From assembly GCA_030430205.1 (NCBI GenBank), contig JAUIGE010000034.1:1-64000 (forward strand): DNA of 64,000 bases. The letters are read 5' to 3'. The notes under the pieces are model-generated. The model saw only the letters and a list, made by a program, of their open reading frames with translations. It did not search any database and had not been told where the DNA came from. This DNA comes from Bacteroidia bacterium (GTDB taxonomy: Bacteria; Bacteroidota; Bacteroidia; J057). Shown piece after piece: positions 1-64,000 of this stretch (its first letter is position 1; the number at the start of each line of letters is the position of its first letter). The translations under genes were made by a program, and so were the position numbers.

Positions 1-1
1 G

Positions 2-3000
2 GGTTTTAGCTATTATTGGAACCATGTATTGGGCGCAGCTAATCGCCCAACGGGGCCTTTGACGAGCAGTCAATATTTTGTTTTGCAGGCGGTGGACGGC
101 CTGGGCTGTGCTGCAACGGATTCTGTTTATATCCGGGTGAGCCCGGTCTTTATTGCAGAGGCCGGGCCGGACACGGCTTTGTGTCTGGGCGATAGCATTC
201 GAATCGGCAGCGCGCAGCCTGCTTTGGGCGGCATCCCGCCTTACACCTGTCAGTGGGACAGCGCGGGAATGGCCTTCAGCAATAGCTGCAATCCTTTGGT
301 CACAGGGCTCAGCCAACCGACCTGGTTTGTGCTGACGGTGACAGATTCCGCTGGATGTCCAGCGGTGGACTCGCTGCGGATTGAAGCAGCACCGCTGCTG
401 CTGGCCCATGCGGGCGCAGATACGCTGATTTGTTATGGCGATAGCCTGCGGCTGCAGGGCAGTCTGACGGGCGGCATTTTTCCCTTTACTTTTCAATGGA
501 ATCCTGCTGGCTTTTTTTCAAATCCGAATCAACAAAGTCCCATTACTCATGGGCTATATTCAGATCAGGGCTTTTATCTGCAAATCACGGATTCTATTGG
601 ATGTATAAGCTTTGACACGGTTGCGGTAGATGTGAATGATCAGATTTTTGTTACTATTCAAAGTGATAGCATTTGTGATGGAGAGAATATTGTCATTCAA
701 ACCACCACGCAAGGAGGGAGTGCGCCCTATCAATTCTTCTGGAAGCCTGCGACATCTTTAAGCAGTCAAACCATTTCCAACCCGATGCTGATTGGGTTAA
801 GCCAAACGACAGATTATACTTTAATTGTAACGGACGCTGTTTATTGCCAGGATAGTGCCTCGGCACGGATGACCTTTGTGCCGCTTCCACAGCCTGATTT
901 TTCCATTAGCTATGCCTGTGCGCCCGACTCAGCCTGTGTCGGTCAAAATATTAGCGTAACTGATTTGACAGCTATTCCGGCGGGTAGTCCCCCCATTCGA
1001 AGTATCGAATGGGATATTGATTTTAACATAAATCCGGGAATTGACTATACAGGACCCTCAGCCAATTTTTCATACCAGAATCCAGGCCTTTATACCATCA
1101 AGCAATATGTTTGGTCTGAGGCGGGATGTCTGGATTCCCTGATGAAACAGATTCGTGTGGTTGAAGTTCCAACAGCCGCATTTAGTCTGGCGCCCCATCG
1201 CGCCTGTGCGCCATTTAGCTTTAACCTGACCAACCAAAGCACGGGATACATCCTTAGCTATGATTGGCAAATTTTTGGTCGGGATAAAAACGGGCAAGCT
1301 GTCCTGGTTTATAGCAGCCATGCGCAATCTCCTACAAATTTACCCCAACTCCCGCAAGGACAGCTCGGCGATACTACTTTTTATGCGCAACTCACGGTGG
1401 GAAATTGCTGTGGAACATCCACATTCCTGGATTCCATGACGATAGAGCCTTTACCCCTGGTGGGCTTTGCGACAACTGTTGACACAGGTTGTAGTCCCTT
1501 ATTGGTTCGGTTTTTCCCCAATCAATTTGTTACTGTAGCTCAAACTGACAGTATCATTTATGATTGGGGGGATGGAAAGCAAAGCATTGTTTTCCCCAAT
1601 CCGAGTGGCCCTATCAGATGGGATACCATCACGCATGTATTCCAGGGTTTACCCTTTAGAGATACGAGCTATGTGGTTACTTTGACCGCATTTACGCCAT
1701 GTGGGGACTCAAGTATCAGCAAAGTGGTCCTGGTGCATCCCAATCAGGTGAGGTCTTTTTTCAATACAGCAAACTACATAGGATGTGAAGGATTGAGAAC
1801 ACGAGTCATTAACCATGCCGGCGGAGAAAATGTGATAGTAAGCTGGTGCTTTGATTTTGACACCCTATCGGGGCAATGTAATCTTCCTCCCGTCTATGCA
1901 GTAAAAGACACCCAGTACTTCACCTATACCCAGCCGGGGGATTATGTCATTGCACAATTTGTGACAGATGGTTGCAGCAAAGATACTTCCTACTTTAGCG
2001 TGCATGTGTGGCCGAATCCTCAGGCGAATTTCACTTTCAGCAATTTGTGCGAAGGAGATACGGTTATTTTCACCAATCAAAGTACGCTGAATGCACAGGC
2101 TAACCAGCAGCCCAGCAGCCTCTTTGGGTACCATTGGACATTTCCTCCATCTGACAGCAGCCAGCAACTGCATCCCAGCTATCCATTTGATAGTGCTGGG
2201 ACCTATCAGGTACAATTAGTGGCTATAACCGACAAAGGTTGTAGGGATACAAGCGTACATGCTGTGACCATTTTGCCCCATCCCTCTCCTGGTTTTAGGA
2301 TGGCAAATGTTTGTTTGAATGAAACAAGTTTGCTGTATGATGTGAGCCAGGGTGCAAATGGCGGGATACAATCCTGGTGGGTCAATTGGGGAGATGGAAC
2401 AGACAGCCTGATGCAATCGCCACCGACTTTCCCCTTGAGTCATACCTATGCTCAGGCCGGGACCTATACCGTGCAATGGACCATCACTGATGGGCAGAGT
2501 TGTGAAGATAGCATACAGCAGCAAACTACTGTCTATCCCCTTCCTGATGCACAGTTCAGTGTCTCTCAAAGCTGCCTGGGTGATTCAGCCCAGTTCCATG
2601 ATCTTTCAACTATTGCCACAAATGGTGGTAGCCTTTCCCAGTGGCAATGGCACTTTGGCGATGGAACAGTGGTCAGCCAGCAACAGGGGCAAGCTGCTCA
2701 TTTGTATCAAATGTCTGGGGCATACACGATCAAATTGCTCCTGACGGATGTGCATGGCTGTCAGGATAGCCTGAGTCGCGTGATCGTGGTGGATTCGCTT
2801 CCGCAGGCTCGTTTTCAGGCTCAGGATGTATGCCTGGGAGATACTGTTATTTTTAGGGATCAATCACAGTCCACCCGACATCCGATCGTCTCCTGGCAGT
2901 GGGATTTTGGAGATCAGACACAGGCTTTTGGCCCGGCTCCCAGCCATTTGTATGCAGCTTCCGGTAGCTATACAGTAGGATTGACCGTGACAGATATTGT

Positions 3001-5122
3001 GGGATGTGAACATTATTTTAGTCGTTCGATCAGGGTTTTTGCGCATCCTGATGCAGATTTTCGCCCAAGTGATAGCCTGGGTTGTGTTCCCCTCCGGGTG
3101 AGTTTTACTGATTTTTCATCAGGAAATGGCAGCCCCATCAATGCCTGGCAGTGGGATTTTGGGGGTCAAAATACATCTGCTTTGCAAAACCCCACTTTTA
3201 CCTTTGCGCAGGTGGGGACTTATACTGTCTCCCTGATCGTAAGCGATCAAAATCAATGTAAAGACTCTGCTTTTACAAATATTACCATTTACCCCCTCCC
3301 AGATGCTGACTTTTTATCCCCTGATACGATCGGGTGTGCAGAGAAAATCGTGAGCTTTCGGGATCGCTCTGTCTCTTCTTACCCGCTCAATTCGTGGGCA
3401 TGGAACTTTGGGGATGGCAATTTCGGAACGGGAAGTAATCCTGGCCATACCTACAAGCAGGATGGTTGGTATGATGTGGAGCTGATCATTACCGATGCAA
3501 ATGGTTGTACAGATACGGAGTTAAAAAGGGCCTACATCCGCCTGAGTCATCCTGTGGCTCAGTTTACAACCAACAATTCTTCGGCCTGTCCAGGCACAGA
3601 CATTCAATTTCAGGATGCCTCCCAGGCAGACACCACGCTTGTGCAGTGGGAGTGGGACTTTGGCGATGGCAAATCAGCACGCGGGCGGCAGGTTTCACAT
3701 AGCTATCTCTATCCTGGTTCCTACACCATCCGCCTGATTGTGACCAATATTTTGGGGTGTACAGATACGCTTCTGATGCCACAGCTCATCACCATCTATG
3801 AGCCACCGCAGGCGGATTTTGAGTTGCTCCCCCATCCTGTGTGCGCTGGCACATCCTTCGAAGCGATCAATCGCTCTACGCAGGGAAGCGGCGCTTTCCA
3901 GACGGTCCGCTGGAATTTTGGAAATGGCGCGTTGCAAACGGGCAACAGGGTTTTTCATACATATCCGACAGCAGGGAATTATCCCATTAGGTTGACGGTG
4001 GTGGATGTACATGGGTGTCGGGATAGTGTGGTGCAGGATCAGAGCGTGTGGTCGAGGCCGATGGCGGATTTTGAGGTGGTGGATGAGCTGGGCTGTGCAC
4101 CTACGGAGGTGCTGTTTGTAGACCGCTCGCAGAGCGCTCTGGGCCTGGCGGGCTGGCTGTGGGATTTTGGTGATGGGAGTATTCCCGATACGGGGCGGCA
4201 GGTGCTGCACTTTTATACGGATACCTTTGCTTTTGATGTGCAATTGATCGTGACAGATGTGAATGGATGTGCCGATACGGTGGTGAAAGTGGCAGCAGTG
4301 GATCTGCGTTCAACAGATGTCATTCCCGAAATTATTCGTGCAACTGTGGAAAATAATGATCACGTATTGATCGAATGGAAGGCAATACAACAGCCTAATG
4401 CGGGGGAACTGCACCTGGAGCGGGCAGAAGGGTATTGGGGGGAATGGGAACTCTGGGCTACTATGGAGCCCGATATACAATCCTTTGCAGATCATAAGAC
4501 AAATGTGCATGCTGTTTCCTACCGCTACCGTATCCGAATCAAGGACAAATGCGGTAATTGGGGGCCCTACTCCAATATAGGAAAAAGCATTTTGCTCAAA
4601 AGAAGTTACGGAAACAGCACGGCCCATTTTGACTGGACTTCCTATCAGAACTGGCGGCAGGGTGTTTGGCGCTATCAATTGGAGGGCGATGAAATGGCGT
4701 GGCAAACCATCTCGGGACCAGACACGAGTTTTCAGGAAACGGAATATAGCGGTTCTTTTTGTAGCTATCGAATCAAAGCAATAGAAAGAAATGGAAATCA
4801 GGCGATCAGCTATTCCAATGAAGTCTCCATCAATGTTGCTACCTCCGTCCATGTACCGGATGGCTTTACACCCAATGGGGATGGGGTAAATGACGAATTT
4901 TTTGTTGTAGCCAGTACTGCCATCCAAGACTATGACCTCAAAATATTTAGCAGATGGGGAACCTTGATTTTTGAAAGCAGTGACCTAAGCGAAAAATGGG
5001 ATGGCACCTACAAAGGGCAGCAAGTGCCCGAAGGGGTTTATGTATATGTAGTAAATGTGGTCGGTACTTCTGACTGTGGAAGAAAGGCAGAGAAGAAAGG
5101 TACGGTGACGGTGATACGGTAG
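2..5122 (+). CDS. PKD/SprB-repeat T9SS type B surface protein (5' end outside window)
   Basis: The frame is open to the left edge, so the protein is N-terminally incomplete; a TTG at 29 is only an internal leucine codon. About 1700 residues are visible. The first ~290 residues are SprB-like units with a 'GPDT..C.GDS' pattern. About a dozen PKD-type domains follow, with cores such as WQWHFGDG, WAWNFGDGNF and WLWDFGDG. Next come two fibronectin-like segments (EWKAI.., YSNIGKSILLK), and then the CHU_C / gliding-motility C-terminal domain (FTPNGDGVNDEF, IFSRWGTLIFESSD, WDGTYKGQ.VPEGVYVY). That last domain is the type B signal for T9SS export and cell-surface attachment. Role inferred: adhesin or gliding-associated surface polymer. 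The C-terminal third is paralogous to the giant protein at 28514-40333. Confidence 0.93.
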   Translation, partial: GFSYYWNHVLGAANRPTGPLTSSQYFVLQAVDGLGCAATDSVYIRVSPVFIAEAGPDTALCLGDSIRIGSAQPALGGIPPYTCQWDSAGMAFSNSCNPLVTGLSQPTWFVLTVTDSAGCPAVDSLRIEAAPLLLAHAGADTLICYGDSLRLQGSLTGGIFPFTFQWNPAGFFSNPNQQSPITHGLYSDQGFYLQITDSIGCISFDTVAVDVNDQIFVTIQSDSICDGENIVIQTTTQGGSAPYQFFWKPATSLSSQTISNPMLIGLSQTTDYTLIVTDAVYCQDSASARMTFVPLPQPDFSISYACAPDSACVGQNISVTDLTAIPAGSPPIRSIEWDIDFNINPGIDYTGPSANFSYQNPGLYTIKQYVWSEAGCLDSLMKQIRVVEVPTAAFSLAPHRACAPFSFNLTNQSTGYILSYDWQIFGRDKNGQAVLVYSSHAQSPTNLPQLPQGQLGDTTFYAQLTVGNCCGTSTFLDSMTIEPLPLVGFATTVDTGCSPLLVRFFPNQFVTVAQTDSIIYDWGDGKQSIVFPNPSGPIRWDTITHVFQGLPFRDTSYVVTLTAFTPCGDSSISKVVLVHPNQVRSFFNTANYIGCEGLRTRVINHAGGENVIVSWCFDFDTLSGQCNLPPVYAVKDTQYFTYTQPGDYVIAQFVTDGCSKDTSYFSVHVWPNPQANFTFSNLCEGDTVIFTNQSTLNAQANQQPSSLFGYHWTFPPSDSSQQLHPSYPFDSAGTYQVQLVAITDKGCRDTSVHAVTILPHPSPGFRMANVCLNETSLLYDVSQGANGGIQSWWVNWGDGTDSLMQSPPTFPLSHTYAQAGTYTVQWTITDGQSCEDSIQQQTTVYPLPDAQFSVSQSCLGDSAQFHDLSTIATNGGSLSQWQWHFGDGTVVSQQQGQAAHLYQMSGAYTIKLLLTDVHGCQDSLSRVIVVDSLPQARFQAQDVCLGDTVIFRDQSQSTRHPIVSWQWDFGDQTQAFGPAPSHLYAASGSYTVGLTVTDIVGCEHYFSRSIRVFAHPDADFRPSDSLGCVPLRVSFTDFSSGNGSPINAWQWDFGGQNTSALQNPTFTFAQVGTYTVSLIVSDQNQCKDSAFTNITIYPLPDADFLSPDTIGCAEKIVSFRDRSVSSYPLNSWAWNFGDGNFGTGSNPGHTYKQDGWYDVELIITDANGCTDTELKRAYIRLSHPVAQFTTNNSSACPGTDIQFQDASQADTTLVQWEWDFGDGKSARGRQVSHSYLYPGSYTIRLIVTNILGCTDTLLMPQLITIYEPPQADFELLPHPVCAGTSFEAINRSTQGSGAFQTVRWNFGNGALQTGNRVFHTYPTAGNYPIRLTVVDVHGCRDSVVQDQSVWSRPMADFEVVDELGCAPTEVLFVDRSQSALGLAGWLWDFGDGSIPDTGRQVLHFYTDTFAFDVQLIVTDVNGCADTVVKVAAVDLRSTDVIPEIIRATVENNDHVLIEWKAIQQPNAGELHLERAEGYWGEWELWATMEPDIQSFADHKTNVHAVSYRYRIRIKDKCGNWGPYSNIGKSILLKRSYGNSTAHFDWTSYQNWRQGVWRYQLEGDEMAWQTISGPDTSFQETEYSGSFCSYRIKAIERNGNQAISYSNEVSINVATSVHVPDGFTPNGDGVNDEFFVVASTAIQDYDLKIFSRWGTLIFESSDLSEKWDGTYKGQQVPEGVYVYVVNVVGTSDCGRKAEKKGTVTVIR

Positions 5123-5162
5123 CTGTCTAGTCCTGAAGTAGCCTTACACAGCAAGTGCAAAA

Positions 5163-5951
5163 ATGGCAACAATTAGCAAACGATACGATGGTATACTAAA
5201 GCCCATTCCAAACACTATTCCTAACGATCTGATAGACAGGGGTTTATAAAAACTTGTGGGGCGAATGCTCTATTATGATAATGTGCTCTCCATGAACGGG
5301 CTGGCATGCGCTTCCTGCCACATTCAGCAAGTTGCTTTTTCTATCCCGGGCCCCGGACCTACAGGAATGGCTGTGCCTTCCCATGTCAATCTGGGATGGA
5401 ATCCGGAGTTCGGATGGGCAGGAGGGGAAAAGATGCTCGACCATGTGGCACTGGCAGACCTGGAAGAAGGAAATGTATTTCTGAATGCAAATAATGACAG
5501 TATCCTGGTACGTCTGACACGCCATCCCCAATACCCGGAGATGTTCCGAAAAGCATTTGGGGTAGATATCCTCCAGGTGCAGCTTGCGGAACGCAAGGAG
5601 TATATCAGCTTTGCGCTGGCGCAATTCATGCGGACACAGATTTCGGGTGACTCCCGTTTTGACAAATTCATGCGCGGAGAGGCAGGCGGAAACCTGAGTG
5701 CATCTGAGTACAAAGGCTATGGTATCTTTTTTTCGGAAAGAGGAGATTGTTTTCACTGCCATGGCTTGCCTTTATTTACCAATGGTAGCTTCAACAACAA
5801 TGGCCTGGATTCTGTCTTTAGAGCAGGCAATCTGGGACGCTTTGCCGTCACGGGAGACTCCGCAGACCTGGGAAAATTCAGGTCACCTGGCCTGCGAAAT
5901 ATCGCTTTAACAGCTCCCTATATGCATGACGGACGTTTCCAGACGCTATAG
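5163..5951 (+). pseudogene. Di-haem cytochrome c peroxidase (MauG/CCP family) remnant
   Basis: From an ATG at 5163 the frame reads PIPNTIPNDLID, then an in-frame TAA at 5247, then KLVGRMLYYDNVLS, a normal CCP N-terminal region. Both haem-binding CxxCH motifs are intact (CASCH near 5307, CFHCH near 5753), as is the LRNIALTAPYMHDGRF segment that precedes the C-terminal helices. The protein then stops at 5949-5951 right after RFQTL, so the usual final ~50-80 residues are missing. No signal peptide is visible. A GTG at 5256 would give a 231-residue product, but both ends of the family are absent. I read it as a decayed periplasmic peroxidase gene. Confidence 0.8.
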
Positions 5952-5965
5952 GATCGTAGGTCCGA

Positions 5966-6502
5966 TCACGGACATTCCATCCTCCGCAGCACATACTCCC
6001 CATCTCCAAAGAGATCCAGGCTCATAGTTGCATCGCCATTGGCATTGGTGGGGGCAATGTAGCCAGAGGCGCCGGAGCCGCCCATCGTGGCCGATGCCTG
6101 TGCTTTTACGATGGCAAAGAAAGGCACCGTGATACGGGGAGAGCTGGGCGTAGGCGATTTTCCCGGTTCTACCAGGATAAAGGTGATAGTGATGGTACCG
6201 CTTTCATTTACCTTTTTCGTGGTGCTCCAGTGACTAAAACACTCGCAAATCTGCTCATGGCTGAGCCAGTTTCCGATTTGCTTAAAGAGCGAATTGATAG
6301 TCAGGGTTTTGAGCACTTCAACAGGAATCTGCGTAGGCTTTTTTCCTGCGTCTTTGGCGGCTTCTACAACCTGTTTGATGATCGATTGGTTAGCTGTCAG
6401 CACTACCGTGGTGCTGTTGGGATTGAGAGCGCCTGTCTGGCCTTTCATCAGAAAAGGAAGGAGCATCAGGATAATCAGGCTGAGGTTTTTGAGATTTTTC
6501 AT
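5966..6502 (-). CDS. Small secreted protein, function unknown
   Basis: 178 residues. The N-terminus is a clear signal peptide (MKNLKNLSLIILMLLPFLMKGQ). The mature part has a short helical stretch (IIKQVVEAAKDAG), a Cys pair (QICECFSHW) and a Gly/Ala/Ser-rich C-terminal half (ATMGGSGASG). I recognise no family. It is divergent from the gene at 6672. Upstream, on its strand, a TACCTTTG sequence (6546-6553) matches the Bacteroidota -7 consensus, and a NarL-type inverted heptamer site (6577-6592) lies 23 bp further upstream. Regulation by a NarL/FixJ response regulator is therefore likely. Confidence 0.75.
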   Translation of the reverse strand: MKNLKNLSLIILMLLPFLMKGQTGALNPNSTTVVLTANQSIIKQVVEAAKDAGKKPTQIPVEVLKTLTINSLFKQIGNWLSHEQICECFSHWSTTKKVNESGTITITFILVEPGKSPTPSSPRITVPFFAIVKAQASATMGGSGASGYIAPTNANGDATMSLDLFGDGEYVLRRMECP

Positions 6503-6545
6503 GGCGGTTTTTGTTACAGGTGAAAAAGTGTTTTTGGAATATATC

Positions 6546-6592
6546 CAAAGGTAGGAGCTGAACCTATATAGCGGAATACCTCAAATGAGGTA
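6546..6592 (-). promoter_or_regulatory. NarL-type 7-2-7 operator plus -7 box for the 5966-6502 gene
   Basis: TACCTCAAATGAGGTA (6577-6592) is a perfect inverted repeat of two heptamers separated by 2 bp. This matches the geometry and nearly the sequence of NarL 7-2-7 sites (TACYYMT-NN-AKRRGTA). On the minus strand it is followed after 23 bp by TACCTTTG (6546-6553), a TAnnTTTG -7 element. The operator centre falls about 45 bp upstream of the predicted transcription start, a normal activator position. The same arrangement recurs at 42066-42113. Confidence 0.6.
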
Positions 6593-6671
6593 AAATGATT
6601 TCACGGGTTTCATTCAGCTTATCAGCCACATTTCTGCCTTTTTCCCTAAGTTCGCGCCAAAATGATAAAAC

Positions 6672-7097
6672 ATGGCAGATATACTTCCCCAGATACAGCA
6701 ATTATTCATCAAGTTGGAGGCAGAGGATGAAAGCGTGCTTTCCCTGATGCTCTCCGCTTCCGGCTCACTCAATCGCATGGGCGATGGGAGCGGTGATCCC
6801 GAAGTGGCCCGATTCTTTATGGGCAGTAGCCCGGAGCCCCTTTTTCAGCAGCTGATCGCGGGTATGGATGAAAAAGTCTTCGAGCTCGCAGGCCGCTATG
6901 AGCTGCCCTACGAAGGAGGCGAACGCCTCAGGCTCACCCTCCACTTCAAAGGCGAGAAGCTCGATACCGGCTTCGAATTCAGCTACGGCTCCGAGTCCAT
7001 GGGACCGCCAGAAGAGCTATTGGAGATCGTAGAACAGGCCGTCGCCCTGACGGATGGCTGGTATGAGGCACAGTTGATGAAGAATAAGAGTAATTAA
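6672..7097 (+). CDS. Small conserved-looking cytoplasmic protein, function unknown
   Basis: 141 residues, acidic, no signal peptide or membrane segment. Visible features are a helical N-terminus (MADILPQIQQLFIKLEAED) and an alternating hydrophobic strand pattern around RLRLTLHFKGEKLDTGFEFSYG. The stop codon lies 1 nt from the stop of proC on the other strand, so the two genes are convergent with no room for a separate terminator. I do not recognise a family; codon use looks like its neighbours. Confidence 0.75.
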   Translation: MADILPQIQQLFIKLEAEDESVLSLMLSASGSLNRMGDGSGDPEVARFFMGSSPEPLFQQLIAGMDEKVFELAGRYELPYEGGERLRLTLHFKGEKLDTGFEFSYGSESMGPPEELLEIVEQAVALTDGWYEAQLMKNKSN

Positions 7098-7098
7098 T

Positions 7099-7899
7099 TC
7101 ATTTACTCAATTCTCTCGCTCTGTCAAAAGCGGCTGTCAGGCCGCGCTCCAGTGAGGGCAGGAAATTGTCTTCCTTGAAGCTTCTGAGCGCTGCCTCGGT
7201 GGTGCCGCCTTTGGAGGCGACGCGTGCCACCCACTCCTCGCAGTGGAGTTCATCCTGATTGAGCAGGTCGATCGAGCCATGAAAGGTCTGACGCACCAGG
7301 AGTTGCGCCTCGGAGCTGGAAAAGCCCAGCTTTTTGGCTACTTCCATCATGGAATTCATGATGAAGAAGACATAGCCCGGCCCACTGCCGGAGATGGCCG
7401 TTGCCGCATCTATCATCACCTCTTTATCTGTATAAAGCGTTTTTCCGGTTGTATTGAGCAGGTTGTGAACCGTGAGCAGCTCGGAGCGGCTGACAGCCTC
7501 TGTCGTGGTGAAGACGGTCATGCCCTGACCGACCTGGGAAGGCAGATTGGGCATCGCCCGGATCACTTTCTCCGTCTTCAGTTTTTCCGACATGGTCTGA
7601 ATAGATATTCCCGCCATGATCGACAGCACCAGCTGATTGGGACGCATATAAGGCCCTACGGCCTCCGCCACAGCAGGAAAATCCTGCGGCTTCACACTCA
7701 ATATGATGAGGTCCATCTTTTGCACAAAAGGCCCGGCCTCCGGCTGCACCTCATGACGGCTGAGCCGTTTGATCTCATCAGCGCGCTTTGCGCTGCGATC
7801 TATAAAATACAAATCCGCCGGGCGGATGATGTCTGCATTGACAAAGCTGTGGGCGTATGTCAGGCCCATATTGCCTGCGCCTATGATGAGGACTTTCAT
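7099..7899 (-). CDS. proC: Pyrroline-5-carboxylate reductase
   Basis: 266 residues, the usual length for ProC. It reduces 1-pyrroline-5-carboxylate to L-proline with NAD(P)H, the last step of proline synthesis, in the cytoplasm. The N-terminus MKVLIIGAGNMG carries the Rossmann GxGxxG motif. The C-terminal dimerisation domain has the family signature around AISGSGPGYVFFIMNSMMEVAKKLG and the segment VASKGGTTEAALRSF. The upstream neighbour on the same strand is aroA, with a 72-bp gap, so the two may be cotranscribed amino-acid genes. Confidence 0.96.
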   Translation of the reverse strand: MKVLIIGAGNMGLTYAHSFVNADIIRPADLYFIDRSAKRADEIKRLSRHEVQPEAGPFVQKMDLIILSVKPQDFPAVAEAVGPYMRPNQLVLSIMAGISIQTMSEKLKTEKVIRAMPNLPSQVGQGMTVFTTTEAVSRSELLTVHNLLNTTGKTLYTDKEVMIDAATAISGSGPGYVFFIMNSMMEVAKKLGFSSSEAQLLVRQTFHGSIDLLNQDELHCEEWVARVASKGGTTEAALRSFKEDNFLPSLERGLTAAFDRARELSK

Positions 7900-7971
7900 G
7901 TTGATTTTTTATTTAGCGCGCAAAGGTGAGCAGATGTTTGTAGAATTTCAAGCTGCTGGTAAAACCATTCT

Positions 7972-9186
7972 TCAGGTAATCACCCCTCCAAGAGCAACCA
8001 CATGCTCCCAAAACTCAGGATAAGACTTCCCCACCACAGCGGGGTCTTCAATCTCCAAATATGGCAACCGCAGCGCCAAAGGCGCAAAAGCCATCGCCAT
8101 GCGGTGATCCTCATAGGTATGGATGCGGGCAGCCTCTGCCCGAAAATCGCCGCGAATCACAAATTCGCCCTCCTCCTCTTCTTCCATCCTCACGCCAAAT
8201 TTGGCGAGTTCCTGTTGCAGGGCCGCGATGCGGTCGGTTTCCTTGATGCGCAGGCTTTCTAGCCCGCTCATGCGGACAGGCACATGCAGCGCGGCTGCGA
8301 CCACGGCCACGGTCTGAGCCATATCAGGGATATCTGAAAAGTCCTGCGAAAAGCCTTGCTGGCTGACAGTTCCGTTTTTTTGGATCAAAACGCCATCTTC
8401 CTGAAAGCGGGTCGTGACGCCAAAATGCGTCATGACTTCTGCAATGGCAGCATCGCCCTGGGTCGAGTCCTGGCGCAGGCCCAGCAGCTTCAGCTCTGCT
8501 GATTGGCTCAGGGCCGCCATGCTATACCAATAGCTCGCCCCCGACCAGTCGCTTTCGATGCGGTAGGGGACCGCCCGGTAGCTTTGCTCAGGCACGATCA
8601 GGCTATCGCCTTTCCACTGGCTCTGCGCACCGAAAAGCTGCATCAGCTTGCGCGTCATTTCAATATAAGGGCGGGAACCGATTTTGCCGGTCAGATGAAG
8701 GGTCAGTCCCCCCGCGACGCGGGGGGCCACCATCAGCAAAGCTGAGATAAACTGGCTGCTGACATCTCCGCGAATGCGGATCTCGCTGCCTTGCAAAGGC
8801 TTGCCCTGGATTTGGATGGGCGGATAGCCCTCTTTTTCGAGGTAGCGGATCTCAGCGCCGAGTTGGCGGAGGGCATCGACGAGTATGCCGATGGGGCGCT
8901 GTTTCATGCGGGCTGTGCCCGTGAGGAGGCTGTCGCGGCCGGTGGCAGCGGCATAGGCCGTGAGAAAGCGCATGGTAGTGCCTGCATCCAGCACATCGAG
9001 GCGATGTTCATCCGACGCCAAAAGGCGGATCATGGTCTGGGTATCTCTCGCCGAGGCGAGCTTTTGCAGCCGGGCCGGCTGGGGAGAAAGTGCATTGATG
9101 ATCAGGGCGCGGTTGCTCTCACTTTTGGAGGCAGCCAGGGGGATATCGGCTTGCAGATGAGGGGAATGAAATTGAAGGCGAATCAT
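7972..9186 (-). CDS. aroA: 3-phosphoshikimate 1-carboxyvinyltransferase (EPSP synthase)
   Basis: About 404 residues from the ATG at 9186 (MIRLQFHSP), or 411 from an ATG at 9207. I prefer 9186 because its upstream context (TTTAGTACAA) is AT-rich while the 9207 start follows a G-run. The enzyme condenses shikimate-3-phosphate with PEP in the shikimate pathway. Family motifs: AASKSESNRALIINAL near the N-terminus (PEP/S3P-binding Lys), LDAGTTMRFLTAYAA, GDVSSQFISALLM and the C-terminal KETDRIAALQQELAKFG and TYEDHRMAMAFAPLAL. It lies upstream of proC on the same strand and is divergent from the operon at 9396. Confidence 0.95.
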   Translation of the reverse strand: MIRLQFHSPHLQADIPLAASKSESNRALIINALSPQPARLQKLASARDTQTMIRLLASDEHRLDVLDAGTTMRFLTAYAAATGRDSLLTGTARMKQRPIGILVDALRQLGAEIRYLEKEGYPPIQIQGKPLQGSEIRIRGDVSSQFISALLMVAPRVAGGLTLHLTGKIGSRPYIEMTRKLMQLFGAQSQWKGDSLIVPEQSYRAVPYRIESDWSGASYWYSMAALSQSAELKLLGLRQDSTQGDAAIAEVMTHFGVTTRFQEDGVLIQKNGTVSQQGFSQDFSDIPDMAQTVAVVAAALHVPVRMSGLESLRIKETDRIAALQQELAKFGVRMEEEEEGEFVIRGDFRAEAARIHTYEDHRMAMAFAPLALRLPYLEIEDPAVVGKSYPEFWEHVVALGGVIT

Positions 9187-9395
9187 TTGTACTAAATTTG
9201 AAGACATTTACCCCCGCAAATCTGGGTATTCCGCGCCTTTTATTTCAATGATCCTGTACTTTTCGGACGATATCTATTTTTCGAAAACGATTACAGTTGT
9301 TTTTTTATCAAAAAGCCCTGATATATTGGTTTTTACGTAAAAAAGTATTTGTTTTGCGCCCGATTTCAAAGGGCTTAAAAATAAGTTAAATTTCA

Positions 9396-10109
9396 ATGAA
9401 AGAACAACATATTAAATGGCATTCGCAGTGGATTTCAAGAGAGTTTGAAATGCTGGTCTTTGGTGACCGCGGATACCCACTTATTATTTTTCCAACTACT
9501 GCTGGTCAGTATTATGAAGCTAGAAATTTCCTGTTGGTTGAATCTATCCGCTGGTATGTAGAGCAGGGATTGGTTCAGGTATTTTGCCCCGATGGCATGA
9601 ATCAGGAAAGCTGGTATAACAAAGGCATTCACCCTGCCGATAAAGTACGCACACACAATGCCTACGAAAATGTCATCCTTCATGACATCGTAGAGAAAGT
9701 ACGCTGGAATACAGGTGCCGGTAAGGTAGCTGTGGCAGGTTGTAGCTTTGGCGGTTTTCAGGCAGCCAACTTTGCCTTCCGTCACCCAGGTATTGTAAGT
9801 CACCTTTTCAGCCTCAGTGGCGCTTTTGATATCCGCTCATTTATGAATGGATATTATGACCAGAATACCTATTTCAATAATCCTACAGACTTTCTGCCTG
9901 GCCTCAATGATGGCAGCCTCTGGCAGATGGATATCGTTTTGGGAGCCGGTGAGCATGACATCTGTCGTGCAGACAGCGAGCAGCTTTCGGGCATTTTGCG
10001 TGCAAAAAATGTTAAACACTGGTTGGACATTCGTCCCAATCAGGTGCATGACTGGCCGCTTTGGCGGGATCAGTTGCCGCATTATTTGTCTCGCATCAAT
10101 TTTAATTAA
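9396..10109 (+). CDS. Esterase-type alpha/beta hydrolase (first gene of ligase operon)
   Basis: 237 residues, cytoplasmic. It resembles the esterase/S-formylglutathione-hydrolase-like group. A nucleophile elbow GCSFGG places Ser117. The likely acid is Asp188 (GAGEHD) and the likely His is 218 (NQVHDWPLW), in the right order for a catalytic triad. The segment PLIIFPTTAGQYYE and FCPDGMNQESWY would form the oxyanion and substrate side. It is the first of four same-strand genes (gap 44 bp to the next) that include two ATP-grasp ligases and an amidotransferase. I infer that it hydrolyses an ester or amide of the pathway product or precursor. The substrate is unknown. Confidence 0.85.
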   Translation: MKEQHIKWHSQWISREFEMLVFGDRGYPLIIFPTTAGQYYEARNFLLVESIRWYVEQGLVQVFCPDGMNQESWYNKGIHPADKVRTHNAYENVILHDIVEKVRWNTGAGKVAVAGCSFGGFQAANFAFRHPGIVSHLFSLSGAFDIRSFMNGYYDQNTYFNNPTDFLPGLNDGSLWQMDIVLGAGEHDICRADSEQLSGILRAKNVKHWLDIRPNQVHDWPLWRDQLPHYLSRINFN

Positions 10110-10153
10110 GCGGGAATTTTTACCTCAATTTTAGACTATAAAACCTAGACATA

Positions 10154-11263
10154 ATGAAAAAAATTGGCATCTTATTCGGAAGAGAAAAGACCTTCCCACC
10201 TGCATTGGTGGATCGCATCAACAGCAAAAATGTAAAAGGCATCATGGCTGAGCCTGTGCAGATCGACAGAGTCGTACAAGGCGAAAGCTGTGGCTACGCT
10301 GTGATCCTGGACCGCATCTCTCAGGATGTACCTTTTTACCGCTCTATGCTCAAGAATGCAGCCGGTACAGGTACTGCCGTCATCAACAACCCATTTTGGT
10401 GGAGTGCTGATGAGAAATTTTTCAATAACGTATTGATGACAAAAATCGGCGTTCCAGTGCCGAAAACTGTCCTTTTGCCTTCTAACGCTCGTCCTGACGA
10501 CACCACTGAGGAGTCTTTCCGCAACCTCATGATGCCGATGGCATGGCCTGAGATGATCGAGTATATCGGCGGATTTCCTGCCTATATGAAGCCTCACTCC
10601 GGTGGAGGATGGAAGTCAGTGTACAAACTGGAAAGCATGGAAGAGCTGTTTGAAAAACATCGTGAGACGGGCCAGCTCGTCATGATGTTGCAGGAAAACA
10701 TCGACTTCACCGATTACTTCCGTTGCTACTGCATCGGCCAGAAGCATGTACACATCATGCCATATGAGCCTCGCAACCACTTCCACGAGCGTTATTTGCC
10801 TAAAACAGAAGCTGATTACCCCAAAGAGCAGATGGATCTCGTGCGCGAGACCGTGCTGAAAATCAACAAAGCGCTGGGCTATGACTTCAATACAGTAGAG
10901 CTTGCTTTCCGCAATGGTGTGCCTTATGCCATTGATTTTTGCAATCCTGCACCTGATGCTGATGATTTTTCCGTTGGTCCTGTTAACTTTGAGTGGGTGG
11001 TCGAAAATATGGCCAACTACCTGATCGAGCGCGCTCAGGCTCATGATGCTAAAAAGAACAATCTGAGCTGGGGTGAGTTTGTGAAAGGTGCTGTGGCTGA
11101 AACCACACCCAAAGCAAAAAGCACACAGAAAAAAGCAGCAGCTCCCGTGAAGAAGACAACCACAACCGCAAAGAAACCCGCAGCTACAGCTAAGAAGCCT
11201 GCGGCTTCTGCGAAGAAGGCGGCTTCTCCAGCGAAGAAAGCACCTGCTGCAAAAACCAAATAA
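10154..11263 (+). CDS. RimK-like ATP-grasp ligase with Lys/Ala-rich histone-H1-like tail
   Basis: 369 residues. Residues 1-~300 look like an ATP-grasp amide/peptide ligase: an N-terminal Rossmann-like domain (MKKIGILFGREKTFPPAL), NNPFWWSADEKFFNNVLMTKIGVPVPKT (typical pre-ATP-grasp segment), YMKPHSGGGWKSVYKL (Lys and Gly-rich loop for ATP), LQENIDFTDYFRCYCIG, and NTVELAFRNGVPYAIDFCNPAPDAD with the Mg-binding acidic/Asn residues. Residues 317-369 form a low-complexity tail of Lys, Ala, Pro and Thr (16 Lys in 53 residues; repeated AKKPA units), like histone H1 or bacterial H1-like proteins. The stop is 4 nt before the amidotransferase start. Activity inferred: ATP-dependent carboxylate-amine ligation; substrate unknown. 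Confidence 0.85.
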   Translation: MKKIGILFGREKTFPPALVDRINSKNVKGIMAEPVQIDRVVQGESCGYAVILDRISQDVPFYRSMLKNAAGTGTAVINNPFWWSADEKFFNNVLMTKIGVPVPKTVLLPSNARPDDTTEESFRNLMMPMAWPEMIEYIGGFPAYMKPHSGGGWKSVYKLESMEELFEKHRETGQLVMMLQENIDFTDYFRCYCIGQKHVHIMPYEPRNHFHERYLPKTEADYPKEQMDLVRETVLKINKALGYDFNTVELAFRNGVPYAIDFCNPAPDADDFSVGPVNFEWVVENMANYLIERAQAHDAKKNNLSWGEFVKGAVAETTPKAKSTQKKAAAPVKKTTTTAKKPAATAKKPAASAKKAASPAKKAPAAKTK

Positions 11264-11267
11264 GTTT

Positions 11268-12092
11268 ATGCAAAGATACCGGCTTGCCATTCTGGATATG
11301 AATAATGATGTGCCCAACCAGGGCATGCGCTGCATCAAAGAAATCGCCAACGATCACCTGGATCGCCTGGATTGGGACACTTTTGATGTGCGTGCAAAAG
11401 GAGAGGTGCCTGGCACCGATTATGACATCTACATATCAAGTGGCGGGCCGGGTAATCCATTGGATGGGGATGGCGACTGGGACAAACGCTACTATGCGCT
11501 GCTGGATGCACTTTGGGCATATAACCAAAACCCTGCAAACAAGCGCAAGAAGTACGTTTTTTTCATTTGCCATTCCTACCAGATGGCTTGTCAGCACTTT
11601 GGTGTTGGGAAAATTTTTCCAAGAGGGAGCCGCTCTTTTGGGGTGATGCCGGTCTTTAAGACTGAGGCCGGGAGGCAGGAGGAGTTGCTCGAAGCTTTAG
11701 GAGACCCGCTCTATGCGGTGGATGTGCGGGATTTTCAAATCCTGGAGCCCAATGAGGAGAGGCTCGAAGAGATGGGCGCTTCTATACTGGCTATCGAGCA
11801 GGAGCGCGAAAAGCCCAATTTGCCCCGCGCGATCATGGTCGTGCGCTTTTCCAATGAATTTTTTGGAACCCAGTTCCACCCCGAAGCTGATGCCGATGGC
11901 ATGAGCCGTTATTATCAATTGCCCGAAAAACGCAAGGAAACCATAGACACCTATGGAGAGGCGAAATACAACGAAATCATTGAGCACCTCAATGACCCCG
12001 ATAAGGTAGAACTTACCCGAAAAACGCTGATCCCTTCTTTTATCCTGCAAGCTATCTACGCATGGGATAGCATCCTTTCTCCAACCATTTAA
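11268..12092 (+). CDS. Class I glutamine amidotransferase-like protein
   Basis: 274 residues, a stand-alone GATase-1 domain as in GMP synthase or CobB/HisH relatives. The oxyanion segment ISSGGPGNP is at 57-64, the nucleophile is Cys101 in FFICHSYQMA, and His204/Glu206 in QFHPEAD complete the triad. It would release ammonia from glutamine, or act as a related gamma-glutamyl peptidase. The C-terminal ~60 residues (YYQLPEKRKETIDTYGEAKYNEIIEHL) extend past the normal fold. The 4-nt and 24-bp spacings to the flanking ligase genes argue for one operon and a shared pathway, perhaps supplying ammonia to one ligase. Confidence 0.88.
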   Translation: MQRYRLAILDMNNDVPNQGMRCIKEIANDHLDRLDWDTFDVRAKGEVPGTDYDIYISSGGPGNPLDGDGDWDKRYYALLDALWAYNQNPANKRKKYVFFICHSYQMACQHFGVGKIFPRGSRSFGVMPVFKTEAGRQEELLEALGDPLYAVDVRDFQILEPNEERLEEMGASILAIEQEREKPNLPRAIMVVRFSNEFFGTQFHPEADADGMSRYYQLPEKRKETIDTYGEAKYNEIIEHLNDPDKVELTRKTLIPSFILQAIYAWDSILSPTI

Positions 12093-12116
12093 TTTCTCCT
12101 CAACCAACTTCTCTCC

Positions 12117-13316
12117 ATGAAGCAAGACATCCGGAAGGCCTTCAATGAATTTTTCACTGAAGAAAAATACCAGGCCTTTATGCACGATTTGAATACGCAT
12201 TTTGACCACAAGATCAACTTTCGCGTAGCAGAAACGCCCATTTTTATCGAAAATGCCTTCAAGGAAAAGCTGATGAAAGCTTCTGCTGACATCAAGGCGT
12301 TTTTGGTGCGTCCTGATCTCAAAGAGATCACCAAAGATGCCGTGCCGGCCCGGTACAATGTGCCTGCAGAAAATGAGCATCCGCTCTTTATCGTGGTGGA
12401 CTTCGCAGTCTGCGAAGGAGAAGATGGGGAATTGATTCCCCAAATGATTGAGTTTCAGGGATGTCCATCCCTTTATTGCTACCAGGATTGGGTAGCTGCC
12501 AAGTACCGGAAGCATTTTCCGGTGATTCCGGAAAGCGCCAATCACCTCGCCAACAAGCTCGACTCCGAGCGCTATATCAACATCCTCAAAGAGGCTATCC
12601 TGGGCAACCAGCCTGTGGAGAATACCATTTTGCTGGAAATCGACCCCAGCAGCCAGAATACCTCCATTGACTTCTTTTGTCATGAGGAAAAAATAGGCAT
12701 CAAGGCCGTATGTCTCACCGACATCATCAAGGAAGACCGCAAGCTGTTTTATATGCGGGAAGGCGTGAAAACGCCGATTCACCGGATTTATAACCGCACC
12801 ATTTTTGATGACCTGATCCAGCGTACGGATCTCAATCCGGACTTCAAATTGACACAGGATGTAGATGTGGAGTGGGCAGGCCATCCCAACTGGTTTTTCC
12901 GCATCAGCAAATACACCATGCCTTTTATTGATAGCCCCTATGTGCCGAAAACGGAATTTTTGCATGAAATAAAGGAGATTCCTGCGGACCTGGAAAATTA
13001 TGTGCTGAAGCCTTTGTTTTCCTTTGCAGGAAGCGGGGTGATCTTCGATGTGACCCGGGAAGATATCGATAACATTCCGATGGAATCCCGTTCTGATTAT
13101 ATTTTGCAGAAAAAAGTCACCTATGCGCCCGTTGTGCAGGCTCCTGATGGCCTGGTGAAATGCGAACTTCGCTTGCTTTACGTCTGGCCGGAAGGCAGAG
13201 ATGCACCCATGCTGGTGACCAATCTTGCCCGCCTCAGCAGGGGAAAATTAATTGGGGTGAAATACAACAAAGACAAAACCTGGGTAGGAGGAAGCGTCTG
13301 CTTCTTTGAATCCTAA
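12117..13316 (+). CDS. Circularly permuted ATP-grasp-like ligase (glutathionylspermidine-synthase-like)
   Basis: 399 residues. I infer a permuted ATP-grasp fold from the order of C-terminal motifs: NYVLKPLFSFAGSGVIFDV (296-312; Lys298 and a Gly loop), YILQKKVTYAPVV (328-340), VKCELRLLYVW (347-357) and LARLSRGKLIGVKYNKDKTWVGGSV (370-394). These parallel the VLKP..G.GG, IAQ, RPF and N..GG.KDTWV blocks of permuted ATP-grasp enzymes. The N-terminal half (QMIEFQGCPSLYCYQDW) is unlike families I can name. It is the last gene of the 9396 operon. Its TAA overlaps the stop codon of the convergent gene. Confidence 0.75.
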   Translation: MKQDIRKAFNEFFTEEKYQAFMHDLNTHFDHKINFRVAETPIFIENAFKEKLMKASADIKAFLVRPDLKEITKDAVPARYNVPAENEHPLFIVVDFAVCEGEDGELIPQMIEFQGCPSLYCYQDWVAAKYRKHFPVIPESANHLANKLDSERYINILKEAILGNQPVENTILLEIDPSSQNTSIDFFCHEEKIGIKAVCLTDIIKEDRKLFYMREGVKTPIHRIYNRTIFDDLIQRTDLNPDFKLTQDVDVEWAGHPNWFFRISKYTMPFIDSPYVPKTEFLHEIKEIPADLENYVLKPLFSFAGSGVIFDVTREDIDNIPMESRSDYILQKKVTYAPVVQAPDGLVKCELRLLYVWPEGRDAPMLVTNLARLSRGKLIGVKYNKDKTWVGGSVCFFES

Positions 13317-14155
13317 GGCTTTTCGGCCGTCGTACTGTCGTTGGCGCCCCGGCTAATCTCTTCCTGTATAGGCTGAGTGGGGCTTTTTGTCAAAAAGAAT
13401 AGAAAATCCTTTTTGTCCTTCTCGGGATATGTGATGGATATATATTCCAATTCGCCTTTTTTGTCCCGCTCATAAGCACTGACAGAAGTAAGAATTCCAT
13501 TGATGAATTTTCTTTCCTCATGGAGTGTGCCTCTTCGGTATTGGGACTCCTGCCTGATTTCCAACGCAGGATTTTTATAGCGGATGACATGCTCCGTTAC
13601 CTGACCCACATCATTGTAAGTGAAAGCTTCTTCTCTGGTAAGCTTTTTTTCTGCAAAAAAATAGGTGCGGGCGATGCGATTTTCCTGATCATAAGTGAAA
13701 GTCTGGTAATTGCTGTAGTGGTCATTTTCCTCATTGGCAAAAATCTGTTTTACCAGCAAATTTTCCGGGCCATATATATGGTAAACATTTTGGCGAAGGG
13801 TATCCCCACCAAGTCGTTGAACTTCCCGGGAGATCAAATCTCCCTTGAAATCATAAGCAAAAAGAAGGGTTTCTATGGGTGAGCCATCTAGCTCCCTTTT
13901 TTCCTCCTTAATTACCTGAGAAAGAGGATTGTATGTCTTTTCTACATAATACGAATTGGGTTCCTCGATCAGTTCGAGTTTACTTAGCAGGCGACCGGCC
14001 CTGTCATAGAGTCTGGCAGATACGATCAAGCTGTCAGCTTGCATATCTCCTCCAATCTGACTTATCCGAATTCCCTGTATGAGCTGAGGGTTTTGTGCTA
14101 TCGAAGGAAGGTTTGCCAGCAGAGCAACGAGACAGAAAATTGTAAAAATCTTCAT
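13313..14155 (-). CDS. Secreted YD/RHS-like repeat protein, function unknown
   Basis: 280 residues from the ATG at 14155 (MKIFTIFCLVALLANLPSIAQ, a signal peptide); a more upstream ATG at 14194 would spoil it. The mature chain is a series of ~20-residue strands with the pattern 'Y.R.G.L......E', for example ARLYDRAGRLLSKLEL, YDFKGDLISREVQ, YDQENRIARTYF and YNDVGQVTEHVIRY. These resemble YD/MORN-type repeats. Location is probably periplasmic or surface. The role is not known. It is convergent with the ligase operon: the TAG at 13313-13315 overlaps the other gene's TAA. Confidence 0.75.
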   Translation of the reverse strand: MKIFTIFCLVALLANLPSIAQNPQLIQGIRISQIGGDMQADSLIVSARLYDRAGRLLSKLELIEEPNSYYVEKTYNPLSQVIKEEKRELDGSPIETLLFAYDFKGDLISREVQRLGGDTLRQNVYHIYGPENLLVKQIFANEENDHYSNYQTFTYDQENRIARTYFFAEKKLTREEAFTYNDVGQVTEHVIRYKNPALEIRQESQYRRGTLHEERKFINGILTSVSAYERDKKGELEYISITYPEKDKKDFLFFLTKSPTQPIQEEISRGANDSTTAEKP

Positions 14156-14390
14156 AGCAATAAAATAAAAAGTGGCAAATATAGGCCCATGCAAAATGGG
14201 GCGAATAGATTATGTGAGAGGTGGAATTACAGAAGGATGAATGATCTTATTCCCTTAATATCAGAAAGATAAGTCATACATGCAAACTTCGGGCCTGAAT
14301 GAAAATCCAGGCTCTGGAATGAATCAGGCGTGTAAGATTGTTTTGAGAAAAAGTTATTTTAGGTTTGGGAAAAACGGCTTATAAGTCCTT
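14156..14390. other. Gene-free stretch left of palindromic element copy 1
   Basis: Together with the element at 14391-14590 this makes a ~430-bp gene-free region. Besides the leader of the 13313-14155 gene I see no coding signal, no strong hairpin and no clear -7 box in this part. Confidence 0.5.
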
Positions 14391-14590
14391 AGGAACGGTG
14401 ACGAAATAAACTATCAGTTTCATTTTGCGCCAGGAGGTGTCATTTCGACGAGTCTTCGAGGAGAAATCTCCTGAGTTATTGACAATCAGGCTTTTAATGC
14501 ATGAGTTCAGGAGATTTCTCCTCGCAAAGCCTCGTCGAAATGACAAACTACTTGAAACAAACTGATGATTTATTTTATCGCTATCCCTTA
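14391..14590. repeat. 200-bp palindromic MITE-like element, copy 1
   Basis: The outer ends are imperfect inverted repeats (AGGAACGGTGACGAAATAAA left; the reverse complement of the right end begins AGGGATAGCGATAAAATAAA). The inner arms TCATTTCGACGAG..GAGGAGAAATCTCCTGA and TCAGGAGATTTCTCCTCG..CTCGTCGAAATGA pair almost fully, so the whole unit can fold into one long hairpin. It is about 95 % identical to 43741-43940 by eye. The right terminal TTA forms the stop codon (TAA) of the minus-strand gene that ends at 14588. There is no coding capacity, so it is a non-autonomous element or large REP-type repeat. Confidence 0.88.
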
Positions 14591-15265
14591 AGGGCGATAA
14601 TCTCTGTTGCTGATCTCAAAATCTGCGGGTAGCTCAAATTGTTCCATGGAAAATTCACGGGATGTAATATTTTTTATTGTGGTCATTACCGTAAGATCGG
14701 GGGTCTTGCGAATGATCTTTAACGGAATTCTGCCATCCAGGCCATTTACCAAAAAGAAAGGCTTTGCCCGTTTTTTTCCTTCGTAATCTGCCAGATCTAC
14801 CTGGTACTGATTCGACACAAAAAAGGTGAAATAGTCTTTGTCTTTCCTCATGTGATACACATCACAGAGGATGCCATTGACTTCTGCTGTTTTATCCGCA
14901 TACTCGGCGACAGGAGGCTCCTGCTGGTGGGTCTCCCGGTTGATGTCCGTATGGGCGGAATATTTAAACGCCTTTTTTTCAGCAACATTCACACTGTACT
15001 CTATGTCCTTTTGGTTGACATACATAAAGGTTTTGGGATATCTACCACCTTTGAGGTTGATGATATAGTTGCCCCCTTTCATGTGAATTTCCAATTCATT
15101 ATTTGCTTCATTGGTGCGGAGGTTGTCCGCATTCGGGCCGGTAAATTTCACTTCATAAGTGATAGAGCCCTCAAAAGGAGCGACTTCTGCTTCCTGAGCA
15201 AAATTGAGGTGCATAGCCATCAGGCTAAAGAGTACAAGGCTAAGAATGGATTTCAATGTTTTCAT
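14588..15265 (-). CDS. Secreted protein of GLPGLI/DUF4412-like type
   Basis: 225 residues from the ATG at 15265 (MKTLKSILSLVLFSLMAMHLNFAQ signal peptide); an ATG at 15304 gives an unlikely 13-residue extension. The mature chain starts FEGSITYEVKFTG. It then shows the periodic beta pattern of periplasmic GLPGLI/DUF4412-like proteins: GNYIINLKGGRYPKTFMYVNQKD, YSVNVAEKKAFKYS and CDVYHMRKDKDYFTFFVS. Molecular function is unknown. Its stop codon lies exactly at the border of the palindromic element, so the element may have trimmed or set its C-terminus. Confidence 0.75.
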   Translation of the reverse strand: MKTLKSILSLVLFSLMAMHLNFAQEAEVAPFEGSITYEVKFTGPNADNLRTNEANNELEIHMKGGNYIINLKGGRYPKTFMYVNQKDIEYSVNVAEKKAFKYSAHTDINRETHQQEPPVAEYADKTAEVNGILCDVYHMRKDKDYFTFFVSNQYQVDLADYEGKKRAKPFFLVNGLDGRIPLKIIRKTPDLTVMTTIKNITSREFSMEQFELPADFEISNRDYRP

Positions 15266-15410
15266 CAATTTTGATTTTCTGTTAAATACTACGCTTGCGC
15301 TCACTGCTTATTGTTCCTGAGCGAAGCCCTGTCAGCTGAGGAATGGATCAAAATTTGGAATTGTCATCCGATTCTGAAAATCCGGCCTCAAAACTTCTCC
15401 TTTTTCTCTT

Positions 15411-15608
15411 AGTACAGGACAAAAAATGAAACGCATGAATGATGAACATCCCCAAAGTCCCGAAGGGACGCCATATGCTACATATTAGGTATGGCGTCCT
15501 TTCAGGACTTCTATTGGGGGCATTTACCTTCATGGGGCTTCGCCCCATGCCATATTAAAGCGTCCCTTCGGGACTTTGGGGGACTTTCCTGAAAAATTGT
15601 CCTGTACT
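15411..15608. repeat. 198-bp inverted-repeat element with AGTACAGGACAA ends
   Basis: The terminal inverted repeats are AGTACAGGACAA (15411-15422) and TTGTCCTGTACT (15597-15608). Inside them lie CCCCAAAGTCCCGAAGGGACG and its inverse CGTCCCTTCGGGACTTTGGGG, plus a hairpin CATGGGGCTTCGCCCCATG. It is non-coding and MITE-like. The sequence is unrelated to the 14391 element. The rest of the 15266-15757 gene-free stretch shows nothing I can name. Confidence 0.75.
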
Positions 15609-15757
15609 GAACTGAACCTTTTTCTGATAAAGGCTCCTTTTTCCGATACCTTTTCCTGCCTGACCTACGTTTTTCATTCAGCAGGCTTTTTATACATTTT
15701 CAGATTATTCTGCGTAAATTTACTTGATTTTCAGCCAATTGATAAGACCATTCAACC

Positions 15758-16801
15758 ATGAAAGCTAAAGCATTTTTTGTCCTTCCTTTTTTGTTGCTCC
15801 TCTTACTGAGTGCATGCGAAGAAGATGACCTCTCGACGGTCTCCTTTGAAGACAGCAAGCTGCGATATCACCGCAGTGTCACACGTATGGAAGCCAATAA
15901 GTTGGGCCGTTATCTCAGTGAGAAAGGGTTTTTTCAAAGAGGGAAAGCACAGGAGGTAATTATTTCCAAACAAGATTACGAATACGAAGTCCTCTGGGAA
16001 GTCGATCGTGACTTTGTGCCACATCCCGAAATCTTGTCCTATTTCTATGACCTGAGGGATAGCCTGCAGCAGCAGGTCCATGAAAAAAACACCCTCCGTA
16101 TGGAGCTTTTTAGCAACGGGAACCGCTATGAGCGATGGGAGATGAGGGATAAAATACCGCCCTATTTTCAGACAGAAAAGCATGTTATTTACTACAAGGA
16201 ATCCGTGGAGTTGCCACTGGTGCAGCAGTTTGGAGAAGCCCTGGATCAGGCAGATTTTTTAAATCCTGATGGGGAAGTATTTATGCTGGAAAATGACAAA
16301 AGCTCCATATTTCTGGGCCTGGCGTCTGGTATTCGCAGATCAAATGAGTTTAAATCGCGTTTCTCAGAGTTGAGAAGCAATATGCTGCAAGTGATAAATA
16401 AGGATGCCAGGTTGATTTTTGAAATCAGAGATCCTATGCTCGATGCCATCGAGGAGTCCATTTCTGCTCCATTTTACCCCAATTCTACTTCTGCCAACGG
16501 CATCAGAATCAAGTACGATGAGAGCATCAGCAGAGACGATATCCGCATTCTGCGGGATTTTATCCAGTTCAAACGTATGCAAAGCCCCGAGTGGATTGTT
16601 TTCATACAGACAGATGAAGGCGAGGGAGACCGCTACAAATTGATCATTCCTGTGGATGACATAAATAACCTGGAAGAGATCGAAATCGCCAAGAATTTTG
16701 CCAGAGCGATGAGCCCGCGCCTGCGCAACAGCTATATAGATGTGGAGCTGCTGGATGAAAAGAACGATAACAAAAAGCTGATCAAAGCTGAAAGCTTGTA
16801 G
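15758..16801 (+). CDS. Outer-membrane or periplasmic lipoprotein, function unknown
   Basis: 347 residues. The signal peptide has a lipobox (FLLLLLLSAC, Cys20) followed by acidic residues EEDD, as in surface-exported Bacteroidota lipoproteins. The rest is charged and mixed alpha/beta with no membrane segments; repeated motifs are not obvious. I do not recognise a family. A strong intrinsic terminator follows at 16865-16907, so it is probably a monocistronic unit. Confidence 0.8.
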   Translation: MKAKAFFVLPFLLLLLLSACEEDDLSTVSFEDSKLRYHRSVTRMEANKLGRYLSEKGFFQRGKAQEVIISKQDYEYEVLWEVDRDFVPHPEILSYFYDLRDSLQQQVHEKNTLRMELFSNGNRYERWEMRDKIPPYFQTEKHVIYYKESVELPLVQQFGEALDQADFLNPDGEVFMLENDKSSIFLGLASGIRRSNEFKSRFSELRSNMLQVINKDARLIFEIRDPMLDAIEESISAPFYPNSTSANGIRIKYDESISRDDIRILRDFIQFKRMQSPEWIVFIQTDEGEGDRYKLIIPVDDINNLEEIEIAKNFARAMSPRLRNSYIDVELLDEKNDNKKLIKAESL

Positions 16802-16864
16802 AAGAAAAGCAGCTGTTTGCTGAAAGTAAGCGGCAGCTTGTTCAAAATATTTGCCCGCTTAGGG

Positions 16865-16907
16865 AAGGTTTGCTAAACTGCTTTTGTTTAGCAAACCTTT
16901 ATTTTTT
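16865..16907 (+). terminator. Intrinsic terminator between lipoprotein and LytS-type kinase genes
   Basis: AAGGTTTGCTAAAC (16865-16878) and GTTTAGCAAACCTT (16886-16899) make a perfect 14-bp stem with a 7-nt loop, followed by ATTTTTTA. The T-tract ends 4 nt before the ATG of the kinase gene at 16912. Confidence 0.85.
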
Positions 16908-16911
16908 AGCA

Positions 16912-17928
16912 ATGGCATTTCTTTCCTATCGAAATTTGAAAATCCTTATCCAGTTGGCCTTCTGGCTGGGATATATCACCATTGCTACCCTTGTTTTTTC
17001 CATGGTTGTGCCACCTCAGTGGGCATTGATGCGCACCCTGATGATGGCTTCAGTTCACATCTTGCTGGTCTATTTCCACCTTTATTTTATCTTGCCTCGC
17101 TTTTTTGACAAAAAGAAATACCTCCAATATGGGGCCTTGCTGGCTGTATCGCTGACAATAGCGGTGCTATTGAAGTCCGCAGGCGACCGCCTGCTGATCG
17201 AATGGTCGGACCTCAACGGGCCGCTGGCCCGCTATAAAGATGGGAATGTGCCCATCCTCTCAGGTCTGGTGGCAGACCTGGTCTTTTTGTTTATCACAAC
17301 GCCTGTGCGTTGGATGGACGAGTTTTACAAGCGCAAAGCGCTTCAGGAGCGCTTTCAGACTCATCGGCTTGCAGCCGAGCTCAAATTTCTCAAAACACAG
17401 GTAAACCCCCACTTTCTCTTCAATACCCTCAACAACCTCTACAGCCTGGCCTATACAGGCTCCGAAAAGACGGCGCCCATGATCCTCAAGCTTTCTGAAA
17501 TGATGCGCTATATGCTTTATGAAAGCGATGCAGAACAGGTGCCTCTGGACAAAGAAATCCAATACATCCAGAATTATATTCAGCTTCAGCAACTCAAAAC
17601 AGAAGAGGAACAACAAATCATTTTTGAAGTCCTCGGAGAAACCGCAGGCCTGCAACTTCCGCCCATGTTATTTGTACCACTTGTAGAAAATGCCTTCAAA
17701 CATGGTAATTTGGAGGAAAATGGCTGGCTAAAAGCTAAAATAGAAGTGGAAGATAAACGGCTGATATTCAGCATCCACAATTCCTTCCGACCCCATCAGC
17801 AAAAGGATCCCGTCGGCGGAATCGGCCTCGAAAATGTGCGAAAACGCTTGCAGCTTCTTTTTCCCGAAAAGCATGAATTTAATGTGGAAGAAAAGGACGG
17901 AGTCTTTGGTGTGAGGCTTATTTTGTAG
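16912..17928 (+). CDS. LytS-family sensor histidine kinase
   Basis: 338 residues from the ATG at 16912. The TTG at 16870 lies inside the terminator stem and is rejected. The N-terminal ~130 residues contain about four membrane helices (LKILIQLAFWLGYITIA, LMMASVHILLVYFHLYFIL, GALLAVSLTIAVLL, VADLVFLFITT). A coiled linker leads to a His_kinase domain with QVNPHFLFNTLNNL (phospho-acceptor His167), then an ATPase part with LVENAFKHG and GGIGLENVRKRL. Its partner is the LytTR regulator at 18071. The intergenic gap consists almost entirely of a heptamer array, so the pair is probably one operon. Confidence 0.93.
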   Translation: MAFLSYRNLKILIQLAFWLGYITIATLVFSMVVPPQWALMRTLMMASVHILLVYFHLYFILPRFFDKKKYLQYGALLAVSLTIAVLLKSAGDRLLIEWSDLNGPLARYKDGNVPILSGLVADLVFLFITTPVRWMDEFYKRKALQERFQTHRLAAELKFLKTQVNPHFLFNTLNNLYSLAYTGSEKTAPMILKLSEMMRYMLYESDAEQVPLDKEIQYIQNYIQLQQLKTEEEQQIIFEVLGETAGLQLPPMLFVPLVENAFKHGNLEENGWLKAKIEVEDKRLIFSIHNSFRPHQQKDPVGGIGLENVRKRLQLLFPEKHEFNVEEKDGVFGVRLIL

Positions 17929-17930
17929 AG

Positions 17931-18070
17931 AGGCGAGAGGCGAGAGGCGAGAGGCGAGAGTAGAGAGTAGAGAGTAGAGAGTAGAGAGGCGAGACCTGGA
18001 CCCGAAACCCGAAACCCGAAACCCGAAACCCAAAACCCAAAACCCAAAACCCAAAACCCAAAACAAAAAA
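17931..18070. repeat. Heptanucleotide array between kinase and LytTR regulator
   Basis: Twenty consecutive 7-nt units keep one phase up to the ATG at 18071: AGGCGAG x4, AGTAGAG x4, AGGCGAG, ACCTGGA, CCCGAAA x4, CCCAAAA x5, CAAAAAA. It begins two bases after the kinase stop codon. Copy number should be prone to slippage. It lies where the ribosome-binding region of the regulator must be, so it could affect translation. Confidence 0.95.
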
Positions 18071-18778
18071 ATGCGCTGTATAATAGTTGATGACGAACAC
18101 CTGGCCCGCAAGCTGCTTAGCACCTATCTCAGCAAGATACCTGAGATAGAAGTTGTAGGGCAGGCAAAAAATGCCATGGAGGCATTGAGTCTGCTGGAAA
18201 AAGAGCAGGTGGACCTGCTTTTTCTGGACATCCAGATGCCCGATCTGACGGGCCTGGAATTGCTTCGGACCTTGCCAAAGGCACCTTTTGTGGTTTTTAC
18301 CACTGCTTACTCCACGCATGCTGTGGAGGGTTTTGAGCTGGATGCGGTCGATTATCTGGTGAAACCCGTTTCATTTGAGCGCTTTGTACAGGCGGTGAAT
18401 AAAGTCCGGGAACGCATGAAGTTAGCTGCTGGCCAGCAGCTTGCTCCTGCTCCGGTAGAAGCGGAGAAAGATCATTTCTTTGTGAAAGTGGATTACAAAC
18501 TGGTGAAGGTGATGTTTGAACATATTCACTATATCGAAGGCATGCGTGAGTATGTGGCCATTCACACACCCGCAAAGCGGCTGATCGTCTATCAGTCCAT
18601 GAAAAACCTGGCAGATATACTGGCCTCGCGCCAATTTTTCCGCATCCACAAGTCCTATATCGTCTCTCTCAATCATATCGAGAGCGTCTACGGCAATGTG
18701 GTACAAATCGCAGGCAAAGAGCTGCCGATAGGCAAAAGTTATAAGGATGCATTTATGGATCGCCTCGAAATGCTATAG
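18071..18778 (+). CDS. LytTR-family response regulator
   Basis: 235 residues. The receiver domain at ~1-120 has the acidic pocket VDDEH (7-10), phospho-acceptor Asp53 (LFLDIQMPD), Thr77 (FTTAY) and Lys98 (YLVKPVS). A linker follows, then a LytTR DNA-binding domain at ~140-232 (FFVKVDYKLVKVMFEHIHYIEGMREYVAIHT, FFRIHKSYIVSLNHIESV, LPIGKSYKDAF). It is paired with the upstream LytS-type kinase. The start directly follows the heptamer array and has no Shine-Dalgarno sequence. Confidence 0.95.
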   Translation: MRCIIVDDEHLARKLLSTYLSKIPEIEVVGQAKNAMEALSLLEKEQVDLLFLDIQMPDLTGLELLRTLPKAPFVVFTTAYSTHAVEGFELDAVDYLVKPVSFERFVQAVNKVRERMKLAAGQQLAPAPVEAEKDHFFVKVDYKLVKVMFEHIHYIEGMREYVAIHTPAKRLIVYQSMKNLADILASRQFFRIHKSYIVSLNHIESVYGNVVQIAGKELPIGKSYKDAFMDRLEML

Positions 18779-18786
18779 GAGAAAGT

Positions 18787-19710
18787 TCATCGCACATTTT
18801 TCCCCATCAACTTGACGCTATGCTCGTAAGCCTCCCGGTTGCGGGTGCTGACTTTGTATTCAGCGGCAATCTGAAGCGGGGAGCGCTGCTCCAGATCAGG
18901 CTGGAGAGGATCTCCGCCATATTGAAGCAAAGCGGCCACCAAATCCGGCCGTCCGGCTGAGGCAGCATAGTGGAGGGGCGTGCGCCCCTGATAAGGTCCC
19001 CATGCGGGGATATTGGGGTTGGCACCTCGGGCAAGCAAACGCCTGGTGAGGGAAAGGTAGCCGTTATAAACGGCCCAATGCAGGGCTGTGAGCCCTTCGT
19101 TGTCGGGTTGGTGGTTGATGTCGGCCCCATGGTCGAGCAGGATCTCGGCGAGCAGATCATCGCCATTGTAGCTGACCATCTCCAGGGCGTTTCGCCCTCT
19201 TGTGTCGCCTGCTGTCAGGCAGGCGTTGACATCCGCATCATGCTGTATCATATAGAGGGCAGCCTCTGACATATCCTGTTCACAGGCCACCAGCAGAGGC
19301 GTCCAGCCTTCGGTGGGATCCTGGTAGTGAATATTGGCACCCTGGCCAAGTAAAAACTGAACAAGTTCAGACTGACGGGCATTGAGTGCCAGCATGAGCG
19401 GGGTCCAGCTTCGTTTTGGGGTGACTTTGTCTACCGTAGCGCCTGCTTCAAGCAGGAGCTTGGCGGCATCCAGATGCCCGATGGCACTGGCCACATGGAG
19501 GGGGGTATTGCCGAAGGCGTCTTCGGCTTCAGGGTTGACACCCTGATTCAAAATAGCCTGGATAATACGGGTATTGCCCTGATAAACAGCTTCATGCAGG
19601 GGGGGGCTGCCTGCTTCGTCTTTCACTTCCACAGGCCAGCCATCGCTGAGATATTGTTCAACAAATTCTATATCTCCACGAGCAATCGCTGAAAAAAATT
19701 CCCGGATCAC
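18787..19710 (-). CDS. Ankyrin-repeat protein
   Basis: 307 residues, about eight to nine ankyrin repeats, e.g. GSPPLHEAVYQGNTRIIQAILNQG, FGNTPLHVASAIGHLDAAKLLLEAG, GLTALHWAVYNGYLSLTRRLLARG and GRTPLHYAASAGRPDLVAALLQYG. There is no signal peptide, so it is probably cytoplasmic and a protein-protein interaction scaffold. It is convergent with the LytTR regulator, with 8 nt between stops. The partner is unknown. Confidence 0.93.
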   Translation of the reverse strand: MIREFFSAIARGDIEFVEQYLSDGWPVEVKDEAGSPPLHEAVYQGNTRIIQAILNQGVNPEAEDAFGNTPLHVASAIGHLDAAKLLLEAGATVDKVTPKRSWTPLMLALNARQSELVQFLLGQGANIHYQDPTEGWTPLLVACEQDMSEAALYMIQHDADVNACLTAGDTRGRNALEMVSYNGDDLLAEILLDHGADINHQPDNEGLTALHWAVYNGYLSLTRRLLARGANPNIPAWGPYQGRTPLHYAASAGRPDLVAALLQYGGDPLQPDLEQRSPLQIAAEYKVSTRNREAYEHSVKLMGKNVR

Positions 19711-19804
19711 AATGAAAAGTTAAACTTCTTTAATGTTGATTCAGAAACTAGTTTAAGCAACCCATGGGATTAAACCAAAAAATAATTTGGATAATTCTGG
19801 CTAT

Positions 19805-20428
19805 TTACTTTCCGCTTTGCGTGGGTTCGCAAACAAAGACTACCGGGAAGCGAAATTCTTCGCGGAATAATTCGGTGATTTTGCTCATTTTTTCGGCCTC
19901 TCCGCCGTCTTTGCTATCGGGGCACCAATAGCTGTAAAAACGGTAGCTATCGGCAGTCGCAACTTCCACTATATAGGTGACTCCGTCGCGATTGGGTAAA
20001 TAGTTTTTCTGCCTTTTTTCGCCCGGAAGGCTATATACATCCAGAGATTCCAGCTCGCGGATAAAACTGAGCCACCCGATCTGGGGTTTGGTTTTCTTCT
20101 TTTTGAAAGAAGATATTTTTCCGAGTATATGCTTTTTGCTTGCCTTTTTTTCCTCAAAACGATAATACTCTCCCTTCCATTTCTTCTTTTTTTTCTGGAT
20201 CACCACCAGCTCCCCAAAAGTTTGTAACTCATATTCAAACCAAACGCGGATTTCTACCCCTTTGGTCCCCTTTTCCAGTTTTTTCAAGTTCAGGTCCTTC
20301 TGTTTCTTTTTGATGCTTTTGTAATAAATGTCGCCTTTGGGAGGGACATCGAGCTGAAAAGCATCGCCTGGTTGAGCTATGGAAGAAACAATGCCCAAAA
20401 CAAATACCAAGAGCAACAGATTTTTCAT
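19805..20428 (-). CDS. Secreted basic protein, function unknown
   Basis: 207 residues from the ATG at 20428 (MKNLLLLVFVLGIVSSIAQ signal peptide); a longer frame to 20602 lacks any export signal. The mature chain is very lysine-rich (KSIKKKQKDLNLKKLEKGTKG, KKKKKWKGEYY, SSFKKKKTKP) and ends with a strand-rich part (YIVEVATADSYRFYSYWCPD). No family recognised. It is probably periplasmic or surface. Confidence 0.7.
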   Translation of the reverse strand: MKNLLLLVFVLGIVSSIAQPGDAFQLDVPPKGDIYYKSIKKKQKDLNLKKLEKGTKGVEIRVWFEYELQTFGELVVIQKKKKKWKGEYYRFEEKKASKKHILGKISSFKKKKTKPQIGWLSFIRELESLDVYSLPGEKRQKNYLPNRDGVTYIVEVATADSYRFYSYWCPDSKDGGEAEKMSKITELFREEFRFPVVFVCEPTQSGK

Positions 20429-20609
20429 TTTGTTTGAATAAAAAATGGGAATGGCTGGAGATGATAATGTAGGAAAAATGAACTGTTTTTGCAAGTTAGA
20501 AGCATAAGAATGGTAATCCAAGAACTTGATAGTGAGTTGGGGAAATCCTTCCTTGAAATATGTAATTTTATCCCTGGATCGAAAGTTTGTCTCTTTTCCC
20601 ATCTCTCAC

Positions 20610-20923
20610 AACTCAATTTAGGTTATGCGTGTTATCATTTTGATGAGCAGGGCACATCTTTTATGATGTCGGTAGCCGACATTCCCTGGCTGGGGAAGTC
20701 CTAATTTCGCCTCGAAATCTCGGCCAGCAGCTCGCAGCTCGGGCTGCTGGCAGCACCGCTAAATGGCGCTATGGAAAGGCGAATCGCCGAAAGTCTGGAT
20801 GCGCGCATCCACCTACGCTTACTGGACAAAAAGGGCAATCTGCTCTTTGAAGGCTACGGCGGAAGTGCTGGGCTGGAGATGGTCGGAGATGTTCCGGCTC
20901 TCATTGATAGGTTGAGTCACTAA
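20610..20923 (+). pseudogene. Tocopherol-cyclase-like (lipocalin-type) gene remnant
   Basis: One frame reads ...YACYHFDEQGTSFMMSVADIPWLGKS, then TAA (20702-20704), then FRLEISASSSQLGLLAAPLNG and AMERRIAESLDARIHLRLLDKKG up to a TAA at 20921. Both pieces match conserved blocks of the tocopherol cyclase-like family (SFMLSVADIPWLG; RLEI.A....GLLAAP.NG.M.RRI.ESLDA.I). The ~80 residues normally between them are gone, and the N-terminal half is missing. I read it as an internally deleted pseudogene with an in-frame stop. There is no start codon for the 3' piece. Confidence 0.75.
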
Positions 20924-20963
20924 GCTTTTGTAAACTTGCATTTTTTACGAAAAACCATCCAAA

Positions 20964-21500
20964 ATGAACAAAATCCTTTTTTCTATTCTCCTGCTTTTCC
21001 CCTTGCTCGCCAGCGCTCAGACCGACCTTAGCCTGGAGTTTCAGGCATATCCCACCGGATTGATTCCGGGCCTGAGAGTGGAGTACAATTTTGCCGAAAG
21101 ACACGCCATGCATCTTCGTTTTGGCTACCAGCTCATCAACCACCGCGACCTGGGGCCGCACGATAGCGAAACCGGCAATGGTTATGGCTTGAGCCTGGGC
21201 TACAAACGCTACTTCAAGGAAGGCCATGAAGGCCTTTTCCTCGGTGCCAGAAGCGATGTCTGGCTCAATAATATCGATTGGACCGATAATATCGGTGCCA
21301 CCAACCAGCGATCCGGTACGACCATGATCACCGTGGTCCAGCCCACCCTCGAAGGCGGCTACGCCTTTATCTTTGGTGACAACTGGCTCTTCGCCCCGAG
21401 CCTCGGCTTTGGCTTCGAAGTCAATGTACGCACCGTGGGCGAGCCTACCGGAGAAGGACCTATTTTGCTGCTGGGATTTTTGTTTGGAAAGCGTTTTTAG
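20964..21500 (+). CDS. Small outer-membrane beta-barrel protein
   Basis: 178 residues. The signal peptide is MNKILFSILLLFPLLASAQ. Alternating strands with aromatic girdle residues follow: GLIPGLRVEYNF, AMHLRFGYQLI, GYGLSLGYKRYF, GLFLGARSDVWL, VVQPTLEGGYAFI, LFAPSLGFGFEVN. It ends GPILLLGFLFGKRF with the terminal aromatic typical of Omp substrates of the Bam machinery. Eight strands are likely. Function unknown. Confidence 0.85.
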   Translation: MNKILFSILLLFPLLASAQTDLSLEFQAYPTGLIPGLRVEYNFAERHAMHLRFGYQLINHRDLGPHDSETGNGYGLSLGYKRYFKEGHEGLFLGARSDVWLNNIDWTDNIGATNQRSGTTMITVVQPTLEGGYAFIFGDNWLFAPSLGFGFEVNVRTVGEPTGEGPILLLGFLFGKRF

Positions 21501-21546
21501 GAGAGAAATCGTATATTGGGATAGGAACGCTCAAAATGTATTTATC

Positions 21547-21780
21547 ATGGACAAATCAGTTGAAGTACCTTTGAATTATTATACCCTACCTGAAGAATTC
21601 AGGAAAGAGGTTTCCAATTTTATTGACTTTTTAATACAGAAAACAAAGACGAGGAACGAGCCCCAAAGGAAAAAAAGCAAAGGACAGATTAGAAAAGAAA
21701 ATTACCAGAATTCAACCCTGGTTGTGCATATGTCGCAAGACTTTGACGACCCGATTGAAGGATTTGAACCTTATATGTGA
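21547..21780 (+). CDS. Antitoxin of DUF2281/VapB type
   Basis: 77 residues from the ATG at 21547 (MDKSVEVPLNYYTLPEEF); frames reaching further left overlap the barrel gene and have no matching content. The N-terminal part, P.NYYTLPEEFRKEVSNFIDFLIQKTK, is typical of DUF2281 antitoxins; the basic, flexible C-terminus would wrap the toxin. Its TGA overlaps the toxin's ATG by one base (TGATG), the classic coupled arrangement of type II toxin-antitoxin operons. Confidence 0.85.
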   Translation: MDKSVEVPLNYYTLPEEFRKEVSNFIDFLIQKTKTRNEPQRKKSKGQIRKENYQNSTLVVHMSQDFDDPIEGFEPYM

Positions 21781-22166
21781 TGAGTGGATTTATTCTGGAT
21801 ACACATACTTTTATTTGGCTGGCAACGGGTTCTGAAAAACTAAGCAAAAGGGCTAAAGAGATAATTTTTGAGGAAGATGAAATTTACTTAAGTGTGGCAA
21901 GTGTATGGGAAATGGCCATAAAGTATAAACTGGATAAACTTCAAATTCCTTTGCCCTTTCCTCAATTTATTGCTCAGGAATTAATGAAAAATGAAACTGA
22001 ATTGCTTCAAATAAAATTGGATCATCTTTTTCATTTAGGAAATCTGGAACGACACCATAAGGATCCTTTTGATCGACTTTTGGTTTCCCAAAGTTTTGTA
22101 GAAAAAATGCCCCTAATCAGTACGGATCACCTTTTAGATTTGTATGAAGTTGAAAGAATATGGTGA
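21780..22166 (+). CDS. vapC: VapC-type PIN-domain ribonuclease toxin
   Basis: 128 residues from the ATG at 21780, which overlaps the antitoxin stop; a GTG one codon earlier is less likely. PIN domain acidic residues are present in order: Asp7 (FILDTHTFIW), Glu44 (SVWEMAIKYKL), Asp95/Asp98 (HHKDPFDRLL) and Asp116 (LISTDHLL). These would bind metal for RNA cleavage. All four are intact, so the toxin looks functional. The next gene starts 3 nt after the stop. Confidence 0.92.
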   Translation: MSGFILDTHTFIWLATGSEKLSKRAKEIIFEEDEIYLSVASVWEMAIKYKLDKLQIPLPFPQFIAQELMKNETELLQIKLDHLFHLGNLERHHKDPFDRLLVSQSFVEKMPLISTDHLLDLYEVERIW

Positions 22167-22169
22167 TAT

Positions 22170-23198
22170 ATGGCCAGAATCAACGAAAAAAAAATCCCCT
22201 ACAAGGTTCCCCCCATCCTCCACAAATACCTGCAGAAGTACCATCGCGAGCTGAAATTGCCGATACAGTACTCGGACCTGACGCGCTACGAGTTTCGCAT
22301 CACGCTCTATGACAAAAATGGGGAAGACACCCTTTGGGTATCCTGTCAGTACAGCCAGGATGATCTCGATCACATCAACCAAAGCCTGAAAGAAATCTAC
22401 GCCATCCTCAAAGCCGGCGGCGACACCACCGTGCAAAAGCACCTTTCCATAGACCGTGTGGACCTCTGCCTCTACGGCAATACCAACCCTTTTCGGGTGC
22501 GGATTGTCAACAATATCAACGATAACTTCGATTACTTCTACATCAAAAATGCGGATGCCTCCCGTATCTATGGCCTGGAGCTGGAGCACCTCCTGTCTCC
22601 CAATAGCATCAGCTATGTCGTAGACCGCGCAACCCTGATTGAGGAGCATATCGCCGGGATTCCCGGCGAGGAGTTTATGAAAAATTACCTCGCGAAAGGT
22701 CGCGTAGAGAATGAAACGCGACTCGCAAAAGAGTTTGTCAAGTTCACAGAACGATGTTTTCTTCGCCTGCTGGGCGATATGCACTCCAGCAACTATGTGG
22801 TGGAGATCATGCCTGACTTCGACGATGTGCACTACCGCATCCGCGCCATAGACTTTGACCAGCAATCCTACGAGCCGCGTAAGAGCATCTATTTGCCCCA
22901 ATATTTCAAACAAAACCAGCCGATTATTGACCTGGGTATCAAGCTGATGACCCCGGCTACGGTTACGCAGTACCAAAAAGAGGAGCGATCCATGATCGCC
23001 AACCGCATCCGATATACGGGCGAACAGTTGCACGATTTGATCGGTGCCATGAAAGCCACCAGGCTTTCGAAGCCCGAATATGTGGATATGCTTCGCAAGG
23101 AGCTTGCCCACCATTATAAAGACAATTCCTTTCTCCAATGTACCAATATGGGAGAGCTGGTGGAGAAGAGTCTGGGGAATTTGCTGGATGGAAGCTGA
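22170..23198 (+). CDS. Kinase-like fold protein, uncharacterised
   Basis: 342 residues, no signal peptide. Its centre carries a kinase/phosphotransferase-like signature: LLGDMHSSNYVVE (201-212) like the catalytic loop GDxHxxN of aminoglycoside-phosphotransferase and HipA-type kinases. 15-20 residues later comes IRAIDFDQQ (225-232), like the metal-binding IDFD. Upstream Lys126 (YFYIKNAD) could be the ATP lysine. I have not seen a named family with this exact layout. It starts 3 nt after vapC, so it may be cotranscribed with the toxin-antitoxin pair, or simply adjacent. The substrate is unknown. Confidence 0.7.
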   Translation: MARINEKKIPYKVPPILHKYLQKYHRELKLPIQYSDLTRYEFRITLYDKNGEDTLWVSCQYSQDDLDHINQSLKEIYAILKAGGDTTVQKHLSIDRVDLCLYGNTNPFRVRIVNNINDNFDYFYIKNADASRIYGLELEHLLSPNSISYVVDRATLIEEHIAGIPGEEFMKNYLAKGRVENETRLAKEFVKFTERCFLRLLGDMHSSNYVVEIMPDFDDVHYRIRAIDFDQQSYEPRKSIYLPQYFKQNQPIIDLGIKLMTPATVTQYQKEERSMIANRIRYTGEQLHDLIGAMKATRLSKPEYVDMLRKELAHHYKDNSFLQCTNMGELVEKSLGNLLDGS

Positions 23199-23209
23199 GG
23201 AGGATTCCT

Positions 23210-25489
23210 TTACTCCACTATCAATTTCCCGCGCCTGATTTCCCGCTCCCCAAGCAGCAAAATAATATACATCGCCGGCGCAAAGCCCGAGCAATCCATC
23301 TCAAAGTTATCTCCCTGAAGATCAGCTGAAAAAACCATTTTTCCCTGCAAGTCATAAACCCGCAATTGACGGGCATTTTCCGTTTCAAAAAAGACTTTTT
23401 CACTGGCCGGATTGGGATAGAAAAAGGCGCTTTCCTCTTCGAAATTCGGCCATTCATCAATCGACACCATCCCATCCGGATGGCCAAAAATGCTGGTTTG
23501 TCCCATATATTCATTGAGGAAAAGAAAGCCACTTTTGAAATACAAATCCGTCACGCCCCAGAGGTTGTCGTAGATAAAATCTGCGCCATGGTCGTAGCGA
23601 GCCACGACCTGATAAGGGCCTTCCTTCGGAACAGCGCGCAGCGAGTCCAGCGCAGATGCCAGGTAGAGTAGGCTGTCATCCGTAGCCATATAGATGCGTT
23701 CTTTGGATTGCATATCAAAAACAGAAGCATCCACATAACTCAGGCTTTGCTGAGTCGGGTCGAAATAGTATTTCGCAATGCCTTCTCCCAGCCCGGCATA
23801 ATAGACATAGAGGGTATCCTGCGAAAGCGCAAAGGCTTTGTATTGCTGCAAAGCGCCCAGAGGGGGCCTGATGGCGCTCAGCACCTGCATATTGCCATCA
23901 AAGACGATGAGCGAATCCTTTGCGCAGGCAAAAAGCAAACCCGATGGGTGAAAGAGGATGTCCTCTATATTGTTTTTCCTGCGGTAAAAGCGGATGTCCG
24001 GCTGAGCAGGATTGCTCACATCCGCCAGCAAAATCTTGCGGCTGGCCTGGTTCACTTCTTCGATCACGGCAAGTTTGCCGTCGTGGTAGCGCGACTTCTT
24101 GAAGTCGCTGATAAAGAGCACATTTTTGTCCACGTTGGTATCAGCTACGAAAGCCAAAGTTTCCGCATCGCGCACGCGCAGGCGCTTGCCTGTGAGAAAC
24201 CAGGAGTAGACATAGTCTGCTGAGTCGTCTATGCTCACCGCCCGGCAAAAGCCGGTCGTCGTATCTTCAGCTATCAGCTGAGGTTTGCTGATGTCCGTGA
24301 CATCAAAAAGACGTATCCCAAAGCCCTCATTCGCCTCGATAAGGCGATTTTTGGCATAGGCGCTGCCCGAGCACCAGCCACCCGTCCAGGTTTTTCCGCG
24401 ATTTATCTCGTTGAAAATATCGCTGATATCCACCGTCAGTATGCCGTACCATTCGGAAGCAACATACATGCTTTGGGTAGCCGTGTTGATGTCTATGTCA
24501 AAGTGATACAGTCCGGCATAGAGATCGGTGATAAAGTGAATATTGCCCACATCGGTGGCGTCGTAGACGTAGACCTGCCCGCTATAAGGAGCGGGAAGCA
24601 TATAGTTAAAAGGGCCGCCTCCCTGGGTGGCGATGTAGACGGTATCCTTGATAAGCACGGCACTCATGGGCGTTGAAATGCTGCCGCCAGCGAGCACATT
24701 GCCTTTGATGGTATCTCCAAAAACCCATTGCATATTGCCCGGATCGCTGATATCCAGCGCATAGTAGCGGCCATGGAAAAGCGTGCCCGGCATGGCTCCG
24801 CCCATCACATGCAACAAGTCTGTTTGTTGCCCAAAATTCACTTCCAGCGGATCGCCGATGGCATCATGATAGAAATCCAATTGACTCAGGTCCTTGAGGT
24901 TCAGCAAATAAACACCGTCATCGGCATTGGTTGGGGAATAGGCCATCACATAAGCCAGCAGGCTGTCTTTGATGTCGAGGCCGCGGATACGGCTCGTGCC
25001 GGGATAATCCGCAAGGGTTTTCACAAAGTGAAAACTGCCTGCGGAGTCCACCAACAAATTCAATTTGTTTTTGGCTGCGACCAGCACCGAATCGCCGTAG
25101 AGGCCGATTTCATAGATGGACTCATCCGCATGCGCAGGCGCATAGTGGTACAGCAAAGCGGGCTTTGCAGGATCGTTCAAATCGTATTTGAAGAGGCCTG
25201 CGTGATTGGCGCAGACGTACAAAAAGCCATTTTGTACGGAGATATGGTCGATGTTGGAGCGCAGGCGCTCTTTGTGGTGGAGCTTGCCGGGCCTGTGGCC
25301 CGGGGCTGTCAGGTCGTAGACCTGGAGGGTGTTGGCGCAGCCAGCATAGAGGTAGTTGTTGTGGTAACATACCTCGTATGCCGAGCCACCATCGGTGGAG
25401 GTCAGGTAGTGTAGCGGAGCCTGGGCGGAGCAAAAAGCAAAAGCGAAAATTGCTCCGAGGAGTAGGGGTAATTTTTGCATCATGGTCAT
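23210..25489 (-). CDS. LVIVD-type beta-propeller protein with T9SS type A sorting domain
   Basis: 759 residues from the ATG at 25489 (MTMMQKLPLLLGAIFAFAFCSAQ); two more ATGs follow within 9 nt and 25522 is less likely. The chain consists of repeated blades of the type GSAYEVCYHNNYLYAGCANTLQVYDL, ISVQNGFLYVCANHAGLFKYDLND and GLRLFDVTDISKPQL-like segments, i.e. LVIVD/choice-of-anchor propeller repeats. The C-terminal ~80 residues are a T9SS type A domain (FFYPNPASEKVFFE, QLRVYDLQGKMVF, APAMYIILLLGEREIRRGKLIVE). It is a secreted or surface protein. It is convergent with the kinase-like gene, 11 nt apart. Confidence 0.88.
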   Translation of the reverse strand: MTMMQKLPLLLGAIFAFAFCSAQAPLHYLTSTDGGSAYEVCYHNNYLYAGCANTLQVYDLTAPGHRPGKLHHKERLRSNIDHISVQNGFLYVCANHAGLFKYDLNDPAKPALLYHYAPAHADESIYEIGLYGDSVLVAAKNKLNLLVDSAGSFHFVKTLADYPGTSRIRGLDIKDSLLAYVMAYSPTNADDGVYLLNLKDLSQLDFYHDAIGDPLEVNFGQQTDLLHVMGGAMPGTLFHGRYYALDISDPGNMQWVFGDTIKGNVLAGGSISTPMSAVLIKDTVYIATQGGGPFNYMLPAPYSGQVYVYDATDVGNIHFITDLYAGLYHFDIDINTATQSMYVASEWYGILTVDISDIFNEINRGKTWTGGWCSGSAYAKNRLIEANEGFGIRLFDVTDISKPQLIAEDTTTGFCRAVSIDDSADYVYSWFLTGKRLRVRDAETLAFVADTNVDKNVLFISDFKKSRYHDGKLAVIEEVNQASRKILLADVSNPAQPDIRFYRRKNNIEDILFHPSGLLFACAKDSLIVFDGNMQVLSAIRPPLGALQQYKAFALSQDTLYVYYAGLGEGIAKYYFDPTQQSLSYVDASVFDMQSKERIYMATDDSLLYLASALDSLRAVPKEGPYQVVARYDHGADFIYDNLWGVTDLYFKSGFLFLNEYMGQTSIFGHPDGMVSIDEWPNFEEESAFFYPNPASEKVFFETENARQLRVYDLQGKMVFSADLQGDNFEMDCSGFAPAMYIILLLGEREIRRGKLIVE

Positions 25490-25546
25490 GGCGTTTAAGT
25501 ATTCAATATACCTAAAAGACAACTAAGATGCTGAGTACCACTATAC

Positions 25547-26416
25547 TTAGTTCTCCAGAATCAGCTTTTCAATCCGCTTGTTATCTGATGCGTTCTGCAC
25601 ATGTTTGGAATTTTCCAGGAGCAGGCTCCCCGCCATGGAAGGGAAAATTTTCTTCGCACGTTTGAGCATTTTTTCTCCCGGAAACATCAGGTCATACTTT
25701 GCACCAATGATAAAGACCGCTTTGCTAATTCGCTCTGCATCAGCTTTTTTGATGGTCGGCAGAGGGGAAAAGTCCATTGTGAAATGCTGGAATACCAAAG
25801 GCAGGAACTCAATGGCAAAAGGATCTTTTTCTGTAAAGATTGCATTCAGGAAAGTGTCTCTGTCTTCTGCCTTTTGTGTTTTTCGAAAGCGTTTCATGGG
25901 TTTGAATACTTTGCTGAAAAGCTTCAGGGGATTGCCATTAACGATGCCGACCGGCACGATCAGAAAAGCTTTTTTCACCCTGCTTTCGTCATATACCAGG
26001 GTTCGCCAGCAGATAAAGCCGCCAAACGAAATGCCCGCAAGGGTGACATCCGTTAGCTTTAATTTCTCCATCAATTCATTCACCCACATTCCGTAGGAAT
26101 GGTCTTTCATGCTCGGGCGCGTCTCGGCGCTGAGGTTGGGCTGAGCGATCACATCTACCGCGTAGATGCGGAAGTGGTCCAAAAGCCCGATCAGGGCTTC
26201 GATGGCGATCGGCGCACAGCCGTTGGAGCCGTGAAAAAGCAGCATAGGCGGCTTGCCTGCCGTGCCGGTGAGGATGATATTCGTCTCTCCGAAACTTGTC
26301 TGCACTTTTTCAAAAGTGTAAGCGATGTTCAATTCTGCCAGCTTTTTATGATAAAGCGCATGGATTTCGGCTTTGGCTTCAGCGGAGCTGTAGAGGGATT
26401 TCTTTGCCTTTTGCAT
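25547..26416 (-). CDS. Alpha/beta hydrolase, TetR-controlled
   Basis: 289 residues, no signal peptide. The oxyanion region is MLLFHGSNGCAP, the nucleophile elbow GISFGGF, the acid in IIGAKYDLMFPG and the His in ENSKHVQNAS, giving a complete Ser-Asp-His order. It resembles the haloperoxidase/carboxylesterase-like branch. It is divergent from a TetR regulator; the 88-bp gap contains a palindromic operator that overlaps its probable -7 box. A role in detoxification or lipid/ester turnover is plausible; the substrate is unknown. Confidence 0.9.
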   Translation of the reverse strand: MQKAKKSLYSSAEAKAEIHALYHKKLAELNIAYTFEKVQTSFGETNIILTGTAGKPPMLLFHGSNGCAPIAIEALIGLLDHFRIYAVDVIAQPNLSAETRPSMKDHSYGMWVNELMEKLKLTDVTLAGISFGGFICWRTLVYDESRVKKAFLIVPVGIVNGNPLKLFSKVFKPMKRFRKTQKAEDRDTFLNAIFTEKDPFAIEFLPLVFQHFTMDFSPLPTIKKADAERISKAVFIIGAKYDLMFPGEKMLKRAKKIFPSMAGSLLLENSKHVQNASDNKRIEKLILEN

Positions 26417-26437
26417 GAGAATTTTCTGGGGTTTATA

Positions 26438-26488
26438 TTTTAGGACAAATTTACTAAATTTGTTTTGAATTAGGACGAGTTTACTAAA
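26438..26488. promoter_or_regulatory. Divergent promoter with TetR-type operator
   Basis: A perfect palindrome, ACAAATTTA-C-TAAATTTGT (26443-26461), contains TAAATTTG on both strands, each a match to the Bacteroidota -7 consensus TAnnTTTG. The longer site TTAGGACAAATTTACTAAA (26438-26456) recurs as TTAGGACGAGTTTACTAAA (26470-26488), 32 bp downstream, about three helical turns. A repressor bound here would block both the hydrolase and tetR promoters. Confidence 0.75.
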
Positions 26489-26504
26489 AAAATGTTTTCC
26501 CTAT

Positions 26505-27122
26505 ATGTCAAAAACCAGAGAAAAAATATTGCAGGCAAGCCTCAAGCTATTCAATCAACAGGGGTTGGCCCAGGTTACGATTCGTCAGATAGCCATGGAG
26601 ATAGGCATGAGTTCGGGTAATTTGAACTATCATTTTAGGAAAAAAGAAGAGATCATAGAGGCGTTGTACTTCGAAATGGTGGCGGTTTTTGATGAAAGAG
26701 TGGATCGGCTGGATGAAGCGGTTTTTAGCTTGCCCTATGTCCATAGCGAAATGAAAAAAAGCATGCAGAGGATGGTCGCTTATCAATTCATCTGGATTGA
26801 TTTGTATCATTTGCTGCGTGGATTTCCTCGCATCCAGGCACACTTTCTGGAGGTCTGGCATAAACGCAAAGCGGGAAGTCTGCTTTTGTATCATAAGCTG
26901 GCACAGGATGGCATCATGCGCCCGGAGAAATTCCCAGGCGAGTACGAGCAGCTTGCCATCCGCATGATCAACCTCAGCGATAGCTGGCTGAATGCGACGG
27001 TCTTGTACGGTAAAAAGGTAACGAAAGCGGTTTTGGAGGAAAATTTGAAACTTTTGTTTGGATTGCTCTTTCCGTATTTGACGGAAAGTGGCGAAGCGGT
27101 TTATCAAAAAATATTTTTGTAG
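26505..27122 (+). CDS. TetR-family transcriptional regulator
   Basis: 205 residues. The N-terminal helix-turn-helix is TREKILQASLKLFNQQGLAQVTIRQIAMEIGMSSGNLNYHFRKKEEI, with the expected Y-H-F at the recognition-helix end. The C-terminal ligand/dimer domain is all-helical (FIWIDLYHLLRGFPRIQAHF...). It is divergent from the hydrolase at 25547, and the shared palindromic operator lies 44-62 bp before its start. It probably represses both genes and responds to a ligand that the hydrolase acts on. Confidence 0.93.
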   Translation: MSKTREKILQASLKLFNQQGLAQVTIRQIAMEIGMSSGNLNYHFRKKEEIIEALYFEMVAVFDERVDRLDEAVFSLPYVHSEMKKSMQRMVAYQFIWIDLYHLLRGFPRIQAHFLEVWHKRKAGSLLLYHKLAQDGIMRPEKFPGEYEQLAIRMINLSDSWLNATVLYGKKVTKAVLEENLKLLFGLLFPYLTESGEAVYQKIFL

Positions 27123-27129
27123 CGGGAGA

Positions 27130-27169
27130 CCCCGGATCGCCTTTCCGTTGCACTCCAAGGCGTCCGGGG
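27130..27169. terminator. Hairpin downstream of tetR (REP-like)
   Basis: CCCCGGATCGCCTT (27130-27143) pairs with AAGGCGTCCGGGG (27157-27169), starting 8 nt after the TetR stop. There is no T-tract. A second inverted repeat, ATCCCGGAAAAATG / CATTTTATCCGGGAT, lies at about 27252-27294. The pair looks like a REP-type repeat that may also end transcription. Confidence 0.55.
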
Positions 27170-27347
27170 TGACGGCATGGCCGTGGGCGTAGGACGGGTT
27201 TCGGCAAGCTTTTGCTTGCCTTAGTCCACTACTCCAACGCCAAAGGCGTCATCCCGGAAAAATGACAAGGCTTTGCGAAGGCATTTTATCCGGGATCCCC
27301 TGGAAAAAAGCGCGATGCGCTTTTACATTGTAACCCACAAACCAAAA

Positions 27348-28015
27348 TCACCGAAGCACTTCAATCCGAAAAAAAGCGCTGCGCGCTCCCGTCTGAATAT
27401 CCAGCAGGTATATACCTGACACCAGTGATCCCAACTGCAATTCATGGATTTCTCCAGCACCCCAAGTCGCCTTTTTTTCAAACAAAAGCGCTCTCCCCAA
27501 CATATCCAAAACGCGGATTTCAACGCCTTGTAAGGATATATCCTGATTTTTGACAAACAGTTGGCCATCCGTTGGATTAGGGTAAATCTGGATATTTGCC
27601 TGAAGAAGCGGATCAATAGTCATGCTTATACCCATGACACTATCGCAATAAGTATTGGTACATCCCACAGAATTAGTTACGGTCAAACACACCCAGTGAG
27701 ACCTTGCATTTAAGGCGTGGACCGGAGATTTTATGCTATCGGTAAAACCATCCCCGAAATCCCAAAACCAGGATACAGCTCCTATAGAGCGGTCTTTGAA
27801 CTCAATATCGGGTCGCCATTCCAGCGGGCTGTATTGAAGGGATACATGCCCAGCATCAGCTTGTTGGGGACACTGGCATTGTAAGAAGAAGGAATATAGA
27901 GTGAATAATCCTTAGAAGGGTCTGTCTGAAAGGCAAAGCTGCTGTTGATGCGCGTCTGGGCAAATGTGGATACGCTTAGCAGCAGGACAAAGAGGAGTAA
28001 GTAGATGTGTTTCAT
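27348..28015 (-). pseudogene. Secreted esterase-PKD-T9SS gene with internal deletion and frameshift
   Basis: The 5' part from the ATG at 28015 encodes a signal peptide (MKHIYLLLFVLLLSVSTFAQ) and the start of an esterase/PHB-depolymerase-like domain (FQTDPSKDYSLYIPSSYN, KLMLGMYPFNTARWNGD). Near 27808 the homology jumps to another frame, which reads PDIEFKDRSIGAVSWFWDFGDGF, a PKD domain. A T9SS type A sorting domain follows (IQIYPNPTDGQLFVKNQD, GVEIRVLDMLGRALLF, SGIYLLDIQTG) and ends at 27348. The catalytic core is missing and the frames do not join. The two parts kept are the export signal and the sorting tail. Confidence 0.75.
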
Positions 28016-28513
28016 TGGATGGGTTATTTGGCAGATGATAGTTTTTCCAAATAACGAGGATTTTGGGCAAAGGCGTAGCGGCTTGGCGACAAAGGGGGGA
28101 TATTTTCCCAAACCAAAATCCTCCATTTCCCCTTCAAGCTGTAAGATCAAAGAAATTCCCCATTTCAGTGCAAGCTCCCATTCAGCTACTTCAGCCACCT
28201 GAACATCATTCTGGCATGAAATATTCTGACAAGTAAACCGATACGTATTAATACTGATGTTCAGTAGCTTGATGAGATCAACAGATCTCTCATCCCCCAT
28301 CCTCACATCTGCTAATCTGCTAATCCGCAAATCTACCAATCCACCTTGACCCTGTAAGAAAATTCTTACAATCCACCCGCTGCGATTGCAGCATTACCCT
28401 AATTTTGAATCAACACTTTCTTTCCGACCTTCCAAACAACACTTTCTGCTCTTGTAAGTAATTCCGGCTGAAATCATCAGGCTTGCTCTCTGTACCCTTA
28501 TTCTATCTGTATC
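28016..28513. other. Gene-free upstream region of giant adhesin gene
   Basis: It holds the leader of the minus-strand pseudogene, a perfect short palindrome TGTAAGAAAATTCTTACA (28353-28370), and TAATTTTG (28400-28407), a match to the -7 consensus about 107 bp before the ATG at 28514. No good TTTG -33 element is seen at the usual distance. The minus frame stays open for ~108 codons upstream of 28015 but has no recognisable content. Confidence 0.45.
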
Positions 28514-31500
28514 ATGATGCTGTGGCTATCCCTTAGCGCCGCTGCCCGTTACATCCTGTTGTCTTTTCGCATGAGCCTCCTGCTGGTGGCTTTGATGTTG
28601 GGCACCTATGCGGCAAACGCACAAATCGTTTCCAATTTTTCGGCAAATAATACCTCTGGCTGTAGTCCTCTGACAGTCCAGTTTATCAATCAATCCAGCG
28701 GACCGATCTCCAGTTATTACTGGAATTTTGGGAATGGAAATACTTCCAATCAACCCAATCCAGGGGTGATCTATGTCAATCCCGGCACCTATACGGTGCG
28801 CTTGCGGGTGACAGATGGCCTGTCTTCGGATACACTGATCCGCACAGCTTATATCACCGTTTTTGCTGAACCTACAGCTAATTTTACAGGCTCCCCGACG
28901 CTGGGATGCACGCCCCAATTCACCAATTTTCAGGATATGTCCACGACAGGCAGCGCGCCTATTTCCAGTTTTTCCTGGGACTTCGGGGATGGCTCGCTCG
29001 GAAGTGGCGCTTTGCCGCCGCATCTTTACAGCAGTAGCGGCTCCTTTGATGTGACTCTGGTGGTGACAGACACCAATGGGTGTACAGACAATATCCGGAA
29101 GGATAATTTTGTCACCCTCACAGACAGTCCTACTGTCAATATGAACATCACAGCGCTCAATAGCTGCCAGCTCCCGATCAACTATTCTTTTGTTTCCCCC
29201 AATCCCTTGCAGGGACATAGCTATGTTTGGGAGTTTGGGGATGGTACCACCGCCTCCGGTCCCAATGCACAGCACAGCTATACCGTCAATGGACAATATA
29301 CCGCCAAACTGACGGTTACGGGAGGAAATGGCTGTACCAGTGTGCTCACACAAACGCTTTTTATCAACCCTTCTCCTCCCACTGCCAACTTCAATACCTT
29401 AGGGAATGAATTCTGCTGGGGGGTACCCATCCAATTTGCCAATACTTCCAGCAATGCTGTCAGCTATACCTGGTATTTTGGAGATGGAACGAGCAGCACA
29501 GCTGTTTTTCCTACCCATACCTACGCCTTGCCGGGGATATACTCCGTCACACTGATTGCCCGCGATGGCATATGCAGTGACACCCTCATCCGTAACAACT
29601 ATCTTACTATCAAACCCGCACCCAATGCAGCCTTTACCTCCCAAGGGAGGTTGGGTTGCGGGCTGCCTTTGGTGGTTGATTTTCAGGCCGATACGACCTA
29701 TGCTACCAGCTTCCTCTGGAATTTTGGTGATACCTCTTTTGCTACCGTGCCCAACCCTACGCATGTCTACCAATACGAGGGATTCTTTGATGTGACCCTG
29801 GTGGTGCAAAGTGCTGATGGCTGCCGCGATTCGGTGACTTTTCCGAATTATACCCAGGTCATCCCGCCTACGGCGGATTTTATCGCTGACACGCTCAGAG
29901 GCTGCGCGCCCCTTGTCGTGGACTTCCTCGACCTCAGCGTCTCGACAGCAGATCCTATCGTAAACTGGATTTGGGATTTTGGAGATGGAGGCACCTATTG
30001 GGGGCGAAATGCTACCCACATGTACACAAACGCAGGTTTGTATGATGTGCGCCTGGTGGTCGTCACCCAGTCAGGTTGCCGGGATACTGTGATTTACAAA
30101 GACCTGATCGGGGTAGGAAATGTGCCCAATGTGAGTTTTGGGGCGAATGTGTTTGGTGGTAGCGGTGTGGTTGGCGGCGGTGCGCCGCTGGTGATATGCC
30201 CTTCGGATTCGGTCTTTTTTACCAACCAGACAGGAGCAGGAACAGCATGGCTTTGGGATTTTGGAAATGGGAATGTTTCCAGTTATCAGAATCCGAGCTA
30301 TTTGTTTACAGATACAGGCAGCTTTGATATTTCCTTAACGGTGGATCACTATGGCTGTCAGGCCACTTTTGGCTGGCCGGGGGGGATATCTGTGGTAGGG
30401 CCTTTGGCAGATTTTAATGTCTTTCCGGATTTGGGTTGCGGGCTGCCTTTTAGCACTCAATTTACAGATCAGTCGGTGGGTGCACATCACTGGCAGTGGA
30501 GTTTCGGAGACGGAACCACCGATACCATCCCGAGCCCTTCCCATACCTACAATGCCCCAGGCAGTTTTGTGGTATCTCTGACGGTCTTGAATGACAATAC
30601 CCATTGTGACCATACATGGCGTGATACCGTACATGTGCAACCCATGTCCGCTGCTTTTACAGCCAGCATTTCGGGCAGTTGTAACGGTGCGACCGCTACT
30701 TTTACCAATATTTCTACCAATGCTACCGACTTTTGGTGGGATTTTGGTGATGGCGCAAATAGCAACCAGGCCAATCCCACGCATGTGTACCAAAATCCGG
30801 GAACCTATTCGGTCAGCCTGATTGCCAGAAATGCAGCGGGTTGTGCCGATACCATGCTCCAGCCCAGCATCGTAACGGTCAATGGCCCGGTGGTGGATTT
30901 TGTCGGAGATGTTACCCTGGGTTGTGTGCCGCTTTCGGTGAATTTTACCGACCTGTCAAGCAGTTCTGCTCCCATCACCAACTGGTTGTGGGAATATGGT
31001 ACGGGAGGCACTTCCTCTTCTCAAAACCCCTCCAAGGTATTCACCAACAAAGGATTATCCTTTGTCAGGCTGACGGTAACGGATGCCAATGGCTGTTCAG
31101 CAGTTTTGACAAAACCCGCTTACATCAATGCAACCCAGCCCAATTCGGGTTTTTATGCACCGACCACTACGGGCTGCGCCAATCAGCCTATTTCGCTGAT
31201 CAACCTATCGGGGAGTGGTAATTTGACTTACCTCTGGCAGTTTGGCGACGGAGATACTTCTACCGTAAAAAATCCTATTCATACCTATGCCTCCAATGGC
31301 AACTATACCGTGACCCTGACTACCTATGATCAAAACGGTTGTGCCAACACCTTTGCCCGCCCCAACTACATCAAACTCACCGGCCCTGCCGTCAATTTTT
31401 TTGCTTCGCCCACCCAAAAAGCCTGCCCGCCCCTGACGGTCAATTTTCAGGATCTGTCCAGCAATGATGCCATCAGCTGGTATTGGGATTTTGGGGATGG

Positions 31501-34500
31501 AACACATTCGGTTTTGGCGAATCCTTCCAAGATTTACACTTTTCCCGGAATGTATACCGTCAGGCTGGCTGTGATGAATGCCGCAGGCTGCACAGACACC
31601 CTGACCATGCCAGACCTGATAGACATATCCGGCCCTTCGGGCACCTTCAATTTCTTCCCCAAATCGGGCTGTAGCCCGCTGGATGTCACCTTTATCGCCG
31701 ATGCGCCTACGGCCATCAACTGGACCTGGGACTTCGGGGATGGCAGCCTCGGGGCTGGAGATACGGTGACCCATACTTTTTATGATGATACCGTAGCTAC
31801 ACCGGTTTTGGTGGTGGAAGACCTGGCAGGTTGTGTCGTGGCGATCACGGTAGATGATAGCGTGAATGTCACGGCAGGGCCGGACGCTGGTTTCCGGACA
31901 AATCGTCCGGCTGTCTGCCTGGGGCAAAGCATACAATTTTTTGATACTTCCTATTCAGAAGTACCGCTGATCGCGCATTTTTGGGACTTTGGCGATGGCA
32001 ATACTTCTACTTTGCCCAATCCTACCCATACCTATGCAGCCGCAGGCTCCTATCCCATCAAGCTCAAAGTGGTCAATGTAAACGGCTGTAGTGACAGCCT
32101 GATCAGCTCGCTCCCCCTGGTGGTGAGTCCACCACCGACGGCTCAATTTCTCCTCCAGCCGCCCGGCGGCTGTGTGCCCTTCAGCCTCACGCTGAGCGAT
32201 AGCTCCATCACGACCTTTCCCATTGTACAATGGAACTGGAAGTTTGGCGATGGCACCACCGCCAGCAATGTGCCCTTTGTAGGGCATACCTACAGCACCC
32301 CCGGCAGCTACCAGCTGCAACTCAAGGTAAGAGATGCCCAGGGCTGTGTCGACAGCACCCAGAGGACGCTGGACGTCTCCTTTGGGCCTACGCCCAATTT
32401 CACTGCCAACAGCCTCACAGGCTGTGCGCCCAAACTCATTCAGTTTACTGACCTGAGTGCTTCCAATCAGCCCATTGCGGGCTGGTTCTGGGACTTTGGG
32501 GATGGAACGACTTCCACTTTGCGCAGCCCGCAATATAGCTACACCGCCAACGGAACCTATACCGTCAGCCTGACTGTAACAGATATAAACGGTTGTGCCA
32601 AAACCGAAACCAAGCCTCAATACATTCAGCTACAGAATCCGATCGCAGACTTTATATCAGACACAACAGGAGGATGTCCACCCTTTCCGGTGACTTTCAC
32701 CCATACCTCCAATTCAAACAGCCCTATTGCTTCATTCTTTTGGGATTTTGGGGATGGAACGACTTCTTCACAGGAGAATCCATCGCATACCTACTCCTAT
32801 GCAGACACTTTTGCTGTTAGACTCATCATTGTGAATGGTCAGGGATGTCGTGATACAGTGGCCTATCCACAAGCCATCGTTGCTTATGCAAAGCCGATAG
32901 CGAATTTTTCCCTTTCGGATAATTCGCTTTGCCTGCCTGAAGGCCTGACGGTAAACAATACCAGCATGCCCGGTTCTTCGCCTATTGCTTCCTTCGCGTA
33001 TAATTTTGGCAATGGAACCACCTCCAGCAACCCGATGGCTTCGGCCCAGTACACGACTCCCGGCCTTTTTAACATCAAACTGAAAGTGACGGATTTTTAC
33101 GGATGTAAAGATTCGGTGACCAAGCAGATCGTAGCCCAGAATGGGCCTGTGGCTAATTTCAGGGCCAATGACAGCCTGGGTTGTGGGGCACAAAGTTTTA
33201 CTTTTTACGACCTGAGTGGAGGCAGCCAGGCCACTTCCTGGTTGTGGAGTTTTGGGGATGGAACGACTTCCAGTCAGGCACAACCCACACATCCTTATAC
33301 TGCCTCCGGCAATTTTGATGTGAAATTAAAAATCACCGACGCCAATGGCTGTTCCGATAGCTTGCGCAAGCCCAACTACATCCAATTGGATGGGCCACAG
33401 GCTGCTTTTTCCGTTAACCAAACGGCTTCCTGCGCCAGCGCTACTTTGGCTTTTACCGATAATTCCTATGCAGATACCACCCTGACGAGCTGGGCATGGA
33501 CATTTGGTGACGGGCAGACCGCTACGGGCCAAAATGTTTCCCATACCTACAGCAGCGGAGGTGTTTATGCCGTCAAACTCACCATCACCAATGTGATCGG
33601 CTGTAGCAGTACTTTTATAGATACCATTCAGGCGAATACTTCTTCGCCCGTTGCTTATTTCGGCTTGCCGGATACCCTCTGCGCACCTGTGGTGCTGAAT
33701 CTGCGCGACAGCTCGCGGATAGGAGGCGCGCCCATCGTCATTTGGGATTGGGACCTCGACAACGGCAATACCGCTAATACACCCAATCCGGTGGTGAATT
33801 TCTTCACCCAGGGCAACTATTCTCTGCGTTTGCAAATCATAGACAACAATGGCTGTACCGATAGTTTGCGGAGAAATATCGTGGTGAAAACGCCACCCAC
33901 CGCCAATTTCGCCACCAGCGACACCAACGGCTGCGCGCTGAATGCCATCAGTTTTACGGATTTCTCCGCAGGGAGCGCCCCCATCAGGAGTTGGCTTTGG
34001 AATTTTGGAAATGGTGATACCAGCCATCAGCAAAATCCAGCCTATAGCTATTCGCAGGGCGGGAGCTATGATGTGAGGCTTACAGTGAAGGATGAAAATG
34101 GCTGTTCGGGAACCATCCTGCGAAAGGATTTGCTGAGCATGCAGGCGCCTTTGGCGGATTTTACGCTGGATGATGATGAAGGATGCAAAGGCCTGACGAT
34201 TCATTTCAACGATCTCAGCCAGACAGATACGACCCTTGTTAGCTGGTTTTGGGAATTTGGCGACAGCCTGACTTCTACGCAGCGCCATCCAAGCCATCGC
34301 TTCAGTGAGCCGGGCACCTATACCGTTCGACTGACCATCATGGACGCCATCGGCTGCGGAGCCATAGCCGAAAAGCGGGATACCATCCGGATTTTTGATG
34401 GCCCAGATGCCAAAATGGGCCTTTCTGATACGGTGGGCTGTCGCCCCCTGATTGTCACTTTCCGTGATAGCTCTAGCAGCAGCACCGGTTTTGGTGGACG

Positions 34501-37500
34501 CATGTGGAAATTTGGATCTATAGGAACGACCTCTTTGCCCAATCCCACCCGCGCTTTTACCAATCCCGGAAACTATCCTATCCGCCTGCTTATCACCGAT
34601 GCCAACGGCTGTCAGGATAGTGTGGTCAAAAATCTGGAAGTTTTTGGCCCGCCGCAGGTGGACTTCTCTGCCAGCGACTCGCAGGCATGTGCCGCCACTT
34701 CGATCCAGTTTCTGGATCAGACACAAAGCCAGGCCAATCTGGTCTACTGGCGCTGGGACCTGGGCGATGGCACAAGCTCCCAGCAGCAATTTCCCCAGCA
34801 CACCTACGCCAGCAATGGCGCATATAATGTGAAGCTATTCGTGAGAGACGAATTTGGCTGCCGGGACAGCCTTACGAAATTTCAATTTGTTCAAATACAG
34901 CCTGCATTGGCCGATTTTACCCTGAATAATGCAAGAGGATGTACGGGGGTAAATGCTATTTTTTCGGACCAGAGTTTTGGAAATGGAGGGGTAACCAACT
35001 GGCTTTGGAACTTTGGTGACGGCACCACTTCTACCCAGGCCAATCCCGGCCATAGCTACAACCAGCCCGGTACTTATACCGTGAGCCTTTCGATTTTGGA
35101 TGCGGCGGGTTGCATAGATTCTGTGCGAAAAGTGGACACCGTCCAGGTCCTTCGCTCCCCTGTAGCGAACTTCGGCCTCTCCGACACAGCGGGCTGTGCG
35201 CCCATGATCGTGCAATTCACAGACATGTCTGTGGGAACCGATGCCGGCATTGCCGGCTGGAACTGGCGCTTTGGCACCGGCTCACCCAATCTGAGCCAAC
35301 ATCCTACGCAGTTTTTTGCGAATGCAGGGCGTTATGGCATCACGCTGACCGCTACCGACAGCAACGGCTGTCCCCATTCGCAGGTCAAATACCTGCGGGT
35401 ATATGACAAACCTCAGGCGGCTTTTGCCGCCAGTGACAGCATCGGCTGCGCCAGCAAAACAGTGAACTTCTACGATCAGTCACAAAGCCAGTCAGGGCTT
35501 CGGAATTGGCGCTGGGATTTTGGCGATGGAGGCAGCTCCACCCAGGCATATCCGCTCTATACCTTTCAAAATAATGGCTATTTCGATGTTAAATTGCTGG
35601 TAGCAGACAGATTTGGCTGTGAAGACAGCCTGGTCAAAAGGCAATACATCCGTCTGCAACCGCCAGTGGCTGATTTTGCCCTTTCTACTACCGCTGGCTG
35701 TACGGGTACAGCTGTCGCATTTACCGACAAAAGTACCTCAGATACGACTTTCAGCACCTACCTCTGGGATTTTGGGGATGGAAATATTTCTACAGCAGCT
35801 AATCCTTCTCATACATATCAAACGCCAGGCGTTTATTCGCTCCGCCTGACGGTAACAGACGCCAAAGGCTGTTCGGATACGGAGGTTTTGCCCAATGCGA
35901 TCAGCATTTCTGCGGGCCCTGTGGTAAATTATCAGCTTTCGGATACTGCCGGCTGTACGCCTCTGTTGGTACAATTTACGGATCAGTCCAGTGCCCTGGC
36001 GGGTATCCGCACCTGGCGGTGGAGCATGGGAAATGGCGGCATCGCCGCCGGCCCCAACCCGATGCGGGTTTACAGCAATCCGGGCCGCTATCAGGTGGTC
36101 CTGACGGTGACTGACAGCATCGGCTGTCAAAGTGCCCTGAGCAGGGAGGTCAATGTCTATGCGCCGCCTGCGGCGGATTTTACGGCTGATGACAGCCTGG
36201 GCTGTGCTGCCAGGCAGATCCATTTCTTTGATCTCTCTGCCAGCCAGTCTGGCCTGACGAGCTGGCAGTGGGACTTTGGCGACGGCAGCAGCTCCACCCA
36301 GCAATTTCCCAATCACATCTACCAGAATAATGGCGATTATGATGTCAAGCTGATCGTAACAGACCGCTTTGGCTGTTCTGATCTCCTGCTCAAGCGGGAA
36401 TACATCCGCCTCGATGCGCCTGATGCCGCTTTTAGCCTCAACCAAAACCAGGGATGTACGGGCCTGAATGTTGCTTTTAGGGACCTGAGCCTCAGCGATA
36501 CAACCATCGTTTCCTGGCATTGGGACTTTGGGGATGGCAGCACTTCGGGCAGAGCCAATCCGACGCATTACTTCGGTAATTCGGGTGTTTACAGCATTTC
36601 CCTCACCGTGGTTGATGCGAAAGGATGCAGTGATACGCACATATTGCCCAATGGCATTTCGATCAGCCGGGGTCCCTCGGTGGACTTTTCGCTATCCGAT
36701 ACCATGGGCTGTGCGCCCATGATCGTGCAGCTGACAGACCTGTCCAGCTCGATCACAGGCATACAAACGCGCAATTGGCGCTTTAGCAATGGCGGCATCG
36801 CCGGGGGAAGTGGCCCCATGCGGGCGTTCAATACGCCCGGAAGCTATCAGGTTTACCTGACGGTGACGGATAGCAGCGGCTGTGTAGACAGCCTGAGCAA
36901 AAACCTGCAGGTTTTTCCGCCGCCCCTGGCAGATTTTGATGCCACGGACACCTCCGGCTGTTCGCCCAAAGTCGTCAACTTCCTTGACCTCTCTTCCAGC
37001 CAGGCAGGCATCACAAGCTGGCATTGGGACTTTGGTACGGGAGATACCTCTATTGCCCAGTTTCCTACCTATGTTTTTTCGCAGAATGGCCAATACCATG
37101 TCACGCTCAGGGTGACCGATCGCTTTGGCTGTGAAGATCAACTTATCAAAAGACAGTTCATCAATTTAAAGCCCCCGATAGCAGATTTTAACCTGAATCA
37201 GGCTCGTGGTTGTCAGGGATTGCCGGTCAGTTTTTCGGACCAAAGTTCTTCTGACACCACGATCCTTGCCTGGTTCTGGGATTTTGGGGACAATGCCACT
37301 TCTACCCAGCGAAATCCTTCGCATATTTATCAAACAGCAGGAACATATACCGTCAGCCTGACGATCACCGATGCGAAAGGCTGTAGTGAAACGGTCTCAA
37401 AAATCGATACGATTGAGGTGTTTGCACCGCCAGTGGCGGCGATAGCTATGTCGGACACGGCAGGCTGTCGCCCCTTGCTGGTGCAATTGGCAGATCAGTC

Positions 37501-40333
37501 CAGCGGCGCCGCTGCGATCACCCAATGGAGTTGGAATTTGGGCAACCAAAGCAGCTCTGTATTGGCTGCGCCCAATTATACCTTTGCCCAAAGTGGCCTT
37601 TTTAGCATAGACCTCACGGTCACAGATGCGAACGGCTGTACAGCTCTGACCCGCAGGCCTTTGGAAGTCTACGACCTGCCACAGGCGGCATTTTATGCGC
37701 CCGATACCATCGGCTGTGCGCCTGAAGCACTGAACTTTCTGAATGCCTCCTCGGGTCCCCGACCGCTGACGAGCTGGCAATGGCGCTTTGGAGATGGCGG
37801 AACGGCCAGCATTCCACAGCCTTCGCATACCTACCAGCAGGCAGGCCGCTATACGGTTTCTCTCAAAGTGACCGATCAGAAAGGCTGCACGGACAGCCTG
37901 CGCAGGCCTGCTTATATCCGGCTGAGCGATCCTCAGGCAGCTTTTAGCATAGATACGCTGATCGCCTGTCCCGGCACAAGCATCAGCTTGCGTGATGGCT
38001 CCGGCAGTGACACAACCCTGACAAATTGGACATGGGACTTCGGAGATGGAAGCGCCTGGGCCCATGGCCCGAACCCGAATCACCGCTACGCACAGGCAGG
38101 CAACTATACGATCCGTCTTCGGGTGACCGATGCCCTGGGATGTACCGATAGCATGTCAGCACCTGCTCCTGTACAGGTACTGACTCCGCCGCTAGCGGCA
38201 TATCAGGGCTTGCAGGCTGGCTGTGAGCCTTTGCTCGGCAGCTATCAGGATCGCAGCACAAACGCTGCCAATTGGCAGTGGTACCTTGATGGCGTCGCCA
38301 ATGGCGGCGGCCAGCAGATCAACCATTTATTTGCTGTAGCAGATACCTATCAACTGGCTTTGGTAGTTACGGATCAAATGGGTTGTACAGATACAGCAGA
38401 AAAATCAATAGTTGTTCATCCCCTGCCTACTGCCAACTTTTCTTCCCTGGACACTGTCTCCTGTGCCCCGGATTTCGTCCGTTTCCGAGACAGGAGTTCT
38501 GCGAATGCCAGCAGCTGGCTTTGGAAATTTGGCGATGGCCAAAGCTCTACTTTGCCCCATCCCGTGCATAGCTATTTGAAGGACGGAAGCTATACCGTGC
38601 GCCTGAAAGTGACGACAGCCTTTGGCTGTGTGGATAGCAGCGTGCGCTTTGGATATGTGAACATGCGGCATCCCAAAGCCGATTTTGTAGCTGATTTTGA
38701 TCAGCCTTGCGCGCCGCTTTCTGTGGATTTTCGCTCCCAGGCGATCATAGATACAGGCATAGATGACTGGTTTTGGATATTTGGCGATGGCACGACCGGA
38801 AGCGGCAATCCCGCTTCGCATACCTACTACGATCCGGGCGTGTACAGCGTCAGCCTGGTAGTGACCGATTCTATCGGTTGTCAGGATACGGTGCGTTATC
38901 CGGATTTACTCAGGCTAAAGGAAAATGCCATGATTCCGGCACCTGTGGTGCATCGTGTGACCGTGCAGCGGGACGACCAGGTAGATATTGTTTTTCAGCA
39001 AAGCAGGCACACTGATTTTGCGGAATATGTGATTTACCGCGAATGGCCACAGGCTTCAGGAACATTTATAGAAATTCACCGAACAAGCTTTGCTGATGAT
39101 ACCCTCTATACAGACTATGGGCTGGATATCGGTATCCTGAATTGTTTGGAAAATACCTATTGCTACAAAGTGACAGTCGTCAATGATTGTGGGACGGAGA
39201 CGCCGCTTTTACAGGCGCGCAGCCATTGTACCATAGAGGCTACGGCCGTGGCGATGCCAGACAGGATGTTGTTGGATTGGAATGCCTATAAAGGCTGGGA
39301 TGTGGCATTTTATGAAATTTACCGCGTAGGCAGCTATGACCTCGGATCGGTAGACTATGTGGATAGGGTGCCGGGGCAGAGCCTGCAATACATAGACCGC
39401 TCAGCCCGCTGTAGCAACATCTACACCTACCGCATCAAAGCCATCGGCTTTGCCGATCAGCAATACTCCTGGAGCGACACCACCCGCGCCCGCAACAGCC
39501 GCACGGCTGATCTCGATCCGAACGAAGTCGTTCGGGCCACCGTCGAAAACAACCGCAGCGTGCTCGCCGAATGGCTGCCTGTCACCATGCAGGACCTGAC
39601 GACCATCGTCCTGGAGCGCCGCTCCATCGAGTATCCTGAGTGGACAGCAGTGGCCCTGCTGGAGCCGGGAGACAACTCTTATCTGGACCATGACGTGGCC
39701 GTGAACCGGGAATCCTATTCCTACCGCATCACGGCGCGTGATAGCTGCGGTTTCCTCTCCGAGATCAGCAATATGGGCAAAAGCATTTTGCTCAAGCCGG
39801 GTCCTACGAACCAAAAGCATCTGCTTAGCTGGTCGGCCTATGAAGGCTGGGGGCAGGGCGTAGACTACTACGAGCTCGAAGTCTACAACGACTTCACGCA
39901 GAGCTGGGAGTTGGTGGACATCGTTCCAGACGATACACTTTCCTATAATGTGAGCGAGATCTATCTTGACCAGCCGCAATATTGCTTCCGCATCCGGGCG
40001 CATGAGTCAGGCGGCCATCAGGCGCTGAGCCTTTCCAACGAAGTGTGTATCCCTGTGCAGCCCGAGATTTTCGCGCCCAACGCTTTTACGCCCAACAGCG
40101 ACGGCTACAATGATGAGTTCTACCTGAAAGGCGTTTTTATCGATAGATTTCACCTGATGATCTTCGATCGCTGGGGCAAGAAAATCTTCGAGAGCAGCGA
40201 CCTCGACCAGGGCTGGGACGGCATGTACAAAGGCCAGGCCGCTGTGGAAGGAGTGTACACCTTTGTGGCCAGAGGCATTGGCTATGACAATTTACAGCAT
40301 GAGATCAGTGGGACGGTGACGCTGATCAGGTAG
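28514..40333 (+). CDS. Giant PKD-repeat adhesin-like protein, T9SS type B cargo
   Basis: 3939 residues. The signal peptide region ends at YAANAQ; an ATG at 28571 is an alternative start. By counting W.W.FG.G cores I find about 41 PKD-type units of ~85 residues from residue ~38 to ~3470. Nearly all begin 'F....GC.P..V.F.D.S'. Then come fibronectin-like segments (HRVTVQRDDQVDIVFQQSR, VRATVENNRSVLAEWLPV, ISNMGKSILLK) and a CHU_C/gliding C-terminal domain (FTPNSDGYNDEFYLKG, IFDRWGKKIFESSD, WDGMYKGQ) for T9SS export. Units 21-38 repeat in blocks of three. Conserved Cys pairs and Asp-rich loops suggest disulphide or Ca2+ stabilisation. Likely role: adhesion or gliding; not proven. Confidence 0.93.
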   Translation: MMLWLSLSAAARYILLSFRMSLLLVALMLGTYAANAQIVSNFSANNTSGCSPLTVQFINQSSGPISSYYWNFGNGNTSNQPNPGVIYVNPGTYTVRLRVTDGLSSDTLIRTAYITVFAEPTANFTGSPTLGCTPQFTNFQDMSTTGSAPISSFSWDFGDGSLGSGALPPHLYSSSGSFDVTLVVTDTNGCTDNIRKDNFVTLTDSPTVNMNITALNSCQLPINYSFVSPNPLQGHSYVWEFGDGTTASGPNAQHSYTVNGQYTAKLTVTGGNGCTSVLTQTLFINPSPPTANFNTLGNEFCWGVPIQFANTSSNAVSYTWYFGDGTSSTAVFPTHTYALPGIYSVTLIARDGICSDTLIRNNYLTIKPAPNAAFTSQGRLGCGLPLVVDFQADTTYATSFLWNFGDTSFATVPNPTHVYQYEGFFDVTLVVQSADGCRDSVTFPNYTQVIPPTADFIADTLRGCAPLVVDFLDLSVSTADPIVNWIWDFGDGGTYWGRNATHMYTNAGLYDVRLVVVTQSGCRDTVIYKDLIGVGNVPNVSFGANVFGGSGVVGGGAPLVICPSDSVFFTNQTGAGTAWLWDFGNGNVSSYQNPSYLFTDTGSFDISLTVDHYGCQATFGWPGGISVVGPLADFNVFPDLGCGLPFSTQFTDQSVGAHHWQWSFGDGTTDTIPSPSHTYNAPGSFVVSLTVLNDNTHCDHTWRDTVHVQPMSAAFTASISGSCNGATATFTNISTNATDFWWDFGDGANSNQANPTHVYQNPGTYSVSLIARNAAGCADTMLQPSIVTVNGPVVDFVGDVTLGCVPLSVNFTDLSSSSAPITNWLWEYGTGGTSSSQNPSKVFTNKGLSFVRLTVTDANGCSAVLTKPAYINATQPNSGFYAPTTTGCANQPISLINLSGSGNLTYLWQFGDGDTSTVKNPIHTYASNGNYTVTLTTYDQNGCANTFARPNYIKLTGPAVNFFASPTQKACPPLTVNFQDLSSNDAISWYWDFGDGTHSVLANPSKIYTFPGMYTVRLAVMNAAGCTDTLTMPDLIDISGPSGTFNFFPKSGCSPLDVTFIADAPTAINWTWDFGDGSLGAGDTVTHTFYDDTVATPVLVVEDLAGCVVAITVDDSVNVTAGPDAGFRTNRPAVCLGQSIQFFDTSYSEVPLIAHFWDFGDGNTSTLPNPTHTYAAAGSYPIKLKVVNVNGCSDSLISSLPLVVSPPPTAQFLLQPPGGCVPFSLTLSDSSITTFPIVQWNWKFGDGTTASNVPFVGHTYSTPGSYQLQLKVRDAQGCVDSTQRTLDVSFGPTPNFTANSLTGCAPKLIQFTDLSASNQPIAGWFWDFGDGTTSTLRSPQYSYTANGTYTVSLTVTDINGCAKTETKPQYIQLQNPIADFISDTTGGCPPFPVTFTHTSNSNSPIASFFWDFGDGTTSSQENPSHTYSYADTFAVRLIIVNGQGCRDTVAYPQAIVAYAKPIANFSLSDNSLCLPEGLTVNNTSMPGSSPIASFAYNFGNGTTSSNPMASAQYTTPGLFNIKLKVTDFYGCKDSVTKQIVAQNGPVANFRANDSLGCGAQSFTFYDLSGGSQATSWLWSFGDGTTSSQAQPTHPYTASGNFDVKLKITDANGCSDSLRKPNYIQLDGPQAAFSVNQTASCASATLAFTDNSYADTTLTSWAWTFGDGQTATGQNVSHTYSSGGVYAVKLTITNVIGCSSTFIDTIQANTSSPVAYFGLPDTLCAPVVLNLRDSSRIGGAPIVIWDWDLDNGNTANTPNPVVNFFTQGNYSLRLQIIDNNGCTDSLRRNIVVKTPPTANFATSDTNGCALNAISFTDFSAGSAPIRSWLWNFGNGDTSHQQNPAYSYSQGGSYDVRLTVKDENGCSGTILRKDLLSMQAPLADFTLDDDEGCKGLTIHFNDLSQTDTTLVSWFWEFGDSLTSTQRHPSHRFSEPGTYTVRLTIMDAIGCGAIAEKRDTIRIFDGPDAKMGLSDTVGCRPLIVTFRDSSSSSTGFGGRMWKFGSIGTTSLPNPTRAFTNPGNYPIRLLITDANGCQDSVVKNLEVFGPPQVDFSASDSQACAATSIQFLDQTQSQANLVYWRWDLGDGTSSQQQFPQHTYASNGAYNVKLFVRDEFGCRDSLTKFQFVQIQPALADFTLNNARGCTGVNAIFSDQSFGNGGVTNWLWNFGDGTTSTQANPGHSYNQPGTYTVSLSILDAAGCIDSVRKVDTVQVLRSPVANFGLSDTAGCAPMIVQFTDMSVGTDAGIAGWNWRFGTGSPNLSQHPTQFFANAGRYGITLTATDSNGCPHSQVKYLRVYDKPQAAFAASDSIGCASKTVNFYDQSQSQSGLRNWRWDFGDGGSSTQAYPLYTFQNNGYFDVKLLVADRFGCEDSLVKRQYIRLQPPVADFALSTTAGCTGTAVAFTDKSTSDTTFSTYLWDFGDGNISTAANPSHTYQTPGVYSLRLTVTDAKGCSDTEVLPNAISISAGPVVNYQLSDTAGCTPLLVQFTDQSSALAGIRTWRWSMGNGGIAAGPNPMRVYSNPGRYQVVLTVTDSIGCQSALSREVNVYAPPAADFTADDSLGCAARQIHFFDLSASQSGLTSWQWDFGDGSSSTQQFPNHIYQNNGDYDVKLIVTDRFGCSDLLLKREYIRLDAPDAAFSLNQNQGCTGLNVAFRDLSLSDTTIVSWHWDFGDGSTSGRANPTHYFGNSGVYSISLTVVDAKGCSDTHILPNGISISRGPSVDFSLSDTMGCAPMIVQLTDLSSSITGIQTRNWRFSNGGIAGGSGPMRAFNTPGSYQVYLTVTDSSGCVDSLSKNLQVFPPPLADFDATDTSGCSPKVVNFLDLSSSQAGITSWHWDFGTGDTSIAQFPTYVFSQNGQYHVTLRVTDRFGCEDQLIKRQFINLKPPIADFNLNQARGCQGLPVSFSDQSSSDTTILAWFWDFGDNATSTQRNPSHIYQTAGTYTVSLTITDAKGCSETVSKIDTIEVFAPPVAAIAMSDTAGCRPLLVQLADQSSGAAAITQWSWNLGNQSSSVLAAPNYTFAQSGLFSIDLTVTDANGCTALTRRPLEVYDLPQAAFYAPDTIGCAPEALNFLNASSGPRPLTSWQWRFGDGGTASIPQPSHTYQQAGRYTVSLKVTDQKGCTDSLRRPAYIRLSDPQAAFSIDTLIACPGTSISLRDGSGSDTTLTNWTWDFGDGSAWAHGPNPNHRYAQAGNYTIRLRVTDALGCTDSMSAPAPVQVLTPPLAAYQGLQAGCEPLLGSYQDRSTNAANWQWYLDGVANGGGQQINHLFAVADTYQLALVVTDQMGCTDTAEKSIVVHPLPTANFSSLDTVSCAPDFVRFRDRSSANASSWLWKFGDGQSSTLPHPVHSYLKDGSYTVRLKVTTAFGCVDSSVRFGYVNMRHPKADFVADFDQPCAPLSVDFRSQAIIDTGIDDWFWIFGDGTTGSGNPASHTYYDPGVYSVSLVVTDSIGCQDTVRYPDLLRLKENAMIPAPVVHRVTVQRDDQVDIVFQQSRHTDFAEYVIYREWPQASGTFIEIHRTSFADDTLYTDYGLDIGILNCLENTYCYKVTVVNDCGTETPLLQARSHCTIEATAVAMPDRMLLDWNAYKGWDVAFYEIYRVGSYDLGSVDYVDRVPGQSLQYIDRSARCSNIYTYRIKAIGFADQQYSWSDTTRARNSRTADLDPNEVVRATVENNRSVLAEWLPVTMQDLTTIVLERRSIEYPEWTAVALLEPGDNSYLDHDVAVNRESYSYRITARDSCGFLSEISNMGKSILLKPGPTNQKHLLSWSAYEGWGQGVDYYELEVYNDFTQSWELVDIVPDDTLSYNVSEIYLDQPQYCFRIRAHESGGHQALSLSNEVCIPVQPEIFAPNAFTPNSDGYNDEFYLKGVFIDRFHLMIFDRWGKKIFESSDLDQGWDGMYKGQAAVEGVYTFVARGIGYDNLQHEISGTVTLIR
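33650..38190 (+). repeat. Six tandem three-domain blocks inside the giant PKD gene
   Basis: PKD units 21-38 cycle A-B-C. A units begin 'LSDT.GC.P..VQ.TD.S', B units '.DS.GCA...V.F.D.S.SQ.G', C units 'L....GC.G..V.F.D.S.SDTT'. A units start near 33655, 34402, 35165, 35921, 36680 and 37430, spacings of 747-763 bp. This marks expansion of a ~755-bp, three-domain unit by tandem duplication. Confidence 0.8.
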
Positions 40334-40347
40334 GGCGGAAATTACAT

Positions 40348-40887
40348 TTAGGCACTGAATTTCAAAGCATTTTTGACTTTCAGTGCTTCTTCCATCTTCT
40401 TTTGCAAATCTGTTTTGATTTTATGCTCAAGTTGTCGTGCATGTATTCTCCACCAATAAAAGGCGGGTAGTTCTCCATTACTATGTTCCTCAAGTCGATA
40501 CATCAAATCTACATTGGGGTTTTCTTTTTCATTCAGAATTCTACTCAGTTTAGTAGCGTGTATCCCTAAATCATCGGCTATTTCCTTATTGCTTCTCTTG
40601 CTGATTTTAATATAATTTCTGAATTGATTGGCAAAGCTAAAAGTAGGATTGTAAGAAGTTGTTTTGAAGTAATCGTTTATCAACAATTTCATTCTCATTA
40701 AATTACCTGTAAGTATTTCTGTTTCACTCATATTTTTGAGCTGCTCCAGTCGTAATTTTCTGAATTCCTCCATTGCCTTCTTTTGTTCTGAAGGGTCAAG
40801 GGTTTCATTGAAAACAAAACTTTCAACAATTTCCTCATCGGTATACCGCTTGCTCAATTCCGTATAAATTTTATCACTCTTTTTCAT
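40348..40887 (-). CDS. Xre/HTH antitoxin-like regulator (with GNAT partner)
   Basis: 179 residues. The helix-turn-helix is at about 92-140 (NYIKISKRSNKEIADDLGIHATKLSRILNEKENPNVDLMYRLEEHS). The first ~85 residues are helical and acidic, and the C-terminus is a Lys-rich amphipathic helix. Its start overlaps the end of the upstream gene by 14 nt, so the two are translated together. Layout and sizes fit an antitoxin/regulator of an Xre-GNAT toxin-antitoxin-like pair. It is convergent with the giant gene, 14 nt between stops. Confidence 0.75.
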   Translation of the reverse strand: MKKSDKIYTELSKRYTDEEIVESFVFNETLDPSEQKKAMEEFRKLRLEQLKNMSETEILTGNLMRMKLLINDYFKTTSYNPTFSFANQFRNYIKISKRSNKEIADDLGIHATKLSRILNEKENPNVDLMYRLEEHSNGELPAFYWWRIHARQLEHKIKTDLQKKMEEALKVKNALKFSA

Positions 40888-41353
40888 CCTTCAAATATGT
40901 ATTTATGAGCTTTTTTGATGCTTCCTGGTCGACAGCCAATAAACGCCCGTATCGTTGAAATCCGTATTTATTCTCATATAAGCTGATTAGTTTGGTTTTG
41001 GGTTGAAGAGAAACAAAACCAAAGTAACCTCTAATAAAAGCTAATTGACAGGCAAAGGCGATTAGACAACCAGCGATATGATCAATTTGCTTTTCTTTTC
41101 CCCGATTAGAAGCCCCAACTTCAATTAAATTCAAATGAATCCGGTCTTCTGAAGGAAAATCCATTAATGACATGAGGCCTAAAATTTCCTCTTCTTTATC
41201 CAATAAATATATTTTGTAGACCTCATTCTCATTTTCCACTTCCCAGTCAAATTCAAATTCTGAGGATGACTTGATAAGTTTATAATTTGACTCTATAACT
41301 TTCTCAATTGTTGACTTGAGTGGCTCGCCTGAGTCTTTCTTTATTAGGCCCAT
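40874..41353 (-). CDS. GNAT acetyltransferase-like protein (putative toxin)
   Basis: 159 residues from the ATG at 41353 (MGLIKKDSGEPL); a TTG at 41386 is a weaker choice. GNAT features: strand KIYLLDKEEEILGLMSLM, motif A region LIEVGASNRGKEKQIDHIAGCLIAFACQLAF (acetyl-CoA loop NRGKEK) and the C-terminal LISLYENKYGFQRYG. It is an acetyltransferase, possibly acting on tRNA or protein if it is a toxin. It overlaps the HTH gene by 14 nt. Confidence 0.75.
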   Translation of the reverse strand: MGLIKKDSGEPLKSTIEKVIESNYKLIKSSSEFEFDWEVENENEVYKIYLLDKEEEILGLMSLMDFPSEDRIHLNLIEVGASNRGKEKQIDHIAGCLIAFACQLAFIRGYFGFVSLQPKTKLISLYENKYGFQRYGRLLAVDQEASKKLINTYLKDEKE

Positions 41354-41434
41354 AATGCTTGTCTGATATATAGTTAAGGTACGCAATTATTTATCAATTT
41401 CATAAATAATTGTGATTTTTTGTAAAGAATTACT

Positions 41435-42061
41435 CTAAACAATCCGATCCTCAATCGCCCGCCGGACAGCCTCCGCCCGCGAGCTGACATGCAGCTTCTG
41501 GTAGATATTCTTGATGTGCGTGCGCACCGTATGCCCGCTGACAAATAGTTTGTCAGCGATGACGCGGTAGTTGTGGCCTTCGCACAGATGGCGAAGGATC
41601 TCCGTCTCCCGCTCCGAGAGCGGGTTGGGTTCCGGCTTCTGAAAAGACGCAAGCACCTTGCGGGCGATGGACCGACTCATGGGCGAGCCGCCCACCTGGA
41701 CCTCGTCTATGGCCTGCAACAGGATGTTGGGAGGGGTATTTTTGAGCATATAGCCGGTGGCACCGGCGCAGATGGCGTCGAAGACGGTGCTGTCATCATC
41801 GCGCACAGTCAGCATGATAAAATCCGTATCCGGCAGAACAGGTTTCAATTTTGAAACCGCTGCGATGCCGGAAATCCCCGGCAGCTCGATGTCCATCAAC
41901 ACCACATCAGGATCTTCCTGACTGAGCTGCGCGACAGCGTCTTCGGCATTGGAAAAGACCTGCTTGCAGCTGTATCCCGGCGTGCTGTCGATGATCATCG
42001 AAAGGCTTTCCCTGATCTCGGTATCGTCTTCGACTATGGCTACATATATCATGTTATTCAT
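41435..42061 (-). CDS. NarL/FixJ-type response regulator
   Basis: 208 residues from the ATG at 42061 (MNNMIYVAIVEDD); a second ATG at 42052 is possible, and frames from 42193 run through a purine-rich repeat. The receiver has the acidic pocket VEDD, phospho-acceptor Asp57 (VVLMDIELPG), Thr in MLTVRDDD and Lys in YMLKNTPP. The C-terminal LuxR HTH is LSERETEILRHLCEGHNYRVIADKLFVSGHTVRTHIKNIYQKL. Its promoter carries a NarL-like 7-2-7 site, suggesting autoregulation. The probable partner is the propeller kinase at 44120, the only HisKA_3 kinase in the window. Confidence 0.93.
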   Translation of the reverse strand: MNNMIYVAIVEDDTEIRESLSMIIDSTPGYSCKQVFSNAEDAVAQLSQEDPDVVLMDIELPGISGIAAVSKLKPVLPDTDFIMLTVRDDDSTVFDAICAGATGYMLKNTPPNILLQAIDEVQVGGSPMSRSIARKVLASFQKPEPNPLSERETEILRHLCEGHNYRVIADKLFVSGHTVRTHIKNIYQKLHVSSRAEAVRRAIEDRIV

Positions 42062-42065
42062 GCTA

Positions 42066-42113
42066 TAAAGGTAAAACCTTTTTGGGGGGTGAGGCAATGC
42101 CTCATTTGGGGTA
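42066..42113 (-). promoter_or_regulatory. NarL-type operator and -7 box of the response regulator gene
   Basis: On the minus strand, TACCCCAAATGAGGCA (42113-42098) is a 7-2-7 site differing at two of 16 positions from the one at 6577. After 24 bp comes TACCTTTA (42073-42066), a near match to TAnnTTTG. A second overlapping inverted repeat, TGAGGCAATGCCTCA, lies at 42090-42104. The implied transcription start is at or next to the ATG at 42061, so the mRNA may be leaderless or use the ATG at 42052. Confidence 0.6.
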
Positions 42114-42117
42114 GTTG

Positions 42118-42180
42118 GGAGGGGAGAGGCGGGAAGCGAGAGGCGGGATGGGAGGTAGGACGGGGATTGGGGAGGATGTG
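42118..42180. repeat. Degenerate purine-rich heptamer-like stretch
   Basis: Units such as AGAGGCG, GGAAGCG, AGAGGCG, GGATGGG and AGGTAGG, loosely 7-nt phased, resemble the AGGCGAG units at 17931. They lie just upstream of the NarL-type operator. Confidence 0.5.
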
Positions 42181-42201
42181 TCTCTGATCTCAAACAAGGC
42201 G

Positions 42202-42792
42202 TTATTCACAGGGATTGCAGTCACAGTTAACAAATTGGGAATGGTGGTCTGTACGAATGTAAAAACCGTATTTTCTATAATTTGAAATATTTTCCAGAAT
42301 ATTCTTTTTGTTAGGGCAATTTTTTAGTTTTTCATCTGCAAAAGTAAGGACATCCTTGATGTTGTCTCCCCTATCTGTGCAATTGACAGACTTAAATATC
42401 TTTCGAATCACTCCATGCTCAAAATAAGCAATATGGCTTTGGGAGTATGGCATTAAAGTAGGAGAAAAATGATAAAAATGAGAATCTGCCAAACTAATTG
42501 AGCTTGGACCCCAAAGTTGTTTATTCAATGTATCGGTTAAATCGAATACAGTAAACCCGGTTAATTCTCCTATTTGAGTTACTCCGAAACCTTTTCTATT
42601 AACTCTTCTATATTCAGGAATGGATGCATTAAGTTTTCTCGAAAACGTTAAAAGGATTTTGTTCCTTTCTGATTCTTCATTTGCGTCTATAATTTTTTGA
42701 TCTGATCCTATCTTATCAGGGCCTGAAAGATTTAAATTATTGCATGCTAAACCAAATGAGCAGAATATCATTAAGAGCGTAATTTTTTTCAT
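42202..42792 (-). CDS. Lipoprotein, function unknown
   Basis: 196 residues from the ATG at 42792 (MKKITLLMIFCSFGLACNN), with a lipobox Cys17. The C-terminus has a Cys cluster (VNCDCNPCE) and a paired Cys in SVNCTDRGD / KLKNCPNKK. No recognised family. It lies in a minus-strand run of small envelope genes (43635 down to 42202). GC content is lower than in the large genes nearby, which may mean acquisition or fast evolution. Confidence 0.65.
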   Translation of the reverse strand: MKKITLLMIFCSFGLACNNLNLSGPDKIGSDQKIIDANEESERNKILLTFSRKLNASIPEYRRVNRKGFGVTQIGELTGFTVFDLTDTLNKQLWGPSSISLADSHFYHFSPTLMPYSQSHIAYFEHGVIRKIFKSVNCTDRGDNIKDVLTFADEKLKNCPNKKNILENISNYRKYGFYIRTDHHSQFVNCDCNPCE

Positions 42793-42886
42793 ATACTTTG
42801 GCAAAGAAACGAATATGGAGCAAAGGAGCCAGGCTGAGGCGTGAGGGTCAGATGGTCTGGCTGAAGGAGATGAATGGCAAATGCCT

Positions 42887-43372
42887 TTACTCTTTAAAAT
42901 TTATTGGATATGTATTATTTCTTCTCACAAAATTATCAACTTTCTCTTCGATTGTTAGCATACTACTTGAATCTATTCTTATCCTGTCAATTTCTGCAAG
43001 CTTTTGAATAGAATCAATAATCAACCCTGTGTGTTTCCAATCTTGAATTATTGAGAATGAAAATTTACTTTCATAATAAAAATAGATTGTGTTATGATGA
43101 CCCGAAAGTCTCCATATATACACTTGGAAAGTGTTGCCATCAAATATCTTTTCATCAACTATTGGACAAGATATAGATCCTTTTTCTAACTCTTTAGAAG
43201 ACATACTTTTAAATGGAATTAAAGACTCCAAAACACTGAAGTTTTCATTTTTTTGCAAAAAGACATCCATCTTCGATAATTTCCAACAATTTTCACATTT
43301 GAAAACATCATATGGGTTTTGAACTTTGGAATAAAGAAAAAATAACGGTAAAAAAATCAGATAAATCTTCAT
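42887..43372 (-). CDS. Small secreted protein, function unknown
   Basis: 161 residues. The short hydrophobic N-terminus MKIYLIFLPLFFLYSKVQ looks like a signal peptide. It then has CENCWKLSKMDVFLQ and a mixed alpha/beta remainder. No family recognised. The start lies 6 nt after the stop of a 36-codon frame. The sequence is AT-rich compared with the window average. Confidence 0.6.
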   Translation of the reverse strand: MKIYLIFLPLFFLYSKVQNPYDVFKCENCWKLSKMDVFLQKNENFSVLESLIPFKSMSSKELEKGSISCPIVDEKIFDGNTFQVYIWRLSGHHNTIYFYYESKFSFSIIQDWKHTGLIIDSIQKLAEIDRIRIDSSSMLTIEEKVDNFVRRNNTYPINFKE

Positions 43373-43378
43373 AGAATA

Positions 43379-43489
43379 TTAGGCATTTGTACAAGCCCCC
43401 TTGATACTCGATTTCACAGCAGACCTTCCAATACAAGTACATGCTAGAGAGGTGTTTAGCAAGAAAGTAAAAATCAATAAAAGCCTCAT
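43379..43489 (-). CDS. 36-residue peptide with signal/lipobox-like N-terminus
   Basis: The frame begins MRLLLIFTFLLNTSLAC, a signal peptide with a lipobox-like LNTSLAC, followed by TCIGRS and a quick stop at 43379. Its ATG overlaps the TGA of the previous small gene (ATGA). It may be the truncated start of a larger 'C.C' secreted protein rather than a full gene. Confidence 0.35.
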   Translation of the reverse strand: MRLLLIFTFLLNTSLACTCIGRSAVKSSIKGACTNA

Positions 43490-43635
43490 TTCTCCAGCAT
43501 CTGTTTCCTGCGAATGTCTGCACGCAAAAAATGCGGGGAGAGCTCGGTCGGCTTACTCAAAATTTCTTTTATCGCTTGCTTATCAGCTGAAGTATAGGTT
43601 GGGATTTGGGGCTCTCTTTTTATTGGCTTTTTCAT
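43486..43635 (-). CDS. 49-residue basic protein, function unknown
   Basis: ATG at 43635: MKKPIKREPQIPTYTSADKQ, then AIKEILSKPTELSPHFLRAD and IRRKQMLEK. It is short, charged and probably helical. Size and composition fit a small antitoxin or regulator. Its stop overlaps the next start (ATGA), which supports translation of both. Confidence 0.45.
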   Translation of the reverse strand: MKKPIKREPQIPTYTSADKQAIKEILSKPTELSPHFLRADIRRKQMLEK

Positions 43636-43717
43636 GAGAATAAGATGATTATTAGGTGAGTTTGTTTTAGCATACCTAAATGCAAAGTAACAATTTCAAG
43701 GCAAAATTATGTATGCA

Positions 43718-43740
43718 TAAAAAAGCTCATCTAATGAGCT
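43718..43740 (-). terminator. Intrinsic terminator on minus strand
   Basis: On the minus strand AGCTCAT-TAG-ATGAGCT (43740-43724) is followed by TTTTTT (43724-43719). It probably ends transcripts coming from the propeller kinase operon. The palindromic element at 43741 sits between the kinase stop and this terminator. Confidence 0.7.
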
Positions 43741-43940
43741 AAGGAACGATGACGAAATAAACTATCAGTTTATTTTTTAGCCAGGAGGTGTCATTTCGAC
43801 GAGTCTTCGAGGAGAAATCTCCTGAGTTATTGATAATCAGGCTTTTATAAATGAGTTCAGGAGATTTCTCCTCGCAAAGCCTCGTCGAAATGACAAACTA
43901 CTTGAAACAAACTGATGATTTATTTTATCGCTATTCCTAA
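43741..43940. repeat. 200-bp palindromic MITE-like element, copy 2
   Basis: Nearly the same sequence as 14391-14590, in the same orientation: ends AGGAACGATGACGAAATAAA and TTTATTTTATCGCTATTCCT, with inner arms TCATTTCGACGAG... and ...CTCGTCGAAATGA. The remainder of the 43636-44119 gene-free stretch holds the terminator above and a short imperfect repeat CGTACTCAAACT (about 43964-43988). Confidence 0.88.
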
Positions 43941-44119
43941 GTCAAAATAACATGCGTACTCAAACTCGTACTCAAACTCAAACTACCTCCTAACAGGCGA
44001 CCCGCCTGCCCAGGATCAGTCGGCACTGTGTGGAAGCCACTTCCAAAACCTCAAATGCTGGGAGGCATTTCCGAATGCCGACCCAACTCCCCAGGCGCTT
44101 CGCCTGTCATCAGGCGGCA

Positions 44120-47100
44120 CTAGGCAGTGCCTCCCATCCCCCAAACCAGCCAAAGGCTGGTCCCTTCTCCCAGCACCGACCGGAGCTCCAGCTCCGCGCC
44201 GATCTGCGCTGCGCGCTTGCGCATATTGTCCAGGCCATAGCCCTTGCGGGCTTTTTCGATTTCAAAGCCCTTTCCGTTGTCGGAAAGGTTGATTTGAAGC
44301 TGATTATCAATCAGTTGGATGTTAAGTGCCACTTCTGTTGCCGCTGCATATTTCAATGCATTGTTCATCGCTTCTTTGAAGATGAGCAGGAGGTGGCGGC
44401 GCTCATCGAGCGGCATGGGGATCTGCTCCCAGGCGAGCTGCAAGCCTTCCATGCGGAAGGTGACATCGGTATATTCGAAGAGCTTGTCGCCGAAGTCTTT
44501 GAGGCGGGCGAGGGTCTCGTAGAGAGAATCCTTGCCGGGGTCGAGGCCCCAGATGAGGTCGCGCACGCCTTCGGAGAGCTGGGAGGTATAGCCTTCGACT
44601 TTGCTGAGCAGCTCACTTACGGGGCTGTTAGGGCCACTTTTTCGCTGTGCCAGCGTCATGAAGAGGTTGATCTTGGTGAGCTTGTTGCCGAGCTCGTCGT
44701 GGAAGTTGGCGGCGCTTTTGCGGCGCATCTCTTCGCGCTCTTCGAGCTTGGCGCGCTCGATGCGCGTGCGGGTCTCCAGCTCCTTGCGGTGCTGCGCCAC
44801 GCGAAAGCGGATATAGCCATATATCAGGCTGACCAGCGCCATCCCATAGAGCATATATGCCCACCAGCTCAGCCAGGGCGCTGGCTTGACATAAATGCGC
44901 AGCGGCGCGGCTTCGCTCCATTGGCCATCGGCATCGGCACCGCGCAGGTGGAAGGTATAGTCGCCGGGATCGAGGTTGGTATAGGTGGCGGAAAAGCGAT
45001 TTTTAACAAAAATCCACTCCTCATCAAAGCCGTCCAGCTTGTAGGCATAGCTATGCTGGGAGGGCTCGCTGAAGCTGAGCTTCGCAAATTCGAGCGTGAG
45101 CACATAGTCGCGGTGCGACAGCCGGAGTTCGCGGGCGTAGGCCGCGCTGGCCTGCATGGGCACATTGCCATAGGGCCGTTTTTCTCCGGCAGTAAGGGTC
45201 GCATTCACGATTTTGATTTCGGAAATCATCACCGGTGCCGTTTGCTTTTTTTCCAATATACTATCCGGAAAAAAGCTGTTCCAGCCGTTCATTCCGCCAA
45301 AATAAAGCCTTCCCTGCCTGTCTTTTGCATAAGCTCCTGCATTGTATTCGTCGCCTTGCAGCCCATCGTAGGTATCGAAATTGCGAAACCTGATTTCTTG
45401 TTTGTCAAAAGAAAGACGGGAAAGACCGTGATCGGTAGACATCCAGATATGCTGTGATTCGTCTTCCAGCATGGCATAAATCACCTCATTGGCGAGGCCG
45501 TCCCGCAAGCGGAAATGGCTGAAATAGGCATGGCCATGGACGATGCTGTCCAGGCGGTTGAGGCCGCCACCGGCTGTGCCTGCCCATAGCTGGCCGCGGT
45601 GATCCCTGAGCAGGAAGTTCACATAGTCGTTGCTCAGGCTTTGGGCTAAGCCCGGATCGTGGCTGTGGTGGCTGAAAAGGTATTTTTCGCCCGCTTTCTC
45701 TACATGAGCCACGCCCGCATCTGTCGCCAGCCAAAGGCCCTTTTTCCCATCTGAAATGATATGCCAGACGTAATTGTTGGCGAGGCTTTGGGGATTTTTA
45801 GGATCATGTTGAAAACGTTCAAATAGCTGTTTTTTCGGATCAAAACGATTTAATCCGCCGCCACGGGTCCCTATCCACAGATGTCCCAGGCTGTCTTTGA
45901 ACAAAGCAAAAATATGGTTGTCGCTCAGGCTGTTGGGGTCATCGGGATCGTGCTGAAAGTGGATACTGCTCTGGCTGCTATCATCCGGAAATATTTTTGT
46001 CAATCCGCCAAAAGTTCCCACCCAGAAGCTGCCATCTTCATTTTCCAGCATGCAGGTGGGGATAGAATGGACCAGCCTCTGGGCCTCTGGACGGGAGGTG
46101 CCAAAATGCTTTTTCACCCCCCCATCTTTATTCGTTAATATAAGGCCTTCGCCCTCTGCGGCCACCCAAAGGCGGTCTTTGCTGTCTACTTTGAGCAATA
46201 CGATGGAATTCAGGTTTGCCGTTCCGCCAGGAAAAGGAGGAATTTTGTGGTGAGCAAAGCGCCTGCCGGGCTTGCGGATACGCACCCAGCCTCCTTCGGT
46301 AGAAACCCAGATCAGGCCTTCATTGTCCTGCATGATATGCTTCACAAAATTGGAGGGCAGATGCCCGCTTTCCTGGCTGAAATGCAGGAAAGCTCCCTGT
46401 TCCGTCTGCATTGCCAGACCGACTTTGCGGGTACCTACCCAGAGTGTCCCTTCGCGGTCCCGCATGACAAAAGAGAGGGACGAACCCGGCAGGCTTAGGC
46501 TATCTGTTTTTTCGTGCCGAAAATGCTGAAATCCGCTTTCCGGCCAACCGTCGGCTGTCAGGCGCACATGGTCAAGGCCATTGAATGTGGCCACCCAGAG
46601 TTCGGGATGCCCCCCGCTATGATCCACATACATATGCTTGCAGATATAGCCGGAAAGGCTGCCCGGCTCATCGCTCCTGGGGAGGAAGTGGTGCAGGCTA
46701 TCCGTTTTTTCATCTAATCGGAAGAGTCCTACCCGATCTGAGGTCACCCAAAATACATGCGCCGGATACTCATCAATCGCTGAAATCTCATGCTTTCGCA
46801 GCTGTTGAAAAGCTTCATTTTTTCCTTCATATCGGATAAAAAGGCCTTTTTCTGCATCTTCCAGCCGACTGAGGCCGGCATCTGTCCCGACCCACAGCCG
46901 ATCGAGATGATCGACAAATAAAGCGGTTATATAATCGCTGGATACACTTCCCGAATCCCGATCATCCTTTCGATACACCCGAAAAAGCTCCGTTTGCGGA
47001 TCAAAGCGGTTCAGGCCGCCGCCACGCGTTCCCAGCCAGATATAGCCGTCGGCTGTCTGGGCAAGTTCAGAGACGTAGTCGCTGCTGAGTCCGTTGGCTT

Positions 47101-47332
47101 TGCCAGGCTGATGGTGAAAAGTCTTGAAGCCATGACCGTCATAGCGGGTCAGGCCATCGACGCCCAGCCAGAGGTAGCCCAGTTTGTCCTGGATGAGCTC
47201 GCCGACGGAGGCGCCGGGCAGGCCGTCTTTTACACCGTAGGTGGTGAATCGCAGCCCGGCATCGGGCTGGGCGAGGAGAAAGACAAACAGGTTGCATACA
47301 AAAAATGAAACATACTGTCGGAAACCTTGCAT
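44120..47332 (-). CDS. Propeller-type sensor histidine kinase (Reg_prop, Y_Y_Y, HisKA_3)
   Basis: 1070 residues. A signal-like N-terminus leads into about fourteen Reg_prop blades from residue ~30 to ~680 (LGYLWLGVDGLTRYDGHGF, GYIWLGTRGGGLNRFDP, GHLWIGTRGGGLNRFDPKK, QHIWMSTDHGLSRL). A Y_Y_Y domain follows (HSYAKLDGF-like segment YAYKLDGFDEEWIF), then one membrane helix (YMLYGMALVSLIYGYIRF) and a kinase part with His878 (NFHDELGNKLTKINL). The ATPase boxes include FKEAMNNALKYA, SDNGKGF and YGLDNMRKRA. It has no receiver or AraC domain, so it needs a separate regulator, probably 41435-42061. A periplasmic sensor; ligand unknown. Confidence 0.93.
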   Translation of the reverse strand: MQGFRQYVSFFVCNLFVFLLAQPDAGLRFTTYGVKDGLPGASVGELIQDKLGYLWLGVDGLTRYDGHGFKTFHHQPGKANGLSSDYVSELAQTADGYIWLGTRGGGLNRFDPQTELFRVYRKDDRDSGSVSSDYITALFVDHLDRLWVGTDAGLSRLEDAEKGLFIRYEGKNEAFQQLRKHEISAIDEYPAHVFWVTSDRVGLFRLDEKTDSLHHFLPRSDEPGSLSGYICKHMYVDHSGGHPELWVATFNGLDHVRLTADGWPESGFQHFRHEKTDSLSLPGSSLSFVMRDREGTLWVGTRKVGLAMQTEQGAFLHFSQESGHLPSNFVKHIMQDNEGLIWVSTEGGWVRIRKPGRRFAHHKIPPFPGGTANLNSIVLLKVDSKDRLWVAAEGEGLILTNKDGGVKKHFGTSRPEAQRLVHSIPTCMLENEDGSFWVGTFGGLTKIFPDDSSQSSIHFQHDPDDPNSLSDNHIFALFKDSLGHLWIGTRGGGLNRFDPKKQLFERFQHDPKNPQSLANNYVWHIISDGKKGLWLATDAGVAHVEKAGEKYLFSHHSHDPGLAQSLSNDYVNFLLRDHRGQLWAGTAGGGLNRLDSIVHGHAYFSHFRLRDGLANEVIYAMLEDESQHIWMSTDHGLSRLSFDKQEIRFRNFDTYDGLQGDEYNAGAYAKDRQGRLYFGGMNGWNSFFPDSILEKKQTAPVMISEIKIVNATLTAGEKRPYGNVPMQASAAYARELRLSHRDYVLTLEFAKLSFSEPSQHSYAYKLDGFDEEWIFVKNRFSATYTNLDPGDYTFHLRGADADGQWSEAAPLRIYVKPAPWLSWWAYMLYGMALVSLIYGYIRFRVAQHRKELETRTRIERAKLEEREEMRRKSAANFHDELGNKLTKINLFMTLAQRKSGPNSPVSELLSKVEGYTSQLSEGVRDLIWGLDPGKDSLYETLARLKDFGDKLFEYTDVTFRMEGLQLAWEQIPMPLDERRHLLLIFKEAMNNALKYAAATEVALNIQLIDNQLQINLSDNGKGFEIEKARKGYGLDNMRKRAAQIGAELELRSVLGEGTSLWLVWGMGGTA

Positions 47333-47353
47333 GTTTCAATTTAATAAATCTTC

Positions 47354-47689
47354 TCACTCCACCATCAATCGCCCATAAAAAGACCTTTTCCCCCTCAATT
47401 CAAAAAAATACAGACCTCTGCCAAGGTCGGTCAGTGAAATCCGAACTTCTTCCTGGCGGATGTCACCATAGGTCCTGACGACTTTGCCGTGTACATCAAC
47501 TATGTACAAATGGTGGGGAAAAGATTGGGGATTGGAAAAACTGATGAGGGCGAATTGTTGGGCCGGATTGGGAAATACCTTGACTTCTAAAAAAGAAGTG
47601 TCTCTGGATATTTCAAAAAGCTGGCTTTTCTGTGCAAAAGTGCAAACAATACATGCCAGCCACAGGCTGAGGAAAATGGATTTTTTCAT
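47354..47689 (-). CDS. Stand-alone T9SS type A sorting-domain protein
   Basis: 111 residues from the ATG at 47689 (MKKSIFLSLWLACIVCTFAQ). After the signal peptide there are only ~15 linker residues before a complete T9SS C-terminal domain (VKVFPNPAQQFALISFSN, HLYIVDVHGKVVRTYGD, VRISLTDLGRGLYFFELRG, GRLMVE). No cargo domain is present. The stop is 21 nt before the propeller kinase start on the same strand, so they are probably cotranscribed. Confidence 0.8.
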   Translation of the reverse strand: MKKSIFLSLWLACIVCTFAQKSQLFEISRDTSFLEVKVFPNPAQQFALISFSNPQSFPHHLYIVDVHGKVVRTYGDIRQEEVRISLTDLGRGLYFFELRGKRSFYGRLMVE

Positions 47690-47905
47690 AACAAAAACAC
47701 ACAAAGAATGGCAATACAAGCAATTATTGAAAGTAATACTTTTTGTCAGCTAATGGTCCTGAATCGGCGCTGACGGGCGCTTTATGTGCATGAAAACCCT
47801 TGAATTGAGACTAAGCTGTCGGAAATTTCTTATGGAAAAAAGCGGAAAAAAGGTAATTTCTGGCATTGTATATGCATTTAATCGTTCGTTGTTTTTATTC
47901 CTGGA

Positions 47906-47947
47906 AAACAAAACCCAAAACGACGAACGAAAAACGAAAAAATACAC
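47906..47947. repeat. Heptamer array ending at the ATG of the 47948 gene
   Basis: Six 7-nt units in phase with the start codon: AAACAAA, ACCCAAA, ACGACGA, ACGAAAA, ACGAAAA, AATACAC. The preceding ATCGTTCGTTGTTTTT can pair with part of the array. Confidence 0.65.
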
Positions 47948-49111
47948 ATGTCCGAGACTTTACCCGTTGAACTTGACTTTCTTGCTATTCTTAAGTGTCC
48001 TATCAGTGGAAATGAACTCCACGAGTTGTCTCCCCTTGAAATAGAAGCCCTCAATGAAGAAATAGGAAATAACTCTCTTTATAATTACGAAGGCTCTGCT
48101 GTAACTCAGCCCCTGGAACGTGCGCTAACGAGCAGTTGCGGCCGTTATTTTTTCCGGATACAGGAAGGCGTGCTGATCCTGCTGAAAAACCTGAGCATGG
48201 TCCGCGAAATGGATTTGAACAGGGAAGAAATGAGCTCTGGTCTGATGAGCGATAAAAAAGCCGTGCAGGACTTCTACGATCAGTTTGGCTGGAAGAAGAC
48301 CGAAGAAGGCGTTTTCAACGATGGAGATGAGTTTGAAGACCTCCGGGAGGTCTCGCAGCAATATATGTACGATTGCAATATGCGCGTCAAGCGTTACCTC
48401 CGCCCTGCGGGCGAGTACCTGCTCGACGCAGCTTCCGGCCCCATCCAGTTCGAGGAATACCTCGAATACAACAAAGACTACAAATACCGCATCTGCGTGG
48501 ACCTTTCCTTCCTGGCTTTGCGTCAGGCCCGCGAAAAACTCGGCAACCGCGGTATCTACCTGGTGGCAGATATCACCAATCTGCCCATAAAAGACGGCAC
48601 CATCGACGCCGTCGTCTCTCTCAATACCATATACCACATCACACGCGACGAGCAGGCTGAAGCCCTGCGTCAGATGTACCGCGTGCTGAAAGAAGATGCC
48701 ACCGGCATCGTGGTCTATTCCTGGGGTCGCCGCAGCTACCTCAACAATTTCCTGGCCTTGCCACACAAGATCACACGCAAGCTCAAAGCGATCTACCGCA
48801 CCCGGGTACATACTTCACGGGAGCATCCCGAGTTGTATTTTCATGCGCATGACCGCGACTACTTCAGCCCCGAGAGGCTGGGGTTTGAGATGGACCTCAG
48901 TGTCTGGCGCCTGATAAGCGTGCCGGTGATGAAGTATTATATCCATAAGTGGCTGGCAGGCAAAGCTTTACTCAAAGCGATTTACCGACTCGAAGACCGC
49001 GCACCCCAATGGTGCGGCAGGGTAGGGGAGTACCCCATGTTTGTCATGCGCAAGCATGTGGAGGTAAAGCGGGAAGAAGCTGAGCGCCGGGAAGCTGTGG
49101 CTGCGGGCTAA
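47948..49111 (+). CDS. Class I SAM-dependent methyltransferase with zinc-ribbon-like N-terminus
   Basis: 387 residues. The N-terminal ~75 residues resemble a Trm112-like segment (LDFLAILKCPISGNELHEL ... LTSSCGRYFFRIQEGVLILL). Residues ~155-260 are a Rossmann methyltransferase: YLLDAASGPIQFEEY (SAM motif I), RICVDLSFLALRQAREKL, LVADITNLPIKDGTIDAVVSLNTIYHI and ALRQMYRVLKEDATGIVVY. The C-terminal ~110 residues may bind substrate. Substrate unknown (small molecule or lipid). An imperfect hairpin follows at 49122-49152. Confidence 0.88.
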   Translation: MSETLPVELDFLAILKCPISGNELHELSPLEIEALNEEIGNNSLYNYEGSAVTQPLERALTSSCGRYFFRIQEGVLILLKNLSMVREMDLNREEMSSGLMSDKKAVQDFYDQFGWKKTEEGVFNDGDEFEDLREVSQQYMYDCNMRVKRYLRPAGEYLLDAASGPIQFEEYLEYNKDYKYRICVDLSFLALRQAREKLGNRGIYLVADITNLPIKDGTIDAVVSLNTIYHITRDEQAEALRQMYRVLKEDATGIVVYSWGRRSYLNNFLALPHKITRKLKAIYRTRVHTSREHPELYFHAHDRDYFSPERLGFEMDLSVWRLISVPVMKYYIHKWLAGKALLKAIYRLEDRAPQWCGRVGEYPMFVMRKHVEVKREEAERREAVAAG

Positions 49112-49659
49112 ATGAAAAAGAGGCTTGCGCAAGACAATGTCTTGTTCAAGCCCCTGAGCAACAGGCATTTGGCATGTAGATAAGGACGATTTCAGGCTAT
49201 TCTATTACCATACAATAATAATTACTCCCTTGAAGGCTTTCAAAGACAGATTCGGTCTGTTCTGATGGTGTTTTGGGTATGATTGATCTGGGACTTTGTT
49301 GGAAAAATTGATAAACTGCTGATATATAGGTAGTTGAGATTTGACAAAAAATAGCCAATCTGAAAATTGGCCCAATACTATAATCCTGAGCTACCCTAAG
49401 GAAAAGATTAAAAATAGGTAACTCCAATTTGAAGATGAAGAGTTGACGTTGGTTTAGGCAGATGAAACGGATATACACTTGAAAGAAAGGAAAATCAAAA
49501 ACAGGCCTCCTTAACAGTGAAAATCAGTCAAATCAGCGTGAACCTGTGTCTATTCTCTACCTATACCAGAGCACCTTATTTTCAAACTTTCACTAAATGA
49601 AAATCGCAGAGCGGGAAACCCAACTCTGCGATAAAATGGTTCAAAATAGACAGCTAATC
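49112..49659. other. Gene-free stretch
   Basis: It holds a hairpin right after the methyltransferase stop (GGCTTG-CG-CAAGAC-AAT-GTCTTG-TT-CAAGCC, 49122-49152) and a minus-strand terminator at 49594-49632. No coding signal is convincing in between. Confidence 0.5.
49594..49632 (-). terminator. Terminator downstream of T9SS pseudogene
   Basis: ATCGCAGAG (49603-49611) pairs with CTCTGCGAT (49624-49632). On the minus strand the stem is followed by TTTTCATTT. Confidence 0.55.
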
Positions 49660-49931
49660 CTATTTTATGACCAAGATGCTAAAATAGGATTTTTTTCCAC
49701 TTAATTTGAAAATATACAGTCCTGATTTCATTTCTCCTTTCCGAATTTCAAAAACTTCGGCCCTTTGGGGCCCGCTTTGCCACACAAGACGGGCTTGCAG
49801 CTCGTAGATGCTAAGGCTGTAAAGATGCTCCACCTGAAAGTATAGGGTGGATTGCCGTTTTTGACCAGTTCTGCAGTCAACCTTTCCCCATTACAAAAGC
49901 TACCATCTACTAGCAAAGGTAAAAGAATCAA
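49660..49931 (-). pseudogene. SprB-like repeat / T9SS type A protein remnant
   Basis: From 49931 one frame reads SFCNGERLTAELVKNGNPPYTFRWS, an SprB-like repeat. Around 49855 the homology changes frame to STLYFQVEHLYSLSIYELQARLVW...EVFEIRKGEMKSGLYIFKLSGKKSYF and stops at 49660, a complete T9SS sorting-domain end. The two frames do not join and there is no signal peptide, so this is the 3' relic of a larger surface protein gene after deletion. Confidence 0.7.
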
Positions 49932-50001
49932 TATTTTTCCTTAAATCGCCCCCGTATTTTTTCCCTAAATTGCGCCCCATTCTAGCCATACGAATAACCG
50001 C

Positions 50002-50745
50002 ATGATACAAAAAACCAGCAGACTGATCCTTCAGGGCGAAAAGGACCCCATCGGCAAAGCGATGATTGACCACCTGAATAATCAGGTAGAAAAGCCCATC
50101 ATCGCGTCCTGCTCTGTCGCCGAAGACGACATCATTCCTCCCGAACATTTCTTCCGAACGTATTCGGAAACTTCTGAGCTGGAGCAACTTGCGCTGAAAA
50201 GTTGCCATGGAAAAGTACTCGATATAGGCGCTGGCGCAGGCTGTCACAGCCTCTACCTGCAAAGCAAAGGCTTTGATGTCACTGCCCTCGACATCTCCCC
50301 CGGAGCGGTGGAGGTCATGCAGCGGCAAGGCATACGTGATGTTCATCACGCGGACATTTACAACTGGGAGGGTGGCCCCTACCAGACGCTCCTGATGCTC
50401 ATGAACGGCATCGGCCTCGTAGGCACACTGGATGGTTTGGGACTCTTTTTGAGGCAGGCAAAAAAACTGCTCAGCCCCGGAGGACAGATCATCCTGGACT
50501 CCACCGACGTGCTCTACGTCTACCAGCAGCAGGATGGTTCCCTCCTCCTTAACCTGGCCGGACCCTACTATGGGGAGGTCAGCTACCAGGTAGCCTATGA
50601 AGGTGTGCAAGGCGAAAAATTTGACTGGTTGTATATTGATTATTGGATGCTCACGCAGCATGCCGCAAGAGCGGGTTTTGGGGCTGAGCTATTGATGAAA
50701 CAGGATAACGAACATTATCTGGCAAGACTGTTTTTGCCTAAATAA
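50002..50745 (+). CDS. Class I SAM-dependent methyltransferase
   Basis: 247 residues. SAM-binding motif I is KVLDIGAGAGCHSLYLQSKG (~72-91), followed by VTALDISPGAVEVM (motif II), HADIYNWEGGPYQTLLMLMNGIGLVG (post-II) and KKLLSPGGQIILDSTD (motif III). No membrane or export signal. Substrate unknown. It lies 31 bp upstream of the saccharopine-dehydrogenase-like gene, probably in one operon. Confidence 0.9.
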   Translation: MIQKTSRLILQGEKDPIGKAMIDHLNNQVEKPIIASCSVAEDDIIPPEHFFRTYSETSELEQLALKSCHGKVLDIGAGAGCHSLYLQSKGFDVTALDISPGAVEVMQRQGIRDVHHADIYNWEGGPYQTLLMLMNGIGLVGTLDGLGLFLRQAKKLLSPGGQIILDSTDVLYVYQQQDGSLLLNLAGPYYGEVSYQVAYEGVQGEKFDWLYIDYWMLTQHAARAGFGAELLMKQDNEHYLARLFLPK

Positions 50746-50776
50746 AGCCATTTTACTTAAAACGCGATACAACAAC

Positions 50777-52132
50777 ATGACCAACATCCTTATTTTGGGC
50801 GCAGGGCGCTCTGCCACAGATTTAATTGATTATTTGCTCCATCTTGCTCCTCAAAAAGACTGGAAAATTACCGTTGGCGATTTTGACAAAGAGCTGGCTT
50901 TACAAAAGGTAAATGGCCATTCGCATGGAGAAGCTATTTTTTTCAATGTGAATGACGAAGCTTTGGTGGAAAAATATGTAGGCAATGCCCGCATTGTAGC
51001 TTCCTTTTTGCCTGCACACATGCACATCATCGTTGCCAAAGCCTGCCTGAAGCACCATGCACACATGGTGACAGCATCATATCTGACAGAAGATATGAAG
51101 GCATTGGACGAGCTGGCCAAAGCCGAAGGCCTGATTCTGTTAAACGAAATGGGCGCTGATCCAGGCCTGGATCACATGAGCGCCATGTTGCATATTGATG
51201 CCATCAAGGCTGCCGGAGGGGAAATTTTTTCCTTTAAATCCTACACCGGAGCCCTCATCGCTCCGCGATCCAATGACAATCCCTGGGGGTATAAATTCAC
51301 CTGGGCACCCCTCAATGTGGTGCTGGCAGGGCAAGGCGGCACCGCACGATATGTGCGGGACAACCGATTCCGATACATCCCCTATCACCGCCTTTTCAGC
51401 ATCACAGATACCGTTGCGGTGCCGGGTGGCTATGGCACATTGGAAGCTTACGCCAACCGCGATTCCCTCCCATACCGGAGCAAATACGGCCTGGAGGCAG
51501 TCCCTACCCTCATCCGCGGCACGCTGAGGCTACCCGGATTCTGCGAAGCCTGGCAGGCTCTCGTACTATTGGGACTGACGGATCACAGCTATCTGGTCGA
51601 GCAGGCCGACCATTTTACCCGGGCCCAATGGCTGGGGGCATATCTGCCCTATAACAGAAATCCGGATCTGGAAGTGGCTACAGCCGATTTCCTGGGCGTG
51701 GATACAAACAGCCCTTTGATGGACAAATTGCGCTATCTCGACCTTTTCTCACAAAAGCCTATCAAACGAAAGCAAGCTACGCCAGCGGAGATTTTGCTGG
51801 ATTTACTGGCTGAAAAATGGGTTTTTAAACCGGAAGATACTGATAGCCTCATCATGGTTCATGAGTTTGCCTATCGTCTGGCTGGCAAGACATACCTCCG
51901 CAAAACAGGCCTCGCCTATGAAGGAAAAAACCACGATCATACGGCTATTTCGCAGACTGTGGGCTGGCCCGCAGGCATTGCCATAAAATTGATTTTGGAA
52001 AAAACCATCAGCACGCCTGGCGTGCATATTCCTGTAGAGGAGGAGATTTACCGGCCTGTATTGGCCGAGTTGGAGGAGCTGGGTATTCGCTTTGAGGAGG
52101 AGGAAAGGGTAGCCGAGGGCTATATGCCTTGA
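50777..52132 (+). CDS. Saccharopine dehydrogenase-family protein
   Basis: 451 residues. The N-terminal Rossmann domain is ILILGAGRSATDLIDYLL with a following VGDFDKELA; then ASFLPAHMHIIVAKACLKHHAHMVTASYLTEDMKALDELAKAEG and LLNEMGADPGLDHMSAML, the hallmark of saccharopine reductase/dehydrogenase-type enzymes. It would interconvert saccharopine with lysine or aminoadipate semialdehyde plus glutamate, NAD(P)-dependently, in lysine metabolism. The exact reaction direction cannot be told from sequence. The neighbouring methyltransferase may be cotranscribed. Confidence 0.9.
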   Translation: MTNILILGAGRSATDLIDYLLHLAPQKDWKITVGDFDKELALQKVNGHSHGEAIFFNVNDEALVEKYVGNARIVASFLPAHMHIIVAKACLKHHAHMVTASYLTEDMKALDELAKAEGLILLNEMGADPGLDHMSAMLHIDAIKAAGGEIFSFKSYTGALIAPRSNDNPWGYKFTWAPLNVVLAGQGGTARYVRDNRFRYIPYHRLFSITDTVAVPGGYGTLEAYANRDSLPYRSKYGLEAVPTLIRGTLRLPGFCEAWQALVLLGLTDHSYLVEQADHFTRAQWLGAYLPYNRNPDLEVATADFLGVDTNSPLMDKLRYLDLFSQKPIKRKQATPAEILLDLLAEKWVFKPEDTDSLIMVHEFAYRLAGKTYLRKTGLAYEGKNHDHTAISQTVGWPAGIAIKLILEKTISTPGVHIPVEEEIYRPVLAELEELGIRFEEEERVAEGYMP

Positions 52133-52237
52133 GGGGGGGAAAAATTAGCAATGGACGCAGATAACGCTGGTTGTTTTTGATAAGAAATGTAGGCGCGCTT
52201 CAATCATCGGCACTACGTAAAACATCTTTAACCATCC

Positions 52238-52392
52238 TACTAGACATTTTGCCTAGTTAGCCAACCTGAAGAGAAGATTTAGACAGGATAAACACGATTT
52301 TCAGGATTTACAAGAAAAACTAATGGCATCCTGTTAATCCTGAAAATCCTGTAATCCTGTCAAAAAAGGAGGTATGACAATTTTGTCTAGTA
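52238..52392. repeat. 155-bp inverted-repeat element with TACTAGACA ends
   Basis: Terminal TACTAGACA (52238-52246) and TGTCTAGTA (52384-52392). Inside, GACAGGAT..ATTTTCAGGATT is mirrored by AATCCTGAAAAT..ATCCTGTC. ATCTTTAAC occurs just outside both ends (52224 and 52398), possibly a target duplication. Non-coding. The rest of the 52133-52472 gap shows nothing else. Confidence 0.65.
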
Positions 52393-52472
52393 GTATAATC
52401 TTTAACTATATCAATCAGTGTGACCTGCGTCAAATTCTTTCATGTAATAGATCTACATGATTGATCTTTCAC

Positions 52473-53162
52473 TTAGTTTGTTCCTGCAGCTTCTTTTTTG
52501 TTCGCTACAATTCTCAGCTTCAATTCGATATTGTCATTGATGATGTCGTCTTTAGCTATATCCAGGATATGGGTAGGAGAACCATAGGTCACATTGAAGT
52601 CAGCGCGATTGAGGGCAAAGTTGCTGCTTGCTTTGAGGAAGTTGTCCTGAATCGCCACCTTGGCAGGTATGGTGATTTCCTTGGTCACACCACGCAGGCT
52701 GAGGTTGCCTGAGATAAAGTGGGTAGCTGCGCTATCCTTCGGAGCAGGCTTTACACTTGTCAGGGTAAAAGAAGCGGTTGGATACTGCTCTGTGCTGAAA
52801 AAAGCATCGCTTTTCAGATGTACTAACAGCTTTGCCTTTCCGCCTTCAGAGGTTTGGTCAGTCAAAGAAATAGAGTTCATGTCAACGGTAACTGTACCGG
52901 CCAACAGCCTTCCAGCTTCCACGCTCATCATACCACTGTTGATGTTGATGAGACCTGTGTGCATCTTGGGACCTATCTGATACCGACCGACCCATGCAAT
53001 AGAACTTTGACCTGGATCAACCATATAAACGGCACTCATTGGAGCTGCCTCGGCAGTTTCGCCTGCAGGCTTAGCCTCAACCGTATCGGGCCCTTTGTCG
53101 CCACATGAAACGAGTAACATGATGCTGGCAATAGCGATGATGGATAAGAGAAATTTGTTCAT
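52473..53162 (-). CDS. YceI-family periplasmic lipoprotein
   Basis: 229 residues from the ATG at 53162 (MNKFLLSIIAIASIMLLVSC), lipobox Cys20; an upstream ATG at 53204 breaks the signal. A YceI/polyisoprenoid-binding lipocalin-like barrel follows: YMVDPGQSSIAWVGRYQIG, GLININSGMMSVEAGRLLAGTVTVDMNSI, FFSTEQYPTASFTLTSVKP, ISGNLSLRGVTKEITIPAKV, ASSNFALNRADFNVTYG. It would bind isoprenoid-type lipids. A TACTTTTG -7-like box lies upstream on its strand (53229-53222). Confidence 0.92.
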   Translation of the reverse strand: MNKFLLSIIAIASIMLLVSCGDKGPDTVEAKPAGETAEAAPMSAVYMVDPGQSSIAWVGRYQIGPKMHTGLININSGMMSVEAGRLLAGTVTVDMNSISLTDQTSEGGKAKLLVHLKSDAFFSTEQYPTASFTLTSVKPAPKDSAATHFISGNLSLRGVTKEITIPAKVAIQDNFLKASSNFALNRADFNVTYGSPTHILDIAKDDIINDNIELKLRIVANKKEAAGTN

Positions 53163-53284
53163 AATTTTTGTTAAAAAAATGGGAGTGTGTGCAAGGAAAG
53201 CCAAGCTTTCAAATGGAAGCGCAAAAGTACAAACAATGTTTAAACTTTAAAACAAGCTTTCAGCTTTTGTGGTTCATCTTCCAA

Positions 53285-53326
53285 CCCAAAACCCAAAACC
53301 CGAAACCCAAAACCCAAAACCCAAAA
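53285..53326. repeat. Heptamer array between yceI-like gene and sdhC
   Basis: Six units in phase: CCCAAAA x2, CCCGAAA, CCCAAAA x3. It lies in the 313-bp divergent gap between the YceI and sdhC promoters, upstream of both -7 boxes. Confidence 0.9.
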
Positions 53327-53385
53327 CATCCCTTTCTTAGAATGGTTATAAATACCATTAGGAAAAAGGAATACTAGAATAGAAA

Positions 53386-53417
53386 TTTGACATTTGATAC
53401 ACCCCAATCTAATTTTG
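53386..53417 (+). promoter_or_regulatory. Predicted sdhCAB promoter
   Basis: TTTG (53386-53389), a 20-bp spacer and TAATTTTG (53410-53417) fit the Bacteroidota sigma-A consensus TTTG-N19-21-TAnnTTTG. The implied leader to the ATG at 53476 is about 50 nt. Confidence 0.65.
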
Positions 53418-53475
53418 AGTGTTTGTATTATTTTTAGAAAAGTAAAATTTATCAGCGAATTGTAACTAATTGCTT

Positions 53476-54318
53476 ATGAGCGCATTAACCGCAATATTCT
53501 CTAAATCTATCGGCAGAAAGTTGATTATGGCCATCACCGGACTATTTCTGGTGAGCTTTCTGTTGGTACATGTTATGGGTAACATACAGTTGTTTTACCA
53601 GGATGGCGGCCTGGCTTTTAACAACTACACCAAGTTTATGACTACCAACCCCATCATCAAAACGATGGAATGGGTACTCTTTGCAGGATTTGTGGTGCAT
53701 ATCATCTATGCCATGCTGCTTACCCTGCAAAACAATGCCTCCCGCCCCGTCAAGTACGCCTACAAAGGCAAAAATGGCGGCGCCAGCTGGGCCAGCCGGA
53801 ATATGTTTATCACAGGAAGTGTGATGTTTATTTTCCTCGTGGTTCACCTGGTGATGTTTTGGGGAACCTACAAATTTGGCAGCGGAGAAGCTACGACCAT
53901 CCAGAATGCCTATGAGCAGGCCTGGAAGGTAAAAGACGCTTCCGGACTCGCATCTTTGGATGCTGAGCTTGCCCATGACATCGTCAAGCACAAGTACATT
54001 GACTACGAAAGTTACCAGGAGATCCTAAAATTGGGTAATCCTGCCGATATGAAGGCCATGGGATATTCCATGTACAACCTGACTCTGGACAGTTTCAGGC
54101 AGCTTTGGATCGTGATCCTTTATGTGCTTGCCATGGTATTATTGGCATTTCACCTGAATCACGGCTTTCAATCCAGCTTCCGATCCCTCGGTTTTGTACA
54201 TGACAAATACCTGCCACTCATCAAAGGCGGTGGACAGGTCGTAACCGTTGTTTTTCCCCTGCTCTTTGCAGCGATGCCTGTTTATTTTTACATCGGTTCG
54301 GTGATCGGAAAGTTTTAA
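53476..54318 (+). CDS. sdhC: Succinate dehydrogenase cytochrome b subunit
   Basis: 280 residues from the ATG at 53476 (MSALTAIFSKSIGRKL); the TTG at 53470 is less likely. It has five membrane helices, as in the single-anchor b558-type subunit of Bacteroidota and epsilonproteobacteria. Candidate haem ligands are His in LLVHVMGN, FVVHIIYA, FLVVHLVMFWGTYKFG and AFHLNHGFQSSF. It anchors SdhAB and exchanges electrons with menaquinone at the inner membrane. First gene of sdhCAB. Confidence 0.95.
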   Translation: MSALTAIFSKSIGRKLIMAITGLFLVSFLLVHVMGNIQLFYQDGGLAFNNYTKFMTTNPIIKTMEWVLFAGFVVHIIYAMLLTLQNNASRPVKYAYKGKNGGASWASRNMFITGSVMFIFLVVHLVMFWGTYKFGSGEATTIQNAYEQAWKVKDASGLASLDAELAHDIVKHKYIDYESYQEILKLGNPADMKAMGYSMYNLTLDSFRQLWIVILYVLAMVLLAFHLNHGFQSSFRSLGFVHDKYLPLIKGGGQVVTVVFPLLFAAMPVYFYIGSVIGKF

Positions 54319-54378
54319 TTCTTTCAGGATTTATCGCGTAGTTTTCAATTTTTTACATCTGAAATAATTCTTTAGTAT

Positions 54379-56316
54379 ATGAAACTCGATTCCAAAGTTC
54401 CAGCCGGTCCCTTAGCGGAAAAATGGGATAAACATAAGTTTGACCTCAAACTTGTCAACCCTTCCAATAAGCGCAAATACCATATACTGGTTGTGGGTAC
54501 AGGTTTGGCGGGTGCTTCAGCAGCAGCTTCTCTGGCTGAGTTGGGCTACCAGGTCACTACCTTCAACTTTCAGGACAGCCCGCGCAGAGCGCACTCTATC
54601 GCGGCTCAGGGCGGCATCAATGCCGCAAAAAATTACCAAAACGATGGCGATAGCGTATATCGCCTCTTCTATGACACCATCAAAGGCGGTGACTACCGCG
54701 GCCGCGAGGCCAATACCTACCGCCTTGCGCAGGTGAGTGTCAATATCATCGACCAGGCGGTCGCTCAGGGCGTGCCTTTTGCACGTGAGTATGGTGGCTA
54801 CCTCGCCAACCGTTCCTTCGGTGGCGCGCAGGTTTCGCGTACTTTCTATGCCCGCGGGCAGACAGGCCAGCAGCTGCTGCTCGGCGCCTACGGCGCCCTC
54901 AATCGCCAGATTGGCCTCGGCAATGTCAACTCGCTCAACCGCCGCGAGATACTCGATGTCGTGCTCGTGGATGGCAAGGCACGTGGCCTGATCGTCAAAA
55001 ACCTGATTACTGGGGAGATGGAGCGCTATGCAGGGGACGCAGTCCTTATGTGTACTGGCGGATATGGAAATGTCTATTTCCTCTCTACCAATGCCATGAA
55101 CTCCAATGTCACAGCGGCATGGAGAGCGCATAGGCGCGGGGCGGCTTTTGCCAATCCCTGCTATGTGCAGATTCACCCTACATGCATCCCGGTGCATGGG
55201 GACTACCAGTCCAAATTGACACTGATGAGTGAGTCTCTCCGAAATGACGGCCGCGTATGGGTGCCACGCAGCCAGGAGATGGCTGAAAAACTTCGTTCCG
55301 GTCAGGTGAAGTCCAAAGATATAGCCGAAAAAGACCGCTACTACTACCTGGAGGAGCGCTATCCTTCTTTTGGCAACCTGGTGCCGCGTGACGTGGCATC
55401 GCGTAATGCCAAGATGGTATGTGACGATGGCCTCAGCGTCATTCCTGACGGTGAAGCCGTTTTCCTCGATTTCCGTGACGCCATCGAGCGTCTGGGCAAA
55501 GATGTGATTGAGTCGCGCTATGGCAACCTCTTCGAGATGTACCAACGCATCACTGATGAGGACCCTTATAGCATGCCGATGAAGATCTTCCCGGCAGTAC
55601 ACTATACCATGGGAGGTCTGTGGGTGGATTATCACCTTATGACAACCATTCCAGGCTTGTATGCCCTGGGAGAAGCCAACTTCTCGGATCACGGTGCCAA
55701 CCGCCTCGGTGCTTCTGCCCTGATGCAGGGTCTGGCTGATGGCTATTTTGTCATCCCTTTTACCATCGGTAATTACCTGGCGGATCTGGGCATGAAAAAT
55801 AAAGTAACCACAGATCACGAAGCTTTCGATAAAACGGAAGCAGATGTCAGAGCCTTCAACCAGCGCCTGCTTTCTGTAAAAGGCACACGCACGGTGGATG
55901 ATTTTCACAGAGAGTTGGGCAAAATTATCTGGAATTACTGTGGGATGAGCCGCAATAAAGAAGGGCTTGAAAAGGCAATAGGCGAAATCCATAAACTGAG
56001 GGAAGAATTCTGGAAAGATGTACTCGTACCTGGAAAGGAGGATGAGTTCAACCTGGAATTGCAGAAAGCATGGCGTGTGGCTGATTACTTCGAACTGGGC
56101 GAGACCATGGTCCGCGATGCCCTGCAGCGCAATGAGTCCTGCGGCTGTCACCTGCGCGAAGAGTACCAGACAGAGGACAATGAGGCGAAACGTAATGATG
56201 ATGACTACGCCTATGTCGCTGCCTGGGAATACAAAGGTGAGGGACAAGCACCTGTCATGCACAAAGAGAATCTCGAATTTGAGTTTGTAGAACTGAAGAC
56301 TCGTTCCTACAAATAA
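54379..56316 (+). CDS. sdhA: Succinate dehydrogenase flavoprotein subunit
   Basis: 645 residues. FAD-binding [12 protein letters not shown] (38-49), covalent-flavin His72 in [13 protein letters not shown], then the SdhA/FrdA signature and substrate residues ([80 protein letters not shown]). It oxidises succinate to fumarate in the TCA cycle (or the reverse). 60 bp follow sdhC; a heptamer array lies between this stop and sdhB. Confidence 0.97.
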
Positions 56317-56317
56317 A

Positions 56318-56373
56318 CCCGAAACCCGAAACCCGAAACTCAAAACTCGAAACTCAAAACTCGAAACCCGAAA
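56318..56373. repeat. Heptamer array between sdhA and sdhB
   Basis: Eight 7-nt units start one base after the sdhA stop: CCCGAAA x3, CTCAAAA, CTCGAAA, CTCAAAA, CTCGAAA, CCCGAAA, then CAAAACT TACC and the sdhB ATG at 56385. The array is within an obligate operon and replaces the usual ribosome-binding region. Confidence 0.93.
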
Positions 56374-56384
56374 CAAAACTTACC

Positions 56385-57155
56385 ATGGCTGGAAAAAACT
56401 TAAATTTAACCTTAAAAATCTGGCGCCAGAATGGCCCTGCTGCCAAAGGCCAGATGAAAGAATATAAAGTGTCTGATATCAGTACAGAGATGTCATTTCT
56501 GGAGATGTTGGATGTATTGAATGAGCGCCTGGTGCGCGAAGGCGAAGATCCCATTGCATTTGACCACGACTGCCGCGAAGGCATCTGCGGCATGTGCAGC
56601 CTCATGATCAACGGACTGGCTCACGGGCCAAGCCGCCGCACCACCACCTGCCAGCTGCACATGCGCAGCTTCAATGATGGTGATACCATCTATATTGAGC
56701 CCTGGCGGGCAAAAGCTTTCCCGGTCATCAAAGACCTGGTGGTAGATCGCAGCGCTTTTGATCACATCATGCACGCAGGTGGGTATATCTCCGTGAATAC
56801 CGGAAACGCACAGGATGCCAACGAAATGCCGATCAGCACCCAGGTAGCAGATCATGCCATGGACGCTGCCGAGTGTATCGGTTGTGGAGCCTGTGTTGCC
56901 AGCTGCAAAAATGCATCTGCGATGCTGTTTGTCTCCGCCAAGGTGGCGCATCTGGGGCATTTGCCGCAGGGACAGCCAGAGCGCATGCTGCGCGTGCAGC
57001 GCATGGTCAGGACCATGGACGAGGCAGGCTTTGGTAACTGCACCAATACAGGTGCTTGTGAGGTACAATGCCCCAAAGGCATTTCAATCAAAAATATAGC
57101 TAAGATGAACGCAGATTATCTGCGCGCCTCCCTTATCTCTGAAGTAAAAGGCTAA
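56385..57155 (+). CDS. sdhB: Succinate dehydrogenase iron-sulphur subunit
   Basis: 256 residues. [2Fe-2S] cysteines 63, 68, 71 and 89 ([10 protein letters not shown]...TTTCQ); second cluster Cys 164, 167, 170, 174 ([11 protein letters not shown]); third cluster Cys 219, 225, 229 ([15 protein letters not shown]). It passes electrons from the flavin to the membrane subunit. All cluster ligands are present. The next gene begins 5 nt after the stop. Confidence 0.97.
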
Positions 57156-57160
57156 TAGCT

Positions 57161-58096
57161 TTGGTTGACCTCTTTACACGCACCATAGGAGAATATACCA
57201 CCGGTAGAAAAGGCCCTCTGCTTTTTGTTATCGGTGGTATTCATGGAAATGAACTATCTGGTGTACTCGCTCTCAGGAAAGTTTTTGAACAGCTAAAGGC
57301 TTCCGCTCCACTGGATTTTTGTGGAAAAATCGTCGGTGTTCATGGCAATATTTCTGCCATTCGCCTCCGCCAGCGCTATGTAGAGTGCGATCTCAATCGC
57401 TTGTGGTCAGCAGACGAAATTGAGCGTGTCAAAAAACTTCCGCCTGCTGCGCGCAAAGTAGATGAGCGGGAATTGATCGAACTCCTCGCCCATATCGAAA
57501 CCGAATTTTCAAAAGAGTATACAGACATTGTTCTGTTGGATTTGCATACGACTTCCGGCCCTAACGGGCTCTTTAGCATAATCTCCAACCAAAAGCCCAA
57601 CCAGGTTCTGGCATCTGCCTTACATGCCCCGGTCCTATTTGATCTCGCCCATGCCCTTTCCACCAATACCAACCGCTTCATGGATGAGCAGGGAATAAAA
57701 GGCATAGCCTTTGAAGCGGGGCAGCATGACGATCCGGCATCTGTGGACAACCAGGAGTCAGCTATCTGGCTGACCCTTGACAAGATGGGCATGATCAATA
57801 GTGAAAGCCTGGCATTTGATATGGATCCCTACCATCGGCAACTCATCACTTCTTCCAGTCAACTGCCGCATTTTGTGCGTGTCATCTACAGGCACGCCAT
57901 TTCGCCCGAAGATCAATTCCACATGTATCCGGGCTACAACAATTTCCATGAAGTTTACAAAGGAGAACCCATCGCAAGGGACGCAAAAGGAGAAATTCTA
58001 TGCCCTTTTTCAGGCCTGATGCTGATGCCGCTCTACCAATCCCAGGGGAGCGACGGTTTTTTTATCATGGAAAAATTATGGGAATCTCCCCTCTAA
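57161..58096 (+). CDS. Succinylglutamate desuccinylase/aspartoacylase-family zinc hydrolase
   Basis: 311 residues from a TTG at 57161; no in-frame ATG is close. M14-like zinc site: GGIHGNELSG (His and Glu), VECDLNRLW, and the second His in LLDLHTTSGPNG; a likely catalytic Glu in AFEAGQHDD. Family members remove acyl groups from N-acyl amino acids. It is fused closely to sdhB (5 nt), perhaps by read-through; a metabolic link to succinate is only an inference. Confidence 0.87.
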   Translation: MVDLFTRTIGEYTTGRKGPLLFVIGGIHGNELSGVLALRKVFEQLKASAPLDFCGKIVGVHGNISAIRLRQRYVECDLNRLWSADEIERVKKLPPAARKVDERELIELLAHIETEFSKEYTDIVLLDLHTTSGPNGLFSIISNQKPNQVLASALHAPVLFDLAHALSTNTNRFMDEQGIKGIAFEAGQHDDPASVDNQESAIWLTLDKMGMINSESLAFDMDPYHRQLITSSSQLPHFVRVIYRHAISPEDQFHMYPGYNNFHEVYKGEPIARDAKGEILCPFSGLMLMPLYQSQGSDGFFIMEKLWESPL

Positions 58097-58577
58097 ATTC
58101 GAAAAAACAACCCTTTTTGGAACTTTTGTACTAAAAAATGGGACATCTGTGGCATGAAACTGCCCTTTGGTGTGGCTTTGTCACAGGAGTCCCAAAAATT
58201 TTCCTTTAGCCAAAACCACAATTTTTGGGAAGACGCTGTTAGCAGCTCTGAATGTTTTAAGTGACCTTCGTTTAGTTCATGTAAATCAAGGTTATGTAAC
58301 CTTGGATAAGCTTTGGGTTTAAAGGGTGTCAGACCTTCCGGCTGTGTCTGACACCCATTTTTAAGGAAAGCCCCGTGAATGTTTGATTAAACCAAAAGAC
58401 TGATGATATATGAAGGTATTTGCCAAAATACCCAGGTCCCTATTGCCAATAATCTGCCATTTCACCTAAAAGACTACAAGTCTTCAACTCGGAAAATCTG
58501 CTGATCTGCTAAGCGCAAATCAGCACCTCAACCCGTTCTTTCCCCTTTCTATTATTTCAACCTAATGTTTTAAGCTT
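58097..58577. other. Structured gene-free stretch before susC-like gene
   Basis: Three inverted repeats follow each other: TCCCAAAAATT / AATTTTTGGGA (about 58191-58231), CAAGGTT-ATGT-AACCTTG (about 58288-58305) and the terminator-like GGGTGTCAGAC hairpin at 58324. A weak AAGACT-ACA-AGTCTT lies further on. I find no convincing -7/-33 pair or coding signal. Confidence 0.55.
58324..58362 (+). terminator. Intrinsic terminator
   Basis: GGGTGTCAGAC (58324-58334) and GTCTGACACCC (58346-58356) form a perfect 11-bp stem followed by ATTTTTAA. It is 228 bp after the aspartoacylase-like gene and may end the sdh transcript or a short RNA from the gap. Confidence 0.7.
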
Positions 58578-61500
58578 ATGAAAAGAGTATTATTCTTATT
58601 ACTCCTGAGCGCGTTTGTACTTGTGTCAGCGCAGGCACAACGAACCGTAAAGGGTACCGTAACGGATGCTGAATCGGGTGGTCCACTCGAAGGCGTCCAG
58701 GTCGTGGTTCAGGGAACCACCGTTGGAAAATTTACAGATGCTGGCGGAAATTATTCCCTGCTTGTGCCTGCCGAAGGGCAGACATTGGTGTTTTCTTATG
58801 TAGGAAAACTCAAGCAGGAGATCGCTATCAATGGTCAATCTACGATTGACGTGCGGATGGGAGAAGATGTGCTTCAGCTCGAAGAGGTCGTCGTGACGGC
58901 TATCGGTATCGAGCGCGAAAAGAAGAGCCTTGGCTATGCCGTGCAGGAAGTAGATGGCGAAGCCATCGTAGGCTCACAGGAGGTAAACCTCATGAATGCG
59001 CTTTCTTCCAAAGTAGCAGGCCTGCAGGTGAATTCTTCCAATGGCATGCCCGGTGCGGGCTCCTATATCCTCCTGCGAGGAAGCACTTCCTTCCGTGACA
59101 TCAACCAGCCATTGATTGTGATTGATGGGGTGCCTATCGACAACTCTACCAACGCCACCGGTGACCCCAACAATGGCTCACGCAACAACAACCTGCAGGG
59201 AGTTACCAACTCCAACAGGGGGATTGACATCAATCCCAACGATATTGCAGAAGTGACGGTCCTGAAAGGGCCGGCGGCCGCAGCGCTTTATGGCTCTCGC
59301 GCCGCCAATGGCGCGATCATGATCACCACCAAACGCGGTGGCGGTCAAAACGGACGGATGAAGGTGGCCCTCAAAAGCAGCCTGGGTTTTAACACCGTAA
59401 ATCGTTTGCCGGAAGTGCAAAAAACCTATGCACAAGGCTCGCAGGGCGTCTATAACAACCGTACCTCACTTTCCTGGGGACCGGAGATTGCAGGTTTGGG
59501 TACTGTGACCAATCCTGTAGGGGAGCAAGTTACAGCTCAGGCTTATGAAAATGATTTCATGGATTTCTTCCAAACAGGTACCACCTGGGACAACAATGTG
59601 AGCTTCAGCGGCGGCAGCGAGGATAACAGCTTTTATGCTTCTTTGGGCAACACCAAACAAACAGGTATTATTCCTAATTCAGACTTTAACCGCTTTTCAG
59701 CCCGCTTCAATGCGGAGTCCCGTGTGGCAAAAAAGATGAAGGTGAAATTGTTTACCAATTATACCAACTCAGGGGGTAGCCGTGTTCAGCAGGGTTCCAA
59801 CCTGTCAAATCCTTTGTTTACTCTTTGGCCTGCTCCTGCTACCTGGGACCTCTATGGTATTCCTTATGAGACAGAAGATGGACGCATGCAGAACTACCGT
59901 TCCAATTTTGATAATCCTCGTTGGGCAGTTGAGAAAAACCCATTTACAGACAATGTAGACCGCTTTCTGGGGAATATGCAGTTTATCTATGAACCTACTT
60001 CCTGGATGAATATCATGTACCGCATCGGTACCGACTTTTACTCTGACCGTCGCAAGCAGATTCAGGCGATCGGTTCTTTTGAAGCCAATACCATTGGTCG
60101 GGTATATGAGGAGCAGCTGAATAATACAGAGGTGAATTCTGACCTGATTATTAACCTGAACAAAGATTGGTCTGATGATATCAATACCAGTCTTACCCTT
60201 GGAAATAATGTCAATACCCAGGATTTCCAAAGTTTGTTTGTACAAGGTGATGGCCTGACGATTCCCGGTTTTTACAACCTTTCAAATGCTACGTCTATCA
60301 TTACAACCGAGTCAATAGCGCAGCTACGTTCAGTTTCGGCTTATTTTGATGCACGTTTTTCATTCAAAAACTACCTATTCCTGAGTGTGACAGGTCGCAA
60401 TGACTGGAGCTCTACTTTGCCAAAAGAAGATCGTTCTTTCTTCTATCCATCTGTTTCTGCCGGCTTCGTTTTTACAGAAGCTTTTGGACTGGATCAGGAA
60501 GGTTTTTTGCCTTATGGCAAAATCCGTGTGAGCTGGGCGCAAACAGGTAATGGGGCTCCTGCTTATTCCACAAATTCTGTGTATGTACCCGCCACGCCTG
60601 GCGATGGCTGGACAAATGGAGTGCTCTTTCCTTTGACAGGAACTATACCTGGCTTTACGCTTTCTTCTACCATCGGCAATCCATTTTTGACCAATGAGTT
60701 GACAGAAGCCTTCGAAGTGGGAGTTGACTTGAAATTCCTCCAAAATCGTTTGGGTGTCGATGCTTCTTACTATTCTCAAAAATCTACCAACCAGATCTTC
60801 TCTGCTCAGTTTTCTGCTGCTTCAGGCGCTGTGGCGAGGGTATTCCAGGGAGGTGTGATCAACAATGACGGAATAGAAATCACAGCCTATGGCTCTCCTG
60901 TCAAAACCCCGGATTTTAGCTGGGATATCAGCGCCAACTTCACGCGCAATGTGAGCATCGTTGAGTCTATTGATGAGAATATTTCTCAGCTTCCTATTGC
61001 TGGATTTACCGCTCCTCAGACAGTGATCGCTGAAGGTCAGCCATTTGGCTCTATCTTTGGCTCAGGCTATGCCCGCGACGAGGCTGGCAATATCCTGATC
61101 GACGACGATCCCAACTCTGCTTTCTATGGCTATCCGATGATTGATTTGAATAACAAAATCATTGGCAATACCCAGCCAGATTACCTGGCAAATATCCGCA
61201 ATACCTTTACTTATAAAGGTTTACGATTCACTGCCTTGCTCGACATCCGCAAAGGCGGCGATATCTATGCGGGTACTACCCGTCTGATGCGCCTCTATGG
61301 CGCAGCCAAGGAGACCGAAGACCGCACGACGCCAGTCGTATTGGATGGTGTGAAAGCTTCTGACGGCGGTCAGAATGATATTGCGGTTCCATTGAACCAG
61401 ACATACTACCAGATCATCATCTCTAACCTGGATGAGGCGAATGTATTTGACGCCAGCTGGGTACGTCTGCGCGAGATTTCCCTGAGCTATAGCCTGCCTC

Positions 61501-61694
61501 GTTCGCTCATGGAAGGAAGTCCTTTCAGCGAACTCACCATCACAGCCAGTGGCCGCAACCTGTGGCTCTCTACTGACTACCCCAACTTCGATCCCGAAGT
61601 GAGTCTGACGGGTGCCAACTTTGGCCAGGGTCTGGAGTATATGTCTCCTCCCAACACCAAAGGTTATACCTTTTCGATCAACTTGTCATTCTAA
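58578..61694 (+). CDS. SusC/RagA-type TonB-dependent outer-membrane transporter
   Basis: 1038 residues. Signal peptide MKRVLFLLLLSAFVLVSAQA; carboxypeptidase-regulatory-like N-terminal domain (~22-100: VKGTVTDAESGGPLEGVQVVVQGT); TonB box-like LEEVVVTAIGIEREKKSLGYAV; plug with the SusC signature LYGSRAANGAIMITTKRGG; then a long barrel ending in YTFSINLSF with terminal Phe. With the SusD-like lipoprotein it forms a nutrient import complex. No glycanase or peptidase gene is linked, so the substrate is unknown. 89 bp separate it from susD-like. Confidence 0.96.
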   Translation: MKRVLFLLLLSAFVLVSAQAQRTVKGTVTDAESGGPLEGVQVVVQGTTVGKFTDAGGNYSLLVPAEGQTLVFSYVGKLKQEIAINGQSTIDVRMGEDVLQLEEVVVTAIGIEREKKSLGYAVQEVDGEAIVGSQEVNLMNALSSKVAGLQVNSSNGMPGAGSYILLRGSTSFRDINQPLIVIDGVPIDNSTNATGDPNNGSRNNNLQGVTNSNRGIDINPNDIAEVTVLKGPAAAALYGSRAANGAIMITTKRGGGQNGRMKVALKSSLGFNTVNRLPEVQKTYAQGSQGVYNNRTSLSWGPEIAGLGTVTNPVGEQVTAQAYENDFMDFFQTGTTWDNNVSFSGGSEDNSFYASLGNTKQTGIIPNSDFNRFSARFNAESRVAKKMKVKLFTNYTNSGGSRVQQGSNLSNPLFTLWPAPATWDLYGIPYETEDGRMQNYRSNFDNPRWAVEKNPFTDNVDRFLGNMQFIYEPTSWMNIMYRIGTDFYSDRRKQIQAIGSFEANTIGRVYEEQLNNTEVNSDLIINLNKDWSDDINTSLTLGNNVNTQDFQSLFVQGDGLTIPGFYNLSNATSIITTESIAQLRSVSAYFDARFSFKNYLFLSVTGRNDWSSTLPKEDRSFFYPSVSAGFVFTEAFGLDQEGFLPYGKIRVSWAQTGNGAPAYSTNSVYVPATPGDGWTNGVLFPLTGTIPGFTLSSTIGNPFLTNELTEAFEVGVDLKFLQNRLGVDASYYSQKSTNQIFSAQFSAASGAVARVFQGGVINNDGIEITAYGSPVKTPDFSWDISANFTRNVSIVESIDENISQLPIAGFTAPQTVIAEGQPFGSIFGSGYARDEAGNILIDDDPNSAFYGYPMIDLNNKIIGNTQPDYLANIRNTFTYKGLRFTALLDIRKGGDIYAGTTRLMRLYGAAKETEDRTTPVVLDGVKASDGGQNDIAVPLNQTYYQIIISNLDEANVFDASWVRLREISLSYSLPRSLMEGSPFSELTITASGRNLWLSTDYPNFDPEVSLTGANFGQGLEYMSPPNTKGYTFSINLSF

Positions 61695-61707
61695 AAGAAC
61701 CTTTTAG

Positions 61708-61779
61708 GTTTCGGGTTTCGCGTTTTGGGTTTCGAGTCGCTACCTGAAACACGAAACCCGAAACTCAAAACATAACATA
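61708..61779. repeat. Inverted heptamer array between susC- and susD-like genes
   Basis: Ten units in phase: GGTTTCG x2, CGTTTTG, GGTTTCG, AGTCGCT, ACCTGAA, ACACGAA, ACCCGAA, ACTCAAA, ACATAAC. The first four are the reverse complement of the CCCGAAA type, so the array folds into a hairpin just before the susD-like ATG at 61784. Confidence 0.85.
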
Positions 61780-61783
61780 TTTT

Positions 61784-63220
61784 ATGAAAAAGATTATAAA
61801 TAAAATATTCATCCTGGTCCTGCTGGCAGGGCTGTTTGGCCTGACGGCTTGTGATGAATTTCTCGATATCAATACGGATCCCAATAATCCGACTGAAGTG
61901 CCTGTGAGCCTGTTGCTTACAAGCTCTCAAACCTACCTGGCATACACCATGGGTGGAGATGTCAACCGCTATGCGGGTACCTTTGTCCAGCATTATGCCG
62001 GCGTCCAGGGCCAGGCTCAGGAAGAGTATGACCTCTACAACTTTGGAGATGATGAGACCAATAACTTCTGGCGTTTTGGTATGTATGCCGGCGCATTGGG
62101 CGACCTGGATCTCATCATGAAAGACGCTTCTGCCAATGGAAGCCCTCATTATGAAGGCGTAGCCAAAATCATGATGGCCTTTGGGATAGGCGTGATGACC
62201 GACCTTTTTGGTCGCGTACCTTATAGCGAAGCTTTCCAGTTTACGGACAATACCACGCCAGCTTATGACAACCAAAAGGATCTCTATGCTGTCATTATCA
62301 ATGAGCTGACAGTACAAGGCATCGCCTTGTGTCAGGAGTCTGAGTCTGTATTCTCTCCCGGTGCCGATGACCTGATCTTTGGCGGGGACCTGACCCAATG
62401 GATCAAGTTTGCACGCTTCCTTCAAATCCGCTACCACAACCGCAGCTCCAAGCAGGATGCTGCAGGCTCAGCCAATGCTATCCTTGGCCTACTTGATGAC
62501 AACAATGAAGAGTTTGCTGATGGTACAGATGACGCCGATTTCTTCTTTTTCAATGTACCTAACTCCGGCAATCCTCTGTTCCAGTTTGAGCAGCAGCGCG
62601 GCCAGCTGGCTGTGAGCGATGAGGTGATCGACCGCATGAATGAGCTGAGCGACCCACGCAGGGCGCAGTATGCTGCCCTCAATGGGGATGGTGAGTATGT
62701 CGGTGCCCCCAATGGAACGACCGTTCAGGATCAGTCACATATCGCCTTTTCTGCTATAGGTCCTTACTATGCCAGCTCCGCTTCTCCTGTGACTTTGGGG
62801 AGCTATTATGAGCAAAAGTTCATTGAGGCTGAAGCCGCTCTGCGCGCCAATAACAAAGGCCGTGCTCACCAGGCATATCTGGCTGCCATCAAAGCCAATT
62901 TCGAGAAATTGGGCGTTGCTGAAGCAGATTATGATACCTATATCGCACAGGCAAAAGTAGATCCCGGTGAGGCCAACATCACCCTGGAGCACATCATGAC
63001 CCAGAAGTATCTGGCCATGTTCTCTCAAGGTGCCGAGTCCTGGACGGACTGGCGTCGTACAGGGATTCCTGCGATCACGCCTTCTATGGGCAATATCCTC
63101 AGCGATCAGATTCCCGTTCGCTTCCCTTACCCAGAGTCTGAGTTCTCCTACAATGCAGGCAATGTGCCGGCAGCCACCCTGACGGATCCGACATGGTTCC
63201 AGGATGGAACGGAGGATTGA
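61784..63220 (+). CDS. SusD/RagB-family lipoprotein
   Basis: 478 residues. Signal peptide with lipobox LFGLTAC (Cys23), then DEFLDINTDPNNPTEVP, typical of the SusD-like_2 group. Further family features are LLLTSSQTYLAYTMGGDVNRYAGTFVQHYAGVQGQ, the helical TPR core (FGIGVMTDLFGRVPYSEAFQF), EAEAALRANNKGRAHQAYLAAIKANFEKLG, and the C-terminal YLAMFSQGAESWTDWRRTGIPA. It is the surface lid of the SusCD transporter. Confidence 0.95.
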   Translation: MKKIINKIFILVLLAGLFGLTACDEFLDINTDPNNPTEVPVSLLLTSSQTYLAYTMGGDVNRYAGTFVQHYAGVQGQAQEEYDLYNFGDDETNNFWRFGMYAGALGDLDLIMKDASANGSPHYEGVAKIMMAFGIGVMTDLFGRVPYSEAFQFTDNTTPAYDNQKDLYAVIINELTVQGIALCQESESVFSPGADDLIFGGDLTQWIKFARFLQIRYHNRSSKQDAAGSANAILGLLDDNNEEFADGTDDADFFFFNVPNSGNPLFQFEQQRGQLAVSDEVIDRMNELSDPRRAQYAALNGDGEYVGAPNGTTVQDQSHIAFSAIGPYYASSASPVTLGSYYEQKFIEAEAALRANNKGRAHQAYLAAIKANFEKLGVAEADYDTYIAQAKVDPGEANITLEHIMTQKYLAMFSQGAESWTDWRRTGIPAITPSMGNILSDQIPVRFPYPESEFSYNAGNVPAATLTDPTWFQDGTED

Positions 63221-63245
63221 TCCTCTAATAAATTATTAGCCGCTA

Positions 63246-63297
63246 AGCTAATCTTCCACTGGAAGAGGGGCTGCTTCGCAAGAGGTGGCCCTTTTTT
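63246..63297 (+). terminator. Probable terminator of susCD-like operon
   Basis: A small hairpin, TCTTCC-ACT-GGAAGA, is followed by a G/C-rich imperfect stem (GGGC..GCCC) and a run of six T (63290-63297). Confidence 0.5.
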
Positions 63298-63367
63298 CGT
63301 TTGTATTGGAAAGGAAAGGCTTTTGCGTTATTTTTATAGAAGAAACGAACCTGATGGAAAATAAAAT

Positions 63368-63943
63368 ATGGCTGCAGTAGAAAAACCAAAAGACAAAAAG
63401 TACAGTAAGGAAGAATACTTTATCATGGAGGAAAAAGCTTCCGAGAAGCATGAATTTCATGATGGAGAGATTTTGATGATGTCGGGTGGTTCAGGAAAAC
63501 ATAGCTTATTAGGAGCACGAATTGGAGCTATGTTTACCACAGCCTTTCTTGAAAAAGGGTGCTATATTTTCAATAGTGATATGAAAGTTGAATTGGCAAA
63601 ATTCAACCAATACGTATATCCAGATACATCAGTGGTTTGCGGTGAAATAAATTATGTCCAGGGAAGAGAAGATGTAATTGACAACCCTATTATCATTGTA
63701 GAGGTTTTGTCCCCATCTACCGAGAGTTATGATCGTGGACTTAAATTTTTTAAGTATAGAAGTTTAGATTCCTTAAAAGTGTACATCCTGATTTCTCAGG
63801 AGTTAAAATTCGTTGAAGTATTTACTAAAAATCAAGATAAAATATGGCAGATGGAATCTTTTCATGGCGATGAAAAAGAATTTAAGTTATTGGATGTAGA
63901 AGGCACCTTTTCCATAGATTTTCTATACCAGAGAATTCTTTAG
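63368..63943 (+). CDS. Uma2-family putative restriction endonuclease-like protein
   Basis: 191 residues. Uma2/DUF820 signature: YSKEEYFIMEEKASEKHEFHDGEILMMSGGS at the N-terminus, then QYVYPDTSVVCGE and NPIIIVEVLSPSTESYDRGLKFFKYRSLDSLKVYILIS, giving the PD-(D/E)xK residues Asp and Glu-x-Leu. Cellular role is not established for the family. Its TAG stop (63941-63943) lies at the left border of palindromic element copy 3, so its C-terminal end may be set by the insertion. Confidence 0.88.
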   Translation: MAAVEKPKDKKYSKEEYFIMEEKASEKHEFHDGEILMMSGGSGKHSLLGARIGAMFTTAFLEKGCYIFNSDMKVELAKFNQYVYPDTSVVCGEINYVQGREDVIDNPIIIVEVLSPSTESYDRGLKFFKYRSLDSLKVYILISQELKFVEVFTKNQDKIWQMESFHGDEKEFKLLDVEGTFSIDFLYQRIL

Positions 63944-64000
63944 GAACGGTGACGAAATAAACTATCAGTTTCATTTTTCGCAAGGAGGTGTCATTTCGAC
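63942..64000. repeat. Palindromic MITE-like element, copy 3 (cut by window end)
   Basis: AGGAACGGTGACGAAATAAA... to TCATTTCGAC matches the first 59 bases of the element at 14391, with a few changes near 63976-63984. The right part lies outside the window. Confidence 0.85.

Follow-up and report, generated by a model that had tools for sequence, protein, structure and literature searches.

Gene organisation of the locus

The window, meaning the whole stretch of DNA that was analysed (64,000 nucleotides), lies on contig C39, in a Bacteroidota genome of 7.24 Mb. It carries four intact genes on the + strand, est, grA, gat and grB. An earlier note on this DNA had described a same-strand run with intergenic gaps of 44, 4 and 24 bp, and the coordinates in the open reading frame list give exactly those gaps. 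The features of the locus are:

9396 to 10109, + strand: est, 237 aa; alpha/beta-hydrolase of the PF00756 esterase family, triad Ser117-Asp188-His218
10154 to 11263, + strand: grA, 369 aa; RimK/ArgX/LysX-like ATP-grasp ligase, by its fold and a TIGR00768 match under the cut-off
11075 to 11260, + strand: C-terminal tail of grA, residues 308-369; Lys/Ala-rich, predicted disordered
11171 to 11239: degenerate 21-bp tandem repeat in the grA tail
11264 to 11267, no strand: 4-bp junction; in most linked relatives a GCS2/YbdK-type ligase gene (about 365 codons) occupies this place
11268 to 12092, + strand: gat, 274 aa; class-I glutamine amidotransferase (GATase) type, PF00117, triad Cys101-His204-Glu206, nucleophile motif C-H-S-F/Y-Q
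12117 to 13316, + strand: grB, 399 aa; ATP-grasp ligase with the glutathione synthetase/GspS/YgiC fold and no Pfam family

By sequence reading, the genes upstream of est lie on the - strand and resemble aroA and proC, and the end of grB is overlapped by 4 bp by an unrelated convergent - strand gene. A scan for sigma-70-type promoters, which does not cover the promoters of Bacteroidota, found sites no more often than in shuffled sequence.

Both hydrolase-type genes score above their family cut-offs, est with 30.4 bits against 22 for PF00756 and gat with 26.9 bits against 22.8 for PF00117. The catalytic residues that the earlier note had read as intact are invariant among relatives, across 19 sequences for the esterase triad and 23 for that of the GATase. 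In most linked relatives est adjoins grA upstream, as it does here.

The motif at the nucleophile of the GATase departs from the usual one. Class-I amidotransferases normally have the motif C-x-G, with a glycine two residues past the nucleophile, and the E. coli gamma-glutamyl hydrolase PuuD has C-R-G (AICRGLQ). The GATase has no glycine at that position and does not show the C-x-G pattern; C-H-S is invariant in the 23 sequences.

Two ATP-grasp ligases of different branches

Sequence searches of the PDB turned up nothing useful for grA, grB or the GATase, and the two ligases were placed by comparing predicted structures. The model of grA matches RimK best (Z 20.6 over 263 residues of 5zct, rmsd 3.2), followed by ArgX (19.6) and LysX (19.1), with the match running over residues 2-296. 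Identity to this class is 15-18% in the structural alignments. The NCBIfam profile of the RimK family, TIGR00768, detects grA at E 1e-8 (34.9 bits, under the cut-off of 143.4), and Pfam returns R2K_2 only, below threshold. The model has a pLDDT of 77, falling to about 40 in the disordered Lys-rich tail. grA therefore has the fold of the RimK/ArgX/LysX family and a detectable trace of its profile, but differs in its low identity, in the frequent Lys-rich tail and in belonging to a fixed set of genes.

The fold and the tail together raise the possibility that the operon modifies a protein or the ribosome. The RimK-like grA would add amino acids, grB and the hydrolases would build, cap or remove a tag, and the tail would tether grA to RNA or the ribosome. 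RimK is indeed the best fold match of grA, at least 34 of the 135 grA proteins have a Lys/Ala-rich tail of at least 40 aa, and the grA proteins of two relatives (L031 and L040) have a helix-hairpin-helix-like C-terminus. Binding of such ends to nucleic acid or the ribosome would also fit. However, the tail is shorter than 20 aa in 67 of the 135 proteins, those of Chitinophagaceae included, and ArgX and LysX, which act in amino-acid synthesis on a carrier protein, score within 1.5 Z of RimK. Nor did any small tag or substrate gene recur in the neighbourhoods, where clustering took in open reading frames of at least 90 aa. We regard modification of a protein or ribosome as unlikely.

The AlphaFold2 model of grB is of higher quality (mean pLDDT 93) and its whole-length matches lie elsewhere. 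The VIA Z scores are 25.5 for YgiC (343 residues), 25.2 for YjfC, 24.3 for GspS and 24.2 for human glutathione synthetase (373 residues), and Foldseek concurs on the fold class. Identity to these proteins is only 10-14%, and a Pfam search up to E 1 found no family. Profile comparison with hhalign gave a probability of 79% against YgiC, restricted to the surroundings of the ATP-binding loop (80 columns), and of 0.5%, a negligible similarity, against GspS. The orthologue alignment conserves K298, the glycine-rich loop SFAGxG, Q331, K333, E350, R352 and R372. grB thus shares the whole-length fold, the ATP-grasp lysine and the glycine-rich loop with the glutathione synthetase/GspS/YgiC-YjfC class, whereas the fused amidase domain carried by GspS is absent from it. 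These fold matches place grA and grB among the ATP-grasp ligases, as the earlier note had proposed for the genes starting at 10154 and 12117, and put them in different branches.

YgiC and YjfC have been named peptidylpolyamine synthetases (PMC12568646), and the database annotation of E. coli YgiC is 'peptide--spermidine ligase'. As the best fold matches of grB are peptide-polyamine ligases, the operon might conjugate an amine or polyamine. grB would couple the carboxylate of a peptide to the amine, and a PuuD-like GATase would hydrolyse a gamma-glutamyl amide and recover the amine. The class-III aminotransferase-like gene found after grB recalls the association of PuuE with PuuD in E. coli. 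The amino-acid-adding glutathione synthetases fit grB equally well, however, lying within 1.5 Z; the neighbourhoods of the operon show no recurrent amine oxidase or dehydrogenase, and the profile similarity between the GATase and PuuD is negligible. Conjugation of an amine seems to us quite improbable. It amounts to the reading that we prefer below, but with the pathway centred on the amine.

The aminotransferase-like gene lies downstream of grB in seven Spirosomataceae loci. In two families (f25 and f28) grB is preceded by a gene of 480-508 aa that reads as amidohydrolase-like. We leave it outside the module because grB in these families is unlinked to the other parts.

A conserved set larger than four genes

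The co-occurrence of the genes was surveyed in 296 Bacteroidota genomes spread over the phylum. The counts were 108 genomes for grA, 102 for GCS2, 92 for grB and 70 for the GATase. All of the first three are present in 83 genomes (Fisher p for the pairs between 1e-43 and 1e-52, ignoring the kinship of the genomes), and all but one of the 70 genomes with the GATase also have grA. The gene order is kept across relatives far beyond chance; the earlier note had named a lack of such conservation as a refutation of its reading. The module is carried by about a third of the sampled genomes.

Its distribution is patchy even inside a single family. In f5, grA, grB, GCS2 and the GATase are all present in six genomes and all absent from 12 listed ones, so neither lifestyle nor deep phylogeny alone easily explains the co-occurrence. 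A further genome of this family (G154) has grB, GCS2 and the GATase without grA, and tblastn of 12.5 kb found neither grA nor est. The members of the family group with a named Flavobacteriaceae locus. Spread on plasmids was considered and set aside, as neither grA nor grB matched a plasmid. So was anti-phage defence: the four proteins and GCS2 matched no PADLOC profile at E up to 0.001.

The comparison showed what could not be seen from the window: a fifth gene in most relatives, two slots whose occupant varies, and grC, a third gene for an ATP-grasp protein, which this genome keeps on another contig. The fifth gene, of about 365 codons, separates grA from the GATase gene and encodes a GCS2/YbdK-type carboxylate-amine ligase. 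This ligase scores 218 bits with PF04107 and 308.7 bits with TIGR02050 (cut-off 176.4), and is 29% identical to E. coli YbdK across 333 residues. The relatives' GCS2 is accordingly above the cut-off of the YbdK family, and differs from it in its place within a multi-ligase operon. The usual order is es2'-est-grA-GCS2-GATase-grB, es2' being a second, divergent esterase, and 25 loci have it exactly.

The genome of the window has no match to the operon-type GCS2 at 1e-10. Relocation of the gene was considered and rejected: the one candidate that the search found, on contig C27, is a distinct protein of 650 aa, GCS2-CBS-like and with a divergent GCS2 domain. Other operons without GCS2 are found at Saprospiraceae-labelled loci (L031, L040 and L086) as well as in family f6 genomes. 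The presence of GCS2 switches at least four times on the grB tree, and it therefore appears to be dispensable for the module.

GCS2 also suggests another product. In most relatives a GCS2-family ligase and a glutathione-synthetase fold share the operon, and the two could repeat the plant-type glutathione route, in which a gamma-glutamylcysteine ligase is followed by glutathione synthetase, to give a glutathione-like, low-molecular-weight thiol. PF00756 includes S-formylglutathione hydrolase, to which es2 itself has a weak match. Against this, the plant-type route leaves no place for a RimK-like ligase or for aminopeptidases, and the edition in the window has no GCS2. The bacillithiol synthase BshC is above its cut-off in all 57 genomes of the same class that were tested, 38 with the module and 19 without it, and its retention in both argues against a substitute thiol. 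A thiol product is very unlikely.

grC is a 403-aa ATP-grasp protein with weak Pfam matches only; in family f4 its gene adjoins the others of the operon. The gene is present in 66 of the 296 genomes, every one of which has grA, and in the genome of the window it lies at C67:14244-15428. Genes for an esterase of the es2 type and for an M17 leucyl aminopeptidase precede it in 7 of 21 loci, and M17 alone in one more. In family f4 all of these genes are joined in a single operon, es2-M17-grC-est-grA-GCS2-GATase-grB. grC is found in 13 of the 14 module genomes without GCS2, compared with 53 of the 90 with it (p 0.016, uncorrected for kinship).

Alternative genes at two slots

The slot of the GATase is taken by an M29 aminopeptidase (PF02073) in five linked loci (L124, L129, L143, L160 and L169). 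This M29 subfamily occurs in 6 of the 296 genomes, all of them with grB and none with the GATase. The replacement of the GATase by an aminopeptidase in six genomes makes a hydrolase acting on the product the likelier role for it than that of ammonia donor, although it could supply ammonia from glutamine.

At the second slot, a circularly permuted ATP-grasp protein (PF14403/PF04174), here called X, stands in for grB in 14 genomes. There are 15 genomes with grA and the GATase and no grB, and X accompanies grA in each of the 14 whose loci were compared, which are all but G034. It lies between grA and the GATase in 13 of the 14, the GATase of the other (G290) being on a different contig. None of the fetched loci that contain grB has X. 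We claim no close homology between the two, as their profile comparison is weak (probability 11%). The swaps predict that the GATase and the M29 aminopeptidase share a substrate and that grB and X form equivalent bonds.

A proposed role for the module

We favour, with modest confidence, a reading of the four genes as a reduced edition of a widespread Bacteroidota module by which a short peptide or amide would be made non-ribosomally and turned over. In all, the module has as many as four ligases, from families that form amide bonds, and as many as four types of hydrolase, and they are inherited as a set. The making of a small peptide or amide, which the earlier note had suggested, is still the best inference for the operon, although the note's four genes are not the full set: they are conserved together, but GCS2 is missing from this genome and grC is on another contig.

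In this synthesis and turnover, grA, GCS2 where present, grB and grC would each activate a carboxylate with ATP and join an amino acid or amine to it, assembling a short peptide or amide stepwise. In editions that include GCS2, the product may bear a gamma-glutamyl group. The GATase-type protein or its M29 replacement, the M17 aminopeptidase and the esterases would hydrolyse or trim the product, which would thus be both made and recovered. The edition in the window may manage without an operon GCS2, or may use grC or the GCS2-CBS-like protein. Judged by gene content, a free metabolite and a peptide added to a protein would fit alike. A ribosomally made graspetide precursor was also sought: the gaps of 4-44 bp are too short for its gene, and the clustering around the operon took in open reading frames of at least 90 aa.

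Several known systems bear comparison. The E. coli Puu pathway appears to follow a similar logic, with an amide ligase (PuuA) and a class-I GATase-type hydrolase, the gamma-glutamyl hydrolase PuuD. However, the ligases of the module have other folds, it has no oxidase or dehydrogenase, and its GATase is remote from PuuD. The NAGGN dipeptide osmolyte system of Pseudomonas makes a small peptide amide from one operon with an amidotransferase-type protein, an ATP-grasp ligase and a peptidase. There the amidotransferase is of class II and the ligase is fused to an acetyltransferase, whereas the GATase of the module is of class I and Pfam and NCBIfam gave no acetyltransferase match in the four proteins. 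Iyer et al. 2009 reportedly predicted operons of ATP-grasp peptide ligases with peptidases. Those are of the same general kind, with amidoligases and hydrolases in one neighbourhood.

Within the literature searched, which did not include Iyer et al. 2009, no paper names the gene set, and the earlier note likewise knew of no named pathway with this combination. The kinds of enzyme are already known, and it is the set that is apparently undescribed. It is possible, although we lean slightly against it, that the module makes an overlooked metabolite of environmental Bacteroidota, a peptide or amide with up to four ligases, dedicated peptidases and esterases, and two swappable slots, whose pathway is unnamed. 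Although the module is present in roughly one in three of the sampled genomes, grB is without a Pfam family and we found no name for the set. Should the product be a free metabolite, be it peptide or amide, a compound common among environmental Bacteroidota would have escaped notice.

Among the 70 GATase genomes of the 296 Bacteroidota sampled, G154 is the sole exception to the pairing of GATase with grA, the RimK/ArgX/LysX-like ATP-grasp gene. Its locus (L150, contig C60) carries GCS2-GATase-grB, and neither grA nor the esterase gene est was detectable there by tblastn over 12.5 kb of the locus.

Two loci, both from Saprospiraceae MAGs, have grA genes whose products end in a Lys-rich linker followed by a helix-hairpin-helix-like domain:
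L031:6001-7470, grA with this C-terminus
L040:1332-2831, grA with this C-terminus

A class-III aminotransferase-like gene lies immediately 3' of grB, the glutathione synthetase-fold ATP-grasp gene, in Spirosomataceae loci L035, L042, L043, L045, L071, L075 and L100.

The window genome, which has no operon-type GCS2, encodes a protein that combines a divergent GCS2 domain with what look from the sequence like CBS domains:
C27:86491-88443 (= L211:940-2892), GCS2-domain protein, 650 aa

In the window, one gene encodes a protein that carries some 40 PKD domains along with a CHU_C type IX secretion signal domain:
28514-40333, PKD-rich protein, 3939 aa

Arrays of 7-bp units (GAGAGGC; ACCCAAA, AACCCAA, AAACCCG) occur at three places in the window (17928-18064, 53283-53327 and 56315-56374), the first array pair filling the gap between an ORF that ends at 17928 and one that starts at 18071.

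A second type of esterase (es2), an M17 leucyl aminopeptidase and the third ATP-grasp, grC, form a recurrent operon:
L128, L174, L241, L242, L246, L248 and L249, loci with the es2-type esterase/M17/grC operon
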